From Halothermothrix orenii H 168 (GTDB lineage Bacteria > Bacillota > Halanaerobiia > Halanaerobiales > Halothermotrichaceae), in contig NC_011899.1 in NCBI RefSeq assembly GCF_000020485.1, positions 1,582,501 to 1,646,500 of the forward strand: a stretch of DNA of 64,000 nt, written 5' to 3'. This document shows, piece after piece, positions 1 to 64,000 of this stretch. The translations under genes were made by a program, and so were the position numbers. The notes under the pieces were generated by a model. That model was given only the letters and a program-made list of their open reading frames with translations, ran no database searches and was not told the DNA's origin. Numbering within the stretch: the first letter of the stretch is position 1; each line of letters starts with the position of its first letter.

Positions 1-1338
1 GTTGATGATCCTGCCCTCAGGAAGGAATTACTGACTTTTGTCGTCTGTGGGGGTGGGTTTACCGGGGTTGAAATGGTTGGAGAATTAGTTGAATGGATGG
101 ATGACCTCTGTTACCAGTACGGAATTGACAGAAGTGAAATCGACCTTTATTTATGTGAGGGTCTGGACAGAATTCTACCCAATTTAAATGACAAACTGGT
201 AGACAAAGCCATGAAATATCTTGATAAAGTTGGTGTCAAGGTCAAAACCGGTTCTTTCGTATCTGAAGTTAAAGAAGACGGTTTAACCATGGCAAATGGG
301 GACACATTAAAAACCAGAACAGTTATCTGGAACTGTGGTGTTGTTGCTTCAGACTTTGCAGCCAATCTCGGTTTAGATACCGATAAAGCCGGCAGGGTAA
401 AGGTTAATAAGTATCTCCAGACTGAAAAATATCCTGAAGTTTATGCCATCGGAGATAACAGTCATGTTCCTAACGAAGAAGGCAAACCATTACCGGCCCT
501 GGTAGAGACTGCCCTCCAGACCGGCGAGTGTGCTGCTGAAAATATTGTTGCCGACATCAATGGTGAACCGAAAGAAGAGATGGAACCTGATTATCACGGA
601 ATCCTGGTCTCCATCGGCGGCAAATATGCAGTAGCTGACGTCATGGGCATGTCCTTAAAAGGCTGGTTTGGTATGTTTATGAAACATGTCGTCAATATGC
701 ACTACCTCTTCGAAATTGGTGGATTAAAGAAAGGTTTTAATTACATCAGTAAATATTTAAAAGAACAGGGCTCCCATAAGGGACTGGTAGCCCAGGGCTT
801 TGACCATTTTAGTCAGCGGTCCCGTACCTTCTGGGTTGCCTTCCTGCGTATATTCCTGGGTTTTCAGTGGTTATTCAGTGGCCTGGACAAAGTTCATTCA
901 GGCTGGTTGCTTAAAGGAGACAAACTGGTAGCCGGGGCCTCAACATCCCCGATCGGGCCTAATCCTGTTGAGTGGTATGTAACCTTTATGGAAAATGTGG
1001 TTTTCGAATACCCCTTACTCTTCCAGTATATGATTACCCTGGGAGAACTGGCTCTGGCTTTCTCTCTCATCCTGGGAGTCTTCAGTACTCTGGGAGCACT
1101 GGGGTCTACTGTTATGACTATTAACTTCTTCCTGTCAGGTTTCTATCCCCAGAATCCAACCTTGCCATGGTTCCTGATGGCCTCCATCGCCTGTATCGGT
1201 GCGTCAGGTCGGGCCCTTGGACTGGATTATTATATCCTGCCATGGTTAAAGAAACTTGTCTGGGGACGCCGTAAAGGGAAAAATAAAGACCTGCAAAACG
1301 TTGTGAAACCCCTAAATGAAGGTCAGCAAAGCAGTTAA
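1..1338 (+). CDS. NDH-2-like NAD(P)H dehydrogenase fused to a DoxX domain (5' truncated)
   Basis: The frame is open from base 1, so the gene starts outside the window. The first residues carry a nucleotide-binding loop (VVCGGGFTGVE, about residues 14-24 of the visible part) and later a second flavoprotein motif, VYAIGDNSHV, typical of type II NADH dehydrogenases, which pass electrons from NADH through FAD to quinone without pumping protons. After about residue 270 the protein becomes hydrophobic (FLRIFLGFQWLFSGLDKV) with about four membrane segments, like the DoxX/quinol-oxidase small-subunit family. The join suggests a membrane-tethered dehydrogenase. The C-terminal tail is basic and polar. 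A strong terminator follows. The domain calls are confident; the electron acceptor is inferred. Confidence 0.85.
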   Translation, partial: VDDPALRKELLTFVVCGGGFTGVEMVGELVEWMDDLCYQYGIDRSEIDLYLCEGLDRILPNLNDKLVDKAMKYLDKVGVKVKTGSFVSEVKEDGLTMANGDTLKTRTVIWNCGVVASDFAANLGLDTDKAGRVKVNKYLQTEKYPEVYAIGDNSHVPNEEGKPLPALVETALQTGECAAENIVADINGEPKEEMEPDYHGILVSIGGKYAVADVMGMSLKGWFGMFMKHVVNMHYLFEIGGLKKGFNYISKYLKEQGSHKGLVAQGFDHFSQRSRTFWVAFLRIFLGFQWLFSGLDKVHSGWLLKGDKLVAGASTSPIGPNPVEWYVTFMENVVFEYPLLFQYMITLGELALAFSLILGVFSTLGALGSTVMTINFFLSGFYPQNPTLPWFLMASIACIGASGRALGLDYYILPWLKKLVWGRRKGKNKDLQNVVKPLNEGQQSS

Positions 1339-1410
1339 ATACAACCCTCTTTCAACTAAATCTATAACACAAATATCTCAAGTTAATGAATATCAAGTTA
1401 ATTAATATAA

Positions 1411-1444
1411 GCCTCCTTCCTGTCAAGAAGGAGGCTTTCTTTAT
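1411..1444 (+). terminator. Rho-independent terminator after the NDH-2/DoxX gene
   Basis: GCCTCCTTC and GAAGGAGGC form a 9-bp stem with a short loop, followed by TTTCTTTAT. It sits about 75 bases after the stop codon and overlaps the end of the convergent diguanylate cyclase gene. Confidence 0.85.
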
Positions 1445-2847
1445 CTAACAGAATTAATCATGTTTTTACCGTCATCTTTGGATTTATATAGGGCCTTATC
1501 TGCCAGGTCTATAAGCTCAATGGCTTTCGAAACCTTACACTCAGGATATGTTGCTATCCCTCCCGAAATACTTATTTTAATCTTATGTCCCCCACCAGTC
1601 TCAAAGATATGTTTATTAACAATGCACCTTATTCTTTCCGCAATATTATAGGCTATACTGGCTCCAGTCTTTGGTAATATTAAGGCAAATTCTTCTCCCC
1701 CATACCGGGCCAGTATATCGTTTTTCCGTATATTATCCTGGAGAAGGGAAGCTACTTCTCTTAAAACCTTATCCCCGAAAAGGTGTCCATAGCTGTCATT
1801 CAATGACTTAAAGTTATCAATATCAAAAATAACCACTGATAAGGGTTTATTATTCTTTTTAGCATAAGAAAATAATCTATTGAGCCTTTTATAGAAATAC
1901 CGCTGGTTATATAGATCTGTTCCTTCATCAGTAATTGCCAGGTAATTGATTTCTTCAATTAACTCCAGTTTATTGAGTAATAACCCGGTCTGATCTGCCA
2001 GAACCCTCAAAATATCCCGGTCCTCTTCCTCCACCCAGTCACCCTCATTGTATATCAGGAATATTCCCTTAATATCATCATTTGTTACAACCGGAACTAA
2101 AATAAGTTTCCCTCGTTTAGAAGTATCAGCACAGACCCGGTCGGTCGTTTTGATAATTTCATCTCTATCTACAGTTTTTATAAGGACATCATCAAAGGGT
2201 GTATATTCATTTACAATATTTATTAAATGCCTGTTATCAATACCGGTAAACCCGATTCTTGACTCCATGGTAAAATTAATCTCACTGTTTTTATTCTTAC
2301 TGACATAGGCAATGTTGTAATAGAAAAAATGACTGTTTAATAAATTTATAAGGACAGGAATCAACTCTTTATGGTCATGAATGGCAAGTAATTCTTTGGT
2401 AATCCGGGCCAGGGCAAACAATTTAGTCTGGGTAGATTCGAGGGTACGGTATGAAGCAGCCAGCTGGGCCATAGACTCTTTTAAATCCCTCTGTTTACTT
2501 TTATATTTCTCACAAAAGTGGCTTATCAAATAAAGAATAAAATAGGTAAAGGCACAACCCAGAATCAAAAAAACAGCAACCTTTCCCGGAAATGCAAAGT
2601 TATACTCTACCCCTTCATAAACAATAAATAACAAATTAAAAATTGTGTTATATACCAGGGCAGCTTTTAAACCGATAACAATATCAAGGTAAACGACCGG
2701 TACAAATAAAAAAAGAAATAACCCTGGAGTAAAGGGCAGATAAAACAAACTTCCGGTAAAGGCCAGATAAAATAACCCGACCAGCACCATGAGTTTCTCA
2801 TTTATTTTAATTTTTTTTGAGAGTCTCATAAAATTAATTTTCTTCAA
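1441..2847 (-). CDS. Membrane-bound diguanylate cyclase (GAF-GGDEF)
   Basis: Predicted to make cyclic di-GMP from two GTP. About the first 115 residues are very hydrophobic and hold four to five membrane segments. Next come a short coiled linker (about 115-145), a GAF-like sensor region (about 150-290) and a C-terminal GGDEF domain (about 300-468). The active-site motif is GGEEF near residue 384. RKND lies five residues before it and fits the RxxD product-inhibition site, so feedback control by c-di-GMP is likely. No EAL domain is present. The longest frame begins with TTG (2847) and the first ATG is at 2829; neither has a convincing Shine-Dalgarno site, so the start is uncertain. Confidence 0.88.
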   Translation of the reverse strand: MKKINFMRLSKKIKINEKLMVLVGLFYLAFTGSLFYLPFTPGLFLFLFVPVVYLDIVIGLKAALVYNTIFNLLFIVYEGVEYNFAFPGKVAVFLILGCAFTYFILYLISHFCEKYKSKQRDLKESMAQLAASYRTLESTQTKLFALARITKELLAIHDHKELIPVLINLLNSHFFYYNIAYVSKNKNSEINFTMESRIGFTGIDNRHLINIVNEYTPFDDVLIKTVDRDEIIKTTDRVCADTSKRGKLILVPVVTNDDIKGIFLIYNEGDWVEEEDRDILRVLADQTGLLLNKLELIEEINYLAITDEGTDLYNQRYFYKRLNRLFSYAKKNNKPLSVVIFDIDNFKSLNDSYGHLFGDKVLREVASLLQDNIRKNDILARYGGEEFALILPKTGASIAYNIAERIRCIVNKHIFETGGGHKIKISISGGIATYPECKVSKAIELIDLADKALYKSKDDGKNMINSVR

Positions 2848-2940
2848 GGCTATCAGTCTTTCTTTAATAATTTTAGTAAAATAATTCAGGTGAAAGTCCA
2901 GGTTTTAAATAAACGACAGGACCCATATACTATTATAAAG

Positions 2941-2972
2941 ACTTTATTATATAAATACTTTATTATATAAAT
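2941..2972. repeat. 16-bp tandem duplication
   Basis: ACTTTATTATATAAAT occurs twice in direct succession (2941-2956 and 2957-2972), followed after one base by a partial third copy. It lies in the AT-rich region upstream of the diguanylate cyclase gene, probably from replication slippage, though it could also hold promoter elements. Confidence 0.8.
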
Positions 2973-3127
2973 TACTTTATTAAACGATATCAAACGATTA
3001 AAAACTATTACAAAACTGAATCAGGGTAACAGTTATAAAAAAACCTATCCTCCACCAATAAAAACCAGTTAAAATACCAGTAAACAGTCAGACTCTTTTT
3101 AATTACAGATAAGGAGATGAAATCCAG

Positions 3128-3394
3128 ATGCTAAAAATGAGAAATATTCTCCTGGCCATGATAATGTTAAGATTATTGTCAGCCACTATCGAATTGAGTG
3201 CTGCCTATATGATGCACTACTTTAATGATATCAAGACAGCTATCAGGATAAATGCAATCCTGGGGCTGGTCGGTCCCATGATCCTTATTCTTGTTACCTT
3301 TCTTGGTCTTGTAGGAATCAGAAGTGAGGTTAACTTTAAAAACCTTATTTTGATTTTATTAGGGGTCACCCTGATTCTACTGGGTACCCGCTAA
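3128..3394 (+). CDS. YqhV-like small membrane protein (DUF2619)
   Basis: An 88-residue, very hydrophobic protein with two to three membrane helices. The stretch LRLLSATIELSAA and the overall length resemble Bacillus YqhV (DUF2619), a family of unknown function found in spore-formers and relatives. The start is supported by AAGGAGATG eight bases upstream of the ATG. Its last 29 bases overlap the 3' end of the convergent methyltransferase gene. The family assignment is from remembered sequence pattern; no biochemical role is claimed. Confidence 0.72.
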   Translation: MLKMRNILLAMIMLRLLSATIELSAAYMMHYFNDIKTAIRINAILGLVGPMILILVTFLGLVGIRSEVNFKNLILILLGVTLILLGTR

Positions 3395-4196
3395 AAAACT
3401 TTACCAGTTTCCATTTAAATTTTGTCAGTGGTTTTTTTTTAAAATCCTCTCTGGAAGCTATGTAATAAATACGGTTATCACTATCAGTGCCTTTTTCAAA
3501 AGTGTAGGCATTAAAAACCTCCACTGCTTTAAAACCAGCCCCCTTAAGGGTTCCTGTTACTTCACTTACCTTAAAGGAAGTTTCCTCATGTATCTCCTTA
3601 TAGGGTTTATCCCGATTATCATCCGGTCCTTCAAAATAGATTGTCAGTTTGACCTTCCACCTTTTTTTGTCCTCATCAATTATATCCTGCCAAGTGCATT
3701 TGTAATCCCGTCCGTGGATTATACTGGTTCCCGGTTTTATGGCCATAAGTCTGGCTATCGTATTCATATCAAATATAAAAAGCCCGTCCCCTGATAAAAC
3801 CTGATTAACGTTTTCAAACACCTTTTTAAGCTCTTGTAGAGATAGAATATAGTTTAAACTATCGAAAAGACAGAAAACCAGGTCAAACTCTTCATTAAAG
3901 CTGAAATCCCTGACATCGGACTTGATAAAATCTATATATATACCATCTTTACGGGCCTTATTACGGGCAACCTCAAGCATGGCTTCAGATTTATCCAGGG
4001 CCGTTACCAGATAACCATTTCTGGCAAAACGGAGGGCCATATTTCCGGTGCCGCAGGCCAGTTCCAGAACCCTGGTGGGCGTTTTTTGATAATACTCCAG
4101 AAGCTGATGGATATAATCATACCATAAATTATAGGGAACAGCATCCATCACATCATCATATATTCTGGCAAAAGACTTTGTATATGCTTTATCCAT
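3366..4196 (-). CDS. Class I SAM-dependent methyltransferase
   Basis: Residues about 40-50 (VLELACGTGNMAL) form motif I of the Rossmann-fold methyltransferases, the AdoMet-binding glycine loop. The acidic end of strand 2 (VTALDKSEAML) and LVFCLFDSLNYI (motif IV region) follow in the expected order. At 276 residues it is close in length and pattern to YqeM-like enzymes of Firmicutes. The substrate cannot be read from sequence. It follows the engB gene by 29 bases and starts at ATG behind GGGGGGATTGTT, so it probably ends the lon-engB transcript. Confidence 0.82.
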   Translation of the reverse strand: MDKAYTKSFARIYDDVMDAVPYNLWYDYIHQLLEYYQKTPTRVLELACGTGNMALRFARNGYLVTALDKSEAMLEVARNKARKDGIYIDFIKSDVRDFSFNEEFDLVFCLFDSLNYILSLQELKKVFENVNQVLSGDGLFIFDMNTIARLMAIKPGTSIIHGRDYKCTWQDIIDEDKKRWKVKLTIYFEGPDDNRDKPYKEIHEETSFKVSEVTGTLKGAGFKAVEVFNAYTFEKGTDSDNRIYYIASREDFKKKPLTKFKWKLVKFFSGYPVESG

Positions 4197-4225
4197 AACA
4201 ATCCCCCTGACTACTAAACCCAGGG

Positions 4226-4825
4226 TTAACCTTTAAAACTATCAACCAGGTCCAGTATAAATTTCCCAACCTGCTTTTTTCCTTCCCCCGTTTTAGCTGA
4301 AAAAAAGGTAAACTGACCGTCAAAGTCCTCCAGTACCAGGGTCTTTTTAATAAGTTCCTCCTGTTTTTTGCGGGAACCCCTTGATATTTTATCAACCTTG
4401 GTGGCAGCAATAAGACAAGGGATACCACTGGCCTTTATCCAGTCAACCATCATCAGGTCATCCCGGGTTGGTTTATGGCGGGCATCAACTATCTGGACAA
4501 TTCCGGCCAGGTTGGGGCGGTTATTGAGGTAACCCTCAATAAGCCTGCCCCACTCTTCTTTTACCTTACGGGGAACATTGGCAAAACCATACCCCGGCAG
4601 GTCTACCAGATAAAAACGGTCATCAATGTTGAAGAAGTTAATACTCTGGGTCCGCCCGGGCCGGGAACTGGTACGGGCCAGTTTGCGTCTGTTTACAAGG
4701 GTATTTATAAGGGAAGACTTTCCGACATTGGAACGTCCGGAAAAGGCAAATTCAGGCCAGTTATGGGTTGGAAAATCATCAAAATCATAGGCACTGATAA
4801 CAAACCTAGGATTTTTAATTTTCAT
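4226..4825 (-). CDS. engB: Ribosome-biogenesis GTPase EngB/YsxC
   Basis: A TRAFAC GTPase needed for 50S subunit assembly. G1 is GRSNVGKSS, the switch I region is RPGRTQSINFF, G3 is DLPGYGFA and G4 is TKVDK, all in the YsxC order. The first 15 residues of the longest frame have no counterpart in the family. GGTGG sits about 8 bases before the ATG at 4825, giving a start MKIKNPRFVIS and 199 residues, the normal length. The start overlaps the end of lon by 11 bases. The lon-engB pair is conserved in Firmicutes. Confidence 0.95.
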   Translation of the reverse strand: MKIKNPRFVISAYDFDDFPTHNWPEFAFSGRSNVGKSSLINTLVNRRKLARTSSRPGRTQSINFFNIDDRFYLVDLPGYGFANVPRKVKEEWGRLIEGYLNNRPNLAGIVQIVDARHKPTRDDLMMVDWIKASGIPCLIAATKVDKISRGSRKKQEELIKKTLVLEDFDGQFTFFSAKTGEGKKQVGKFILDLVDSFKG

Positions 4826-7166
4826 CTTCATCACCACCCAGTATGAGATCAAGGACCTGATCCATATGGTTAACAAAATTAACCCTGATATCTTTCTTTA
4901 TTTTGACCGGTATTTCCTCAAAATCCTTTTTATTCTCTTCCGGCATAATTATATCTTTAAGTCCGGCCCGTCTTGCTGCCATAATCTTAGTCTTAATTCC
5001 ACCTACCGGAAGGACCCGGCCCCTTAAGGTAACTTCACCGGTCATGGCATATTTCCCCTTGACAGGTTGCCCGGTCAGGGCAGACGCTATAGCCGAGGCA
5101 ATAGTTATTCCGGCTGAGGGTCCATCCTTCGGGGTTGCTCCCTTGGGTACGTGGACATGGAGGTCATACTCTTCATGAAAGTTATCAGACAGACCCAGCT
5201 CTTCCTGCTTGGAACGTATATAGCTTAACGCTGCCCTGGCTGACTCTTTCATAACATCACCGAGGGAACCGGTTAAGGTTAATTTCCCCTTACCGGGGAC
5301 CACTGCCACTTCGATATCCAGGATATCTCCTCCGGTCTGGGTATAGGCCATCCCTGTGGCTACACCGACCCTGTCCTTTTTCTGGGCTTTTTCATATTTA
5401 AATTTTGGAACCCCGAGATATTTTTCAATACTCTGGGTGGTCACCCGGGCCTGACGGCCGCGCCCCTCCACGATCTCTTTACTGACCTTTCTGGTGATAG
5501 CGGCCAGCTTCCGTTCCAGATTTCTAACCCCGGCCTCACGGGTATACTCCCTGATAATCCGGTAAATAGAATTAGAAGAAAAATGTATCTCATCTTCAGT
5601 TAACCCATGTTCATTTAATATTCTGGGAATCAGGTGCCTTAAGGCAATTTCAACTTTTTCATCCTCGGTATAACCGGGGAGCTCTATAACTTCCATCCGG
5701 TCCAGTAATGGAGCCGGAATCGGATAAGCAACATTGGCAGTCGTCACAAACAATACCTTTGATAGATCAAAAGGTAATTCCAGATAATGGTCTGTAAATT
5801 CATTATTCTGCTCTGGGTCTAAAACCTCCAGTAAGGCAGCAGCCGGATCACCCCTGAAGTCTGAGGACATTTTATCAACTTCATCCAGTAGAAAAACGGG
5901 GTTTTTGCTACCCGCTTCTCTCATAGCATTGATAATTCGTCCGGGACGGGAACCAATATAGGTGCGGCGGTGACCCCTGATTTCAGCTTCATCCCTGACA
6001 CCACCAAGGGACAACCTGACAAAATCACGGCCCAGAGCTCTGGCTATAGAACGGCCCAGGGATGTTTTACCTACCCCGGGAGCCCCGATTAAACATAGAA
6101 TAGGGCTTTTTTTCTGGGGGGCAAGCTTCCGGACAGCCAGGTATTCCAGTATCCTTTCTTTAACATCTTCAAGACCATAATGCTCACTATCGAGGACATT
6201 TTTAGCCTCATCAAGGTCAATCTTCTCTTCCCGGACTTTATTCCAGGGAAGATCGAGGACACAATCAAGATAATTCCTGATAACAGTAGCTTCAGGAGAC
6301 ATGGAGGGAGTCTTTTTTAATTTCTCAATCTCTTTATCGACTTTCTCCCTGATTTTTTCAGGTAAGTCCAGCTCTTCTGCCTTATTTCTATATTCTTCAA
6401 TCTCATCATCTTCTTCATCCTCATCCAGCTCTTCTTTAATGGCTTTAAGCTGTTCCCGTAGATAGTATTCCTTCTGGGTCTTTTCAACCTGTTTCCTTAC
6501 TTTTTTCTGAATCTTTTGTTCAACTTTTAAAATTTCTATCTCATCTTTAATAATCTCCAGAAGCTTGTTTAACCTCTCTTTTATAGATATAGCCTCAAGC
6601 AGGTCCTGTTCCTGCCTGAATTTCAACTCCAGATGAGAGGCAATAGTATCACTGAAACGGGCCGGCTCTTCTATATTGGTAACTGTCATAATTGTTTCTG
6701 ACGGTAAATTCCGGTTATATTTAATATATTCCTGAAATTTATTTAAAACCGCCTTCATCAGAGCTTTCATTTCTAAATCCACTTCAGGCACCGTCTGATC
6801 CAGGATTTCAGCCCGAACTTCAAAATATTCATCTATTTCAATGAAATCTATAATCCTGGCCCTCTTTATCCCCTCGACGACAACCTTTAACATTCCATTG
6901 GGGAGTTTAACCAGCTGTTTTACCTCGGCAATAGTCCCGATGGTATATAAATCTTCGGGATCCGGATCTTCAATCTTTTCATCCTTCTGACTTAAAATAA
7001 TAATCTCTTTATCTTTAACCATGGCTTTCTCCAGGGCCTCAATGGACTTCTCCCGCCCAACCAGTAACGGGATAACCATATGGGGAAAAACAACAACCCC
7101 ACGTGAGGCCAGTAGAGGTAGCTCTATGTATTTTTCTGTTTCTTTTGTAACCATTTCCTGATCCAT
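4815..7166 (-). CDS. lon: ATP-dependent protease LonA
   Basis: Lon degrades misfolded and regulatory proteins in the cytoplasm as a hexamer. The N-terminal substrate domain (about 15-205) is followed by a coiled region, the AAA+ domain with Walker A GAPGVGKTS (about residue 350) and Walker B VFLLDEVDKM, and the C-terminal protease domain with catalytic Ser in PKDGPSAG (about 684) and Lys in VGGIKTK (about 726). A longer frame begins with GTG at 7175, but that codon is part of the Shine-Dalgarno site AAGGGGTG; ATG at 7166 lies six bases after it. The resulting 783 residues fit the LonA family. Confidence 0.97.
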   Translation of the reverse strand: MDQEMVTKETEKYIELPLLASRGVVVFPHMVIPLLVGREKSIEALEKAMVKDKEIIILSQKDEKIEDPDPEDLYTIGTIAEVKQLVKLPNGMLKVVVEGIKRARIIDFIEIDEYFEVRAEILDQTVPEVDLEMKALMKAVLNKFQEYIKYNRNLPSETIMTVTNIEEPARFSDTIASHLELKFRQEQDLLEAISIKERLNKLLEIIKDEIEILKVEQKIQKKVRKQVEKTQKEYYLREQLKAIKEELDEDEEDDEIEEYRNKAEELDLPEKIREKVDKEIEKLKKTPSMSPEATVIRNYLDCVLDLPWNKVREEKIDLDEAKNVLDSEHYGLEDVKERILEYLAVRKLAPQKKSPILCLIGAPGVGKTSLGRSIARALGRDFVRLSLGGVRDEAEIRGHRRTYIGSRPGRIINAMREAGSKNPVFLLDEVDKMSSDFRGDPAAALLEVLDPEQNNEFTDHYLELPFDLSKVLFVTTANVAYPIPAPLLDRMEVIELPGYTEDEKVEIALRHLIPRILNEHGLTEDEIHFSSNSIYRIIREYTREAGVRNLERKLAAITRKVSKEIVEGRGRQARVTTQSIEKYLGVPKFKYEKAQKKDRVGVATGMAYTQTGGDILDIEVAVVPGKGKLTLTGSLGDVMKESARAALSYIRSKQEELGLSDNFHEEYDLHVHVPKGATPKDGPSAGITIASAIASALTGQPVKGKYAMTGEVTLRGRVLPVGGIKTKIMAARRAGLKDIIMPEENKKDFEEIPVKIKKDIRVNFVNHMDQVLDLILGGDEDEN

Positions 7167-7260
7167 ATATTTCACCCCTTATAAGTAAATTCTCCTAAAA
7201 GCCCCTGTCTCCTTCATTTATATTACATTATTATTTTTTTATAACCCCTGTATAAATCCC

Positions 7261-7292
7261 AAAAAAACTACAGGCGACAAACCTGTAGTTTT
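7261..7292 (-). terminator. Terminator after lonB
   Basis: Inverted repeat AAAACTACAGG / CCTGTAGTTTT with a 7-base loop, followed on the minus strand by a run of seven T. It separates lonB from lon, so lon probably has its own promoter between 7190 and 7260. Confidence 0.85.
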
Positions 7293-7368
7293 ACCGGGCC
7301 TATTTATATGTAGAGTTCCAGATAGCCTTCCCCTGTCGCTCTGTTACATTCAATGCTGCTCGTTAAAT

Positions 7369-9045
7369 TTATTGGGGAACAGTCATTAAACTATCTGCTT
7401 TAATTAATTTTATTTTCTCATCTTCTTTTATAGCCACCGATTTCTCAATAGCCTCTTCCAGGGTCTCTATCGGAATAATTTCAATATCATCCCTGAGTTC
7501 AAAGAGGTTCTGCCAGTTTTCCCTGGGTATTAACACTTTTCTGGCTCCAGCTTTGCTGGCAGCCTCAATTTTGGCAGCGATTCCACCAACTGGTTTAACA
7601 AGACCCCTGATTGAAACCTCACCGGTCATGGCAATATGGTTATCAACTGGTTTTTTGGTTATAGCTGAATAAATGGCCACCGACATGGCAACCCCGGCTG
7701 AAGGGCCATCGACCGGAATCCCTCCCGGGAAATTAACATGGATATCATAATTATGGGGATCAACCGGCATCATCCGGCGTAACACGGTCAGGGCATTTTC
7801 GGCAGACTCCCGGGCCATACTTTTCCGGCGGACCGTATGCCCCATTGACCCTATCTCCTCTTCCTCAATAACACCTGTTATCTTAATCTGACCCGGAGAA
7901 GACCTTTTTTTTATGGCGGCAACCTCAATCTCCAGTAACATCCCGATATTGGGACCCCTTACGGCCAGGCCGTTTACAACGCCTATCTGGGGAAAGCCAT
8001 GAATCTTTTTAATAAGTCGGGGAGAATACTGGCCGTTATTTAAAACCTTTTCAATATCATGAGCCTTTATTTCCTGACGGTGCCCGGCAATAGCAATACC
8101 ACCGGCCAGCTGAACCATATTGACCGTTTCCCGCCCGTTCTTGGCATATTTCTCAATAAGGTCAAGGGCCTTATCCTCAATTTTAAACCTGATCTTTTTA
8201 ACAGCCCGCACTGCAATCTTCCTTATTTCGTCTGTACTCAGTTCCCTGAAGAAGATCTCAAGACACCTGGACCTGATAGCCGGCGGAATTTCATCAGGCT
8301 GTCTTGTTGTCGCACCAATCAACCTGAAATCAGCCGGAAGACCGTTTTGAAAGATATCATGGATATACTGAGGTATATTGGTATCCTCTTCACTATAATA
8401 GGCACTATCAAGAAAAACCTTTCTATCTTCAAGTACCTTTAAAAGCTTGTTCATCTGAATGGGATGTAGTTCCCCGATTTCATCTATAAAAAGAACTCCT
8501 CCGTGGGCCTTGGTAACTGCCCCCGGTTTCGGCTGGGGTATACCGGCCATCCCCATGGGACCCGCTCCCTGATAAATCGGGTCATGGACCGAACCTATCA
8601 GGGGATCGGCAATACTTCTTTCATCAAAACGGGCCGTAGTCCCGTCTATTTCAATAAATTTAGCATCACGTTTGAAGGGTGACAGGGGATTTCGTTTGGC
8701 CGTTTCCAGGACCAGCCTGGCTGCTGCGGTTTTACCGACACCTGGCGGTCCATATAATATAACATGCTGGGGATTGGGCCCACACAGTGCTGCTTTCAGG
8801 GCCTCAATCCCCTCTTTTTGTCCTATTATGTCCTCAAACCCGGTTGGCCTTGTTTTTTCGGCCAGGGGTTCAGTGAGGGATATCCTTCTCATCTCCCTCA
8901 ATTTATTTAATTCCTTTCTTGATTCCTTAACCACAGCACGTTTAGTACCCTGCTGGTTACGAAGCATATTCCAGAAGTAGAGACCGATAACCACCGCAAA
9001 GAAAAACTGAATAATCGTAAAAACATTTAAGAGATTTTGATCCAC
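7369..9045 (-). CDS. lonB: Membrane-anchored Lon-like protease LonB
   Basis: About 558 residues. One N-terminal membrane segment (FTIIQFFFAVVIGLYFW) replaces the large LonA substrate domain. Walker A is LYGPPGVGKTA, Walker B is GGVLFIDEIGEL, and the protease domain has Ser in VDGPSAGVAM and Lys in VGGIAAKIEAA. This layout matches the LonB of spore-forming Firmicutes, which is linked to sporulation in Bacillus; its role here is inferred. AAGGGGGC precedes both a TTG (9048) and a GTG (9045); GTG has the better spacing. It lies between clpX and lonA, as in Bacillus. Confidence 0.93.
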   Translation of the reverse strand: MDQNLLNVFTIIQFFFAVVIGLYFWNMLRNQQGTKRAVVKESRKELNKLREMRRISLTEPLAEKTRPTGFEDIIGQKEGIEALKAALCGPNPQHVILYGPPGVGKTAAARLVLETAKRNPLSPFKRDAKFIEIDGTTARFDERSIADPLIGSVHDPIYQGAGPMGMAGIPQPKPGAVTKAHGGVLFIDEIGELHPIQMNKLLKVLEDRKVFLDSAYYSEEDTNIPQYIHDIFQNGLPADFRLIGATTRQPDEIPPAIRSRCLEIFFRELSTDEIRKIAVRAVKKIRFKIEDKALDLIEKYAKNGRETVNMVQLAGGIAIAGHRQEIKAHDIEKVLNNGQYSPRLIKKIHGFPQIGVVNGLAVRGPNIGMLLEIEVAAIKKRSSPGQIKITGVIEEEEIGSMGHTVRRKSMARESAENALTVLRRMMPVDPHNYDIHVNFPGGIPVDGPSAGVAMSVAIYSAITKKPVDNHIAMTGEVSIRGLVKPVGGIAAKIEAASKAGARKVLIPRENWQNLFELRDDIEIIPIETLEEAIEKSVAIKEDEKIKLIKADSLMTVPQ

Positions 9046-9129
9046 CAACTTTGCCCCCTTTTCACTTAAACTTCAAAAAATAGTATATCCTTATCTGGCA
9101 TTTTTATCCTCAGGGGGCAAGTTTTTTTC

Positions 9130-10380
9130 TTAAGCGGTCTCTTCTTTATCCTTAACCCTGATTAATTCAGGGTTTTTGTGGTTTTTAATTACTTCAGGTG
9201 TAATAACACATTTAGCAATACCGGGTTCTGAAGGAAGGTCATACATTATATCAAGGATAGCTTCTTCAACAACAGCCCTCAAACCACGGGCTCCAGTATT
9301 TCTTTCAAGGGCCTTCTGGGCAATTGCCGTTAAGGCCTCTGGAGTAAACTCAAGCTCTACATTATCCATTTCAAAGAACTTCTTGTACTGTTTAACCAGC
9401 GCGTTACGGGGCTCGGTCAAAATCTTAACCAGGTCTTCTTCAACCAGTTCATTCAGAGTAACAATTACCGGCAACCTACCGATAAATTCAGGAATTAACC
9501 CGTAGCGCAGTAAATCTTCAGGCAGGATATATTTCAGGGTTTCCCCGACATTTTCTTCAGTCTTGCTCTTAATGTCTGCCCCGAAACCCATCACTTTATT
9601 ATCAATCCTGGATTTAATTATCTTATCCAGGCCATCAAAAGCACCACCGGCTATAAACAGAATATTGGTAGTATCTATCTGGATAAACTCCTGGTGTGGA
9701 TGTTTTCTCCCTCCCTGGGGCGGTACACTGGCAACTGTTCCTTCCAGAATTTTCAGGAGGGCCTGCTGAACACCTTCTCCGGAAACATCCCTGGTAATAG
9801 ACGGATTTTCGGATTTCCGGGCTATTTTGTCTATTTCATCGATATAGATAATACCCCGTTCTGCTTTTTCGATATCATAATCAGCAGCCTGAATTAATTT
9901 CAGCAGAATATTTTCTACATCCTCACCAACATATCCTGCTTCGGTTAAAGAGGTGGCATCGGTAATAGCAAAGGGTACATCCAGTATTCTGGCCAGTGTC
10001 TGGGCTAACAGTGTCTTTCCACATCCGGTCGGGCCTACCATCAAAATATTACTCTTCTGCAACTCAACATCATCTATTTTCATATCAGAATTTACTCTCT
10101 TGTAATGGTTATAGACAGCCACTGACAGTGATTTTTTGGCCCGTTCCTGACCGACTACATACTGGTCAAGGATTTTCTTTATTTCACGGGGTTTAGGTAT
10201 ATTATTAAGATTGAACTCCACATCATCGTTTAATTCCTCTTCTATTATTTCATTACAGAGTTCAATACACTCATCACATATATATACCCCGGGGCCAGCT
10301 ACCAGTTTACGGACCTGTTCCTGGGATTTCCCGCAGAAGGAACATTTCAACTGACCCTTTTCATCTCCAAATTTAAACAT
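9130..10380 (-). CDS. clpX: ClpX, ATPase subunit of the Clp protease
   Basis: ClpX unfolds tagged substrates and feeds them to ClpP. The N-terminal zinc-binding domain carries two CxxC pairs (CSFCGKS and ICDEC, about residues 10-40). Walker A is [12 protein letters not shown], Walker B is [11 protein letters not shown], and the substrate-gripping and ClpP-docking region follows (IGRLPV, the IGF-loop area around [10 protein letters not shown]). At 416 residues it is full length. It starts 21 bases after the clpP stop and AGGTG lies before its ATG, so clpP and clpX are co-transcribed. Confidence 0.97.
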
Positions 10381-10400
10381 TATATCACCTCTTGAAAGAG

Positions 10401-10997
10401 TTACTTATCTTTTAATTCGTTCTTGGTAATTACCTCATCAATAATACCATATTCAAGGGCCTCTTCTGCTGTCATAAAATAATCCTGCTCAACATCTTTA
10501 CTGATCTGTTCAACACTCTTCCCGGTGTGCTTGCTTAAAATTTCATTGAGTCTTTCTCTTAACCTTAAAAGCTCTTTAATGTGAATTTCAGCCTCAGTAG
10601 CCTTACCCTGAACACCACCGGCCGGCTGATGAATCATAACCCTGGCATTGGGCAGGGCATAACGCTTACCTTTGGTTCCAGAAGCCAGCAGCAGGGCACC
10701 GGCACTGGCGGCTTGACCCATACATATTGTGGCTACATCGGGTTTTATATACTGAATGGTATCATACATTGCTAAAGCAGCGGTAACAGAACCACCTGGA
10801 CTATTTATATACAAATGAATATCTTTATCCGGGTCTTCTGCTTCCAGGAATAATAACTGGGCAATAATTAAATTAGAAAGCTCATCATTAATAGGATGGC
10901 CCAGAAAAACTATCCTATCTTTTAACAGGCGGGAATAGATGTCATAGGATCTCTCTCCCCTGTTAGTCTGTTCAACAACAACAGGTATCAAACTCAT
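10401..10997 (-). CDS. clpP: ATP-dependent Clp protease proteolytic subunit
   Basis: ClpP forms the 14-subunit serine protease chamber that partners ClpX. The catalytic Ser is in [11 protein letters not shown] (about residue 98), the His in VMIHQPAGG (about 123), and the Asp lies near residue 172 in [10 protein letters not shown]. At 198 residues it is the normal length. GAGGAGGG lies upstream of the ATG. Its gene stands between tig and clpX, the common bacterial order. Confidence 0.97.
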
Positions 10998-11059
10998 AGT
11001 AAAATCCCTCCTCTTAATTTCATTATTCCCGATTATAAATAATTTAAACCTACTCTATT

Positions 11060-12349
11060 CTAGTCATTCTGGTTGTGTTCCACCAGGAAATCTATGACTT
11101 TTCTAACGAATATAGTATGCTTCAAACCTTCAAGCTGTCCCTGAAGCTGCAGGTAGGCTTTTATCTGTTCAGGTTTCTGTTCACCATCTTTAGCTATTTC
11201 CTCGATCTTATTGTCTATTTCTTCATCAGTAACTTCAATTCCTTCTTTTTTCCCGATTGCTTCCAGGACCAGATTAGATTTAGCCCGCTTTTCAGCCTCT
11301 TCTCTATTTTCTTCACGCCATGATTCTTCATCAAGACCCATGGACTTCAGGTAGTCTTCTACCTTCATGCCATATGAAGAAATACTATAGGCTAAATTCT
11401 GGTACATCATATCCAGTTCATTATTAACCAGGGTTTCAGGAACATCTACTTCAGCATTTTCAGTGACCCTGTCAACAATCTCATCTTCCAGTTTTCGCCG
11501 GGCCCTGTCTTCTTTTTGGCTGGTTAGTCTCTCTTTAATATCATCTTTTAATTCTTCAAGAGTATCAAACTCACTGGCCTCTTTAGCAAATTCATCATCC
11601 AGTTCGGGAGTCTCTTTAACCTTGATCTCCTTTATATCAACTTTAAAGACGGCATCCTTCCCGGCTAAATCCTCAGCCTGATAATCCTCAGGGAAGGTAA
11701 CCTCAACCTCGGTTTCCTCTCCTACCTTTTTCCCGACAAGCTGTTCTTCAAAACCGGGAATAAAAGTACCGGAACCTACCTCCAGGTTATACTCTTCGGC
11801 ACTACCACCCTGGAACTCTTCACCATCTATAGTTCCCACAAAGTCAATAACAACAAAATCTCCCTCTTCTACAACTTCTTTGTCGGTACTTTTAAGCTGG
11901 CTATGTTGTTCCTGAAGGCTCTTCAGCTGAGCCTCAATATCCTCTTCGGTAACTTCTACTTCATCTTTTTCTATTCCGAGACCTTTGTATTCACCGAGCT
12001 CAACCTCAGGTTTAACCTCAACTACAGCACTGAAGGTAGCCGGTTTATTTTCCTCAATATAAAAATCAGTAATCTCTGGTCTATCAATAGGTTCAATCTC
12101 TGCTGCCTGAACTGCCTCCTGGTATGCAGGGGGGACAAGGATATCAAACGCATCACGATGGAGAACTTCCTTGCCATATCTTGCTTCTAAAACCCTGCGA
12201 GGAACTTTTCCTTTACGGAAACCCGGGATAGAAACATTTTTAACTACCTTCCGGTATGCCTGTTCCAGAGCCTTATCAACTCTCTCCGGCTCTATTTCAA
12301 CTTTTAATTCCACCTTATTTCCCTCTAATTGTTCTTTTTTTACTTCCAT
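11060..12349 (-). CDS. tig: Trigger factor, ribosome-bound chaperone and prolyl isomerase
   Basis: The ribosome-binding loop GFRKGKVPRRVLE (about residues 43-55) is the family signature. A FKBP-type domain (about 150-245, with VIDFVGTIDGEEFQGG) and a helical C-terminal chaperone domain follow. The protein is strongly acidic and rich in Glu and Lys. At 429 residues it is full length. AAGGGGG lies upstream of the ATG. First gene of the tig-clpP-clpX run. Confidence 0.97.
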   Translation of the reverse strand: MEVKKEQLEGNKVELKVEIEPERVDKALEQAYRKVVKNVSIPGFRKGKVPRRVLEARYGKEVLHRDAFDILVPPAYQEAVQAAEIEPIDRPEITDFYIEENKPATFSAVVEVKPEVELGEYKGLGIEKDEVEVTEEDIEAQLKSLQEQHSQLKSTDKEVVEEGDFVVIDFVGTIDGEEFQGGSAEEYNLEVGSGTFIPGFEEQLVGKKVGEETEVEVTFPEDYQAEDLAGKDAVFKVDIKEIKVKETPELDDEFAKEASEFDTLEELKDDIKERLTSQKEDRARRKLEDEIVDRVTENAEVDVPETLVNNELDMMYQNLAYSISSYGMKVEDYLKSMGLDEESWREENREEAEKRAKSNLVLEAIGKKEGIEVTDEEIDNKIEEIAKDGEQKPEQIKAYLQLQGQLEGLKHTIFVRKVIDFLVEHNQND

Positions 12350-12558
12350 GTTTATAATCCCCCTTACTAATATAATAATGTTATTTATGTATTTTCCCTG
12401 TTAAATGAAATACTTTTTAACATTTTAGCATTTTACATTATTTACATACTATACATTAATAACTTCTCTTCACATTTTGCACATATTAATTAACTTCTTT
12501 ACACATATTTTATTATATTCTTGGAAACAATTATATATCCTCTATAAAATATAAATTT

Positions 12559-12591
12559 AACCCCGATCTGGCCCAGAGCCAATACCGGGGT
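12559..12591 (-). terminator. Probable terminator after tRNA-Leu
   Basis: CCCCG and CGGGG arms with an inner GGC/GCC pairing form an imperfect hairpin just downstream of the tRNA on the minus strand. The following sequence (TTAAATTTAT) is T-rich but not a clean T run. Confidence 0.5.
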
Positions 12592-12609
12592 AACATAATC
12601 AATTGCTGA

Positions 12610-12695
12610 TGGTGCGAAGGGCGGGAGTCGAACCCGCACGGGATATGCCCACTAGATCCTAAGTCTAGCGCGTCTGCCAGTTCCGCCACCTTCGC
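12610..12695 (-). tRNA. tRNA-Leu (anticodon UAG)
   Basis: Read on the minus strand, acceptor GCGAAGG pairs with CCTTCGC, the anticodon stem CTAGA/TCTAG encloses the loop CTTAGGA, giving anticodon TAG, and a long variable arm is present as expected for leucine. The T arm is GCGGGTTCGACTCCCGC. CCA is encoded. It is the only gene in 12350-12802; the remainder of that stretch is AT-rich spacer. Confidence 0.95.
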
Positions 12696-12802
12696 ACTTT
12701 TTAATAATAAAATAAGGCCTCACTTCATGAGCAATATAATATTAGCACATGTTTTTATTCTTGTCAAGGATTTATTGATAAATTCCTGACCTTAGACCAG
12801 AT

Positions 12803-14254
12803 CTAGGGTTTCAACCGTTGTAAAACCATGGAGTCTTTAAGATGATTATTATACAGGGCATAATCATAGGCTGTCTTTCCATTATCATTTTTAATAGCAG
12901 TGTCGGCTCCAAAATCTAACAATAATTCAATTACTTCAGGATCCCTGGTATAGGCGGCCCCAACCATTAAGGCTGTAATACCATCAGGGTTTTTGTAGTT
13001 AACCTCAGCACCATACTCAAGCAATAACCTCATTATTTCAATATCAAAATCCTTGGCCAGGGCAATAAGGAGTGGAGTCCAGCCGTCCCGGGCTTTATAA
13101 TTAACATCAGCCCCATTCTCAACAAGGGTTCTAATAACCTCAAACCCGCTTCCTTTTTTAAGGGCATATAAAAGGGGAGTAAAACCATATTTATTAACAT
13201 AATTAACCCGGGCTCCATTTTCTATTAAAGTCTTTATGATACCAGACCTGCATCTGGTTTCGAGGGCTACCAGTAGTGGAGTAACCCCATCTTTATTTTC
13301 ATAATTAATATTAACTCCACAATCTACCAGAACAGGAATAGCTGCTTCATTTTTGCCGATGAGGGCAGCCACCAGTGGGTTAAAACCCTTTTTATTAATA
13401 TAGTTTACCTCAGCCCCCAGATCAACCAGGGTTTTAATAACTCTACCTTTATTATATGCAGATGCCATCATGAGAGGTGTCAATCCCTCATTATTTTCAA
13501 TATTTAATTTAGCCCCTTTTGAAACCAGAGCTTTAATTATCTCCGGATTATCATTATATTTTGCCGCCATCATCAGGGGATTAAGTCCCTGTTCATATTT
13601 GGCCCCATTCTCCATAAGGGTTTTTAAAACCTCCGGGTCGGGATTAAAAGCAGCTGCAACATTGAGGGGGGTTAGTTCTTCCTTATTAATATAGTTAATA
13701 TCAGCCCCATGTTCCAGGAGAAGCTCAACCACCCGGCCTGTTGAATACCTGGCAGCCAATAAAAGTGGAGTCCAGCCTTTATTATTGGTGACATTAACCC
13801 TGGCTCCCAGATTCAACAGGGTTTTTACAACCTGGTAGTCATTATATTTAAAAGCAAACATGAAAGCTGTCATCCCGTGTTTATTGGTGTAATTAACCTC
13901 AGCACCGGCATTCACCAGCATCTCAATAACTTCACTATCCCGGTACCGGGTAGCAAACATCAGGGGAGTAATCCCTTCCTGGTTGGCATAATTGACATCG
14001 GCCCCCTCATCTATAAGCAATTTAATGACTTCCGGGTTATCATTGGACGATATAGCCATTAGCAGAGGAGTTACCAGGCCATCCTCATCTACATAATTAA
14101 CATCAGCTCCATTTTCAATAGCCTCTCTGATTTCCTCTACCGTACCGTTACTGCAGAGGGTTAAAAAAGATTCATTACTGGTCCCGACAACAATCCCGCT
14201 AAAAGCAACAGAGAAAACAAATAATAATAAGGGTATTAAAACACGTTTTTTCAT
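12803..14254 (-). CDS. Exported ankyrin-repeat protein
   Basis: The N-terminus is a signal peptide (MKKRVLIPLLLFVFSVAFSG), so the protein is probably secreted or surface-bound. From about residue 30 to the end there are about thirteen ankyrin repeats of 33-35 residues, each with the TPLM/TPLL...GADVNY pattern. No enzymatic or anchor domain is seen, so a protein-binding role is likely but the partner is unknown. The start is supported by AAGGAGATGG seven bases before the ATG. It stands alone and is divergent from the S41 peptidase gene. Confidence 0.88.
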   Translation of the reverse strand: MKKRVLIPLLLFVFSVAFSGIVVGTSNESFLTLCSNGTVEEIREAIENGADVNYVDEDGLVTPLLMAISSNDNPEVIKLLIDEGADVNYANQEGITPLMFATRYRDSEVIEMLVNAGAEVNYTNKHGMTAFMFAFKYNDYQVVKTLLNLGARVNVTNNKGWTPLLLAARYSTGRVVELLLEHGADINYINKEELTPLNVAAAFNPDPEVLKTLMENGAKYEQGLNPLMMAAKYNDNPEIIKALVSKGAKLNIENNEGLTPLMMASAYNKGRVIKTLVDLGAEVNYINKKGFNPLVAALIGKNEAAIPVLVDCGVNINYENKDGVTPLLVALETRCRSGIIKTLIENGARVNYVNKYGFTPLLYALKKGSGFEVIRTLVENGADVNYKARDGWTPLLIALAKDFDIEIMRLLLEYGAEVNYKNPDGITALMVGAAYTRDPEVIELLLDFGADTAIKNDNGKTAYDYALYNNHLKDSMVLQRLKP

Positions 14255-14357
14255 AATACCATCTCCTTAGAATAACTTTTTCTTAAACTTTTATAAATTA
14301 ATTTAATAACCTTCACAGTCAATCTTAATATTACAGGTGGCTACCATCCTTACAAGT

Positions 14358-14412
14358 TGGCTATGTAAGAGTTATCATATATCAATCTGGTTATGCATGA
14401 ATTATCACATAT
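14358..14412. repeat. Two imperfect 25-bp direct repeats, period 30
   Basis: TGGCTATGTAAGAGTTATCA (from 14358) and TGGTTATGCATGAATTATCA (from 14388) match at 16 of 20 bases and continue with ATAT. They lie in the 560-base gap 14255-14815 between two divergent genes and could be regulator sites or slippage. Apart from these and a promoter at 14589-14617 the gap shows nothing coding. Confidence 0.55.
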
Positions 14413-14588
14413 GTATATACTTAATTTATATACTTATTATAACAAATTTCAACAAAGTAATTAAAATATCCTCTTAATTATCCAGTAATAAACATAGTTT
14501 GTTAGGCCCAATGTACCCCGGATGCTGAAATGTTGTCAAGCAGCTTATTAACAGATGATTACTATTTGTATATTATACCATTTTTTTG

Positions 14589-14617
14589 TTGACACAGAGT
14601 TAAGATTGATTTAAAAT
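14589..14617 (+). promoter_or_regulatory. Sigma-A-type promoter upstream of the S41 peptidase gene
   Basis: TTGACA, a 17-base spacer and TAAAAT. The start codon lies about 200 bases downstream, giving a long leader with a weak hairpin around AAAACTGGGCCGACGGGTTTT (14666-14686). No known riboswitch was recognised in the leader. Confidence 0.6.
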
Positions 14618-14815
14618 TAATGTTATGGGAATCTAGATTTTTCATAATTGGATTTTTGTGGATGCAAAACTGGGCCGACGGGTTTTAATTTTAATTATTA
14701 TACATTTTTATTAGAAAATACTATTATAGAATCAGCATACATATAATTTAATTACGTTAAATAAGTAATTTAACAGTAAATAAAGTATGGATAAAAACTG
14801 AGGAGGAATTATCAG

Positions 14816-16084
14816 ATGAAAAGAATTAAATTAATGACTGTTTTTCTAATATTAATTTTACTTATGGGATTATTCCAGATAACAGCCGGGGCTGTATCCC
14901 GGGAAGAATGGGTAGAAGATTTAAATTATCTAACAAAAAAACTACCCCAGGTACATAAGAATCTTTATTTTAATATCACTGAAAAAGAGTTTAAAGACAT
15001 GATTGATGATATAAAGGCCGACTTACCGGAATTGACCGATGCTGAAGTTGCTTTACGACTTCAGGAGGTTTTTAACCAGATTGGTGATCAGCACACCGGG
15101 TTTGACTCCAGAAAGTTTCTTAATAGTTATTACCCCATCTTTTTTGCCAAAGTCGGACATGAATACCGGGTTGTCATGACTACTACCGAATATAAAGATT
15201 TACTGGGGGCCAAACTTCTCTGTATAAATGATAAAAGTATTCCTGATGTAATCGAAAGCCTTAATAGAGTTATTGTTAATGAAAACAGAACTGCTTTACT
15301 CTATAAAACAAAAGATTTATTAAACAGGCCCCAGTACCTGAAATACTGTGGTATTATTAAAGGGCAGAATAAATATATTTTTCAGACCAGAGAAGGCATT
15401 AAGTATGTAACCTTCAGGGAAATTAGTTTTTATGAGCTTAAAGTTAGAAAACTGGTCAAACTAAAATACAAAAAAAGTATTGCTTACAGGAATATTAACA
15501 GACTTTTTTGGTATAAATACCTCCCGGACAGTAACATATTATACTTCCAGTATAATAAATGCTGAAGTAAAGAATTAAACGAAAAATATGGGAAAATGGT
15601 TAACTACAGGTATGGGAAAAACCTCCCCTCCTTCAAAAAAACTACTGCTGAAATTATTAATATCCTGAAGGAAAAAGATATTAAAAAACTTGTCATTGAT
15701 TTACGTCATAACGGAGGCGGCTCCTCTCCCCAGGGGTCACGGTTTGCCAGACAGTTAAAAAACCTTAACCTGGATACAGATATCTATGTAGTTATCGGTA
15801 ACAGGACCTTTTCTGCGGCTACTATAAATGCTATTCACTTCAAAGAATACACTAAAGCAACCCTGATAGGAGAGCCAACCAGTGGTAAACCCAATCATTA
15901 TGGTGAAGTCAAGACCTTTAAATTACCCAACACAGGGATGCTAGTCCATTATTCAACCAAATATATTACCCTTATAGATAACGCTGACCCCGACTCCATC
16001 TACCCCGATATCTATTGTTATGTAAAATTTAGCGACTTTGTCAACGGAGTCGATACCATCCTGGAGAAAATAAAAAGGTTATAG
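14816..16084 (+). pseudogene. S41-family peptidase interrupted by an in-frame TGA
   Basis: Two open stretches in the same frame are divided only by TGA at 15563-15565. The first (249 residues) has a signal peptide and the N-terminal domain with GDQHTGFDSR; the second carries LVIDLRHNGGG and NRTFSAATINA, where the Ser is the expected S41 nucleophile. Joined, they make one normal-length exported tail-specific-type protease. Without read-through the product lacks its catalytic Ser. The second part has an ATG at 15596 but no Shine-Dalgarno site, so re-initiation is unlikely. GAGGAGGAATTATCAG supports the ATG at 14816. Probably a nonsense mutation; read-through or a sequence error cannot be excluded. 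Confidence 0.8.
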
Positions 16085-16178
16085 TTAAAATAAACTATTT
16101 GTCAATTTAATAATAAGGGGACTTTAATAATTGACCTTCAATTATTAATTACAGACTGAAGATTAAATCAAAAACAGA

Positions 16179-16212
16179 GGGAAACCTCCAATACAGGTGG
16201 TTTCCCTTTTAT
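16179..16212 (+). terminator. Terminator after the S41 peptidase gene
   Basis: GGGAAACCTCC pairs with GGTGGTTTCCC (one mismatch) around a 6-base loop, followed by TTTT. It is the only element seen in the 300-base gap 16085-16384. Confidence 0.85.
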
Positions 16213-16384
16213 ATGTTTATATTTCTTCATTATTAATATATAATTAAAAATTCAACAATTGATTTCTTAACAATTGAGGTTTATAAGTACCTATATATAC
16301 CCATTCTTCTGTCATAAGTTGACACAATATTTAACAAAATGATAGAATTTTTAAGGAGATAGACCAGATAAAAAGGAGGAAGCC

Positions 16385-17104
16385 ATGAAAACATTAATAA
16401 TAATTCCGACATATAATGAAAGGGAGAACATTAAAGACCTCTTAAGAGAAGTCTTTAATATTAATGAAGATATAGATATTCTGGTGGTAGATGATAACTC
16501 ACCTGATGGCACCGCTGAATTAGTAAAGGAACTTAAAGAACAGAAATATAAAACAAGACTTCATTTACTGGTAAGGGAGGGCAAGCTGGGACTGGCCTCG
16601 GCCTATATAACCGGGTTTAAGTGGGCATTGAAACATAATTATCAATACATCTTTGAAATGGATGCCGATTTTTCACATAACCCTGTTTATATACCTGACT
16701 TTTTAGAGAAACTAAAAAACTATGATCTGGTCCTTGGAAGCCGCTATGTTGAAGGTGGAGGAGTAAAAGACTGGGGACTTATAAGAAAAATTATGAGCCG
16801 GGGTGGCAGTCTCTATGCCCGGTTAATCTTAAACCTCCCCTACCATGACCTGACCGGAGGATTTAAGGGATTCAGGCGTGAGGTCCTGGAAGCTATAGAC
16901 CTTGATTCAGTTAAATCAGAGGGGTATTCTTTTCAAATTGAAATGACCTATCGGGCTCATCTCAAAGGTTTTAATATTAAGGAAACACCTATTATCTTCG
17001 AAGATAGAACCCTGGGCAAATCCAAAATGTCCAAAAAAATATTTATGGAAGCTGTATTTATGGTCTGGTGGCTCAGATTCCATAAAAGGCAATTAATGGC
17101 CTAG
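16385..17104 (+). CDS. Family 2 glycosyltransferase, polyprenol-phosphate mannose synthase-like
   Basis: At 239 residues with a soluble GT-A fold and no C-terminal membrane domain, it resembles bacterial DPM1-type enzymes that move mannose from GDP-mannose to polyprenyl phosphate. Motifs in order are IIPTYNERENI (nucleotide binding), VVDDNSPDGT, MDADFSHNP (metal-binding DxD) and DLTGGFKGFRR (acceptor region). AAAAGGAGGAAGCC precedes the ATG. It is a single gene between two terminators. The donor sugar is inferred from the family and could be another hexose. Confidence 0.82.
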   Translation: MKTLIIIPTYNERENIKDLLREVFNINEDIDILVVDDNSPDGTAELVKELKEQKYKTRLHLLVREGKLGLASAYITGFKWALKHNYQYIFEMDADFSHNPVYIPDFLEKLKNYDLVLGSRYVEGGGVKDWGLIRKIMSRGGSLYARLILNLPYHDLTGGFKGFRREVLEAIDLDSVKSEGYSFQIEMTYRAHLKGFNIKETPIIFEDRTLGKSKMSKKIFMEAVFMVWWLRFHKRQLMA

Positions 17105-17194
17105 AAACGGACTCTTGGATAGATATTATTCCATATTCTACACTTTTATTATACAACTCTTTTTGTAATATTACAAATACTGAAAATATAAAAT

Positions 17195-17215
17195 GCCGGG
17201 GAATAAAACCCCGGC
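17195..17215. terminator. Bidirectional terminator between convergent genes
   Basis: GCCGGGG, a 7-base A-rich loop, CCCCGGC. It lies between the glycosyltransferase (+) and the DUF3298 gene (-). The T runs on either side are short. Confidence 0.75.
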
Positions 17216-17222
17216 TTAAAAT

Positions 17223-17816
17223 TTAACTATTTTGAGCTATCATATATATTGGGCTAGTTTCATCTATAAGTGGCTGTAACTCTTCATAGGGAATTTCAAA
17301 TTCCAAAACTCCATAGTAACCCGGTGTCAATTCATACCTCTGATAAACTATTACCAGTTCTCCCTCTGTAAGATAAAAGACTTCATTGCCTGTAATTCCG
17401 GGAAAGTCATTAATCAAGGGTATATCCCGTTCCTCAATTTGTCTCTCTATTAATCTGTTTAGATAATCTTCGTAATCTATACCCGGTATAAACAGGTCTT
17501 TTAATCTATATCTTCTCCCTGTTACCAGGTTTAACGTAACTGCCCTGACCACTGTTATACCACTGGCCATCATTTCAGGGTAATAATAGTTTTCAAAACG
17601 TATACTCAAAATTTCATTTTTATTTACAGTAGTTTCATATTCACTGGCTGCTGTTATTATATTCATTGTGCGATATCTCCCAGAGGGAAGTAATTCTTCA
17701 GCAGTTTCCCTGATTATTCTATTAATCCTGTTTTCCAGGATTTGATTATGGGGTCTAACTATTACAGGATAGGTGACACCTTCCTGCATCAATCTTGCTG
17801 TTCTATAACTATCCAT
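17223..17816 (-). CDS. DUF3298-domain protein
   Basis: The 197-residue protein has the pattern of the DUF3298 domain (C-terminal FYLTEGELVIVYQRYELTPG and FEIPYEELQP), preceded by a DUF4163-like part (ENYYYPEMMASG). Such domains occur in RsiV-type anti-sigma factors and in exported lysozyme-binding proteins, but here there is no signal peptide or membrane segment, so a cytoplasmic location is suggested. AAGGAGAAGG supports the ATG. No operon partner is seen. Function unknown. Confidence 0.75.
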   Translation of the reverse strand: MDSYRTARLMQEGVTYPVIVRPHNQILENRINRIIRETAEELLPSGRYRTMNIITAASEYETTVNKNEILSIRFENYYYPEMMASGITVVRAVTLNLVTGRRYRLKDLFIPGIDYEDYLNRLIERQIEERDIPLINDFPGITGNEVFYLTEGELVIVYQRYELTPGYYGVLEFEIPYEELQPLIDETSPIYMIAQNS

Positions 17817-17922
17817 AAGCCTTCTCCTTTATAATACAGGGTATATTATTATATGTATTGGATTTCTTATTCGGGATTTTATTTATAATATATAGTTACT
17901 CAGAATAATAATCATCTAACTC

Positions 17923-18087
17923 TTAGATTTCCTTAACAACTTTTACTCTCTCCATTGCTATAGACAAAAATGTTTTAATATCCATAATTGCATACATAAT
18001 ACCACCAATAAAAGGTCCAGCAATTGACGACATAGATTCTATAGTTTGACTCAATGAATTGTTCCTTGTAAGATTTTCTACTATTTT
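17923..18087 (-). pseudogene. Decayed fragment of an MFS transporter
   Basis: A 54-codon open stretch with no start codon or ribosome site ends at a stop at 17923. Its translation, for example SLSQTIESMSSIAGPFIGG, has the look of the cytoplasmic loop and following helix of MefA-like efflux transporters. It is the only recognisable content in the 478-base gap 17817-18294; the rest is AT-rich. The call is from pattern only and the fragment could be chance. Confidence 0.4.
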
Positions 18088-18255
18088 TTATATATTTCTT
18101 TGTTTTTCCTTTATTTTTCTGAATTTTTTTAATTTATGTGTATTAGTACAGTAATAATGGCTATAAGCACTATGGTCTCAGTTTATCTGTACTTCCATCC
18201 TTTTCTATAGGGTTGAATATCCATGCTTTGCATTCACATAATTTCATAAACAAAA

Positions 18256-18291
18256 AATCTCTTTGGCCAGGTTGCCCCGACCAAAGAGATT
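18256..18291 (-). terminator. Terminator after the alpha-mannosidase gene
   Basis: AATCTCTTTGG and CCAAAGAGATT form an 11-bp stem; on the minus strand it is followed by TTTTT. It lies directly after the stop codon of the mannosidase. Confidence 0.88.
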
Positions 18292-18294
18292 CTC

Positions 18295-21200
18295 TTACAA
18301 CTTCCTTTTAACTCTTAAAGATATAATTTGGTAAGGAGAAAAATCCATTGTAACTGTGTTATCATTAACCTGCAATGATGTTTGCTCTTCTTCTAGAATA
18401 TTACATACACTTACGCCTTCAATATTAAAATTAAAATGTACTTTTGCTTTTCCATGAGAACCATAAACCTCAGCTAATCTTAAAATTATATCTGACGAAC
18501 CATCTTCTGCTAATTTAAATGCCTGGCATTTTAAACTCTTGACATTAATTGTTAAAACAGGCTTTTTAACCTTTAACCGTCTTTCCTGCTCCAGGATTAA
18601 AGGATAATTAAGATCATAGGCAGCCTCTTCAAGACCACCTGTCTGTCTATTACCATCATGAGTAAAAATAGAATATGTGAAAGTGTGTTCCTCTCTATCA
18701 CTAGTTCTATCAGGATAAATGGGGGCTTTTAAAAGGGTTAACCTCATAACATTATCTTCTACATCACATCCATACTTACAATCATTCATTAGTGAGACTC
18801 CAAACAAACCTTCAGATATGTCTACCCATTTATGACAGGGAACTTCAAATTGCCCCTGTTCCCAGCCAGTATTTTTATGATTCATTCTCTCAAATCCACC
18901 TGCTGATGTATCAGTGGAATAAGTCCTGGATCTTACATTTACAGGGAATGCTACTTTTAATAACTTTTCTTCTTCTTGCCAGTCGACCCAGGTATCAAAA
19001 TCAATCTGAGGTTTATTATCAAACATTCTGATGACCTGCACCGCTTTGCTATTACTAAATTTCCTCTCCATTCTTAACGCAATACTTACCGGACCATCTT
19101 CTATAACTGTTATATTTTCCCAATCAGGAAGATTAATCTCCTGATTTTTATAAGTTTCAACAATATCCCATGCGTTTAGGGCGCCGGGTTTATCTTCAAA
19201 CATCTGCCATTTATTTAATACTTCATTCCTAGTATTAACATATTTTTCTCTTACTTTATCATAAAGGCTTACTATCTTTCCTGAGGATTCTAATTTCAAG
19301 ATATAGTAGTCATTTTCCATTTCTGTCTGAGATACTTTCATTGATGAAGATATTTTGTCAGTACTTGTTGCTTTAAATTGTTTTAATGAAAACCCAGGGA
19401 TGTCAGGAATTTTTACTGCATACTGAATACTACCATCAGCTTTTATTTGCTTCTGAACTGGATAAATATTCCCCTCATCATCTTTCAGGGCATTATATTT
19501 AATATCCCAGTTATTCGCATCAATATAGGCTACTTTATTTCTAACATCGCTGAAAGCATTAAAGGCAACATAATCTATTTCATCCCCGGGACTGGTTATT
19601 TTTTTCAGGGCCTTTTCCTTTAAATTATTGAAAGCTGTAAACATTTCTTCATAATTCTCAATAGCTTCTTTATAAACCGGTTGTGTATGACTACCAGGTA
19701 AAATATCATGAAACTGGTTAACTAACAGTTTTTTCCATATATTTTTAAGTTTGTTCTGCACCTTAAAATCACCAGTATAAATGTCACAAGCTGTACATAA
19801 TGTTTCAACTTCCTGGGCAAGAAATTCTCCCTGTCGGTTGTATTTCTTTAATTTTGCCTTACTTGTATAAGTCCCCCGGTGCATTTCGAGATATAAATCT
19901 CCATCCCATACTGCAAAATCTTTCGTGTCTTTAAATATACGATGTAAATATTCTTTAGCTGTAGTCAACCTTTGTTCTGGAATACCAGGCAACTTCTGTT
20001 GACGTTCATATAACTGTAGCATCTCATCTGTAACACCACTACCACCATCACCATAACCATATAATTGTAAGGTTTCATCACACACATTTTTATCCTGAAA
20101 TTGGTTCCAGTTATTTATTGTCTCTTCAGTATCCATCCAGGTAACAAAATGGATTGGTGGTATACAGGCATTAACCGTTGTACCATCTAAACCTTTCCAC
20201 AGGAAGACATTATGAGGAAATTTATTGGTATCATTCCAGACAGACAGTTTATGGGTAACGAAATATTCAAGTCCACCAGACTTTAAAATCTGTGGCATAA
20301 TTGGACTATTACCAAAAACGTCAGGTAACCAACAGTTATCAACATCAATTCCAAATTTTTGTTTAAAATAATATTTTCCATAGACTATTTGTCGAACAAA
20401 ACTTTCAGCACTAATTAAATTACAATCAGGTTCAATATACATACCACCTACAATTTCCCATTGACCACTTTTTATTCGTTCTTTCACCTGAGCAAAAAGT
20501 TCTGGATAATATTTTTCAAGTTTTTCATAAGTCCAGGCTTGACTGTGAGCATACTTAAAATCAGGATATTCTTCCATTAATCTCAATTGAATTAATGTTG
20601 TCCTGGCATTTTTTTGAATAGCCTGTTTTGCCGTCCAATGGTAAGCAACATCAAGGTGTGAATGGGCAACCAGGGCAATCTTGCCGTTTTTCCCAAAATG
20701 TTCATGTCCTTTATAAATCTTATTGTTTATATATTCTTTTATTTTAGGTATCGCCATAACCATTTCTTCTCTGCTACAGCCGTAAAGAGGAAATTCTTTA
20801 ATTAACTGTTGTAAGTGATACTGAAGATAATTTTTTATACTTTCATCCATAGATTCTGCATAAGCAGCATCATAAATAGCCTTCAAATCATAATACAATG
20901 ATAACATTTTTTCATCTATTAAAACTAGTTCAGGTGTTCGAAAATATTGTAAACAGCCTTTAATGTTAATGGTATCAGTATTTCTGTCATCATCTGGTCT
21001 TGAACGAGTATATGCTTCTAGCTTAATCTTATGTATCCTATCCGGGTCAGCTTTCTCCACAAATTTAAAATATTTTCTATTAGGATCCAGACCATTAAGA
21101 TATATCCCACCCTAGCTGACAAGGACTTCTCCTGCAGTATACATATAAAAGTAGACAGGTTTTCCTCTATAATGTTCTGGTATTTTAAAATCACACGTTA

Positions 21201-21423
21201 ATATACTGGTAGTATCAGGACCACCCCACAACTCACCTTCTTTTATGGGGATAAAATCCTCATCTTCCCATTTATAACCATCTGGATAATAACGGGCATT
21301 CCTGATTTTCCATCCCTTAATAGGGTTTCTATCTTTAATAACATATTTATCAATTTGTTTAAATACGATTTTAATCCAATTTTCAATAGGTATACTTCCT
21401 CTTCTTACTTTTTTATGTGGCAT
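18295..21423 (-). pseudogene. GH38 alpha-mannosidase interrupted by an in-frame TAG
   Basis: One frame of about 1043 codons is divided by a single TAG at 21112-21114. The first part (103 residues) has the GH38 N-terminal region (GELWGGPDTTS). The second has ALVAHSHLDVAYHW (zinc ligands HxD) and WLPDVFGNSP (the Asp nucleophile), followed by a full C-terminal domain. The second part's first possible start, GTG at 21060, lies inside the conserved reading (GGIYLNGLDPNRK precedes it) and has no Shine-Dalgarno site. The enzyme would cleave alpha-mannosides brought in by the neighbouring ABC transporter. Either a nonsense mutation or, less likely, a read-through gene. Confidence 0.82.
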
Positions 21424-21499
21424 ATTTTCAATCCTCCCCTAACAATCCGACAATATTTGCTTCACTGTTAGTGTTTGTTAAGAGTAATTTTCTTACTTT

Positions 21500-21754
21500 T
21501 TATATCTTTTTATAATAGGGGATATGCTTTTTTATATTTATATTAACTTCTATTCCTAAATCTTTTTTTAATTTAGATTTTAACCAACGAGGTAATCTGT
21601 CATCACAACATACACAGGTGGCACATCCTGCATATGCACCAATTATAACAGTTTCATTTTTATAACCTTCATATTTTATATCTCCTCCATCGACTCTAAT
21701 TCTTGGTCGAATAGATTTTTCTATATAATGTTCAATTTTTTTCTCTAACTCCAT
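21500..21754 (-). CDS. NifU C-terminal-domain (Nfu-like) protein
   Basis: An 84-residue protein resembling the Nfu domain that holds and passes on iron-sulphur clusters: IRPRIRVDGGDIKYEGY, then GCATCVCCDD. The family CxxC is present (CATC) and two further Cys follow at once, which is unusual. GGGGGAGG supports the ATG. It sits 19 bases after the second permease gene and before the mannosidase, so it is probably on the same transcript, an unexpected place for a cluster scaffold. The family call is fairly secure; the link to sugar use is unexplained. Confidence 0.75.
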   Translation of the reverse strand: MELEKKIEHYIEKSIRPRIRVDGGDIKYEGYKNETVIIGAYAGCATCVCCDDRLPRWLKSKLKKDLGIEVNINIKKHIPYYKKI

Positions 21755-21773
21755 AGCATCCTCCCCCTTGTAA

Positions 21774-22631
21774 TTACCCTTTAACAGCTCCAGAAGTTAA
21801 AGCTTTCAAAATGAATTTTTGTAAAAATAGAACCAAAATTATCGCAGGAATTAAGGATAATACACTTGCTGCTTCTATTAGATGTGTACTTATCTGTTGA
21901 AATGTCCCTTGGGCCATTAAGATCCCTACAGAAACAGGATAAAATTTATCTTTATTTAATAACAAATACGGTAATAAAAATTGAGCCCAGGAATTAATAC
22001 TTATAAATATTATTGCACTAGCAATTGAAGGTAGAGATACAGGAACTATAATCTTTGTTAATAACTGTATCCTTGTCGCCCCATCTATTTTAGCTGCTTC
22101 GTCTATTTCTTGAGGAATATTATCAAAACCACCTTTTAACAAAAAAGTAGCAAAAGGAACCTGAATAGCTATATAAGCCATAATTAAACCGAAATAACTA
22201 TTTAATAATCCTAAACTTGAATAATATCGGTAAAGAGGAATTCCAATAATAATCGGTGAAACCATTTGAAAAACTAATATTGCAAATAATAGTTTATTTT
22301 TGTTTTTAAAGGTAAAGCGCGAAAAACTATATCCTGCTGGAATAGCAACTAATAAAGTTCCTACAACAGTAAAAAGCACTAATTTAAAAGAGTTAAGTAT
22401 ATACTGAAACATAGATGTATTTTTTAGTACTTCAATGAAGTTATTAATTGTAATATTTTTGGGTATTAAATTTGGTGGATAAGCAAAAACTTCTGCTGTA
22501 GTTTTAAATGACAATGAAATAACCCAAAGTACAGGAAACATAAAAAACAGGGAAACTAATATATAAGCAACCCAGATTAATATATTTTCTATACTAAAAT
22601 CTGTTCTTTTTATTTTTATAAATCTACACAT
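21774..22631 (-). CDS. Sugar ABC transporter permease, MalG type
   Basis: About 285 residues with six membrane helices. The cytoplasmic EAA loop that contacts the ATPase is EIDEAAKIDGATRIQLLTKI, as in the MalG/CUT1 family. The longest frame begins with a GTG inside the Shine-Dalgarno site AAGGAGTG; ATG at 22631 is correctly spaced and lies five bases after the stop of the other permease. No ATP-binding subunit is encoded in this cluster, so a shared MsmX-type ATPase elsewhere is likely. Confidence 0.92.
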   Translation of the reverse strand: MCRFIKIKRTDFSIENILIWVAYILVSLFFMFPVLWVISLSFKTTAEVFAYPPNLIPKNITINNFIEVLKNTSMFQYILNSFKLVLFTVVGTLLVAIPAGYSFSRFTFKNKNKLLFAILVFQMVSPIIIGIPLYRYYSSLGLLNSYFGLIMAYIAIQVPFATFLLKGGFDNIPQEIDEAAKIDGATRIQLLTKIIVPVSLPSIASAIIFISINSWAQFLLPYLLLNKDKFYPVSVGILMAQGTFQQISTHLIEAASVLSLIPAIILVLFLQKFILKALTSGAVKG

Positions 22632-22636
22632 TTTAA

Positions 22637-23506
22637 TCACTCCTTCTCATAGAGCATTTTGGAGTATATTAGAGTAAAAACAGCAGACAAAAGTAACATT
22701 ATTACTGCATAAGCTGAACCTTTTCCTAGATCTAAATATCTAAACACCTGTTTATAAGCTTTTAAAGAAATAACCGTAGTACTATTTCCAGGTCCTCCTT
22801 TTGTTAAGGCATACACAGAATCATAAGTATTAAAAGTATAAATTGTTATTAAGATAAGATTTGTCATTAACATGGGTTTTAACTGGGGTAAAGTAATATG
22901 CCAGAATTGTTTCCATTTAGAAGCCCCATCTATAGCTGCTGCCTCATACAACTGATCAGGAATTCCTCTCAGTGCAGCATACTGCATTATTCCACTAAAA
23001 CCTGTTCCACGCCAAATATTTGCTAATGTAGCTGAGAACAGGGCCCAGCTTGGAACATATAAAAAAGGGATTTTTTCAAAACCTAACAACTCTATAAAAT
23101 AATTAAGAATACCCCAACTACTATTACTGTAAATTATCTGCCATATAATCCCTGTTACTACTCCTGGGACTACCCACGCACTTATCATTGATAATTTTAC
23201 AATTGAAGCTCCAGGCAGATTTTTATTTATTAATAATGCAGTGGTTAACCCCAATAATAATTGAAAGACAACTGATGCCCCAACAAAAATAAAAGTTACT
23301 TTAATAACACTCCATAGTTCACCATTTGAAAATATAGAAATATAATTGTTGATTGTATATATATATTCATTTCTACCAATTTCTGCATTTGTAAAGCTAA
23401 GCTTCAATACATCTAGTAATGGATAAAGAAAAAATACTGTTAATACTGCTATTAAAGGTAGTATCCAGACCCACCATTTTTCCAAAGGCTTGGCATTTTT
23501 GAGCAT
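22637..23506 (-). CDS. Sugar ABC transporter permease, MalF type
   Basis: A 289-residue protein with six membrane helices. Its EAA loop is DQLYEAAAIDGASKWKQFWH. It pairs with the MalG-type permease downstream to form the membrane channel of a CUT1 sugar importer. AAAGGAG lies upstream of the ATG. A hairpin in the 119-base gap to the binding-protein gene probably lowers its expression relative to that gene. Confidence 0.92.
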   Translation of the reverse strand: MLKNAKPLEKWWVWILPLIAVLTVFFLYPLLDVLKLSFTNAEIGRNEYIYTINNYISIFSNGELWSVIKVTFIFVGASVVFQLLLGLTTALLINKNLPGASIVKLSMISAWVVPGVVTGIIWQIIYSNSSWGILNYFIELLGFEKIPFLYVPSWALFSATLANIWRGTGFSGIMQYAALRGIPDQLYEAAAIDGASKWKQFWHITLPQLKPMLMTNLILITIYTFNTYDSVYALTKGGPGNSTTVISLKAYKQVFRYLDLGKGSAYAVIMLLLSAVFTLIYSKMLYEKE

Positions 23507-23579
23507 GTAACGACTACTCCTTTCATTAAAAAAAGCTGTATGATTTCATTACTTGTATAATTTCATTAAATGTTTGTAT

Positions 23580-23612
23580 AAATTGAGGAGGCATTTTATA
23601 CCTCCCCAATTT
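23580..23612 (-). promoter_or_regulatory. Intercistronic hairpin between binding-protein and permease genes
   Basis: AAATTGAGGAGG and CCTCCCCAATTT form an 11-bp stem with one mismatch. There is no T run, so it more likely protects the upstream mRNA end, or partly terminates, than fully stops transcription. This would make more binding protein than permease, as in malE-malF. Confidence 0.6.
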
Positions 23613-23625
23613 ATAAATATTTCTA

Positions 23626-25002
23626 CTATCTTTTATTTTCTTTCCAAGCTTGTAAAGCTACTTTTTGTATTTTATCAACTGCTTTTTCTACTGTAGTTTG
23701 ACCAGTAAGAATTCGTCCAAGTTCTTTTTGAACTAAATCTGATACCTCACCATATAAAGAATTAGAAGGTCTAGCATGACCATACTTAAGTTCCTTAGCA
23801 AATCTTTGTTGGACAGGATTATCTGCAAAATAAGGATACTCTTTATACACACTTTTTCTTGTTGGTAAATAATTGTATACCTTACATCTTTCACCCATAG
23901 CTTCCTTGCTTCCAAGAACAGCCATAATATAGCTGACTGCTAGTTCCTGTTTTACTGGATCATCTGTTAAGACTGCATAAGTCCATCCACCATTACTATT
24001 AGCTCTCTGGGATTCTTTCATTTGAGGCAAGGGAACAAAATCCCATTTTTCTTCTGCATTATCAACAGACTCCAATAACATATCATAAAACCAGTTTCCA
24101 TTGGCTACCATGGCTACACTGTTTGCTTTAGCTTCAGCCAGTATTGGATCAATACTTGTTATAGAAGCAACCATTCTGGGAGCTGCTCCAGTGTCAACCA
24201 GTCTATTTAAAAAGTCTAATGTATTAATTAAAGCCTCTCTGTTCTTACCTTCACCAATTACTGGTCTCCCAGATTCATCAAATATTCTTCCACCTTGAGC
24301 CCAGAAATATGGCCATACATTACCATTAACAGCACCTTCCCACGTTCCCAACCAGGCAAGATAACCATGAACGTTGTGTTTTTCTTTCATTGCCAATGCT
24401 GTTTCAATTAATTCATCCCATGTTTTAGGAGGATTTTTTATCCAGTCTTTTCTATAATATAAAAACCTGGCATCTGTTTGAGCCCAAATAGCATACATTT
24501 TACCGTCTCTCATAGTCACTTTCTTTGTAAAACCATAGAAATCATCTATAGTCTCTTGAGATAAATAATCATTTAAAGGCTGTAAAATTCCCCGGTCAAT
24601 AAATCTTCCAATCCAGAAAGAATCAATATGGGCAAAATCAGGTGCATTTCCAGAAATGGCTTGAGTCATTATTTTAGACATTGTCATTGATGTCTGTCCG
24701 GCAGGTGCAACTTCAATATCAATTCTTACATTAGGGTGTTCTTTAGCCCAGGCTGTGGCTGCCTTTTTAATATATTCTTTTTTAGTATCAAAGGGAGTTT
24801 TTAAAGTATCAAATCTCTGTATATTAGCTGTTAAGACAATTTCTGCATCAGGATTACCAATTCTATTTGCAGTAACCCATTCAAAATCTTCATCTGAATC
24901 ATCTTTATTTCCCCATGCCATAGTTACAGGACCAACATACAGGATAGCTCCTAATACTAATATAGCCACTAAAATAGTTGATAAATGTTTTTTGTTAATC
25001 AT
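23626..25002 (-). CDS. Extracellular sugar-binding protein (family 1)
   Basis: A 458-residue solute-binding protein with an N-terminal export segment (STILVAILVLGAILYVG). No lipobox Cys is seen, so it may be membrane-anchored by an uncleaved segment or released. The middle holds family motifs such as PDFAHIDSFWIGRFI and VANGNWFYDML. It would deliver an oligosaccharide to the two permeases; mannosides are suggested by the adjacent GH38 gene. AAGGAGG precedes the ATG. Confidence 0.92.
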   Translation of the reverse strand: MINKKHLSTILVAILVLGAILYVGPVTMAWGNKDDSDEDFEWVTANRIGNPDAEIVLTANIQRFDTLKTPFDTKKEYIKKAATAWAKEHPNVRIDIEVAPAGQTSMTMSKIMTQAISGNAPDFAHIDSFWIGRFIDRGILQPLNDYLSQETIDDFYGFTKKVTMRDGKMYAIWAQTDARFLYYRKDWIKNPPKTWDELIETALAMKEKHNVHGYLAWLGTWEGAVNGNVWPYFWAQGGRIFDESGRPVIGEGKNREALINTLDFLNRLVDTGAAPRMVASITSIDPILAEAKANSVAMVANGNWFYDMLLESVDNAEEKWDFVPLPQMKESQRANSNGGWTYAVLTDDPVKQELAVSYIMAVLGSKEAMGERCKVYNYLPTRKSVYKEYPYFADNPVQQRFAKELKYGHARPSNSLYGEVSDLVQKELGRILTGQTTVEKAVDKIQKVALQAWKENKR

Positions 25003-25092
25003 TTTTTTCCTCCTTTTTAACTATATATTTGTACTGCCTATAACCACACTCTTTAAACCGGGGCTTTCTTAGCACCTCCTTTATAAACCACT

Positions 25093-25104
25093 TATAAGCT
25101 TATA
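25093..25104. promoter_or_regulatory. Perfect 12-bp palindrome upstream of the binding-protein gene
   Basis: TATAAGCTTATA reads the same on both strands and lies 90 bases before the start codon, in the 196-base gap to the regulator gene. It differs from the TGGTATATACCA sites of the adjacent regulator, so if it is an operator another protein may bind it. Confidence 0.35.
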
Positions 25105-25198
25105 CAAACCGTTTTCCTGAACAGTTTGATATTATTTAAAATTTTTAATATTGATAATACTTATAAAATTATAATTTATATTATAAAACTTTAATTTC

Positions 25199-26305
25199 TT
25201 ATTTTTCATTTTTTTGAAGGATACTTTTACATGAATTTCTTTCAATCAATTTTACTGGATGATATATTTGATTCATTATACCTGTTTCTTCTTGAGAATT
25301 AATTTTCTTGACAATAAGTTTGGCAGCATCATAACCTATTTTTCTAGCATCCTGAACAAGGGTAGTCAGGGGAACCTCTAAATGTCTAACAATATCTGTG
25401 TTATCAAAACAAATTATAGAAATATCTTCAGGAATACTTATGTTATTGGCCCTACACATTTTAACCACATCCAGGGCAACATCATTATGAACACCTATAA
25501 TGGCGGTAGGTTTATTTTCTTTAATGAAATTGTATAATATCTTATTTTTTTCTTCTCTGGAAAGGTCTTTATTATAAGAAAATAATAACCTTTCATCTAA
25601 TTCCAACTGATTAAGCTTTAATGCATACCTATATCCTTTAATCCTGTCTCTAACACTACTTGTTTTTCTAAATTCGTAGGTTAAAAACGCAATTCTACTA
25701 TGACCAAGTTTTATTAAATATTCAGTTGCTTTAAAACCACCATCTATATTATCTGATAAAACACAGTCTGTTTCACAATAATTAAGTTTTCTATCTATTA
25801 ATACAATAGGATAACCTTCTGCCTTCAAGTTAAATATAACATTACTATCTTTCTGATCTTCTACAGGACTAATAATAAAACCACTTACTCCCTCCTCTTT
25901 CATTGCTTGAATTATATTCTCTTCCTTTTTATAATCATTTTGGGAATTACGAAGTAGATATTCATAACTTTCAGACTCAAGACCTTCTTCAATACCTTCA
26001 AGTATCTCCATGAAAACACCTTTATACAAATGTGATATAACACCAATTTTATTGCCATGTTCTCCAGCTTTTTTCCTATCGTTAACAAAAGTTCCCTTAC
26101 CCTGAATTTTATATAAAATACCTTTTTGTTCCAGCTCCTGAATTGCTTTTCTTACAGTTAACCTGCTAACTTCTAATTCTTTACCTAGTTCCCTTTCTGA
26201 TGGTAAAGCCTTACCAGGTTTTAAAATCCCGTCCTTAATTTTATTTATAATGATATCTTCAATTTGTTTATATAACGGTTTATCACTCTTTCTATTCAAT
26301 TCCAT
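25199..26305 (-). CDS. GntR-type regulator with a LacI-like sugar-binding domain
   Basis: About 368 residues. The N-terminal winged helix (PLYKQIEDIIINKIKDG and ELGKELEVSRLTVRKAIQEL, residues about 8-55) is GntR-type. From about residue 78 the protein follows the LacI/periplasmic-binding fold (IGVISHLYKG, PTAIIGVHNDVALDVV, ISIICFDNTD), the AraR architecture. It is therefore a sugar-responsive repressor. A TTG gives two extra residues, but GGGGGCG lies seven bases before the ATG at 26305. Its own upstream region has the operator at 26343-26374, suggesting autoregulation. Confidence 0.9.
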   Translation of the reverse strand: MELNRKSDKPLYKQIEDIIINKIKDGILKPGKALPSERELGKELEVSRLTVRKAIQELEQKGILYKIQGKGTFVNDRKKAGEHGNKIGVISHLYKGVFMEILEGIEEGLESESYEYLLRNSQNDYKKEENIIQAMKEEGVSGFIISPVEDQKDSNVIFNLKAEGYPIVLIDRKLNYCETDCVLSDNIDGGFKATEYLIKLGHSRIAFLTYEFRKTSSVRDRIKGYRYALKLNQLELDERLLFSYNKDLSREEKNKILYNFIKENKPTAIIGVHNDVALDVVKMCRANNISIPEDISIICFDNTDIVRHLEVPLTTLVQDARKIGYDAAKLIVKKINSQEETGIMNQIYHPVKLIERNSCKSILQKNEK

Positions 26306-26342
26306 TTTCAAACGCCCCCATAAAACAAAGTGTCTTTAATAA

Positions 26343-26374
26343 ACCATTGGTATATTGTTGGTATATACCATTAA
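26343..26374. promoter_or_regulatory. Operator A, double palindrome upstream of the GntR/LacI regulator
   Basis: The 32 bases start ACCATTGGTATA and include the perfect palindrome TGGTATATACCA. They match 28 of 32 bases of operator B at 27678-27709. Position 38 bases upstream of the regulator start suits autorepression. Confidence 0.7.
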
Positions 26375-26441
26375 TTCTATATATTTTTTTAAAATCCTTC
26401 TTTTTTTCTAAAATTTTTTAGTGGTATACTTATTAGTTTTT

Positions 26442-27614
26442 TTATAAACCTATTTCAACTGTTTTAAAAGCATTTAAAAATATTCCTGTAAGAACTACTG
26501 CAAACAAACCTATAACTCCTGTAAACCAGAAACCTAAAGTTAAACTACCAATATCACTGAGAAATCCCACAATAATAGGTCCCAAAAACATGCCAATCCC
26601 ATAAACCGCCTGATAAAAACCCATAGCTGTTGCTCTCTTATCTTCTTCAATATTTTTAATACTTAATCCCATTAGTAGTGAAAAAACAAACCCTCTGGCG
26701 AATCCACCTATTATCTGGATAATAAACAATAATAGAACACTGCTAATATAGGGAACTGTAATACAGGAAAAAGCAATAACCAAAAATCCAAACATAATTG
26801 TCTTCTTTTCCCCATAACGTTCTGCCAGAGTACCACTAAGGGCTGAAGAAAAAATTGCTGGAAGTGTAGATAGTGTAGTTAACATCCCCAGTTGTAAACT
26901 AGTTGCACCTATTTTTTTTGCCGCTACTGGAACAAATCCAAATACTGTCGCAAAAATAATTATTTGAAACAAAATAGCCAATATAGAAACTTTGATTAAT
27001 TCTACCTCTTTCATAACAAGAATTAAAGATTTTAATCTAACTTGTTTATGGTGATCATTCTTTTTTTCAACTACGCCTGTACTTAACACTAACCCTATAA
27101 TTCCACCCACTACAGCTACTAAAAAGGGAGCTTTTTGACCGTAATATTGGGCTGCTTGTCCACCTATAAGCATAGCTGTAACCTGTCCCACTCTTAAAAA
27201 AGCATTAATAATTCCCATCGCCTTTGGAGTATCATTACTATCAAAATAACTGGAAAAAAGAACTACATAAGTAACCCAGGTGGCAGCTGCTGCTCCCGAC
27301 ATAGCCCTGAAAATAAGAATTAGAATCAGGTCATTAAATAACCACATGCCTAAAGCACTAGCAAATCCCAGAAAAACCCCCAATACTACAAATACTTTTC
27401 TCCTATTAATTTTATCTGAAATAATACCCAGTGGTATTCTTAATAACATCTGGGTAAATCCAAAAGAACCTAAAATAATACCAATCATTTTATATGAAGC
27501 CCCGAGGGACTCAATATAAGGGGAAAGGGTCGGAACATAACTATAAAATGAAAACCAAAACAAGCCTGTTACAATGCAATATAAAGTAATACGATATTTT
27601 TTTGAACTTTCCAT
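26442..27614 (-). CDS. MFS transporter
   Basis: A 390-residue protein with twelve membrane helices in two halves. The loop between helices 2 and 3, GIISDKINRRKVFV, is the MFS signature, and LSGTLAERYGEKKT is its counterpart in the second half. The substrate is not evident; the shared operator with the sugar regulator suggests a sugar or a product of sugar breakdown. AGAGAGGTGG supports the ATG. The gene is transcribed toward the regulator, 137 bases away. Confidence 0.88.
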   Translation of the reverse strand: MESSKKYRITLYCIVTGLFWFSFYSYVPTLSPYIESLGASYKMIGIILGSFGFTQMLLRIPLGIISDKINRRKVFVVLGVFLGFASALGMWLFNDLILILIFRAMSGAAAATWVTYVVLFSSYFDSNDTPKAMGIINAFLRVGQVTAMLIGGQAAQYYGQKAPFLVAVVGGIIGLVLSTGVVEKKNDHHKQVRLKSLILVMKEVELIKVSILAILFQIIIFATVFGFVPVAAKKIGATSLQLGMLTTLSTLPAIFSSALSGTLAERYGEKKTIMFGFLVIAFSCITVPYISSVLLLFIIQIIGGFARGFVFSLLMGLSIKNIEEDKRATAMGFYQAVYGIGMFLGPIIVGFLSDIGSLTLGFWFTGVIGLFAVVLTGIFLNAFKTVEIGL

Positions 27615-27677
27615 AATCCACCTCTCTTTTTAGCCAGGATGTCTTTATAAGTAACGTGATTTTGTTAAATATATAAT

Positions 27678-27709
27678 ACCATTGGTATACTACTGGTATG
27701 TACCATTAA
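27678..27709. promoter_or_regulatory. Operator B, double palindrome upstream of the MFS gene
   Basis: Starts ACCATTGGTATAC and includes TGGTATGTACCA. It lies 64 bases upstream of the MFS start and is nearly identical to operator A, so the MFS gene is probably a target of the adjacent regulator. Confidence 0.7.
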
Positions 27710-27790
27710 ATATATTCTACACAAAATTTAAAATTCCTTCATTTTTTTAAAATTTTCATAAAAAATTTAGATTTCCTGTACATTAAAAAT

Positions 27791-27832
27791 AAAACTCTCT
27801 TTCCCCTGTTAATTCAGGTCAAAGAGAGTTTT
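27791..27832 (-). terminator. Terminator closing the type III CRISPR operon
   Basis: AAAACTCTCTTT and AAAGAGAGTTTT form a 12-bp stem; the minus strand continues with TTTTATTTTT. It lies about 75 bases after the thioredoxin-like gene, which places that gene inside the CRISPR operon. Confidence 0.85.
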
Positions 27833-27904
27833 ATATATAAATTATCTTTTTCTAAAGATTCTCAACCATATCTTCGATAAAACCAAGTAGTTTATTTATT
27901 CGTT

Positions 27905-28252
27905 TTAATTGTCACCAAACAATTCCTCATAATAGTTGGGTTTAGGAATAAAAGATTCTAATTGATAATATAGATCTGTAGGTGTCCTCACTCCAAATCC
28001 AGTATATACTGATTCTCCCTTAACAAAAAGTTTTACGGTTGGTGCTCCCTGTACACTATATTTTTTTATAGATTGTGGGGCTTTATCGACACGACACTCA
28101 AAGAGTTTTAATTCCTCAAATTGTTGGGCAACCTCTTTGACATATTTTTTTGCTAACAAACATGAACCACAGCCTTCTGTAGTAAAAACAACTATTGAAT
28201 ATTTGTTATTTTTAATCTCTTTTTGAAAATTTTTATCAGTTAATTCTTGCAT
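27905..28252 (-). CDS. Thioredoxin-like protein in the type III-B operon
   Basis: About 115 residues with a thioredoxin fold. The redox motif is CGSC (TTEGCGSCLLAKKYV), and the cis-proline loop is QGAPTVKLF. CGSC instead of CGPC suggests a different redox potential. No signal peptide is present. GGAGG lies eight bases before the ATG at 28252, which is preferred to an upstream ATG that precedes this site. It starts 14 bases after csx20 and a terminator follows, so it is the last gene of the cmr/CARF operon. A link to the CRISPR response is inferred only from position. Confidence 0.8.
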   Translation of the reverse strand: MQELTDKNFQKEIKNNKYSIVVFTTEGCGSCLLAKKYVKEVAQQFEELKLFECRVDKAPQSIKKYSVQGAPTVKLFVKGESVYTGFGVRTPTDLYYQLESFIPKPNYYEELFGDN

Positions 28253-28266
28253 ATATCTTACCTCCA

Positions 28267-28560
28267 TTAACATATTGAAAAATTATATTTTCTTCCCGTT
28301 ATTGATTTACACCCTATTTCAAATGCTAATTTTACCACTGATACAAATATATAATCTCCTGGTTTGACATTTTTATTAACCCAACTCTTTATAGGATATA
28401 AGTGGTTTTTTAAACTTTTAATATTGGACGGTATGTTAGACCATAATTTTTGAAGGTTAGAAGGTAATTCAATTATTTTTCGCACTTTCAAATTAACCTT
28501 TGCATCTTTTATTTGATTCTCGGTTAATGTATGTGAAAATATTAAATATAAATCTGCCAT
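28267..28560 (-). CDS. csx20: Csx20-family CRISPR accessory protein, probable ring nuclease
   Basis: A 97-residue protein. LYLIFSHTLTENQIKDA, LPSNLQKLWSNIP and GDYIFVSVV follow the Csx20 pattern as I remember it. Csx15, Csx16 and Csx20 are small type III accessory proteins reported or proposed to bind or cleave cyclic oligoadenylate. The position directly after two CARF effectors fits a signal-removing role. The start is ATG behind TAGGTAAT. The family call is fairly confident, the activity is from knowledge of the family. Confidence 0.7.
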   Translation of the reverse strand: MADLYLIFSHTLTENQIKDAKVNLKVRKIIELPSNLQKLWSNIPSNIKSLKNHLYPIKSWVNKNVKPGDYIFVSVVKLAFEIGCKSITGRKYNFSIC

Positions 28561-28613
28561 AAATGTATTACCTATTAATTAATATATTAACTAAATTGCA
28601 TCAATTATATGAC

Positions 28614-29903
28614 TTACAAATTTGAAACGAGAGGTTCTATTTGCTCAATGAATTCTTTTAATTTATCCTTAAATTTATTAGGATTTGAAATAGGACATTT
28701 AGTTAGTCCAAAGTGGCTAATATCATTTCTTGTGTCCCCGACTTCAGAAAATAATTTAGGTAAGTAGGGGTAATTGTTACTTATAAATTCTTTTACTTTT
28801 AAATAAAATTCTTTATTTTTATATATTTCTCTTTTCTTTCTCCCATCCAGATATGACAGGGCTTTACTCACATCAAATCGATAATCATTTATTGTATAAT
28901 CATATCCCATATTAAAAATAATAAACGATATTATATTTTCCCTTAATATTACTAAACCTTGCTGAATAAAATTATTCTCATTACACCAATTTAATACCAT
29001 AAAATAGTTTGCTATGTCTGATTTATCTTTTGAACTAAAACCTTTAAATTTATCATAAATTTTATCTATTATTTGCAAAAATGGTTTTATTCTTTTATTC
29101 TTTAAATCATTAACCTGATTGAATTCGTCTAAATCTTTTAAGTTTTTGAGGATATTTATAATTGTTTCGTTAAGTTTATTACCTCTTGAAGTGTTAACAC
29201 AATCATAAAAGTCCTTTAAATTATTTACAAGTGATTTAAGATTTTGGAAAAATTCATTTCTCCCTTTTGTTAAAGCCAGTACTTGACCAATTTCATTTTT
29301 TGTCAACTCATCTATTTTAGTAACACTTCCGGTAGTTAAAAAGCTATCAGTTGCAACTACCCAGTCATTTAACTGATCAAGCAAAGTAAGGTCAACAATA
29401 GGAGCATTTCTTTCTTCAACTGGTATTATTTCTACTTCCTGACGTGTTCCTAATATTTCAAACATACCATATTCAATACTTTCAACAGTAACATTTTTTA
29501 TTAGTTTTACATAGTTCATAATACTCATAATTAACATTGGTTGAAATCTAAAACCATGGGTTATATCCAGATATAAGGAGTCACCTTCATTTATTTCTTC
29601 AACAATAATATCAAATATTTCCCATACTTCATCCTCACTTGCTCCAAGAGGAATCTCTTTTATCTTATAATTAAATTCTATTCCTTGTTCTTGCAACCCA
29701 TCAAACTTATTTTTTAATGAGCCTTCCCCCAGCCAGTTACTTTTAATCGCCTCTTTAGTTGCAAAGATTATTACATCACTTATTTTATCTTTATATTTTC
29801 TAACCAGAGCTTCCTGTATATAGTTGACATTTTTATATTGCCCATAATTACACGGTACATAATTAGATTTACCCAAAACTGAAATAAATTTCCCCAGTTT
29901 CAA
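28614..29903 (-). CDS. csx1: CARF-HEPN ribonuclease of the Csx1/Csx2 (TM1812) family
   Basis: About 429 residues. The N-terminal CARF domain has FISVLGKSNYVPCNY and YLDITHGFRFQPMLI, the ligand-binding motifs of TIGR02221-type proteins. The C-terminal HEPN domain carries RNDISH (near residue 410), which fits the RxxxxH active site. It should be an RNase activated by cyclic oligoadenylate. A longer frame begins at a GTG that is part of the Shine-Dalgarno site GAGAGGTG; TTG at 29903 is properly spaced and begins two bases after the upstream stop. Follows the CARF-RelE gene directly. Confidence 0.82.
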   Translation of the reverse strand: MKLGKFISVLGKSNYVPCNYGQYKNVNYIQEALVRKYKDKISDVIIFATKEAIKSNWLGEGSLKNKFDGLQEQGIEFNYKIKEIPLGASEDEVWEIFDIIVEEINEGDSLYLDITHGFRFQPMLIMSIMNYVKLIKNVTVESIEYGMFEILGTRQEVEIIPVEERNAPIVDLTLLDQLNDWVVATDSFLTTGSVTKIDELTKNEIGQVLALTKGRNEFFQNLKSLVNNLKDFYDCVNTSRGNKLNETIINILKNLKDLDEFNQVNDLKNKRIKPFLQIIDKIYDKFKGFSSKDKSDIANYFMVLNWCNENNFIQQGLVILRENIISFIIFNMGYDYTINDYRFDVSKALSYLDGRKKREIYKNKEFYLKVKEFISNNYPYLPKLFSEVGDTRNDISHFGLTKCPISNPNKFKDKLKEFIEQIEPLVSNL

Positions 29904-29905
29904 TA

Positions 29906-31120
29906 TTAACACCTCTCAATTGATTTATTACTCTTTTTAATAATACATTTATTAAACTGATACTCATTCGAATTTCGAGGTGCTTTGCAGAAATTATCAT
30001 ATTCATTTGTCTTATGTGCCAGATCAAATATTTCAGCCACTTTAACTATAGCATTTCTATCCTCTTTATCATAAACTTTATAAAATACTCTAAAAAGTTC
30101 TTCTCCTCCTGATTTATAACAATCCATATCCGTTCCTTTTATATAATGATAATGTTTCTTTCTTAAGTCGTAATCACTAACTTTTTCCAGAATAAATCTT
30201 GCACGTTCTTCTTTTCTACTGTAAAATTCGTAGGCACTGTCAGATAATTCAATGTTAAATATGTAATTGCTTTTGAATTTTTCCCAAAAAATCCTTGTTA
30301 TTGGACTAGGATAATAATAATCTGGTTCCTGTAAATCATTTTGTAATAATCTCGTTTTAATTAGTTGTTTATCATTCCAATCAACTTTGTTCAATATTTG
30401 TTCAAGAAGATCTTTATTAATAACACCTTTATCCATAATTTGATGTATTTCGCACATATACTTTTTAAATAATTCTTCATCAACTTTGATAGGTATTAAA
30501 GGTAATTCTATCAGTTCATTTGTCTCCTCAAATATATAATATACTGGAATTTCATTTACATATCCCATTATAGTCATATAAGGAACAACAGATTTATATC
30601 CACCTGTAATATTTAATATTAAATTATTACTACCTGTATTATTAACCATTGTATTAATATACTCTATAAGATTATGTACACCACTTTTTTCAAAACGGGC
30701 TTTATTTTGAACCTGTAATTTTTTAATCAATTTAGTCTTAATATCTGTATAATTAAATTTACTTTCAATTATATAATCCATTAGTATATCTGTAACAACC
30801 TTACCAGCAAGAGTATCACTACATATAAATATTATCTCATATTGTTTGATATTTTTATATTCAATTATTTTTTTAATGCTTTTTAATTCAGCTGACATAT
30901 TATTTAAATCTTCATTATTGTTGATATCCTTTTTTGACAAATAATTTAAAGCTACTTTCTTTAACCTATGTATTTTGTCCTTTCCTTTCCTATCATAATA
31001 AACTTTATCTACATCATCCTTATTATCAAGAAAATAATCATATTCACTTTTGCCTATCTCTTCTTCTTCCCTTAAATGTGTTAATAATGATGTACCCACA
31101 GTAGTTAATATTTTTTTCAT
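29906..31120 (-). CDS. CARF protein with a RelE-like C-terminal domain (Cami1-type effector)
   Basis: A 404-residue protein. The N-terminus has ILTTVGTSLLTHL and LILNITGGYKSVVPY, the two ligand loops of an APE2256/Csm6-type CARF domain. From about residue 295, HYIKGTDMDCYKSGGEELF, then RVFYKVYDKEDRNAIVKVAE and FDLAHKTNEYDNF read like a RelE/HigB ribosome-dependent mRNA interferase. The architecture matches Cami1, a cyclic-oligoadenylate-activated CARF-RelE enzyme. RKKHYH also fits RxxxxH, so a HEPN domain is the alternative, but the surrounding pattern suits RelE better. AAGGAGATG supports the ATG. Lies between cmr6 and the Csx1-type gene. Confidence 0.68.
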   Translation of the reverse strand: MKKILTTVGTSLLTHLREEEEIGKSEYDYFLDNKDDVDKVYYDRKGKDKIHRLKKVALNYLSKKDINNNEDLNNMSAELKSIKKIIEYKNIKQYEIIFICSDTLAGKVVTDILMDYIIESKFNYTDIKTKLIKKLQVQNKARFEKSGVHNLIEYINTMVNNTGSNNLILNITGGYKSVVPYMTIMGYVNEIPVYYIFEETNELIELPLIPIKVDEELFKKYMCEIHQIMDKGVINKDLLEQILNKVDWNDKQLIKTRLLQNDLQEPDYYYPSPITRIFWEKFKSNYIFNIELSDSAYEFYSRKEERARFILEKVSDYDLRKKHYHYIKGTDMDCYKSGGEELFRVFYKVYDKEDRNAIVKVAEIFDLAHKTNEYDNFCKAPRNSNEYQFNKCIIKKSNKSIERC

Positions 31121-31137
31121 AAATATATTTCATCTCC

Positions 31138-32274
31138 TTACTCAAAATACCCGTAGCCAACCATGGTTTTAGCACCAACACCTAAATTTCTCAAAGCTTC
31201 TTTGAGCAAATTAACAGTCAGGTTCAAATACTCACAACTGTTATCTCTTTTTCCCGCACACTCCTTACATTTAACAGCAACACTAAACCTGAACATTTGA
31301 TTATCCAATACCAGGAAGGGAATAGGTACTGGACTTTGAGTGTCATCAGGAGGATTATTGACTTTCTTCGTCGTTTCCATTTCCTGATAATATTCTTTAA
31401 AATGAGGAGTCATGATATCGATATCTATATTTATTCTGCCCTCCGGATAAGCATCAAAAAAGACCGCATTACCACTCTGACTTTTCGTTCCAAAAATCCA
31501 GCGATATTTTTCAAATTGATTCATCTGGTATTCATCCAGTGTTTTTACATCTATTTTTTCCTCTCCGAGTAAAGATTCTATTTTTTCATAACTTTTAACA
31601 TCTAATTCTTCCCTCAATTTTTCAACAGCCCAGGCCCTGGTCAGTCCTTTCAATGAACTTCCAGGTATATATGGTATTCCATAAATATGATGTAACATTA
31701 AATTGGTTTCCAGTACATTTGCTCCCCCTAAACCAACAACCATTCTATAATCATTAGTCATTACAAAATTATCAACACTATATCCTATTGAGGACAAATA
31801 GCTGATTTGTTTTTCCTGCCTGCTTAAGAAGCTTTTTATTTCTTTAGTTGAAAAAAACTGATTTTGATTTTTAGTTAGGTTTGCAAGTATGTCTTTTTTA
31901 TCACTTTCATCGAAGTCATATATATAATAATTAGTCTGAAGGTAGAAGTTTTCAATAGCAGTCTTTTTAATAATTTTATTAGTATCATTTGGTATGTAAG
32001 ATTTATATTTGAAACTAAGAGCTATTTTCCCATCTTTTTCAATATTAATTATCTTTACTCTAATTTGATCCCCTTCGTTGATATAATTTGTTATATCCTT
32101 AACATATTTATCAGCAATATTTGATATATAAATCAACCCATCAATTTTCTTTTTTTCATCAAGTCGCACAAAGGCACCATAAGGTTTTATCCTTGTTACT
32201 CTTCCTTCAACAATATCCCCTTCTTTAAAATTATGCCTGCTGATCTTTCTTCTCCCCCTTTCCTTCATCTTCAA
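31138..32274 (-). CDS. cmr6: Cmr6 with an N-terminal S1 RNA-binding domain
   Basis: Residues about 15-90 are a typical S1/OB fold (EGDIVEGRVTRIKPYGAFV, GLIYISNIADKYVKDI, VKIINIEKDGKIALSFK). The rest is Cmr6, the RAMP subunit at the 3' end of the Cmr complex: VGLGGANVLETNLMLHH, IPYIPGSSLKGLTRAWA, and the glycine loop LGVGAKTMVGYGYFE at the end. The S1 part is an addition I do not know as standard for Cmr6. The gene overlaps cmr5 by about 40 bases. Starts at 32274 or 32268 are both possible; neither has a strong ribosome site. Confidence 0.85.
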   Translation of the reverse strand: MKMKERGRRKISRHNFKEGDIVEGRVTRIKPYGAFVRLDEKKKIDGLIYISNIADKYVKDITNYINEGDQIRVKIINIEKDGKIALSFKYKSYIPNDTNKIIKKTAIENFYLQTNYYIYDFDESDKKDILANLTKNQNQFFSTKEIKSFLSRQEKQISYLSSIGYSVDNFVMTNDYRMVVGLGGANVLETNLMLHHIYGIPYIPGSSLKGLTRAWAVEKLREELDVKSYEKIESLLGEEKIDVKTLDEYQMNQFEKYRWIFGTKSQSGNAVFFDAYPEGRINIDIDIMTPHFKEYYQEMETTKKVNNPPDDTQSPVPIPFLVLDNQMFRFSVAVKCKECAGKRDNSCEYLNLTVNLLKEALRNLGVGAKTMVGYGYFE

Positions 32275-32644
32275 TCATTCCATCAACAAATCTTCTCCAC
32301 CAGTTTAATAAAGCAAGGGTTTCTTTAGTTAACTGCCTATAATTTTTGCTATCAGTTGAAACAACTTCTTCTAATAGAGTATCTTTATTTATTAATTCTT
32401 TTTCTTCTTTCAACCAGTATTCCAACTGTTTATATATCTTCTGATAGGCTTCATCATTGGAATATATAAAGGCAATTGTATTTCCCAGACCATTAGTTTT
32501 GATCAAAGGGGCCAATTTTTTTACATGTGATTTATATTTTTCTTTAAATTTATCACCTTTCACATCTTTTACAAACTCATAAGCCTTTTTAGCTCTTCCA
32601 TTTTCAATTTCTTTCCTTTTTACCTGTTCATCTTTTTTACCCAT
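32231..32644 (-). CDS. cmr5: Cmr5, small subunit of the type III-B complex
   Basis: About 137 residues, helical and basic. RAKKAYEFVKDV near the start and GLGNTIAFIYS in the middle are the Cmr5 pattern; the C-terminus has LLNWWRRFVDGM. Cmr5 lines the crRNA-target duplex alongside Cmr4. A GTG upstream belongs to the Shine-Dalgarno site AAGGAGTGG; ATG at 32644 is chosen. It overlaps the end of cmr4 by eight bases and the start of cmr6. Confidence 0.88.
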   Translation of the reverse strand: MGKKDEQVKRKEIENGRAKKAYEFVKDVKGDKFKEKYKSHVKKLAPLIKTNGLGNTIAFIYSNDEAYQKIYKQLEYWLKEEKELINKDTLLEEVVSTDSKNYRQLTKETLALLNWWRRFVDGMIEDEGKGEKKDQQA

Positions 32645-33614
32645 TTTTACCACTCCTTACAAGCCTGGTTCTAATGATTCCCCGGCCAATGGTTTCATTT
32701 CCCCCCAGCTGTATTCTTTCTTTTAGTCCTTCTTCAAAAAATTGTATTACATTCTCAGCTTTTTTAAGGTCTTCATTTTCTAAATCTTTTTCTTCTCTTA
32801 AAATATCGGTGGCCAAAACCAGACTGTATAGTACTGTTTCTGGCGGTAAATTCTCTTCATACCAGAGAGCGCCCCCATCTTTATCAACCACTTTAGTTTC
32901 ATTCTTAATTTTGATACGGGGAACTAACTCTGTTGACATACTGACAAAATCCTTGAATTCATCATCATCAATTATTACCAGGTCACTTTCCAATTTGTCC
33001 CTCCAGAAAGTATAATCTTCTGCAAAAATATTATCTCTTATCCAGTTTGTAATTCCCTCTATATTTTGTTTATTAACACTATAGGTATATTCTTCAAGAA
33101 TAATATTTCCATCTATATCAAGACTGGATTTTTCACTGATAATCGCATCCTTTTTAATTTCGGGGGCTTCCCAGTCGACATTAATCCCTGCTACTTCCAG
33201 ATCCCTTTTCAACCTGTTTAAGACCATTGGTGAAGTTATCCAGGCAAAAACGTTTCTAGCTGACTTTACGGGAAACAATAGTATTCTGGCATCTGTAAAA
33301 GCCAGGGCTGAAGCAGATTTATTGCTTTCATCTCCAAAAACAAGGTTTATAGCTTTTTCTAGTTCTTCTTCACCCTCTTTGGCATTTTTAAATGAAAAAC
33401 TTTTAAATACTCCTTTCATTAAAGAATTAACAATGGCTATTTCTGTATCAAAACTTGCCCTCAAGGCACCTTTTAATGTAGAGGCCTGAAACACAGGATA
33501 GTCAGTATATTTTTCCCTTTGAATAGGTAAATCAATAACACCTAAATCACTACCACTCCCTGCATGTACAGAAGTTTCACAGTATAAACCAAGTATTGCA
33601 GTTTCCTTATACAT
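32637..33614 (-). CDS. cmr4: Cmr4, backbone RNase subunit
   Basis: A 325-residue RAMP of the Cas7 group. SVHAGSGSDLGVIDLPIQRE and FQASTLKGALRASF are Cmr4 signatures, and the C-terminal glycine loop is QLGGNETIGRGIIRTR. Cmr4 multimers hold the crRNA and cut target RNA every six bases; the catalytic Asp is usually in the GSGxDLGxxDLP loop, which is intact here (GSGSDLGVIDLP). AGGAGGG lies before the ATG. It starts directly after the cmr3 stop codon. Confidence 0.93.
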   Translation of the reverse strand: MYKETAILGLYCETSVHAGSGSDLGVIDLPIQREKYTDYPVFQASTLKGALRASFDTEIAIVNSLMKGVFKSFSFKNAKEGEEELEKAINLVFGDESNKSASALAFTDARILLFPVKSARNVFAWITSPMVLNRLKRDLEVAGINVDWEAPEIKKDAIISEKSSLDIDGNIILEEYTYSVNKQNIEGITNWIRDNIFAEDYTFWRDKLESDLVIIDDDEFKDFVSMSTELVPRIKIKNETKVVDKDGGALWYEENLPPETVLYSLVLATDILREEKDLENEDLKKAENVIQFFEEGLKERIQLGGNETIGRGIIRTRLVRSGKNG

Positions 33615-34796
33615 CTACTTAATCCCTCCTATAAATGAGATACCAAAACCTTCTTTGCTTTTTAAATCAGAAATAGATTGTCCATGTAATTCATTTATTA
33701 ATTCCTCAATATCAAATTTTTTATCCAGTATCTGGAAATAATAAAGGCTACCTTCAGGTACTACCCTAAAACCTGTTTTTGCTTTACCCCTTTTATTTTT
33801 GTCAGTCTTTTTAGCCATATCCCAGCCACTCACTATTTTATGTTTTCCTACAGCTGCAGTTAATAACTTTACCCTGATACCACTTGCAGGTAATTTGCCT
33901 GTAAAGTCATCAGGATTAATCCATTCAGGTAACCATCCTCTTTTAAAGACAGTCGGAGTAGAAAGATAAATTTTGAACTTTTTGCTTTTTAAAATTCTTT
34001 TTTTAGTTGAAGCATATAGTTCTATTTTGTTACTGACATCTTTAACTTTCCTATACTCTGCTGCCTTTTGCTCACCCCCTAATTTTAATAAACCACTTTC
34101 GGATAGCAGTCCTTTATCTCCAGTTAATTCAAGAAAAAAACTATAAGACTTATCTCTGTTGTTTTTAAATCTCAATACTTCTCTTCGGTACAGCTTTTTT
34201 TCCTTGGCTAATTTTGTTACATTATCTATTTCTATCCCTGTTCGATACTCTTTATCGAAAATATCATTCATTCTATCGAAGACTTTTACTTCTGCATCCT
34301 CAAGTTCATTGTTCAAATAATATTCAAGATCTTTTATTTTAATATAAGCTGGTCCGGGCCACTCCACCTGTTTGCTTACAGGATTAATTAAAAGGTGAGA
34401 AAGAGAGTTATTCATTTTAATCCAGCTTTTTTTTGAAACAAATCTTAAATGTAACAGTCCAGAACTTTTATCCCCTTTTTTCACAACCATATCCTGCGGT
34501 AATGGCAATAAAATATCCTTAAAGACCTTATCTTCCTTAATCAAAGAAAAAAAGTTAATTTTAAGGGAACCTTTAAAATCAGGACTTCCAATTACTTCAG
34601 TTATTTCCCCTGCTTTTCCCTCTAGAAATTCAAAGTATCTTTCGCTATTATCCAGCAACACTCTACTCCGGAAAGCCCCGTAAAAAGTAGAGGGATAGGG
34701 CATATCTATAGTTTCACCTATGGGACTGTCATCAGCATCAAAAGGTTTCCCATTCCTAAAAAATAATACATCCAGCGGACTAACAGTTACCTGCAA
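33615..34796 (-). CDS. cmr3: Cmr3, RAMP subunit binding the crRNA 5' tag
   Basis: About 393 residues of the Cas5 group. VTVSPLDVLFFRNGKPF and MPYPSTFYGAFRSRVLL are Cmr3 signatures, and the C-terminal KEGFGISFIGG is its glycine loop. With Cmr2 it anchors the 5' handle of the crRNA. The longer frame starts at a GTG inside GAGAGGTG; the TTG at 34796, six bases later, lies one base after the cmr2 stop and gives MQVTVSPLDVLFF, the usual N-terminus. Confidence 0.92.
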   Translation of the reverse strand: MQVTVSPLDVLFFRNGKPFDADDSPIGETIDMPYPSTFYGAFRSRVLLDNSERYFEFLEGKAGEITEVIGSPDFKGSLKINFFSLIKEDKVFKDILLPLPQDMVVKKGDKSSGLLHLRFVSKKSWIKMNNSLSHLLINPVSKQVEWPGPAYIKIKDLEYYLNNELEDAEVKVFDRMNDIFDKEYRTGIEIDNVTKLAKEKKLYRREVLRFKNNRDKSYSFFLELTGDKGLLSESGLLKLGGEQKAAEYRKVKDVSNKIELYASTKKRILKSKKFKIYLSTPTVFKRGWLPEWINPDDFTGKLPASGIRVKLLTAAVGKHKIVSGWDMAKKTDKNKRGKAKTGFRVVPEGSLYYFQILDKKFDIEELINELHGQSISDLKSKEGFGISFIGGIK

Positions 34797-34797
34797 G

Positions 34798-36828
34798 TTA
34801 TTCACCTCTCTTACCTATAAAAAATATAATCTCCAGTAAATTAATAAAATTGTAGATATTGTTCGGCTCTTTATTATCCTCAATCCAGTATCTATTTTTA
34901 TAAATCTGCTGTAAGACTTTCAAACTGGCTTCAGTCTGTTTTTGCAGTTTCTTTCTTTTGCTATCTTCTTTTTCCTCATCTTCATCTACAGTAATTTTCC
35001 GTTTCATTAATCTTATTATTTCATCATCCAGAATATCACCAGCCTCTAGACCTTCCAATAACTCCATTTCGTTTTTTAATGTATATATAAAGCTTTGACT
35101 AATATGCTCTTTTTGAATTAAGTTCAGCAGAGGCTTAATCCCTTTTTCAATTATATCTTCTCCATCATCATAAAACCATTTTGAGACCGCTTCCCTTGTT
35201 TCACCGGAGTGTTTAATTAATCCAATGGCAAAGGCATTCTTCTTTCGATTCCCTGAAATAATATGTTTTTTGGCTTTTTTCTCCATTGCCCTTGCATTTT
35301 TAATAACAAAATGAAGGGGTTCTTTATAATGGGCAATACAAATACCCATACTGACACTTGCTTTACTACCCAGGGTTAATATGTCCTCTCCCTTTTCTCG
35401 TATAATTCCATCACTGGCCTTATAATTAACTTGATTATCAAATACATTACCTGAAAAATAACCCCTTAACTCCCTGAGCACTTCAAAAAGATTTTTTAAA
35501 TTGACAAAAGCTACTACATCATCACCACCTGAATAAACCAATTTTCCCCTGCGTCCTTTACCTTCAACAATCCTTTTAACAAACTTTAAAGAATAATTGG
35601 TAAGAGACTTACTAATCAGGTAATGAAATTCTGGAGTCATTTCTCTATGTTTTAACTTCTCACCACTTACCCATTTCCCCATGTCATCTCCATCCATATA
35701 AAGCAAGGCATAATATTTATTTAATTTAAGATTATATTTTTTATTAATCTTTTTAAGTAGCTTTTTTACTTTTATACTTTCCTTAAGTTCATTACCTTCA
35801 ATGTCAAAATATGTTCCTTTTATTTTTAATACCTTTTTTTCCTCCGGAGACTTACTTTTAACATCTCCTACCAGTCCATTAACCAATTCGGGCATTTGGT
35901 AATCCTGGTTACCAAACTCCTTATCCATATAATTCAATAACTGATTTAACTCATCTTTGTCCAGACTGCTAACCAGTTCTTCCTTATAATCGGCTGTGGC
36001 AATATCAATTACTGACGGATAATGAATTTCAATTCCAAATTCTGTTTTTAAATAATCACTGAACTTCCTTTTTAAACCACAGACTCCACAGATTTTCTTC
36101 TCATCTTCAATATTCATGATTCCAGGTTCAAATCCAGTTCTTTCTCCACAGATATAGCATTTAACACCCTTTTCTTCTATATAATTAAATTCCCTAATAT
36201 TTTTACGAGCCCCCATTAATTCTTCAATAATAGATGTTACCAGAGAATAATGCGAAATATCATTTGCTGGTTCCATGCCAGTTAAACTTCTGTATCTTTC
36301 TATTTCTGTTTTTTTGCTCTTTTCCAGAGGTAATAATACCCAGTATATTTCAAGTAGTTCTTCCAGCTGTTTATATATTTTATCTTCCTTACTGATATTG
36401 AAAAGATTAATGGCAATATCCAAAAGTTTATTCTCAACCATTTTTTTGCATTCTTCTAATAATTGTTCTGCTTCATTGTTTTCTAAAATTGCCAGAAAGC
36501 GATTGGGTAAAGTAGGTAGTGTAATCTCTTCATTTCTTAAATCTTTATAAAGAGGCTGATTTTTTAAATAGGGATAAATAATACTGTTTTCACCTTCTTT
36601 GCTTTCTTCCATGATATGTTTTAGTGCCTGCCAGATTAAATATGAGAGCAAATAACTTCCAGCCCAGTATTCTTTAGTTTTCTTAGCCGCAGATATAAAA
36701 GATTGAACCGGTCCTATTGTAAAAATAGCTAATGATTTATTCTTCAAACTTATCTCAGGTATGTAGTCTTCAAAAGTTTTTATCAATTGTTCCCCTGATA
36801 AAGGGTGTTCTTTAAATATCTTTTTCAC
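34798..36828 (-). CDS. cmr2: Cas10/Cmr2 lacking the HD nuclease domain
   Basis: A 676-residue large subunit. The first palm domain starts almost at the N-terminus (FTIGPVQSFISAAKKTKEYW), so the usual HD DNase domain of about 200 residues is absent. A zinc motif is formed by CYICGERTGF and CGVCGLKR (about 220-255). MDGDDMGKWVSG lies in the first palm, and SGGDDVVAFV (about residue 440) carries the GGDD cyclase motif. It should therefore make cyclic oligoadenylate on target RNA but not cut DNA. GTG start behind GAGGTGAG, four bases after cmr1. Confidence 0.93.
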   Translation of the reverse strand: MKKIFKEHPLSGEQLIKTFEDYIPEISLKNKSLAIFTIGPVQSFISAAKKTKEYWAGSYLLSYLIWQALKHIMEESKEGENSIIYPYLKNQPLYKDLRNEEITLPTLPNRFLAILENNEAEQLLEECKKMVENKLLDIAINLFNISKEDKIYKQLEELLEIYWVLLPLEKSKKTEIERYRSLTGMEPANDISHYSLVTSIIEELMGARKNIREFNYIEEKGVKCYICGERTGFEPGIMNIEDEKKICGVCGLKRKFSDYLKTEFGIEIHYPSVIDIATADYKEELVSSLDKDELNQLLNYMDKEFGNQDYQMPELVNGLVGDVKSKSPEEKKVLKIKGTYFDIEGNELKESIKVKKLLKKINKKYNLKLNKYYALLYMDGDDMGKWVSGEKLKHREMTPEFHYLISKSLTNYSLKFVKRIVEGKGRRGKLVYSGGDDVVAFVNLKNLFEVLRELRGYFSGNVFDNQVNYKASDGIIREKGEDILTLGSKASVSMGICIAHYKEPLHFVIKNARAMEKKAKKHIISGNRKKNAFAIGLIKHSGETREAVSKWFYDDGEDIIEKGIKPLLNLIQKEHISQSFIYTLKNEMELLEGLEAGDILDDEIIRLMKRKITVDEDEEKEDSKRKKLQKQTEASLKVLQQIYKNRYWIEDNKEPNNIYNFINLLEIIFFIGKRGE

Positions 36829-36832
36829 AATC

Positions 36833-37699
36833 TCACCTCAATTCATCAATAAATTTTTCTAATACTTCAACATTGCCTTCAATCCCTTCAGGATAAATAG
36901 GTTCTAGTTTCGTAATAAGGGGATAATAATCGTCTTTTATTTTTACTACTGTTACATAAACAGGGGAAGCCATCCTAGTAGGGTTAATGCTTCCCAAAGA
37001 TTTATCCTTTTTTGAAGCCTGTCCAATCTTTTCTAACATTTTTTCAAAATTTGCTTCTGGTTTGCCTATATAAATTTCTTTAATTACAGGATAAGAATAC
37101 CTTTGATTATCAACAACCCTAATATATTCTCCATCCTTAACTTCAACCTGCCTTCCAAAATCCTGTAAAATACCTGCAATTTTTTTTAAAAGTTCTTCTT
37201 TGTTATCAAACTTACAGTTTTTATCCCTTATACTGCCAAATCCTCTTCTAGACCGCTGTCCTACACCACCCAGAAGAAGGGAAAGGGTAAACACATCCTT
37301 AACGTTATCAATTAATTCTTCTTCAAAACTTTTAAATATAAATTCAAGATTAAAAGAAAGACCAGATTTTAATACCTTAATAGGCACAGGGTTTTCATTA
37401 CGTTTTTTTTCATTATGGGGAAGCAAGTAATAATCTTCTAAGTTATTTTTTTTATTAATTAGGTTAATATCTCTAATTCTTATTGCAAATTTTGAAGCAT
37501 TTTTAGTACTTCCAAAAATCTTATTTTCTTTTTTATGTAATTCATTTAGGTCTCTTTCAGCAGTCAACGCCCTAAACCAATATCTCATCATTCCTTTAAT
37601 GCTAGTAATGCTAGCAGGTCTTAACTCCACTTTTCTGTTATCAGACCCTTTACAATATACCGGGGTAACAATTTTTAAATTATAAGTTATATTATACAT
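36833..37699 (-). CDS. cmr1: Cmr1, RAMP subunit
   Basis: A 288-residue RAMP. TPVYCKGSDNRKVELRPASI and IKGMMRYWFRAL at the N-terminus are Cmr1 signatures; LGGVGQRSRRGFGSI is the glycine-rich loop. Cmr1 joins the complex near Cmr6 at the 3' end of the crRNA. GGAGGAGG supports the ATG. First gene of the operon cmr1-2-3-4-5-6-CARF-RelE-csx1-csx20-thioredoxin. Confidence 0.9.
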   Translation of the reverse strand: MYNITYNLKIVTPVYCKGSDNRKVELRPASITSIKGMMRYWFRALTAERDLNELHKKENKIFGSTKNASKFAIRIRDINLINKKNNLEDYYLLPHNEKKRNENPVPIKVLKSGLSFNLEFIFKSFEEELIDNVKDVFTLSLLLGGVGQRSRRGFGSIRDKNCKFDNKEELLKKIAGILQDFGRQVEVKDGEYIRVVDNQRYSYPVIKEIYIGKPEANFEKMLEKIGQASKKDKSLGSINPTRMASPVYVTVVKIKDDYYPLITKLEPIYPEGIEGNVEVLEKFIDELR

Positions 37700-37819
37700 T
37701 TATAACCTCCTCCAATTAATCTATTGACTGTATTTTTACAAATATATCACCTTTTGACTTTATCTATTCATTGCAACATAACCAACAAAAAATTACTTTT
37801 TTTACACGTTTATTATATT

Positions 37820-37849
37820 TATATACTCTCTACTATTATATTTTGCCAA
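37820..37849 (-). promoter_or_regulatory. Candidate promoter of the cmr operon
   Basis: On the minus strand TTGGCA, 18 bases, TATATA, about 120 bases before cmr1. The region is very AT-rich, so other choices exist. It lies between the IS element and cmr1, meaning the operon need not depend on array transcription. Confidence 0.4.
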
Positions 37850-37946
37850 ATAATATAAGTATCCTGCTTATCAACTTATATTTTTACATATAATTCCTAC
37901 TGAGTATCCTGTCTATAGGTAAACTAAACATGGGTCCCCCAATAAA

Positions 37947-38776
<830 letters not shown>

Positions 38777-38814
38777 AGTAAATTCATCACTGTGATCCCG
38801 GATGAAACCATATA

Positions 38815-39111
38815 TTATTTCGGTTCCTTTGAGAAGATGCGCACTGCTTTTTTTAATATATCACGCTCTATTTTTATATCATTTAATTCTTTTTTTAGTC
38901 TTTGAATTTCTTCCTGTTCAGGGGTTAACTTTTGTTTACCATTGCCTGGGAAAGCTAAGTCACCTTTGTTTTTGTATTCCCTACGCCATCTGATTAGATT
39001 ATGATAACTTATACCTAGTTCTTTTGCTATAACTGTGCAAGATTTATCCGAGCTAAAACTAAGTTCCACAGCTTCTCTTTTAAATTCTTCTGAATATTTT
39101 TTCCTTCCCAT
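38815..39111 (-). CDS. IS3-family orfA, helix-turn-helix protein
   Basis: A 98-residue protein. [18 protein letters not shown] and [20 protein letters not shown] form the transposase_8 HTH; the C-terminal half ([20 protein letters not shown]) is a leucine zipper. It appears intact and normally joins orfB by programmed frameshifting near its end (GAAAAAAGC lies about 35 bases before the stop). With orfB dead it cannot transpose the element alone. Confidence 0.9.
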
Positions 39112-39210
39112 TATGGGGCACCTCCTGGGTTAATTATATACCTAAACCCAGTGTCCGACAAATGGGGGAAGGTCAAAAAGAGATAAAGGAATTTGCCAAA
39201 TATGAGGTAA

Positions 39211-40780
39211 GTTTCAATCCTTCTTATGCTGGATGTATCAATTAATCCCTCCTCAAAATAGGTTATTGCCATATATACCCCTGTGTTTCAATCCTTCTTA
39301 TGCTGGATGTATCAATTAATCTTATATGTTGCAACACTTACATCTCCTTTATTTCAAGGTTTCAATCCTTCTTATGCTGGATGTATCAATTAATCTCAAC
39401 CTGAAAATCCTTTAGAAAGTCCCTTTTAATCGTTTCAATCCTTCTTATGCTGGATGTATCAATTAATCCGCCTACCGGACAATTTACCAGGAAAAAAGAC
39501 CCGCTGTTTCAATCCTTCTTATGCTGGATGTATCAATTAATCCCGATTTATACCGTTTTTCGATATCAGGGTAGTTAGTTTCAATCCTTCTTATGCTGGA
39601 TGTATCAATTAATCCAACCTTTTTCATGACCCCAATTTAACTATTGGGCATTGTTTCAATCCTTCTTATGCTGGATGTATCAATTAATCCTAGATTAACT
39701 ATTGAAAACCACCTTATATCTTCAGAGTTTCAATCCTTCTTATGCTGGATGTATCAATTAATCCATTCGGTAGCTTCTGAATCTTCCCATTTGAGGGGTT
39801 TCAATCCTTCTTATGCTGGATGTATCAATTAATCTGGAGTGGTGGCCGAATTGGCGATGGCGCCGGACTGGTTTCAATCCTTCTTATGCTGGATGTATCA
39901 ATTAATCTGATTACCTAAAGTCAAATCGTAACTAGCTGGTTGGTTTCAATCCTTCTTATGCTGGATGTATCAATTAATCCAATAAGGGGTGATTGTTTTG
40001 GCCCACTTACAAAAAAGTTTCAATCCTTCTTATGCTGGATGTATCAATTAATCTATTTGTGATTTGTTTGATAGTCATCAACCTATCATGTTTCAATCCT
40101 TCTTATGCTGGATGTATCAATTAATCTCTGAAAGCAGGTACTTATGTTGAGCCTATTCGTGGGTTTCAATCCTTCTTATGCTGGATGTATCAATTAATCC
40201 TGGAAAGAATGTAAAACTAGGGGAAAAAGCTATCAGTTTCAATCCTTCTTATGCTGGATGTATCAATTAATCCTAACACTAGCATTATAAGGCGGATCAG
40301 TCAACACGTTTCAATCCTTCTTATGCTGGATGTATCAATTAATCTTAGCATAGAACTCCTCCAATCTCGATAACCAGTCTCGTTTCAATCCTTCTTATGC
40401 TGGATGTATCAATTAATCCTAAAACCGGCAGAAGAAAAAGAAAATATAAAAATAGTTTCAATCCTTCTTATGCTGGATGTATCAATTAATCGCATAGCAC
40501 AATTATTTTAGAAGGGTGATGTTTTTGAGGTTTCAATCCTTCTTATGCTGGATGTATCAATTAATTTAATATTAACTTTCCAATTATCAGGTTTGCTTAA
40601 GTTTCAATCCTTCTTATGCTGGATGTATCAATTAATCTTCTGTTGAAGCATCTGTTATGTTTGGCGATTCATGTTTCAATCCTTCTTATGCTGGATGTAT
40701 CAATTAATCCCAATGATCTTTGCCAAATCCTCTTGAGAATAATGTTTCAATCCTTCTTATGCTGGATGTATCAATTAATC
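39211..40780 (-). CRISPR. CRISPR array, 22 repeats of 37 bp and 21 spacers
   Basis: Repeats start on the plus strand with GTTTCAATCCTTCTTATGCT and end with ATCAATTAATC, at 39211, 39285, 39359, 39432, 39506, 39578, 39653, 39727, 39798, 39871, 39943, 40017, 40090, 40163, 40236, 40308, 40382, 40455, 40530, 40601, 40673 and 40744. Spacers are 34-38 bases. The minus-strand repeat ends in ATTGAAAC, the usual 5' tag of type I-B and III crRNAs, so transcription runs leftward from a leader at 40781-40978. All repeats are identical except the one at 40530, whose last base is T. The far-end repeat (39211) is not degenerate. Confidence 0.98.
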
Positions 40781-40978
40781 CGTTTTAATTTAAAATTACC
40801 TATATAACAGTAATCTAAGGTATTTTTCTAGAACATAACTCTCCAATAATCATGGTTATAATTATTCATATTAAAGTAATATCAGCAAAATGCCGCAAAA
40901 AATTAATCAGTTCAATTATTAATATATATTTAATTGTCAAAGTTCGTATATTTATGCACTAATAATTTTCCTTCAGAA
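40781..40978 (-). promoter_or_regulatory. CRISPR leader
   Basis: About 198 AT-rich bases between the leader-end repeat and cas6. On the minus strand a TTGACA (40935-40940) followed by AT-rich sequence is a possible -35 element; no clear -10 stands out. Location on the Cas6 side fits the repeat orientation. Confidence 0.65.
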
Positions 40979-41665
40979 TTAGATTATTTTTTCACGCCTC
41001 AAGGTACCAAAACCTCTGCTGGTAGACTTCCCTAAACCAATATATTCTGGAATAAATACATTCGAATAAAACTCACCTACAAAACCTATCATCGTTTGAT
41101 TTTTAAAATTCACAGGAATTTCTCTCAGTTTGGGAACTGTAATAATACTTTCTTCTATCCACCAACCTACTCCTTTAGCAAAGCTTAAAATATTACCAGT
41201 AATTATTTTTTTTAAAAATTTTACTTTTTCATCCTTAGTACCTCCTTCTATTCTAGTTTTATATATGTTATAGTTCTTTTGACTCAATCCTAACCAGGGT
41301 GATATAAAGCTATATTTATATGGTGGCATATCATATTTATTATTTACCTTTAACTCTATTGAATCAACCTTTAATTTTCCAGAAGGATTCAGGAACTTTT
41401 TATCACCCAGTACAATTTTATCTATAGATAAAAAATGTTCAATAATTAAATCTCCACCACTACCTAATCCAATAATAACAGGTTTATTATTAATGATCTT
41501 ATATTGAATTAACGGGTATTTATATCTTAAGCCCCCGTCCTTTTTATGTTGATGAAATAGTACTTCTTCAAATTCGTGTGCAAAATAACCCCTTAGTTTA
41601 TGACCATAACTTAAGGGCAGATCTTCCTCCAGATCATATGTTAATTGAACAACCTTTAACTCCAA
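40979..41665 (-). CDS. cas6: Cas6 crRNA-processing endonuclease
   Basis: A 228-residue RAMP that cuts the array transcript inside each repeat to leave an 8-base 5' tag. HKLRGYFAHEF at the N-terminus and the terminal glycine loop YIGLGKSTSRGFGTLRR are typical. No obvious single catalytic His is conserved, as is common; H22, in LSYGHKLRG, is a candidate. TTG start behind CAGGAG. It is the last cas gene before the leader and the only Cas6 in view, so it probably serves both the type I-B and type III-B complexes. Confidence 0.85.
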   Translation of the reverse strand: MELKVVQLTYDLEEDLPLSYGHKLRGYFAHEFEEVLFHQHKKDGGLRYKYPLIQYKIINNKPVIIGLGSGGDLIIEHFLSIDKIVLGDKKFLNPSGKLKVDSIELKVNNKYDMPPYKYSFISPWLGLSQKNYNIYKTRIEGGTKDEKVKFLKKIITGNILSFAKGVGWWIEESIITVPKLREIPVNFKNQTMIGFVGEFYSNVFIPEYIGLGKSTSRGFGTLRREKII

Positions 41666-41687
41666 CTCGAATCAACTCCTGTTGGGT

Positions 41688-42284
41688 TTATTTTATACAA
41701 ATATTTCTATAAGTACAGTCAAAACACCTTCTTTTGTATTTAGTTCTATCTGGATAATACCCTTTCTGGATAATTGATATTATTTCTTTCATTATTTTCC
41801 CAACATTACTGTATATTTTTGTATCCAGTTTAATTTCTTTCAATAGGTTCTTACTCCTGATGTATACAATATAGGCCCGGTTAACTTCAATATTATAAAT
41901 ATCAGCAATCATTAACCCATACATGGCGGCCTGATATTTATGTGTGAGAAAAGTCCTCTTTTTATATTTTGCGTATTTATAATCCAACGGTGCTGCTGTA
42001 CCATCTTCCAGGAATAAAATCTCATCAACTATCCCATGTATATTATGTTTTTTTGAGTACATCTTTTTATCCAATATTTTCTTTTTAACCCCTATCTTTT
42101 TTCGAAGATATTTTTTATTAATCTTAAGTTTTCTTTTGTGCATATCACGACCCATCATAACCTTAAACCGATTTTTTTCATGTTGTGGAATTTTTAAATA
42201 TGACATATAATATATAAACCGGGGGCAGTATAAATACTCCATAACCTCTGAAGGAGTTAAACTAATGTTACTGACTTTTACCAT
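41688..42284 (-). CDS. cas4: Cas4 exonuclease
   Basis: About 198 residues, RecB-like, with an iron-sulphur cluster. CPRFIYYM near the start and CFDCTYRNICIK at the end supply the four Cys. The nuclease core is GIVDEILFLEDGTAAPLDYK followed by HKYQAAMYGL (the QxxxY motif). Cas4 trims prespacers and helps select PAM. A GTG upstream is part of the ribosome site; ATG at 42284 is preferred, nine bases after the cas2 stop. Confidence 0.92.
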   Translation of the reverse strand: MVKVSNISLTPSEVMEYLYCPRFIYYMSYLKIPQHEKNRFKVMMGRDMHKRKLKINKKYLRKKIGVKKKILDKKMYSKKHNIHGIVDEILFLEDGTAAPLDYKYAKYKKRTFLTHKYQAAMYGLMIADIYNIEVNRAYIVYIRSKNLLKEIKLDTKIYSNVGKIMKEIISIIQKGYYPDRTKYKRRCFDCTYRNICIK

Positions 42285-42293
42285 CCCACTCAC

Positions 42294-42584
42294 CTACATA
42301 AAAAAACTATTCAATTTATCATTAACCATGGCTTTATCAAAAGCCTGTCCAATAATTTCTACTTTTTTAAAATCTTCCTGACACATTGGGAAGGCATAGA
42401 CAGAGTCATTTTCAGGGTCAATCAACTCTTCTGCATATACCAGTAGTTCATCCAGAAGATTAGGTTCAATATCCCCCAGGAATACCGATTTTTGTACCCT
42501 GTATAAACCCTGTTCAATGGCCTTATCTGCTATTTTCTTGCGTGGCTTATCTTCAACAATATCATAAATAAACCAAACCAACAT
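42294..42584 (-). CDS. cas2: Cas2 adaptation protein
   Basis: A 96-residue ferredoxin-fold protein. WFIYDIVEDKPRKKIADKAI carries the conserved Asp of the first strand, and GLYRVQKSVFLGD follows as in all Cas2. It forms the integrase complex with Cas1. The ATG lies four bases after the cas1 stop. Confidence 0.95.
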   Translation of the reverse strand: MLVWFIYDIVEDKPRKKIADKAIEQGLYRVQKSVFLGDIEPNLLDELLVYAEELIDPENDSVYAFPMCQEDFKKVEIIGQAFDKAMVNDKLNSFFM

Positions 42585-42588
42585 ATTA

Positions 42589-43566
42589 TCAACCTTCCTC
42601 TATAATTCTGTTGGCCAGGGAGTGACAATCATACTGAATCGTATTATTAATTTTTATCTCTCTCCCCTTATATCTAATTTTTTTATCAAAATAATCATTT
42701 AATTCTGTAAGAAGCAATTTTTTTCCTTCATCGTTAAGAGTTAATCCTCCCTGAATTTTATCAAAATGTAACTTACGGATTTTTTTTCTACTAAATAACT
42801 TCATTACTACTCTGTCTATATGGTGTCGGTAGGGTTCAATAAAATCAAAGACAAAAGACTTTTTATTATAACCATCAGTATGTAGAATGCCAACATAAGG
42901 ATCTAACCCTGCAATAATTAATGCTTTTTCTACTTTGCCATATAATACACCATAACCATAATTCAGCAAACAATTAAATTCATCCTCAGCAGGTCTGAAA
43001 CTCCTGCCATTAAACTTATATCTATCTGGCAAAAGAAAACTTAAGCTGGCAAAATACTTCCTGGATATATTACCTTCATACCCCATTATAGTATTTCTTA
43101 CATCTTCAATATACCCTGTAACTTTTTCTAATTTATTACGCAATTCACAGATCTCTTTTATCTTCTTATTTATATATTTCTCTTTTGATTTAGAACGTTT
43201 TATAGCCAGATCATGTAAATGGTTAATCATATTATCTATTTTATCAAGCATAAATTCTTTTACCAGTTCAGTACCTTCTTCACTTTCTGCCAGCTCAAGC
43301 TGTTTCCTTCTAATATAAGTAGTACTACCAAGTTTAGGGTGCCAGACTTTTCCTAACGAACAACCAAACTCATCCAGAAACTGTATTTCAATATTATTTT
43401 CCAGGGCCAGTTTAACTGCATCTGTACTGATGGCAGCACCTGTGGTAATTAATATTGAACTAACCTTTTTAGCAGAAACCCTCTTTTTATCCTCTTCAGT
43501 CTTTATTTCAAACGATTTTTGTTTTACATGAAGGTAACTACCGTATGTGTTGATAACCAACTGCAT
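42589..43566 (-). CDS. cas1: Cas1 integrase
   Basis: About 325 residues, type I-B form. The metal-binding residues are Glu in IMGYEGNISRKYF, His in GILHTDGYNKKS and Asp in FVFDFIEPYRHHID. It inserts new spacers at the leader end. The frame opens with TTG-ATG; GAGGTG lies eight bases before the ATG at 43566, which is chosen. Follows cas3 after 31 bases. Confidence 0.96.
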   Translation of the reverse strand: MQLVINTYGSYLHVKQKSFEIKTEEDKKRVSAKKVSSILITTGAAISTDAVKLALENNIEIQFLDEFGCSLGKVWHPKLGSTTYIRRKQLELAESEEGTELVKEFMLDKIDNMINHLHDLAIKRSKSKEKYINKKIKEICELRNKLEKVTGYIEDVRNTIMGYEGNISRKYFASLSFLLPDRYKFNGRSFRPAEDEFNCLLNYGYGVLYGKVEKALIIAGLDPYVGILHTDGYNKKSFVFDFIEPYRHHIDRVVMKLFSRKKIRKLHFDKIQGGLTLNDEGKKLLLTELNDYFDKKIRYKGREIKINNTIQYDCHSLANRIIEEG

Positions 43567-43597
43567 CAATCTATCACCTCAAACTAAACCATATATA

Positions 43598-46066
43598 TTA
43601 AGCAAACATAGTTGATTCAAACTTTTTTTTAGGTTCTTTAAGAAAACCAATATTATCATCATACAAATACTTTTTCTGATCCTCATAACTGACATACTTG
43701 ATAAATCTAAATTTCTTTATTATATAGTGTTTTTCGTATTCTTTTAATTGGTTAGTATAAACATTAATTTTATATAGGGCTAATTCTTTGTTTAATATTT
43801 CTTTTTTGGCAATTAACCTATTTAATTTTTTTCTATCATTATAACTCAACTTAATTTCTTCATATATTTCTTTAAGTTCTTCTATCTTATTTTCTATATC
43901 TTTATTTTTACAAATAATTATGTTATCTTTACCTCCCTGTTCTTTTACTATTTTAAATTTTGAAATAGGATCCTGGTCAACTTTTTCTTTACTATAATTT
44001 AAATTACAAATTGCATTCATTAATTTATCACTTTGCCTTAAATAACTTTCCCTAATTCTCGAAAAATAATTTTTACTCATATCAATAAATGACTTTTTCT
44101 CACTTAAAACTTCTCTGCATATATCAAGTAATACTTTATCATATACTTTATTACAGTACATTTCTTCCTTATCATTTTTTAACATAATGATATTTACTTT
44201 GCCTTTTTGTGGCAACTCCCCACTCCTATTACAACGACCAGCAACCTGTATAATAGAATCTAATGGTGCAAAATCCCTGAAAACCTCTTCAAAACTCAGA
44301 TCAACTCCTGCTTCTATTAATTGAGTTGATACAACTATTATTTTTTCCCCTTTATCAATCTTCATATTAATTTCATCTATTTTTTCAAGTCTATCAATTG
44401 GTGTTAGATTAGTAGTTAATGAGTAAACGTGATAGCCTTTTGAAGTAAATAACTCATCGACATATTTATATATATCTAATGCAGAACTAATAGTATTACA
44501 GACTATTAAACCGGTTTTACTGTTAAAATTTAATTCAAGATATCCCAAAAAATCTTCAATATTATAAGGATTTAGTTTATCTATAATTTTAAGATTAACT
44601 CTATCAAATACGTTCATTTCATTATACTTCTTTTCATTTACCAGATTAACAACGTCATTTCCATAAATTATTTCAGGTTGTGTAGCTGTCATAAGTAAAA
44701 TATGAGTATTAAAATTTTTGCCAAGAATTTTTAATACTTTTCCAACTACATGATAATATTCTACAGGAATATTTTGGACTTCATCCAGTATAACTACTGA
44801 GTTAACGATATTATGAAACTTTTTTAAGTAACTATTTTTATTTCCAATAATGCTTTCCAGTAATTGCACAAAAGTTGTAACAATATTACCAGATTCCCAT
44901 GATTCTAATAATAATCTGTCATCAAGGTATTTCTCTAAATCTCTACTTATCCTGCTGTCTTTTTCTAAGTCAATATTTTTTTTAAGTTCAAGAGGTGTGA
45001 GATAATGATGTTTTAATAAATACTTTGAAGGATTTTTTTTGTAAACTTCTTTAAGGTTAAAATTAATTATTTTCTCGAACTCATTAAAATTTTGGTCAAT
45101 AATAGATGTATACGGTAGACAATAAATAATTCTTTTCCCGTAAGCGGAAAGTTCCCTTAATTTGTTTGCAAATGCAAATGATGCAAATGTCTTACCAATA
45201 CCTGTAGGAGCAGTTAAACTATATAAAAAATTTGTATCTTTTATTTGTGAATGATTTGTAACATCTTGAAAAAAACTATTTCTTGCTTTATTAATAGGTA
45301 ATCCAGGATTATATTTTTTTGGTTGCTCTTTCCTTTTTTTATTAATATACTTTTGCACATTTATATATTCTTCTGTCGCTCCTTTAAAATAATCATTATT
45401 TAAACTCGCAGCATCCTTTTTGTCAGTATCAATTAATATTGAATAAAGCAAATTAGTTACTAAAAATAATTCAATAGCCTTGTCTTCATTCTTATACTTG
45501 TCTTCAATAACTATTTCTCTAAATAATTCAGAAATATCATCTACTTCCACAACAAATTCTTCTAATTCACTAAATAACTCTTCAAAGCAATATTCTGTAT
45601 CTTTTAATATATTATTATCATAAATATTTTTTACATGATTATATGTATTTTGTTTTATATCATTAATTTGCATTTTTATATGATAGAAAGTCTCACCACA
45701 ATCTTCTACAGGGGATTCCAGGTTCCCATGATGTCTTTTAACAACCATATAACCTATCATTGCCATTAACCTGGTGTATTTTTTCTTGAGTAAAATATAG
45801 GCCAATATCGCTGATATTAAACCATGGTGAGAAAAAATATTTTCCTCACCATGGACTAAATAATTTTGAAAAAAAGTAGTTGACTTTCCAAAATCATGGA
45901 CTGCTCCAATTAAAAAAGCTATATCAGTAAGTTCATCTTTGGATATTATAGATAAGTCTAACCGCTTGTTTAAGATAATATTTTTACAGCCTTCTGCTAC
46001 ATTTTTCAAATGAACTTCTAACTCTCTTTTTTTATTTGAAGAATAGTGTGAAAATAATTTTTCCAA
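43598..46066 (-). CDS. cas3: Cas3 helicase-nuclease
   Basis: About 822 residues. The N-terminal HD nuclease has LIGAVHDFGKSTTFFQ (about residue 55) and KRHHGNLESP. The SF2 helicase has Walker A TAPTGIGKTFASF, motif II VILDEVQNIP (DEVQ), motif III LLMTATQP and motif VI QVAGRCNRSGE. It degrades DNA bound by Cascade. GTG at 46075 is part of the ribosome site GAGGTG and overlaps the cas5 stop; TTG at 46066 is better placed. Confidence 0.95.
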   Translation of the reverse strand: MEKLFSHYSSNKKRELEVHLKNVAEGCKNIILNKRLDLSIISKDELTDIAFLIGAVHDFGKSTTFFQNYLVHGEENIFSHHGLISAILAYILLKKKYTRLMAMIGYMVVKRHHGNLESPVEDCGETFYHIKMQINDIKQNTYNHVKNIYDNNILKDTEYCFEELFSELEEFVVEVDDISELFREIVIEDKYKNEDKAIELFLVTNLLYSILIDTDKKDAASLNNDYFKGATEEYINVQKYINKKRKEQPKKYNPGLPINKARNSFFQDVTNHSQIKDTNFLYSLTAPTGIGKTFASFAFANKLRELSAYGKRIIYCLPYTSIIDQNFNEFEKIINFNLKEVYKKNPSKYLLKHHYLTPLELKKNIDLEKDSRISRDLEKYLDDRLLLESWESGNIVTTFVQLLESIIGNKNSYLKKFHNIVNSVVILDEVQNIPVEYYHVVGKVLKILGKNFNTHILLMTATQPEIIYGNDVVNLVNEKKYNEMNVFDRVNLKIIDKLNPYNIEDFLGYLELNFNSKTGLIVCNTISSALDIYKYVDELFTSKGYHVYSLTTNLTPIDRLEKIDEINMKIDKGEKIIVVSTQLIEAGVDLSFEEVFRDFAPLDSIIQVAGRCNRSGELPQKGKVNIIMLKNDKEEMYCNKVYDKVLLDICREVLSEKKSFIDMSKNYFSRIRESYLRQSDKLMNAICNLNYSKEKVDQDPISKFKIVKEQGGKDNIIICKNKDIENKIEELKEIYEEIKLSYNDRKKLNRLIAKKEILNKELALYKINVYTNQLKEYEKHYIIKKFRFIKYVSYEDQKKYLYDDNIGFLKEPKKKFESTMFA

Positions 46067-46071
46067 ACCAG

Positions 46072-46788
46072 TCACCTCACTGGAGTATAAAAACTTATAT
46101 AATCATCTTTTAATTTTATTACTTCATAAAAAGACCCATTTATATTTGCTCCATTTTCTTCATAACAAACTTCAACAACCTTTTCTGGTTCTCGACCAGA
46201 GTTTACTTTTTTAAAGGATACTGGCATGTTGTCCAGAATTAGGTTATATGTTGTAGTATCATTTAATTTTTTTATATTATCCTTATATGTTAATGTTTTT
46301 AAATTCCCAGTATAATCTTTAATAATATCAATGTCCTCTATTAAATCATCAAATTCAGCAGTAGCTCTAAACTGCCTCTGCCCCAGATATATACCATATC
46401 CATATATCTTATTCTTTATTTTTGTTGCTAATTCTTTTAATAAAGATTCGTCCTGATGTGTAAAAAATACTTTATAAGATAACATATTATTTGCTGGCAG
46501 TAACAATTGCAATCTTACCTGTGTATGACCACCATCTTCTTTTAAATAATTCATACATTCAAAATGAGTATAACTTTCACTTTCTATTTTTACTCCAAAT
46601 TTAGCCTGCTGAGGTGATAATAATTCATAATAACTATCCCGGGGTTTTTCTAAAATAGAAGCAACTATCCCCATTAAAACCGTTCGGGGAGGAATTTTAT
46701 AAGTTAAAGAACTTTTATTGCTGTAGTATTTTTTGAAATGTGCAATTTTACCCTTTATTTTAAAAACCAGGACTTGGTTAATGTCCAT
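46072..46788 (-). CDS. cas5: Cas5b subunit of the type I-B Cascade
   Basis: A 238-residue RAMP. FKIKGKIAHFKKYYSNKSSL and YKIPPRTVLMGIVASIL are the Cas5 N-terminal signature (Csh family). It binds the crRNA 5' tag in Cascade. TAGGAG supports the ATG. Lies between cas7 and cas3. Confidence 0.92.
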   Translation of the reverse strand: MDINQVLVFKIKGKIAHFKKYYSNKSSLTYKIPPRTVLMGIVASILEKPRDSYYELLSPQQAKFGVKIESESYTHFECMNYLKEDGGHTQVRLQLLLPANNMLSYKVFFTHQDESLLKELATKIKNKIYGYGIYLGQRQFRATAEFDDLIEDIDIIKDYTGNLKTLTYKDNIKKLNDTTTYNLILDNMPVSFKKVNSGREPEKVVEVCYEENGANINGSFYEVIKLKDDYISFYTPVR

Positions 46789-46804
46789 AATAACAACTCC
46801 TACC

Positions 46805-47713
46805 CTAATAATTTAATTCATTTACAGGGAACGTATTTAATAACTTTTCAAAGCCATTATCTTTAACTGTTAGTTTATTATCTTTCCAGTAATTAATTTT
46901 TTTAATTTTGCTTTTAATGGTTGATAAATATTCCAGCAGTTCATCTATAACTAATTCAATATTATTAATATCTCTAACATCTTCTTCACGGACATTATAA
47001 TCAAGAGAAATGTATTCTCTCAAATCGTTTAATGCTGTTTCATTATCATTCATTTCAACTCTCAGATATAGCCTTGGAGTTTGTCCAATTTTAGAACGGG
47101 TTCTATTCAATGGTATTGATTTTATTATAGCTTCATCAAGCAATTTAACATCGTTTTCTGTAAGTTTTGTATCTTTGGCAGCAAGACCATTGATACCACC
47201 GCTAAAAGCTATAAAAGAATATTTTACTCTATAGTCTTTACCAACACCTTCCCCAGAACTAAAACTAGAAGTGATAGTCTTTGACTCCTGTAATTCTACC
47301 TTATTTAGGGAGTATCCCCAATTAAACTGTACAGGTCCTGTTAAATGAGTATTACCACCAGATGTACCAAGAACTGCTCCAAAATATATTACATCACAAC
47401 ATTCTTCAGCAATTTTAGTAAGTTCCTCATCTGTAACTGGTTTATTTGAAGATGGTTTCCTTCCTAATATTTGATGAACCCGGTTTTCAGCTTTTTCCGC
47501 CTCTTCACTCACAAATAAATTTTTTCCCTTAACTTTCTGCAAATAATCCCTGATATACCTTTTTAATCTTACATCGCTAACTAAATTTGTTCCTGTGTCC
47601 CAATCCATCCTTGGTTTGTTTTCATTATCCATATCCCCATTTGGATTAGACCTTTTAGCATCATAAAGAAATAATATCTCTGAATTATTAGGAACTTTTT
47701 GTTTTTCAGTCAT
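46805..47713 (-). CDS. cas7: Cas7 (Csh2-type) backbone of the type I-B Cascade
   Basis: About 302 residues. FLYDAKRSNPNGDMDNENKP and DVRLKRYIRDYL are the DevR/Csh2 signature; GTSGGNTHLTGPVQFNWGYS also fits. It coats the crRNA spacer. The first ATG (47725) abuts the ribosome site AAGGGGG; the ATG at 47713 is better spaced and follows the cas8 stop. Confidence 0.95.
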   Translation of the reverse strand: MTEKQKVPNNSEILFLYDAKRSNPNGDMDNENKPRMDWDTGTNLVSDVRLKRYIRDYLQKVKGKNLFVSEEAEKAENRVHQILGRKPSSNKPVTDEELTKIAEECCDVIYFGAVLGTSGGNTHLTGPVQFNWGYSLNKVELQESKTITSSFSSGEGVGKDYRVKYSFIAFSGGINGLAAKDTKLTENDVKLLDEAIIKSIPLNRTRSKIGQTPRLYLRVEMNDNETALNDLREYISLDYNVREEDVRDINNIELVIDELLEYLSTIKSKIKKINYWKDNKLTVKDNGFEKLLNTFPVNELNY

Positions 47714-47714
47714 T

Positions 47715-49790
47715 TTATTTGTCATCCCCCTTATTATTCTTAGTCTTATAGTATTTATGACCTAAGTACCTACCAAAAGAAATACCAGACAATATATAAA
47801 ATACTACTTCATCTTTATTAAGACTGGAATTTTCAATTCCCTGAATTCGATCAATCATTTGTGAATGTAGTAACTGATTACATGTATATTTATCATGAAT
47901 ATGTAAAATCTCAGTTATGTCGTTAACGAATTTGCTAACTTGTCTCACAGACATTCCATCAAAACTAAGCTTATCAAGAATACTGGCTGATTTATTTTCT
48001 TTTTGTTGTTTTTTTAGTACTTCATTCATTAAAACTCCAAGTAAAAAAAGTCCCTGTCGATATTTGTTATTTTTATAAGTTTCAGCATGAGTACTGAAAA
48101 ACTCTTTTATATCAGAGTTTTCAATAGGAATTGAACTTGTTCCTTCAGACATTTTAAAACCTCCTTTTATTTCAGTAATTTCATTTAACCAGGTTAGTAA
48201 CAGATTCATTTTCATTGGATTATAGATAATTTCTTCAACTCTTTTACTATTCTTAAAATATCTTTTCCTAAGTATAAAATTAAATTGCTTAATTAAGTAG
48301 TTATAATTTACTGACCGGCCCTTTAATATTGAATTCAGTAAACTTAATAATTCTTTTCTGTATAATTTAGGATCAGGGTTTTTATGGGATTCAGTGTTTG
48401 GAAATAGAAGCCAGTAAATATCATTAAATGTTAGTTTATACAAATTAAAATATTTGTTTGGATAAATTAATTTCATATTTAAATTATATAAATTTTTTAT
48501 TATCTGACTAATATGGTTGTAAGCCACATCATTAATACTTTCCGATACAACAAATGCTGCATTTTGCCCCTTTGGTTTAAACCAAAATAAGAAGTTAACC
48601 TTCAAATTACTATTTGCAATACTGTTTATTGCTTCAATATTTTTTTTAAAAGATTTATTATTATCAGATAAAATACTTTTAATTACTTCAATCTCTGTTT
48701 TATACTTTTTACAGTAAGCAATGTTTGTTGGTATAACATAATAGTCAAGTTGGTTAAATAGTTTACCAGAAAAATCTTTTTTTACTTTGGCAATTCCCGC
48801 CATGACTTTTAGATAACAGTCCTGACATATACCAAATGATTTGTACGCATTTTTTCTTTCAAGATTTTCATAAAAATAGGGACTACTTGTAACATAAAAT
48901 TTTGTAGGAATATCTATTTTCCCTGTTATTAATTTATTTTCATTACAAACTCCACATAAAGCATTATCCCTTGCCATTTTGTCTGAATTTGAAGTATCGA
49001 AAAATCTTTGTTGAAGAATATAATATACAACTTCCACATAAGGAGCCTTATATATGCTTTCAAGTATTCTTTTACCATTTATATGTATAGAAAAAATGTT
49101 AAGTTCATTCTTTAAAAAATTTTGCGTTGTTGATATAGCAAGACTTATTTGTTTTTCATAATACTTTTTTATATCCTTTATGGTTAATATTTCTGTGTTA
49201 ACTACTTCCCCGTTTATATATTTATTTATCTCTTTTGCTTTTTCTGCATTACCCCTTTTTTCGTATTTATCAATTTCACTTCTTAAATATTTTACTATTT
49301 CTTTTTTTTGATGTGATACATTTTTATCTACAGATAAATAACTTATCGGTCTTCCAAAATAATCTCTACCAACTACTATGTAGAACTTATTTTTTATCAT
49401 ATTTAACCAATCTAAAAAATCCTCAATATTTTTGATCTTAAGTTTATCAATTTCTTTTTCTATATAGTAAATCAAATGTGGTATTGTTAATAAGTGATAA
49501 TTGTAGTTATCAGTTGTAAAATAAGTTTTACTACTATTTGATGCCTTTAAATCAAATCCAAAAAATTCTTCTCTGTTTTTTTCATATAATTCTTTTCCTA
49601 GTTTAATCTCAATCTCTTCTTTTTCAGTGTCCAGATTTATAATTACTTCTCTATATTTGTCTGCATCTTTATCCCCACTATCTGGTTCATTTGGAATAAT
49701 AGTCTGTGTCTCTAGAAATTTTTGCTTTTTTTCACTATCTGACAATCCTTGTAGTTCTATTTCACCTAGTTCTTTGAATGAGTTAATCAC
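47715..49790 (-). CDS. cas8b: Cas8b (Csh1/TM1802-like) large subunit of Cascade
   Basis: A 691-residue protein. Two CxxC pairs (LCGVCNENK and GICQDCYLKV, about 280-335) form the zinc site usual in this family. The C-terminal part is helical and has YILSGISFGRYLGHKYYK near the end, which fits the fused small-subunit region. It should recognise the PAM. GTG start with AAGGAGGTG correctly placed. First gene of the I-B operon, 161 bases after the WYL regulator. Confidence 0.87.
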   Translation of the reverse strand: MINSFKELGEIELQGLSDSEKKQKFLETQTIIPNEPDSGDKDADKYREVIINLDTEKEEIEIKLGKELYEKNREEFFGFDLKASNSSKTYFTTDNYNYHLLTIPHLIYYIEKEIDKLKIKNIEDFLDWLNMIKNKFYIVVGRDYFGRPISYLSVDKNVSHQKKEIVKYLRSEIDKYEKRGNAEKAKEINKYINGEVVNTEILTIKDIKKYYEKQISLAISTTQNFLKNELNIFSIHINGKRILESIYKAPYVEVVYYILQQRFFDTSNSDKMARDNALCGVCNENKLITGKIDIPTKFYVTSSPYFYENLERKNAYKSFGICQDCYLKVMAGIAKVKKDFSGKLFNQLDYYVIPTNIAYCKKYKTEIEVIKSILSDNNKSFKKNIEAINSIANSNLKVNFLFWFKPKGQNAAFVVSESINDVAYNHISQIIKNLYNLNMKLIYPNKYFNLYKLTFNDIYWLLFPNTESHKNPDPKLYRKELLSLLNSILKGRSVNYNYLIKQFNFILRKRYFKNSKRVEEIIYNPMKMNLLLTWLNEITEIKGGFKMSEGTSSIPIENSDIKEFFSTHAETYKNNKYRQGLFLLGVLMNEVLKKQQKENKSASILDKLSFDGMSVRQVSKFVNDITEILHIHDKYTCNQLLHSQMIDRIQGIENSSLNKDEVVFYILSGISFGRYLGHKYYKTKNNKGDDK

Positions 49791-49951
49791 TCTTTACACC
49801 TCCTTCTTTAAATTATGATTATTAAAATAACATTAATTTGATAACATTTTACATTTAACATAGTTATTCAAAAACTAACCATTTCTTACAGAAATATTTA
49901 TTGAATATCCTCTATTAGATATCATACCACACACCTGTGACAACTTCTGTC

Positions 49952-50935
49952 TCAAACATGTGTTTTTTTGTATATATTACTCATTTTTTTAATTTCATTG
50001 ATTACATTTTCCTTTAAACTCTCCGGTCGTACTACCTCAACTTCTGAACCGTGTTGTAATATCCAGCCCATAATTTCCTGCATACTACCAGTAGTTACCT
50101 CAAATCTAATTTTATCATCACCTAGTTCTACTATCTGGTGTTTAACCTGCCATTTCCTTTCCTTTACCAGTTTTGCTGAAGTTCCTTTAAATAACAATAC
50201 AACCCTTTCCTCTTTATCACCCCGTTCCACACCCCAGGCATTTTGCATATATTTTTCTACATCAAAGTCATCAGGTATTATATATTTATCACTGGTTACC
50301 TTAATATTCCTTATCCTATCTACCCTGAATAATAATACATTACAGCGCAGATGGCAGTAAGCTATTAAGTAATAGGCCCCATCCTGTACAAAAATTTTAT
50401 AGGGGTCAACTTTACGCTCCCTTAACATATCACTACTGAGAGAATAATAATTTATAATAACAGATTGGTTACTGGCAATGGAATCATTAATTATGTTAAT
50501 AGTATCCCGGTGTTTCGTCATATCTACAACAGCTCCCTGGTGAAATAAAATTCTATCCTCCAGGTCTAAAAGTACCTTTTTTACAGAAGATGGCAGTGAA
50601 TTAATTATTTTGGATACAGCATTATTTAGTTCTTCCCTGTAGGGATAAACCTCATCTTCGAAGGCATGTGCTACAAGCAGTAGAGCCATGGCTTCTTCTC
50701 TTGTCATCCTCGGCGGTTTAAAATAAAAATCCTCCATAATTGCATAGGTATTCTTCTCCTCATCCTTAATTACCGGAATATGCATTTGTTCCATATACTG
50801 TATATCCCGGTAAATAGTCCGCGGTGACACACCAAATAATTCCGCCAGATCCCGTGCTCTCCATCTCTTAACCCCACTACTTAATAAATTAATCATTTTT
50901 AAAATTCTGTACAACTTACTTCTTTTCACTGTCAT
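49952..50935 (-). CDS. HTH-WYL transcriptional regulator of the CRISPR locus
   Basis: About 327 residues. The N-terminal winged HTH (ARDLAELFGVSPRTIYRDIQ) is DeoR-like. Residues about 150-235 form the WYL domain (VIINYYSLSSDMLRERKVDP, DGAYYLIAYCHL), and the C-terminal WCX extension follows (SEVEVVRPESLKENV). WYL proteins sense nucleic acids or other ligands and are often linked to CRISPR and other defence loci; one in Synechocystis represses CRISPR expression. GGGTGGGTG supports the ATG at 50935. It is upstream of and co-directional with cas8b, so local regulation is likely. Confidence 0.88.
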   Translation of the reverse strand: MTVKRSKLYRILKMINLLSSGVKRWRARDLAELFGVSPRTIYRDIQYMEQMHIPVIKDEEKNTYAIMEDFYFKPPRMTREEAMALLLVAHAFEDEVYPYREELNNAVSKIINSLPSSVKKVLLDLEDRILFHQGAVVDMTKHRDTINIINDSIASNQSVIINYYSLSSDMLRERKVDPYKIFVQDGAYYLIAYCHLRCNVLLFRVDRIRNIKVTSDKYIIPDDFDVEKYMQNAWGVERGDKEERVVLLFKGTSAKLVKERKWQVKHQIVELGDDKIRFEVTTGSMQEIMGWILQHGSEVEVVRPESLKENVINEIKKMSNIYKKTHV

Positions 50936-51117
50936 GACAACACCCACCCGGTTGAATAAAAAATATTTTACAGTACCCCTTACTAAATTACTAAATATAA
51001 CAATATACCTGTTTATAAATTTCTATATAATTACATTAATTCCTTTATAATTTTACAATTATTTTCATAATATACTTTGATGTATACCGCACATAAATCC
51101 TGGTCAAATCCCCAGAT

Positions 51118-51146
51118 TTGACACAGCTATTAATAAATGTTAACAT
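51118..51146 (+). promoter_or_regulatory. Promoter of the YlbF-family gene
   Basis: TTGACA, 17 bases, TAACAT, about 50 bases before the start codon. Confidence 0.7.
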
Positions 51147-51195
51147 TATGAAGACACATTAAGTGTTAAACAAACATAACGAGGTGAATTTTTTT

Positions 51196-51531
51196 ATGTC
51201 AATTATTAAGAAAGCCGAAGAGTTGGGAAAAGAAATAGTAGATTCAGCAGAATATAAAGAACTGAAATCTACTGAAGAAGCAATGCAAAATGATAAGGAA
51301 GCCCAGTCCTTACTTAATGAATTTAGATCAAAACAGCAAAGGTTACAGATGGCCCAGGCCAATGGAAAGAATATAACCGAGGACCAGAAGAAAGAACTTA
51401 TGGCCCTTCAGGCCAGAATGCAGGAAAATGAAAAGATTAAAAACTTCATGACTGCCCAGCAGAAGTTTAACCAGGTAATGCAAACCGTTAACCAGGCCAT
51501 TACAGGTATAATCGCCGGTCAGCATGCCTAA
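51196..51531 (+). CDS. YlbF/YmcA-family protein
   Basis: About 111 residues, almost all helical: KAEELGKEIVDSAEYKEL and LLNEFRSKQQRLQ follow the PF06133 pattern. In Bacillus, YlbF, YmcA and YaaT form the RNase Y-specificity complex that affects competence, biofilm and sporulation; whether this paralogue joins it is not known. GAGGTG supports the ATG at 51196 rather than the longer frame. A single gene with its own promoter and terminator. Confidence 0.8.
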   Translation: MSIIKKAEELGKEIVDSAEYKELKSTEEAMQNDKEAQSLLNEFRSKQQRLQMAQANGKNITEDQKKELMALQARMQENEKIKNFMTAQQKFNQVMQTVNQAITGIIAGQHA

Positions 51532-51555
51532 TAGTTATTTATAAACAAAAAAAAT

Positions 51556-51594
51556 AGCCCTGTCCAGCCTTTACTGGCTGTTCAGGGCTTTTTT
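51556..51594. terminator. Terminator after the YlbF-family gene
   Basis: AGCCCTG..CAGCC and GGCTG..CAGGGCT form a 12-bp stem with a small inner loop, followed by six T on the plus strand. An A run on the left gives it a T run on the minus strand too, so it may also close the beta-glucosidase transcript. Confidence 0.88.
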
Positions 51595-51766
51595 ATAATT
51601 TACTGAATAAAAATGCGGGACGTGTCTTTTCCATATTGTCTCTGATGACCACTAACAACACCTGATTGCTGCTATATGTTTTTTGCTTCCCCGGGAATAA
51701 TTAATCTATCCGGTTCTAGTCATAGGTTCTGGTCATAAATAACCTTTTACTAACTATAGTACAGGT

Positions 51767-53122
51767 TTAGTTAGCTTCAACCTGGCCTTTTTCGATGACC
51801 TCCCGATACCATAGGGCACTATCTTTTAAAAAGCGTCTGTTACCATTTTCATAATCAACATAAATGAGACCAAAGCGCTTGCTATAGCCATAGGCCCATT
51901 CAAAATTATCCATCAATGACCACACATAATAACCTCTGAGGGGAACTCCATCTTTAAGGGCTTTATATGCCTGCTTAAAATGATCCCCCAGGTAGTTAAT
52001 CCTCTTCTCATCATGGATCTTACCTTCCTCTGTTAATTTGTCATCAAAAGCTGCCCCGTTTTCTGTTATGTAAAGGGGCTTATCGGTATATTCTTTATTA
52101 ACCCTCACTAAAATATCATAAAGTCCCTGGGGATAAATCTCCCAGCCCATCTCTGTAGATGGCCTATCCTCCATTTTTACAACTTCAGCATTAAACAAAT
52201 TATCTCCCGGTTTATGCCTGACCACCATCCTGGAGTAGTAATTAATGCCCAGGAAGTCAATATCCCTGCTTATTATATCCATATCACCCGGTTGGGTTGT
52301 AAAGGCCCCTAAATTCTGTTCATAGATGTGGTGTAATTCCTCCGGGTAACTGCCCTTGAACACTGGAGATAAAAACCATGCATTAATATAGTCATCAAGT
52401 AAAGAAGCTGCCTTAACATCCTTCTCACTGTCACCGGCCGGGTAAGCAGGGGTTAAGTTGAGAGTAATACCAATCTCCCCGGGCAGGTCTTCCTCCCTGA
52501 AGATATCAACAGCCATTCCATGGGATAATAACAGGTGATGGGCGACCTGAAGGGCCGTTTTAAAATCTTTAGTACCGGGGGCATGGTTACCAAAAGCATG
52601 ACCCTCAAAGGCAACTACCCAGGGTTCATTATGGGTAACCCAGAGGTCCACCAGGCCGTTAAACTCTTCAAACATAAGCCTGGCATATTCAGCGAAATAT
52701 TTGGCTGTATCCCTGTTGGTCCAGCCACCTTTATCCTGTAATGCCTGGGGTAAATCCCAGTGGTATAGGGTTATCATGGGTCTGATATTGGCCTTAAGAA
52801 GATTGTCAACCAGTCTTTTATAAAAATCAAGACCTTTCTGGTTTACCCTGCCTTTACCTTCCGGAAGAATCCGGGGCCAGGAAGTAGAAAAACGGTATGA
52901 CCTAATCCCTATCTCTTTCATTAATTCAATATCTTCCCGGTACAGATGATAATGATCACAGGCTATATCACCGGTGTCACCGTTTTCAATTTTTCCCGGG
53001 GTATGGCTAAATCTGTCCCAGATGGATTCTCCCTTTCCATCCTCATTAAAAGCTCCTTCTATCTGGTAGGATGACGTAGCTGCTCCCCAGATAAAATCTT
53101 CTGGAAATATTATTTTTGCCAT
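51767..53122 (-). CDS. bglA: GH1 beta-glucosidase BglA
   Basis: A 451-residue (beta/alpha)8 enzyme that removes glucose or galactose from beta-linked sugars. The N-terminal signature is FIWGAATSSYQIEGA; the acid/base Glu is in VTHNEPW (about 166) and the nucleophile Glu in YITENGAAF (about 354). The sequence corresponds, from memory, to the crystallised BglA of Halothermothrix orenii. No signal peptide, so it acts in the cytoplasm. GGGAGG precedes the ATG. Single gene. Confidence 0.96.
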   Translation of the reverse strand: MAKIIFPEDFIWGAATSSYQIEGAFNEDGKGESIWDRFSHTPGKIENGDTGDIACDHYHLYREDIELMKEIGIRSYRFSTSWPRILPEGKGRVNQKGLDFYKRLVDNLLKANIRPMITLYHWDLPQALQDKGGWTNRDTAKYFAEYARLMFEEFNGLVDLWVTHNEPWVVAFEGHAFGNHAPGTKDFKTALQVAHHLLLSHGMAVDIFREEDLPGEIGITLNLTPAYPAGDSEKDVKAASLLDDYINAWFLSPVFKGSYPEELHHIYEQNLGAFTTQPGDMDIISRDIDFLGINYYSRMVVRHKPGDNLFNAEVVKMEDRPSTEMGWEIYPQGLYDILVRVNKEYTDKPLYITENGAAFDDKLTEEGKIHDEKRINYLGDHFKQAYKALKDGVPLRGYYVWSLMDNFEWAYGYSKRFGLIYVDYENGNRRFLKDSALWYREVIEKGQVEAN

Positions 53123-53213
53123 TGTTTATATTGCCTCCCTTACAGTCTATCTAATATGTTTTAAGATAGTATCTGATGATTACATTATAATATTTTTAGC
53201 ATCATATAGCAAA

Positions 53214-53238
53214 CAAATCCCCGAAAAAAGGGGATTTG
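53214..53238 (-). terminator. Hairpin after the J-domain gene
   Basis: CAAATCCCC and GGGGATTTG pair around a 7-base loop. The T tract on the minus strand is weak (TTTG), so termination may be partial. Confidence 0.6.
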
Positions 53239-53320
53239 TGTCATTAACTGTTATACCATTATTACTTCCAATAAACATTATGCAATAATTATTACTTTAA
53301 TCTCGTTTGTAGATATTATT

Positions 53321-53644
53321 TTATAAACTGAAATGACCATCCATAAATTGTTTTTTCCATCTTTCCTTCATTTGAATATCAACCGGTAAATTATTAACAA
53401 TATCATCTTTTTTAAATGAATAAAGATAATTGTTACAATATGAAACTATTATTTCATAAGCCCAGGTAATCTCTTTAGTTTTCTCCCTGCACTGTTCTGG
53501 TTTATCATTACATTTGTCTGGATGCCAGCTCTTTATTAATTTTCTGTATCTGTTTTTAATATCTGCTAAACTGGCCCTTTCACCCAGATCTAAAATTCTG
53601 GAAGCCTTATATACATTTTCTGGACTCAATTTCTTTTGCTGCAA
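53321..53644 (-). CDS. Small J-domain protein
   Basis: A 107-residue protein. ASLADIKNRYRKLIKSWHPD holds helix II and the HPD motif of DnaJ proteins; TKEITWAYEIIVSYC is helix III. There is no glycine-rich or zinc domain, so it is a minimal co-chaperone that would stimulate a DnaK-type ATPase. Two Cys near the HPD (DKCNDKPEQCREK) are unusual. Start is TTG, supported by GGGAGGT eight bases upstream; no ATG is available. Confidence 0.8.
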   Translation of the reverse strand: MQQKKLSPENVYKASRILDLGERASLADIKNRYRKLIKSWHPDKCNDKPEQCREKTKEITWAYEIIVSYCNNYLYSFKKDDIVNNLPVDIQMKERWKKQFMDGHFSL

Positions 53645-53682
53645 TCCAGTCTACCTCCCATACTTTTACATAGTACTTACCA

Positions 53683-55287
53683 TTATATGGAGATGTTCAA
53701 AAAAACTTTATCCAGGTAATTGTAAACATAGTACCTGACAGCAAAGTACAGGATAAAGAATACTATACCTCCCCATAAGATTGCCGTATCAAAACTCATA
53801 ATAAAACCAGGAGCGATACGGTATATGAGATAAACCACAAGAGCCAGTAAAGCCCTTATTCCCAGGGACACAGTTATATTCATGTTATTCTTTACAGCAG
53901 CGGTGGGATTAGTCCAGTTCAAAATGGGCCGGTAAATATCAATTATTATATCCACAGTCGATAGAAACAGGGTTGCCCCCAGGCAGAAAAAGCTACCCAG
54001 CATTATCATCTTTACTGTCAGAGGCATAATGAAGGCAGAAACAGTCAGAAGCAAAGCCGAACCAAACAGGCTTATCAAAACTGTGGTTAAAACCCGGTAA
54101 CGTATATTATCTGCTGCCTTTATAGGTAGCACTTTTGTCTCCCAGAAGGCCTGCCCTTCCCTGGTTATGGCCGTTGCTGATGTATTTCCCACTATGGCCG
54201 GTGATGTAATTATCCCCGTAAAAATCAGTATTAAAAAGGGTTTCATTCCGGGATTATTGAGCATTTCAAGGGAAAACTGCCCACTGATACTGAGGACAAG
54301 AAACATTATTACCGGAACCAGAATGGTGAGGAAAGTATTCATAAAAAAGGTCGGCTGTTTTAAGATAATCAGAATATTACGTTTAAGCAGCTGATAACCC
54401 TGGCTGTGTTGCCTGTAATATATCTTACCTGAGGCCCGGGAAACATCCTGGGAATAGGCCATAAGAGCCCGCCTGAAAAAAAGTCTGGCCAATGACTGCA
54501 GGATAAAAAAGAAGACCACATTAAGCCCTATAAAATACAGGCCATACCTGGGTGACCCCATAAGCATCCTGGTCATCCAGATACTGGGGGGGAACCTTAA
54601 GCCAACCAACCCCAGAAGCCCCTCTTTTGTTACCAGGGCCTTCTGGATAAATTCAGGATTGGCAAGATACCTGGTCAGGGTCATCTGGATAAATATTATA
54701 GCTATTAGTAGTAAAAAATTACTCAAAATTGTAAAGAGATTACGACGGCTATTATCTATTAAAAACCTGTTGAGTAATAAAACCAGTAATGCCGAAATCA
54801 ATAATGGGAGTACAGGAGCCAGTAATAAGACTAAAAGCCCCAGCAGAAAAAATTGCAGGGTAAGCCCGATTTTAATAATGTAAACAATAAAAGCCGGCCC
54901 CATAAAAATCAGGGTTATCCCCAGTAGATAAATATAGACCGTACTCAGCTTGGCAAAGACAATAGTATCCTCTCTGACGGGCAGGGCTGTCAGAAACTTA
55001 AGGTCTCTGGCAAAGAAAAAAACAGAGACTATAAAGGGAAGCCCGAGGAAAAACATTAGCATTACGGCATTGACATACATTGTTGTAATCATCAGTTCCG
55101 GGTGATTAAGTTTAGCAAAGGCATCAAAGGTCAATATCGAGAAGTTAATAGCCGGTATTGCCAGGATAAATACAAGGGCAACCTGGAGTAACCGGGCCAG
55201 TTTATTATTTTTTACATTAATACTCTCCTGAGCCCTGCCGATAAAATCTTTAATCTGAATAAGTGTCAGTGATTTTAATTTATTCAT
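53683..55287 (-). CDS. ABC-2-type transporter permease
   Basis: A 534-residue protein with about twelve membrane helices and few charged segments, for example FLPFTPG-like hydrophobic runs and DLKFLTALPVREDTIVF, the coupling-loop motif of large ABC-2 exporters. It overlaps the ATPase gene by eight bases, so the two form one exporter. Substrate unknown; related pairs export peptides, antibiotics or lipids. Confidence 0.82.
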   Translation of the reverse strand: MNKLKSLTLIQIKDFIGRAQESINVKNNKLARLLQVALVFILAIPAINFSILTFDAFAKLNHPELMITTMYVNAVMLMFFLGLPFIVSVFFFARDLKFLTALPVREDTIVFAKLSTVYIYLLGITLIFMGPAFIVYIIKIGLTLQFFLLGLLVLLLAPVLPLLISALLVLLLNRFLIDNSRRNLFTILSNFLLLIAIIFIQMTLTRYLANPEFIQKALVTKEGLLGLVGLRFPPSIWMTRMLMGSPRYGLYFIGLNVVFFFILQSLARLFFRRALMAYSQDVSRASGKIYYRQHSQGYQLLKRNILIILKQPTFFMNTFLTILVPVIMFLVLSISGQFSLEMLNNPGMKPFLILIFTGIITSPAIVGNTSATAITREGQAFWETKVLPIKAADNIRYRVLTTVLISLFGSALLLTVSAFIMPLTVKMIMLGSFFCLGATLFLSTVDIIIDIYRPILNWTNPTAAVKNNMNITVSLGIRALLALVVYLIYRIAPGFIMSFDTAILWGGIVFFILYFAVRYYVYNYLDKVFLNISI

Positions 55288-55999
55288 TATCAGTCAACTC
55301 CAGGAAAATATCTTCAAGGGTTTTATCTTTATTTCTCTTGATGTTTTCCAGGGTATCACAGGCAATCAATTTCCCCCTGTTAATAATGGCCACCCGGTCA
55401 CAGAGGTTTTCAACCACCTCGAGGATGTGGGAGGAAAAAAAGACAGTACCTCCATTCTCACAGTGGTATCTCATAATATCCTTAAGAATCCGCGCTGAAC
55501 GGGGATCAAGGCCACTCAGAGGCTCATCGAGAATAAAAAGATTGGGATCAGGGATTAAAGCTCCTGATATTAAAAGCTTCTGCTTCATACCATGGGAGTA
55601 AGAATTGATGGGCCTCGTCAGGTCATCATATATCTCAAAATCCCGGGTAAATTTTTCAATTCTCTCCCGCCTGACATCTACTGGAACCTCATACATATCG
55701 GCAATAAAATTAAGATAATCTATTCCCCTGATGGATTTAAAGATTTCGGGGTGGTCTGGTACATATGTAAAATTGCGTTTGGCTTCAATGGGTTTATCAC
55801 TAATATCCCGTCCATTTATTGTTATCCTCCCTTTAGTCGGGGATAAAATGCCAGTGATCATCCTGATAGTGGTAGTTTTCCCGGCCCCGTTTGGGCCAAC
55901 AAACCCGAATATTTCTCCTTTACTGATTTCAAGGGATAAATTGTCGACTGCATACTTTTTTCCATCATAACTTTTACTTACATTTTCCAGAATAAGCAT
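55280..55999 (-). CDS. ABC exporter ATP-binding protein
   Basis: A 239-residue ATPase. Walker A is GPNGAGKTT, the signature is NSYSHGMKQKLL in place of LSGGQ (common in ABC-2 exporters), Walker B is LFILDEPLSGLD, and the switch His is in FSSHIL. It drives the adjacent permease. ATG behind GGGG. Confidence 0.92.
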   Translation of the reverse strand: MLILENVSKSYDGKKYAVDNLSLEISKGEIFGFVGPNGAGKTTTIRMITGILSPTKGRITINGRDISDKPIEAKRNFTYVPDHPEIFKSIRGIDYLNFIADMYEVPVDVRRERIEKFTRDFEIYDDLTRPINSYSHGMKQKLLISGALIPDPNLFILDEPLSGLDPRSARILKDIMRYHCENGGTVFFSSHILEVVENLCDRVAIINRGKLIACDTLENIKRNKDKTLEDIFLELTDNE

Positions 56000-56142
56000 T
56001 TTAGTTATACCCCCAATTGTCTTTCATTTAATATAATATCCTTTCAAACCTTTAATTATATTATATATTATACATTTATATCTTTTTTCCTTTTATTTAT
56101 GGTTAAACATACTATAGTTAAACATAAAAAATAGTTAAACAT

Positions 56143-56172
56143 AAAAAAAAGCCCCCGGAATATGGAGGCTTT
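56143..56172 (-). terminator. Terminator of the corrinoid operon
   Basis: AAAGCCTCC and GGGGGCTTT arms, then seven T on the minus strand, after the G3E GTPase gene. Confidence 0.85.
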
Positions 56173-56194
56173 AACCCAGTCGCATTTAATCCAG

Positions 56195-57112
56195 TCATAA
56201 TATTAAATCTTTATCACTTACATCTTCAGGGGCAAAAATAACAAGCCCTTCTTCAGGAGAACTTTCCTCTGTCCTTTCAAAATTAATACTATCCCCGACA
56301 CAGTCTACCCGGATATACCCTTCCCCGGTCTTGATAAAGCCTTTAATCCGGTAGGTTTTACTGGCAACTTCCTCGAGAAATTCTACCAATCTGTCTTTGC
56401 TGACTTCCCCGTCAGGCTTTAAAAAATAACATTGAGGTCTATCTGAAGTCAGTTCATCACAGGTCAAAGAGCAGGAACAATTACATGTACAGCTGCTTCC
56501 GGTCTTAACCTCAAAAAATGGTAAATCTGACCTGCCGTAACTGGTCTTAATGATTTCTGCCTGAGGGTTTAAACCTTTTACTTTTTCTTCTATAACCTTT
56601 ATTAAATCTGCTTCAACTAGGTCTATCTTGTTAATTAAAACAATATCACTGTACTGGATCTGTTCCCTCACTGCATTAACTGACTGGCTGAGGACCATAA
56701 AACTGGAGGCATCAACCACACAGACCATACCGTGGTAGTTAAACCTCCCCGGAGCCAGTTTATTAACATCTTCTAAAATGTTATCAAGGCTTGAGGGTCG
56801 GGCCATTCCGGTACTCTCTACAAAGAGACAATCGACGGGTAAATCTTGATAGGAGATAATGCTTTCCACAAAGGAACCGGAAAGACAGCTGCAAAATATT
56901 GAGCCATTATTTATTTCGGTTACCTTCATATCTGTATCACTGTCTAACAATTTGACATCTACATTTATTTCCCCGAACTCATTGACAATAACCCCGAGGT
57001 TTTTTCCACTATTATTTTTGAGCAGGTTATTTAAAAAGGTTGTCTTCCCCGAACCCAGAAATCCAGTTATAAAAAACATATCAATCTGTTTACCAGGCCC
57101 TGTTACAGGCAT
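56195..57112 (-). CDS. G3E-family (CobW-like) GTPase
   Basis: A 305-residue protein. Walker A is GFLGSGKTTFLNNLL, the guanine motif is LINKIDLVE and the metal-chaperone loop reads FCSCLSGSF where many CobW proteins have CxCC. A Cys-rich insertion follows near residue 210 (SCTCNCSCSLTC). Such GTPases load metal cofactors or reactivate cobalamin enzymes. The start overlaps the methyltransferase gene by ten bases with GAGGAGG upstream, so it belongs to the corrinoid operon; a role in cobalt or corrinoid handling is inferred. Confidence 0.85.
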   Translation of the reverse strand: MPVTGPGKQIDMFFITGFLGSGKTTFLNNLLKNNSGKNLGVIVNEFGEINVDVKLLDSDTDMKVTEINNGSIFCSCLSGSFVESIISYQDLPVDCLFVESTGMARPSSLDNILEDVNKLAPGRFNYHGMVCVVDASSFMVLSQSVNAVREQIQYSDIVLINKIDLVEADLIKVIEEKVKGLNPQAEIIKTSYGRSDLPFFEVKTGSSCTCNCSCSLTCDELTSDRPQCYFLKPDGEVSKDRLVEFLEEVASKTYRIKGFIKTGEGYIRVDCVGDSINFERTEESSPEEGLVIFAPEDVSDKDLIL

Positions 57113-58449
57113 TTTTCAACCTCCTCTAAGAGTTCCCTGCGGTTGGGGACAATTGATGAAAACTTCAATTCACCATTTATATAAATACTCGGTAGTTTTT
57201 CAACCCCCATTTTCTTGATCCGGGCAATATTTTCCGGGGTAGTATACTTATACTCCACCACCTCGACTTTATCGCCGAAGTGTTTGCCGGCCTCAACTGC
57301 CGCTGCCTTCATATAGGTACAGGCAGCACAGGTATCAGAATCAAGGGTAAATACCTCAATTAATGGCTTCTCCAGGGCATCATAATCAGGTAATTCTACC
57401 TCTATGTCCTCTTCCCTGACCTCATAATTTTTAACCATCTCCCTGACCTTTTCTGTCTCATGAACGGCCTGTTCAACTGCCACAGTATTTTCTACCGGGG
57501 TATCATAGGGCATATCACACCCGGGTGAAATAATTAGATTATCCCGACTAACTGAATTAAGTAAATCAACGGTATATTTCATATTGTCCTGCTGATTTCC
57601 GTGTAACATTACAGTCGTCAGGGGGATATTTCCTCCAATAACTATGCCATGTTTATCGGTAATCTCCTTGGCTTCAGGCAAAGAGACATTTTCGTCAACT
57701 GAAATACTATCAGGCTCTGTCAGGCACATCTCTTCAATGTTTTTGCTGGCATTCCCACAGACAAAGAAAGAAGAAAAGGCACCCTCATCCCGGATAAAGG
57801 CAAATAGTTCGGTATATGATCTGTTGAGAAACTCCTTAAAATGTTCAGGTGAAATCTGGGAAACCATGGGGTCCACGGCAGCGATAACATCCATCCCCGC
57901 TTCAATATAATAACTGGCTATGGCCCTGGCCACTTCAGTGGTATAGGCCATAAGTTTCTTTACATAATCTGGATTTAAGACCATATCCATAAACAGGTTG
58001 GTCCCCCGTAAATGGGATGCCAGGGTAAAGGGCCCACAGAGTAACCCGTAAAGGGCTGTTTTTTCCCCTACCTCTTCTTTCATTTTCTTCATAACATTGA
58101 GGACAAGGGGGATTCTGCCTTCATCCCGGGCAGGAATCCTGTCCGGAACTTCTTCACTCCCGGATAAAGGATGGGAGATTACGGTTGGCGGTGAATCCTC
58201 GGACCACTTTAGTTCACACCCCAGTATTTCAGCCTCAATCTGGAGATCAAAGGTAACCGGCTGCCCATCGGGCCGGTATATCTTGTTGACCTCCTTCAGG
58301 GACTCAAACAGTTTATTTTCATCTGTCAGTACCTCCCGGGCCGTATACCCTTTAAGCTTACCGGCATGAACACCGGCAAAAGGCACCCAGGGAACTTCTT
58401 TCTGGGATCCGTTTTTAAAAACATTGTATATCTTTTCTTTACCATTCAT
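57103..58449 (-). CDS. UroD/MtaA-family corrinoid methyltransferase fused to thioredoxin
   Basis: A 448-residue protein. Residues 1-340 follow the uroporphyrinogen decarboxylase fold of MtaA/MtbA/CmuA-type methyltransferases (VPWVPFAGVHAGKLKGYTA, LYGLLCGPFTLASHLRGT, SISVDENVSLPEA, VIGGNIPLTTVM). Near residue 315, LIISPGCDMPYD matches the zinc-binding Cys region. The last 80 residues are a thioredoxin fold with DTCAACTYMK. It probably moves a methyl group between a corrinoid protein and an acceptor. GGGGAGG precedes the ATG. Confidence 0.85.
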   Translation of the reverse strand: MNGKEKIYNVFKNGSQKEVPWVPFAGVHAGKLKGYTAREVLTDENKLFESLKEVNKIYRPDGQPVTFDLQIEAEILGCELKWSEDSPPTVISHPLSGSEEVPDRIPARDEGRIPLVLNVMKKMKEEVGEKTALYGLLCGPFTLASHLRGTNLFMDMVLNPDYVKKLMAYTTEVARAIASYYIEAGMDVIAAVDPMVSQISPEHFKEFLNRSYTELFAFIRDEGAFSSFFVCGNASKNIEEMCLTEPDSISVDENVSLPEAKEITDKHGIVIGGNIPLTTVMLHGNQQDNMKYTVDLLNSVSRDNLIISPGCDMPYDTPVENTVAVEQAVHETEKVREMVKNYEVREEDIEVELPDYDALEKPLIEVFTLDSDTCAACTYMKAAAVEAGKHFGDKVEVVEYKYTTPENIARIKKMGVEKLPSIYINGELKFSSIVPNRRELLEEVEKCL

Positions 58450-58667
58450 TTTATTAACCTCCCCTTTTTTACAATAAAATTTTTTGCTGAGTTGAGAATT
58501 TTAATAATTTACTCCGGCCACATGTAGGAATTCGGATCATAGAAACCTGATATTAAGTTTTCCTGGTATCATTATAAAAGTAAATAGGGTAATATTATTG
58601 TAATTATTTTATAGATATTTTTATAATTTTAATATCAAGGGGAGTTTTGATGAAAAATGTCCCTCTC

Positions 58668-59387
58668 TCATTTCATCCCGTATTCCCTGCTGAGTTTGTT
58701 ATCATAAGGGGCCCGGCGGCCAGGACATTGTTCCCGGGAACACAATCTGCAGTTTTTAAAATCAGTAGTGGACGGGAACACCAGGCCAGATAAGGATTTG
58801 GTCGGTACCATTAGATAGCTATCGGTGAGCCTGACCCCTATCCTGTCAGCGTAATTACCCAGTAATTTAAAGAGTTTTTTCTGTTCACTTATGGGCCAGT
58901 CCAGCGAGCCCGGATTCATAATAGCTATCGAACCAGGGTTATATATATCCTTCAACCTGGCAAATATATAATTACTGGCCCCTTCGAGTATCTCTTTCTG
59001 GATGATATCAGCCCAGTAATTTTCCAGAATATCATTAAAGTTACTGGCCCACGTTTCCAGTTCAGAACCAGCAGTAACTATATAGGGGTAAACTTTATAT
59101 ATATCCTTCAGGTTTATATACATAACATGACTGTTAAATTTAATTCCATTTATTATAACGTAATCCTGGCCCCTTTTCTGTATATGGGACTCCTTAAAAA
59201 TCCCCCGGGGCCTGGCAACCTCTATAGCTTCATCCACCAGTTCTGTTACCCTTTCAATATCATTTTCATTATTCAAGTGACATTTATTAATAATATCCTT
59301 TAAATCTAAGTTAACCGGTATATCCTGAAAAACAACCACATCTTTTATATTATCTGCTATTTTTATATTATCAGCCCTGTCTGTCAT
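58668..59387 (-). CDS. MetH activation-domain-like protein
   Basis: A 239-residue protein. NPGSLDWPISEQKKLFKLLG and SYLMVPTKSLSGLVFP match the region that binds S-adenosylmethionine in the reactivation domain of B12-dependent methionine synthase. A C-terminal Cys cluster (CRLCSREQCPGRRAPYD) is present, as in stand-alone homologues from methyltransferase clusters. It may bind or reactivate the corrinoid protein encoded nearby. AGGGGTG supports the ATG. Confidence 0.82.
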   Translation of the reverse strand: MTDRADNIKIADNIKDVVVFQDIPVNLDLKDIINKCHLNNENDIERVTELVDEAIEVARPRGIFKESHIQKRGQDYVIINGIKFNSHVMYINLKDIYKVYPYIVTAGSELETWASNFNDILENYWADIIQKEILEGASNYIFARLKDIYNPGSIAIMNPGSLDWPISEQKKLFKLLGNYADRIGVRLTDSYLMVPTKSLSGLVFPSTTDFKNCRLCSREQCPGRRAPYDNKLSREYGMK

Positions 59388-59466
59388 GATTTCACCCCTT
59401 CAAAAAATCAAAACAATCTGTAAAAGGCCGGACAGTTCCCAGACCAACTTGAAAACCCTTTTTTGT

Positions 59467-61263
59467 TTAAAAACCCATAGAATTCATAAATTCCTCCTGA
59501 AAACCAGAATGACTGGATAGCTCAATATAGGTAGTCTTTTCCTTGAGCCGGGCGGCATATTCAATCAGCTTCTGGTCGAGTAAAACCGCCCTGGCCCCCA
59601 TGCCGGCCCCATTTCCAATTCTGATTACCTTATCCTCAAGATTCTCCGGAATAAGCCCGATAAGGGAAGCGTTATGAGGGTCAATATAATTTCCAAAACC
59701 ACCGGCCAGATAAACTTTTTCAATATCACTGTAGTCAACACCGGCTTCCTTTAAGAGGATTTTTATCCCGGCCAGAATAGCACCTTTAGCCAGCTGAAAC
59801 TCCCTGATATCCTTCTGGGTTAATAATATATCCTTATTATCATGGGTTTCATTCCCGGGAACAACTCTAAATGAAGTTATTCCCTTATAGGTGGTTAAAT
59901 AATCAGCATAACCGGCCTTCAGTTCAACACCATCCTTGAAAGCCCCTGTCTCCTTTAAAAATCCATATTTTAAAAGTTCGGCTATGATATCAACAAGCCC
60001 GGAACCACAGATACCCCTGGCCCTGTTATTATTTATTGTCCGGTAATGGACCTCTCCATTATTAAAACGGTATTTAGATATAGCCCCGGTAATCCCGGCC
60101 ATACCAAATGTTATCCTGGCCCCTTCAAAGGCAGGACCAGCCGCTGCTGAACAGGCAAAAAGCTTATCCCTGTTCCCCAGGACTATCTCCCCATTGGTTC
60201 CAATGTCAATTAATAAATTCCACTCAGGAGATTCAAAGTCAGTTACCAGTAAATCCCCGACAATATCTCCCCCGACATAGCCAGATATAGACGGCAGGAG
60301 TTGAACAACCCCGTTTTCATTAATATTAAAACCCAGTTTGCCTGCTCTGAACATAAGGCTGTCAGTAAAGACCGGGATATAGGGGGCCCGGGCGATTGAA
60401 GAAGCATCAACCCCCAGTAAACTGTGAAGCATTGTCGTATTACCGGCAATGGTTAAATGATATATTTCGTCCCTTTTGAGGTTAACAGCATCTGTGAGAT
60501 GCTTTATCCCCCTGTTCAGCCCGTCAACCAACTCCTGTTGCAGGTCTTTGATACCATTATCATTATGTAAAGTATAATTAATACGGGAGATAACATCAGC
60601 CCCGAATTTTTTCTGGGGATTGCTAAAGGAATGGACCCCTGACTCTTTTCCGGTAATCAGGTCTATTAGATACATGGCAATGGTGGTGGTTCCGATATCG
60701 ACCGCTATACCATAAATACCTTTACCATTATCCTGATTTATATCAATAACCCTGTTACCGGCCCTGATAACAGATAATTCACGGTCAATATCTATTGAAG
60801 CCAGGTAATCCAGGGCTTTAAGGCTTATCCCATCAGAAGAAATAGCCCCTGAAACCCGGGTCAGTAAATCCCGCTGATCATCAAGAGATGGTCCCTCAAG
60901 CCTGACCATATCCTTTTGTATAAAAGGGTCCTGTTCGACAGCAACCCTGATCCCTTCAACCAGACCCTCTATTTCTTCATCTGTATCAAGCTCTACCTCC
61001 ATATGACCGCTAATCCTTGTCTGACACGCAAGCCTGATACCTGCTTTAATCTCAGATTCATCCAGGAGCTCTCTTTCGCCGGGGGTTGGCTGACTTCCTC
61101 CATAATTTACCTTTACTTTACACTTACCACAGGTACCGACTCCGCCACAGGGGGCCTTTGTTTTATAATGATTTTTTTGTAATATTTTTAGTAGATTATC
61201 TCCCTGTTTTCCGGTCAATACCCTCTCCTTATTGTTTTGACGGACTATAATTTTATATAACAC
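59467..61263 (-). CDS. RACE protein, reductive activator of corrinoid proteins
   Basis: A 598-residue protein. The N-terminal 2Fe-2S ferredoxin domain has CGGVGTCGKCKV and a later Cys (RLACQTR). The C-terminal ASKHA/DUF4445 domain has VDIGTTTIAMYLIDL, IDIGTNGEIVLGN and YLAGGFGNYI. Such proteins use ATP and low-potential electrons to reduce inactive cob(II)amide to cob(I)amide. GTG start behind GGGGGAG. It lies between the corrinoid protein and the MetH-like gene. Confidence 0.93.
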   Translation of the reverse strand: MLYKIIVRQNNKERVLTGKQGDNLLKILQKNHYKTKAPCGGVGTCGKCKVKVNYGGSQPTPGERELLDESEIKAGIRLACQTRISGHMEVELDTDEEIEGLVEGIRVAVEQDPFIQKDMVRLEGPSLDDQRDLLTRVSGAISSDGISLKALDYLASIDIDRELSVIRAGNRVIDINQDNGKGIYGIAVDIGTTTIAMYLIDLITGKESGVHSFSNPQKKFGADVISRINYTLHNDNGIKDLQQELVDGLNRGIKHLTDAVNLKRDEIYHLTIAGNTTMLHSLLGVDASSIARAPYIPVFTDSLMFRAGKLGFNINENGVVQLLPSISGYVGGDIVGDLLVTDFESPEWNLLIDIGTNGEIVLGNRDKLFACSAAAGPAFEGARITFGMAGITGAISKYRFNNGEVHYRTINNNRARGICGSGLVDIIAELLKYGFLKETGAFKDGVELKAGYADYLTTYKGITSFRVVPGNETHDNKDILLTQKDIREFQLAKGAILAGIKILLKEAGVDYSDIEKVYLAGGFGNYIDPHNASLIGLIPENLEDKVIRIGNGAGMGARAVLLDQKLIEYAARLKEKTTYIELSSHSGFQEEFMNSMGF

Positions 61264-61327
61264 TTGGCCACTCCCCCTCTAGAACAAATTAACCTTCTGC
61301 CGTAATTTAAAGGAATATATTAAAAAA

Positions 61328-61353
61328 GGAGCCAGACCGATAAGCCCGACTCC
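61328..61353 (-). terminator. Terminator after the corrinoid-protein gene
   Basis: GGAGTCGGGC and GGTCTGGCTCC pair with some G-T pairs, then six T on the minus strand. It probably allows partial read-through, so corrinoid protein is made in excess over the reactivator. Confidence 0.75.
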
Positions 61354-61389
61354 TCAAATGCCTTTTAAAAAAGTCTTCATTAAAGGGTA

Positions 61390-62022
61390 TTAAGACAGGA
61401 ATTTTTTGGCCATTGTAGCCGCGGTAGCCGCATCTTTAGCATAGGCATCAGCCCCGATTTCACTGGCAAACTTATCAGTAACAGGAGCCCCTCCAATCAT
61501 AACCGCTACATCATCCCGGAGCCCCTCATCTTTGAGGGCTTTAATAGTGTTTTCCATCTCAGGCATTGTTGTTGTTAATAAAGCAGACATACCTACAATA
61601 TCGGGTTTATGCTCCTTAACAGCTGCCACGAATTGTTCTGGAGCCACATCTGTTCCCAGGTCAATTACCTCAAAACCGTTACCCTCAAACATCATCTTGA
61701 CCAGGTTTTTACCAATATCATGGAGGTCCCCTTTAACCGTTCCAATAACAAACTTACCGATGTAATCAACCCCGGTTTCAATCAATTTTGGTTTCAAAAT
61801 ATCCATACCGGCATTCATGGCCCGGGCTGCTATCAATACTTCAGGAACAAATACTTCATTGTTTTTGAATTTTTCACCGATAATACTCATTCCGCCAATT
61901 AAACCAGTATTCAAGATTTCTTTAGGGGTCACCCCATCATCCAGGGCCTTTTTAATACCATCTGTTACCCCGTTTACATCTCCGGCCTGTAAATGTTCTG
62001 ATATTTCATTCAATATTCCCAT
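61390..62022 (-). CDS. Corrinoid (B12-binding) protein, MtbC/MttC type
   Basis: A 210-residue protein with a helical cap domain (1-85) and a Rossmann B12-binding domain. GTVKGDLHDIGKNLVKMM holds DxHxxG, whose His ligates cobalt; MIGGAPVTDKFA ends the binding site. It carries the methyl group between enzymes. GAGGAGG supports the ATG. First gene of the module, transcribed away from the PocR/AraC gene's 3' end in the same direction. Confidence 0.93.
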   Translation of the reverse strand: MGILNEISEHLQAGDVNGVTDGIKKALDDGVTPKEILNTGLIGGMSIIGEKFKNNEVFVPEVLIAARAMNAGMDILKPKLIETGVDYIGKFVIGTVKGDLHDIGKNLVKMMFEGNGFEVIDLGTDVAPEQFVAAVKEHKPDIVGMSALLTTTMPEMENTIKALKDEGLRDDVAVMIGGAPVTDKFASEIGADAYAKDAATAATMAKKFLS

Positions 62023-62144
62023 CAGTATATCCTCCTCTATTGTCCCTCATATTTTTATATTATAACTATATATTTTGTTATTATTGTATAATTATATTTA
62101 TGATTTGTATTGTAAGATTTTTGTGTCTATTTGTATTATTTTAT

Positions 62145-62184
62145 CAGGGAATATTATTAATACACAGGGAATATTATTAATACA
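62145..62184. repeat. 20-bp tandem duplication
   Basis: CAGGGAATATTATTAATACA occurs twice in direct succession (62145 and 62165), upstream of the corrinoid gene. Paired sites could bind the adjacent AraC-type regulator, which usually recognises direct repeats. No cobalamin riboswitch was recognised here. Confidence 0.8.
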
Positions 62185-62232
62185 CGATAAACACTATAAA
62201 TAATATTATACATAACATACAGGGGATACCTC

Positions 62233-63480
62233 TTATCCCCTCCATTTTCCCGGTGATAACCCCTCCATTTTTTTAAATACCTTGGAAAAATAACTCTGGT
62301 CATTAAAACCAACGGTCTGGGCAATACTGGCCAGGGAACAACCCTGCTTTAATAACTCCTTGCTGGCTTCAATCCGGACTTTATTCAGATACTCAGTATA
62401 GGTTAAACCCAGCTCTTCTTTAAATAATTTACTGAAATAGGCCGCACTTAATCCCACTTCATCGGCTACTTCATTCAGGCTTATAGATTTATGGGCATAA
62501 TTGTCCCTGATATAATTCATTGCCTTATACATCAAATCCTTTTTTCTCACATTTTTGATAGAAAAAATACACTCTATAAACCGGTCCAGAACCCTGACCA
62601 GAATTTCTGACAACCGGTTCACATCCTCAATATTATCAATTTTATTAAAATAAGTATTCTCCAGACCGAAAATAACTTCAAGGTCAGCCCCGACTTCTAT
62701 AGCAGCCCTGGCCAGAACCACCATCAACTCAATCGCCTTGGCCTTGATAATATCTAATTTGTTGCCACTCTGAAAATATACAAATCCAAGGATATCATTC
62801 AGTATAGCCCGCGCCCCCTGTTTATCACCCAGTTTTACCTTTTTAATTAACTCCTGCTCCTTTTCAATTGGATACAGAGTACCCTCGTCATCTTTACCCT
62901 GCTTCAGTTCGTGAATCTTTTCTGCAATCCGGGCATTTATACTATTATATTCCCGTTTTCTGTTTTGCCGGTAACCCCTCTCCAGCATTACATTTTTTGA
63001 TAGTTCCATCAAAAGTTCACTCAGATACCGGGCCCTGACCGTATCAACCTGAATTAATTTATTTAAATGCTCCCTTAACTCTCTATAACTGGAACCCAGG
63101 AGTGGGTTCTGATTAAGAATATCCTCAATAAGTAAATCATCAACCGGGTGCAGCAAGACCGGCCCCCCGGTAAAGAAATACTCCATCTTCTTTTCACCAA
63201 ACAGGGGTACCGCCCAGTTAACAAGACCATATGGGCAGAAATAAATATAGGGTTCACCCAGTTTTTCCGCCTGTAACCCTCCATAAATGTAAGACTGTTT
63301 ACAGTCATCATCACAGCGACTACAACTATGAACCATTTTACAGAAGGAGGGTCTACTCAGGGGAGGCTGAAAGACCTCCTTCATATCTTCGGTAGAGATA
63401 ATCCGGCAGCCAATTCCTGTTGCGTAAGAATATATATTAATTACCTTTTTTAATTTATCCTTGATTTTTTCATTTATCAT
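62233..63480 (-). CDS. PocR-domain AraC-family regulator
   Basis: About 415 residues. The N-terminal PocR ligand-binding domain has CKMVHSCSRCDDDCKQSY and YIYFCPYGLVNWAVPLF. A helical middle follows, then the AraC DNA-binding domain (ISLNEVADEVGLSAAYFSKL and GFNDQSYFSKVFKKMEGLSP). PocR regulators control propanediol/cobalamin and methyl-transfer genes, so this is probably the activator of the module downstream. GTG at 63489 gives three more residues; ATG at 63480 fits the GGGATG site better. Confidence 0.92.
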   Translation of the reverse strand: MINEKIKDKLKKVINIYSYATGIGCRIISTEDMKEVFQPPLSRPSFCKMVHSCSRCDDDCKQSYIYGGLQAEKLGEPYIYFCPYGLVNWAVPLFGEKKMEYFFTGGPVLLHPVDDLLIEDILNQNPLLGSSYRELREHLNKLIQVDTVRARYLSELLMELSKNVMLERGYRQNRKREYNSINARIAEKIHELKQGKDDEGTLYPIEKEQELIKKVKLGDKQGARAILNDILGFVYFQSGNKLDIIKAKAIELMVVLARAAIEVGADLEVIFGLENTYFNKIDNIEDVNRLSEILVRVLDRFIECIFSIKNVRKKDLMYKAMNYIRDNYAHKSISLNEVADEVGLSAAYFSKLFKEELGLTYTEYLNKVRIEASKELLKQGCSLASIAQTVGFNDQSYFSKVFKKMEGLSPGKWRG

Positions 63481-63557
63481 TAAAAGCACATCCCGGTAGA
63501 AAATAATGGATTTCCCTTTTCAGGGTCATTCAGGGGTTTAGTAATCTGCTTTCCCAT
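63480..63557 (-). CDS. Possible small ORF coupled to the PocR/AraC gene
   Basis: The frame ending in TAA at 63480-63482 overlaps the regulator's ATG by one base (TAATG). From ATG at 63557 it encodes 25 residues (MGKQITKPLNDPEKGNPLFS and five more). The frame is open upstream for another 19 codons (VDYYDLEYLLCK), but no start with a ribosome site is seen. Composition looks protein-like. It could be a leader peptide, the remains of a larger gene, or chance. Confidence 0.3.
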   Translation of the reverse strand: MGKQITKPLNDPEKGNPLFSTGMCF

Positions 63558-63670
63558 TTTGCATAACAGGTATTCCAGGTCATAATAATCTACACAAATA
63601 TTAGTTGTTTATACTTTTCAAAAATATATTTTTCAAAGATATATATAAAAACAGGGTAATATATAATCTA

Positions 63671-63699
63671 ATTATATGAGTATTTTCCCGCCTTGTCAA
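63671..63699 (-). promoter_or_regulatory. Consensus promoter of the PocR/AraC gene
   Basis: On the minus strand TTGACA, 17 bases, TATAAT, an exact sigma-A consensus. It lies about 190 bases before the regulator's start and leaves a long leader containing the possible small ORF. The gap 63490-63802 holds nothing else. Confidence 0.8.
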
Positions 63700-63802
63700 A
63701 ATAGACACCCTGTCAACTTTATATAATATATTCCATTTTCCTGCCAAAAAAAAACAAGACCCACGACCTCCCTCTTAGGAAATCATGAGTCCTGCCTCTT
63801 TG

Positions 63803-63878
63803 TGGCACCCTCAAGGGGATTCGAACCCCTGCCGCCAGGATGAAAACCTGGTGTCCTGGACCACTAGACGATGAGGGC
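63803..63878 (-). tRNA. tRNA-Glu (anticodon UUC)
   Basis: Minus strand: acceptor GCCCTCA with TGAGGGT, anticodon stem CCAGG/CCTGG with TTTTCAT in the loop giving TTC, T arm AGGGGTTCGAATCCCCT, CCA encoded. Confidence 0.95.
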
Positions 63879-63887
63879 ACATAAAAA

Positions 63888-63964
63888 TGGTAGGCCATCA
63901 GGGACTCGAACCCTGAACCCCCTGATTAAGAGTCAGGTGCTCTAGCCGATTGAGCTAATGGCCT
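63888..63964 (-). tRNA. tRNA-Lys (anticodon CUU)
   Basis: Minus strand: acceptor AGGCCAT with ATGGCCT, anticodon stem CCTGA/TCAGG around CTCTTAA giving CTT, T arm CAGGGTTCGAGTCCCTG, CCA encoded. Nine bases from the tRNA-Glu gene, so they are one transcript. Confidence 0.93.
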
Positions 63965-63972
63965 ACATAAAA

Positions 63973-64000
63973 TGGGGTGGGTGATGGGATTTGAACCCAC
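63973..64000 (-). tRNA. tRNA 3' part cut by the window end, perhaps tRNA-His
   Basis: Minus strand: GTGGGTTCAAATCCCAT forms a T arm, then CACCCAC (acceptor), C and CCA. A C at the discriminator position is typical of tRNA-His; the anticodon is outside the window. Confidence 0.7.

What the first reader, a model, noticed from the sequence alone, without database searches (positions are those of the whole stretch)
39835..39870. Spacer 9 reads as the 5' half of a tRNA gene
On the plus strand it contains GGAGTGGTGGCCGAATTGGC and then GATGGCGCCGGACTG: a 7-base acceptor strand, TG at positions 8-9, a D arm with GCC/GGC, and the start of an anticodon arm (CCGGA CTG). The last base would be position 34, G, as in tRNA-Tyr(GTA) or tRNA-Ser(GGA). 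The crRNA is made from the other strand, so it would be complementary to the tRNA transcript itself. It may come from a phage-encoded tRNA, a plasmid tRNA, or the host, in which case it is a self-targeting risk for the Cmr complex.
Basis: partly seen in the sequence, partly recalled or inferred. Interest (0 to 1): 0.65.

Follow-up and report, generated by a model that had tools for sequence, protein, structure and literature searches.

The report
CRISPR spacer copied from tRNA gene
One of the 21 CRISPR spacers of the bacterium Halothermothrix orenii is a copy of the first half of a transfer-RNA gene that is not one of the cell's own, most likely taken from an unsampled phage or plasmid that carried its own tRNA; it is a tidy but fairly ordinary immune memory, not a sign of self-attack.

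Summary
The window lies in Halothermothrix orenii H 168. Its only array of this repeat has 22 repeats and 21 spacers. Spacer 9 (39835-39870, +) is T plus a 35-nt sequence matching tRNA positions 1-34, with all the conserved D-arm bases. A covariance model built from the host's ten class II tRNA 5' halves, without the spacer, scores it 37.2 bits (E 1e-6 per window). That ranks it among the 12 real class II tRNA genes and 15 bits above the next hit. None of 100,000 shuffles reaches its PWM score, and no other spacer resembles a tRNA. The target was not found: no match with up to 3 mismatches in the own genome (outside the array), 38 order genomes or 398 phylum genomes, and none by patterns in GTDB contigs or IMG/VR. 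The nearest tRNAs are on an Arthrobacter plasmid (30/35), in Halanaerobiales tRNA-Ser(TGA) (28/35) and in phage tRNA-Tyr (26/35). Host tRNAs reach only 24/35 ungapped, so self-targeting is not supported. Best explanation: a spacer acquired from a foreign, probably mobile-element, tRNA-Tyr/Ser gene. Its crRNA is antisense to the tRNA, available to type I-B Cascade/Cas3 and possibly the adjacent Cmr complex. Mobile-element origin and function are inferred.

The parts
39835..39870 (+). Spacer 9 (13th from the presumed leader): position -1 and positions 1-34 of a class II tRNA gene, 67% G+C
39798..39834 (-). CRISPR repeat on the low-coordinate side of the spacer
39871..39907 (-). CRISPR repeat on the high-coordinate side; read on the minus strand it ends ...GGATTGAAAC and would give the 5' handle of this crRNA
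   Evidence: handle from general knowledge of type I-B/III repeats
39211..40780 (-). CRISPR array, 22 repeats of 37 nt and 21 spacers of 34-38 nt; the only array with this repeat in the genome
   Evidence: reported at genome 1621710-1623280 in PMC2626281
40781..40978 (-). presumed A+T-rich leader between array and cas6
   Evidence: position and composition only; not tested
40979..41665 (-). cas6b (crRNA-processing ribonuclease)
   Evidence: Pfam Cas6b_N and Cas6b_C
41688..43569 (-). cas4, cas2 and cas1 (adaptation genes; cas1 is 326 aa, with no room for a fused reverse transcriptase)
   Evidence: cas4 and cas1; cas2 by position and size, ORF 42294-42584
43598..49790 (-). cas3, cas5b, cas7/csh2 and cas8b (type I-B interference genes)
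   Evidence: cas5b and cas8b score below their curated cut-offs
29906..37699 (-). Cas_APE2256-type CRISPR accessory protein, then cmr6, cmr5, cmr4, cmr3, cmr2/cas10 and cmr1 (type III-B)

Best explanation
Spacer 9 was cut by the type I-B adaptation machinery (Cas1-Cas2-Cas4) from a tRNA-Tyr or tRNA-Ser gene carried by foreign DNA, most likely a phage or plasmid with its own tRNA gene. The crRNA made from the minus strand is antisense to the tRNA. Cascade/Cas3 would use it to cut the element's DNA at the tRNA gene; the neighbouring Cmr complex could also load it and detect the antisense-matching tRNA precursor. Shown: the spacer is a tRNA 5' half; it is not a copy of a host tRNA; the cas genes and array orientation fit. 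Inferred: mobile-element origin, acquisition route, expression, and use by either effector.
For: Covariance-model and shuffle tests. A relaxed pattern allowing 3 mismatches over 38 order genomes hits only this spacer plus 24 places that read as tRNA-Ser(TGA)-type or tRNA-Tyr 5' ends, with 0 reversed-pattern control hits (identity of the fetched ones by ARAGORN). The best place in 7.3 Gb of plasmid records is a plasmid tRNA aligned in register from position 1, 30/35. Viral contigs do carry class II tRNA-Tyr and tRNA-Ser(GCT) genes with the same CCGGACTG anticodon arm. The complete host genome has no copy with up to 3 mismatches outside the array. A complete type I-B set and a III-B set flank the array. 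Spacer 9 is the G+C outlier of the array (67% against 24-51%), as tRNA genes of thermophiles are.
Against: No protospacer was found in any collection, so the donor is unknown; an unsampled cellular chromosome is possible. The IMG/VR and GTDB scans needed exact matches at the fixed positions and would miss near matches. No metagenome scan was available. No PAM could be derived because no other spacer gave a convincing target. No expression data.
Confidence: 0.78

Rival explanations
1. The spacer comes from the chromosomal tRNA gene of another cell (a salt-lake neighbour), taken up by transformation, conjugation or transduction, as reported for haloarchaea (recalled, not read here).
For: The closest Halanaerobiales chromosomal tRNA, Ser(TGA), matches 28/35 ungapped. 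Chromosomal tRNAs are far more numerous than viral ones (general knowledge).
Against: No match with up to 3 mismatches in 38 order and 398 phylum genomes, and none by degenerate exact patterns in 84,980 species genomes. The combination of GAATTGGC D loop, GCC/GGC D stem and G34 was not seen in any order tRNA read here.
Confidence: 0.15
2. Self-targeting: the spacer was taken from, or acts on, one of the host's own tRNA genes and is a risk or a regulatory guide.
For: A gapped RNA duplex with host tRNA-Ser(TGA) is predicted at -50 kcal/mol against -83 for a perfect target, including 8 contiguous pairs near the crRNA 5' end.
Against: No host copy with up to 3 mismatches. Best host tRNAs match 24/35 ungapped. 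The Ser(TGA) pairing lacks the crRNA's first base, has several mismatches and an asymmetric loop, and the predicted duplex ignores tRNA folding.
Confidence: 0.03
3. The match is a chance resemblance: the spacer derives from a G+C-rich protein gene.
For: Short stretches of the spacer do occur in G+C-rich viral coding DNA, with up to 27/36 matches when seeded on an exact 17-mer.
Against: Those matches score at most about 13-16 bits on the tRNA PWM, against 28.7 for the spacer; in 0.88 Mb (both strands) of viral DNA only tRNA genes score above 21. No shuffle of 100,000 reaches the spacer. Covariance-model E-value 1e-6.
Confidence: 0.02
4. The spacer matches an attachment site left on a mobile element that integrates into a tRNA gene, or is a guide for a CRISPR-associated transposon aimed at a tRNA gene.
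For: tRNA genes are common attachment sites, and type V-K transposon guides mostly target tRNA genes (PMC11406308).
Against: Integration is usually at the 3'-distal part of tRNA genes and the 5' part is considerably rarer (PMC6563490), whereas the spacer ends at position 34. The spacer sits inside an ordinary array beside cas1, cas2, cas3 and cas4, and no TniQ was detected in the genome, though that search had no positive control.
Confidence: 0.04

Closest known systems
CRISPR spacers that match tRNA genes (haloarchaeal interspecies spacers and self-targeting cases; recalled from the literature, not found in the held library)
   Same: A spacer identical in kind: a piece of a tRNA gene in an ordinary array
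   Different: Here the donor is unidentified and is not the host; the array is shared by type I-B and III-B gene sets
[quoted passage not shown]
   Same: A CRISPR guide that matches a tRNA gene
   Different: Those guides are truncated, set apart from the array and match the host's own attachment site; here none of these holds
Phage- and plasmid-borne class II tRNA-Tyr/Ser genes (IMG/VR loci L065-L079; Arthrobacter plasmid NZ_CP113344.1)
   Same: Same 5'-half anatomy; CCGGACTG anticodon arm and GCC/GGC D stem both occur among them
   Different: Only 24-30 of 35 positions identical, so none is the target

Membership tests
5' half of a class II (Tyr/Ser/Leu) tRNA gene | Scores with real tRNA genes on a model that excludes it | tested here: met
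   37.2 bits, E 1e-6 in the window; 8th of 13 strong genome hits
5' half of a class II (Tyr/Ser/Leu) tRNA gene | Conserved bases U8, A14, R15, G18, G19, A21, U33 and a pairing D stem | tested here: met
   read directly from 39836-39870; aligned to the model
5' half of a class II (Tyr/Ser/Leu) tRNA gene | Long variable arm and 3' half that completes the cloverleaf | not testable with these tools
   the spacer ends at position 34 and no protospacer was found
Type I-B CRISPR spacer | Lies between identical repeats beside cas6b, cas4, cas2, cas1, cas3, cas5b, cas7/csh2 and cas8b | tested here: met
   (cas5b and cas8b below curated cut-offs but best matches)
Type I-B CRISPR spacer | Protospacer with a PAM | tested here: inconclusive
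   no protospacer found in phages, plasmids, IMG/VR, GTDB contigs or relatives
Type III-B (Cmr) guide | Guide antisense to a transcript, and Cmr genes present | tested here: met
   cmr1-6 found; antisense orientation from repeat and cas strand; loading into Cmr not tested
Self-targeting spacer | Near-perfect match elsewhere in the host genome | tested here: not met
   no match with up to 3 mismatches outside the array
CRISPR-associated transposon guide | Tn7-like genes (TniQ) and a host tRNA attachment site | tested here: not met
   no host tRNA match; TniQ not detected, but without a positive control

The most novel reading that the evidence does not exclude
The guide is antisense to a mobile-element tRNA, so the Cmr complex may sense a phage-encoded tRNA transcript itself, making phage tRNAs, which some phages carry against tRNA-cutting defences, a trigger of type III immunity.
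Probability: 0.12. Interest if true: 0.6.

Novelty: new member of a known kind. Interest (0 to 1): 0.3.

Why it matters
If the donor is a phage or plasmid, this old spacer (13th from the presumed leader) records an element of halophilic thermophiles that carried its own tRNA, a virome that the searched collections barely sample. It also raises a testable question: can a Cmr complex that loads type I-B crRNAs recognise a structured, abundant tRNA precursor, and how does the cell avoid cross-reaction with its own related tRNA-Ser? Otherwise it is an ordinary spacer.

Tried and rejected
Rfam scan of the 35 nt alone gave nothing: too short to be informative. BLAST of the spacer against phages gave weak protein-gene matches only; the best by E-value (Streptomyces phage phiScoe45) lies in a protein gene. 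IMG/VR patterns found nothing; the pattern was badly designed (it fixed GG one base off for tRNA-Tyr) and is not evidence. A corrected pattern found 16 viral contigs, so the scan does work. Exact 17- and 18-mers of the spacer gave viral hits in coding DNA; the matches were not tRNA genes. Whole-array searches against phages, plasmids and order genomes gave repeats and short chance matches, hence no PAM. Literature searches for tRNA-matching spacers found no held paper on the point. Inverted repeats around the IS3 fragment: none found.

Full report
Where it is. The window is base 1582501-1646500 of a single 2,578,146-base contig. That size, and the CRISPR position 1621710-1623280, match the published genome of Halothermothrix orenii H 168 (PMC2626281). 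The array at window 39211-40780 has 22 repeats of 37 nt and 21 spacers of 34-38 nt, and the repeat occurs nowhere else in the genome.

Spacer 9, 39835-39870, reads T + GGAGTGGTGGCCGAATTGGCGATGGCGCCGGACTG. Every conserved base of the 5' half of a tRNA is in place: U8, A14, A15, G18, G19, A21, U33, a D stem of three pairs, and an anticodon stem strand CCGGA followed by CTG, so that the last base is G34.

It is not chance. I built a covariance model from the 5' halves of the host's ten Ser, Leu and Tyr tRNAs, without the spacer. In the window it finds the real tRNA-Leu (41.8 bits) and the spacer (37.2 bits, E 1e-6); the third hit has 12.3 bits. In the whole genome the 13 strong hits are 12 real class II tRNA genes and this spacer, followed by a drop to 22 bits. 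On a weight matrix scored against the spacer's own G+C-rich composition, none of 100,000 dinucleotide shuffles reaches it (best 13.7 against 28.7), and in 0.88 Mb of viral DNA (both strands) only tRNA genes score above 21. The remaining 20 spacers match tRNAs at 47-57%, spacer 9 at 78%. A relaxed pattern over 38 order genomes hits only this spacer and tRNA-Ser(TGA)-type or tRNA-Tyr starts, with no reversed-pattern hits; I chose the free positions knowing tRNA alignments, so this is supporting rather than independent evidence.

It is not a host tRNA. The complete genome has no other match with up to 3 mismatches. The closest host tRNAs, Tyr(GTA) and Ser(TGA), match 24/35 ungapped. The predicted gapped duplex of the crRNA with tRNA-Ser(TGA) is -50 kcal/mol against -83 for a perfect target; it misses the first base of the guide, contains an asymmetric loop, and ignores the folding of the tRNA. 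I regard self-targeting as unlikely, but this is an inference.

The donor was not found. There is no match with up to 3 mismatches in 38 order genomes or 398 phylum genomes, and no match to degenerate exact patterns in 84,980 species genomes or in IMG/VR. The viral scan does work: a class II tRNA pattern found 16 contigs, 14 with tRNA-Tyr genes recognised by ARAGORN at the match, the best matching the spacer at 26/35. One of these contigs also carries a tRNA-Ser(GCT) with the same CCGGACTG arm. The best place in the plasmid collection is a tRNA on an Arthrobacter plasmid, 30/35 and in register from position 1. Order tRNA-Ser(TGA) genes match 28/35. The amino acid cannot be decided: G34 and the CCGGACTG arm fit Tyr and Ser, the GAATTGGC D loop resembles Ser(TGA).

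How it most likely works. Read on the minus strand, the repeat ends in ATTGAAAC, the usual 5' handle of type I-B and III guides (general knowledge), and the cas operon also runs on the minus strand. The flanking genes form a type I-B set (cas6b, cas4, cas2, cas1, cas3, cas5b, cas7, cas8b) and a type III-B set (cmr1-6 with a CRISPR accessory protein). DNA targeting by Cascade/Cas3 does not depend on the strand. Use by Cmr is possible: in Marinomonas a III-B complex uses type I guides when they are antisense to transcripts (PMC5576922). Neither use was tested here.

Why a mobile element. Spacers come mainly from mobile elements (general knowledge), no chromosome searched holds the sequence, and phages and plasmids do carry such tRNAs. 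An attachment-site remnant is less likely: integrating elements usually recombine with the 3'-distal part of tRNA genes (PMC6563490), while the spacer covers positions -1 to 34. A transposon guide is unlikely, since the spacer lies within a normal array with adaptation genes and no host tRNA matches.

Verdict. A real tRNA-derived spacer, foreign to the host; donor and effector use open. A new member of a known kind, of modest interest.

Noticed in passing
window 31138-32274 (-): The cmr6 gene encodes an S1 RNA-binding domain (residues 16-88) fused in front of the Cmr6 RAMP domain. In the class, four relatives match the Cmr6 part, mostly without the S1 part; one (G436, 442-aa ORF, match from residue 77) may have a longer N terminus.
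   Followed up: partly
NZ_CP113344.1 about 24616-24704 (L020 3000-3088): An Arthrobacter plasmid carries a tRNA with Ser/Tyr-like 5' half and long variable arm but an anticodon read by ARAGORN as GAT (Ile). The collection lists no RNA genes, so whether it is annotated elsewhere is unknown.
   Followed up: no
window 38174-38776 (-): An IS3-family transposase ORF lies between the array and the cmr operon; its 200 aa cover only part of the family profile (103-282 of 369), so it looks incomplete or frameshifted.
   Followed up: no
window 29906-31120 (-): A Cas_APE2256-family CRISPR accessory protein sits at the end of the cmr operon, a candidate signalling-linked effector.
   Followed up: no
L077 2457-2534 (IMG/VR contig 3300047469_000311): A viral contig with tRNA-Tyr, tRNA-Ser and tRNA-Asn also has a tRNA that ARAGORN reads with a four-base anticodon (cgaa).
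   Followed up: no
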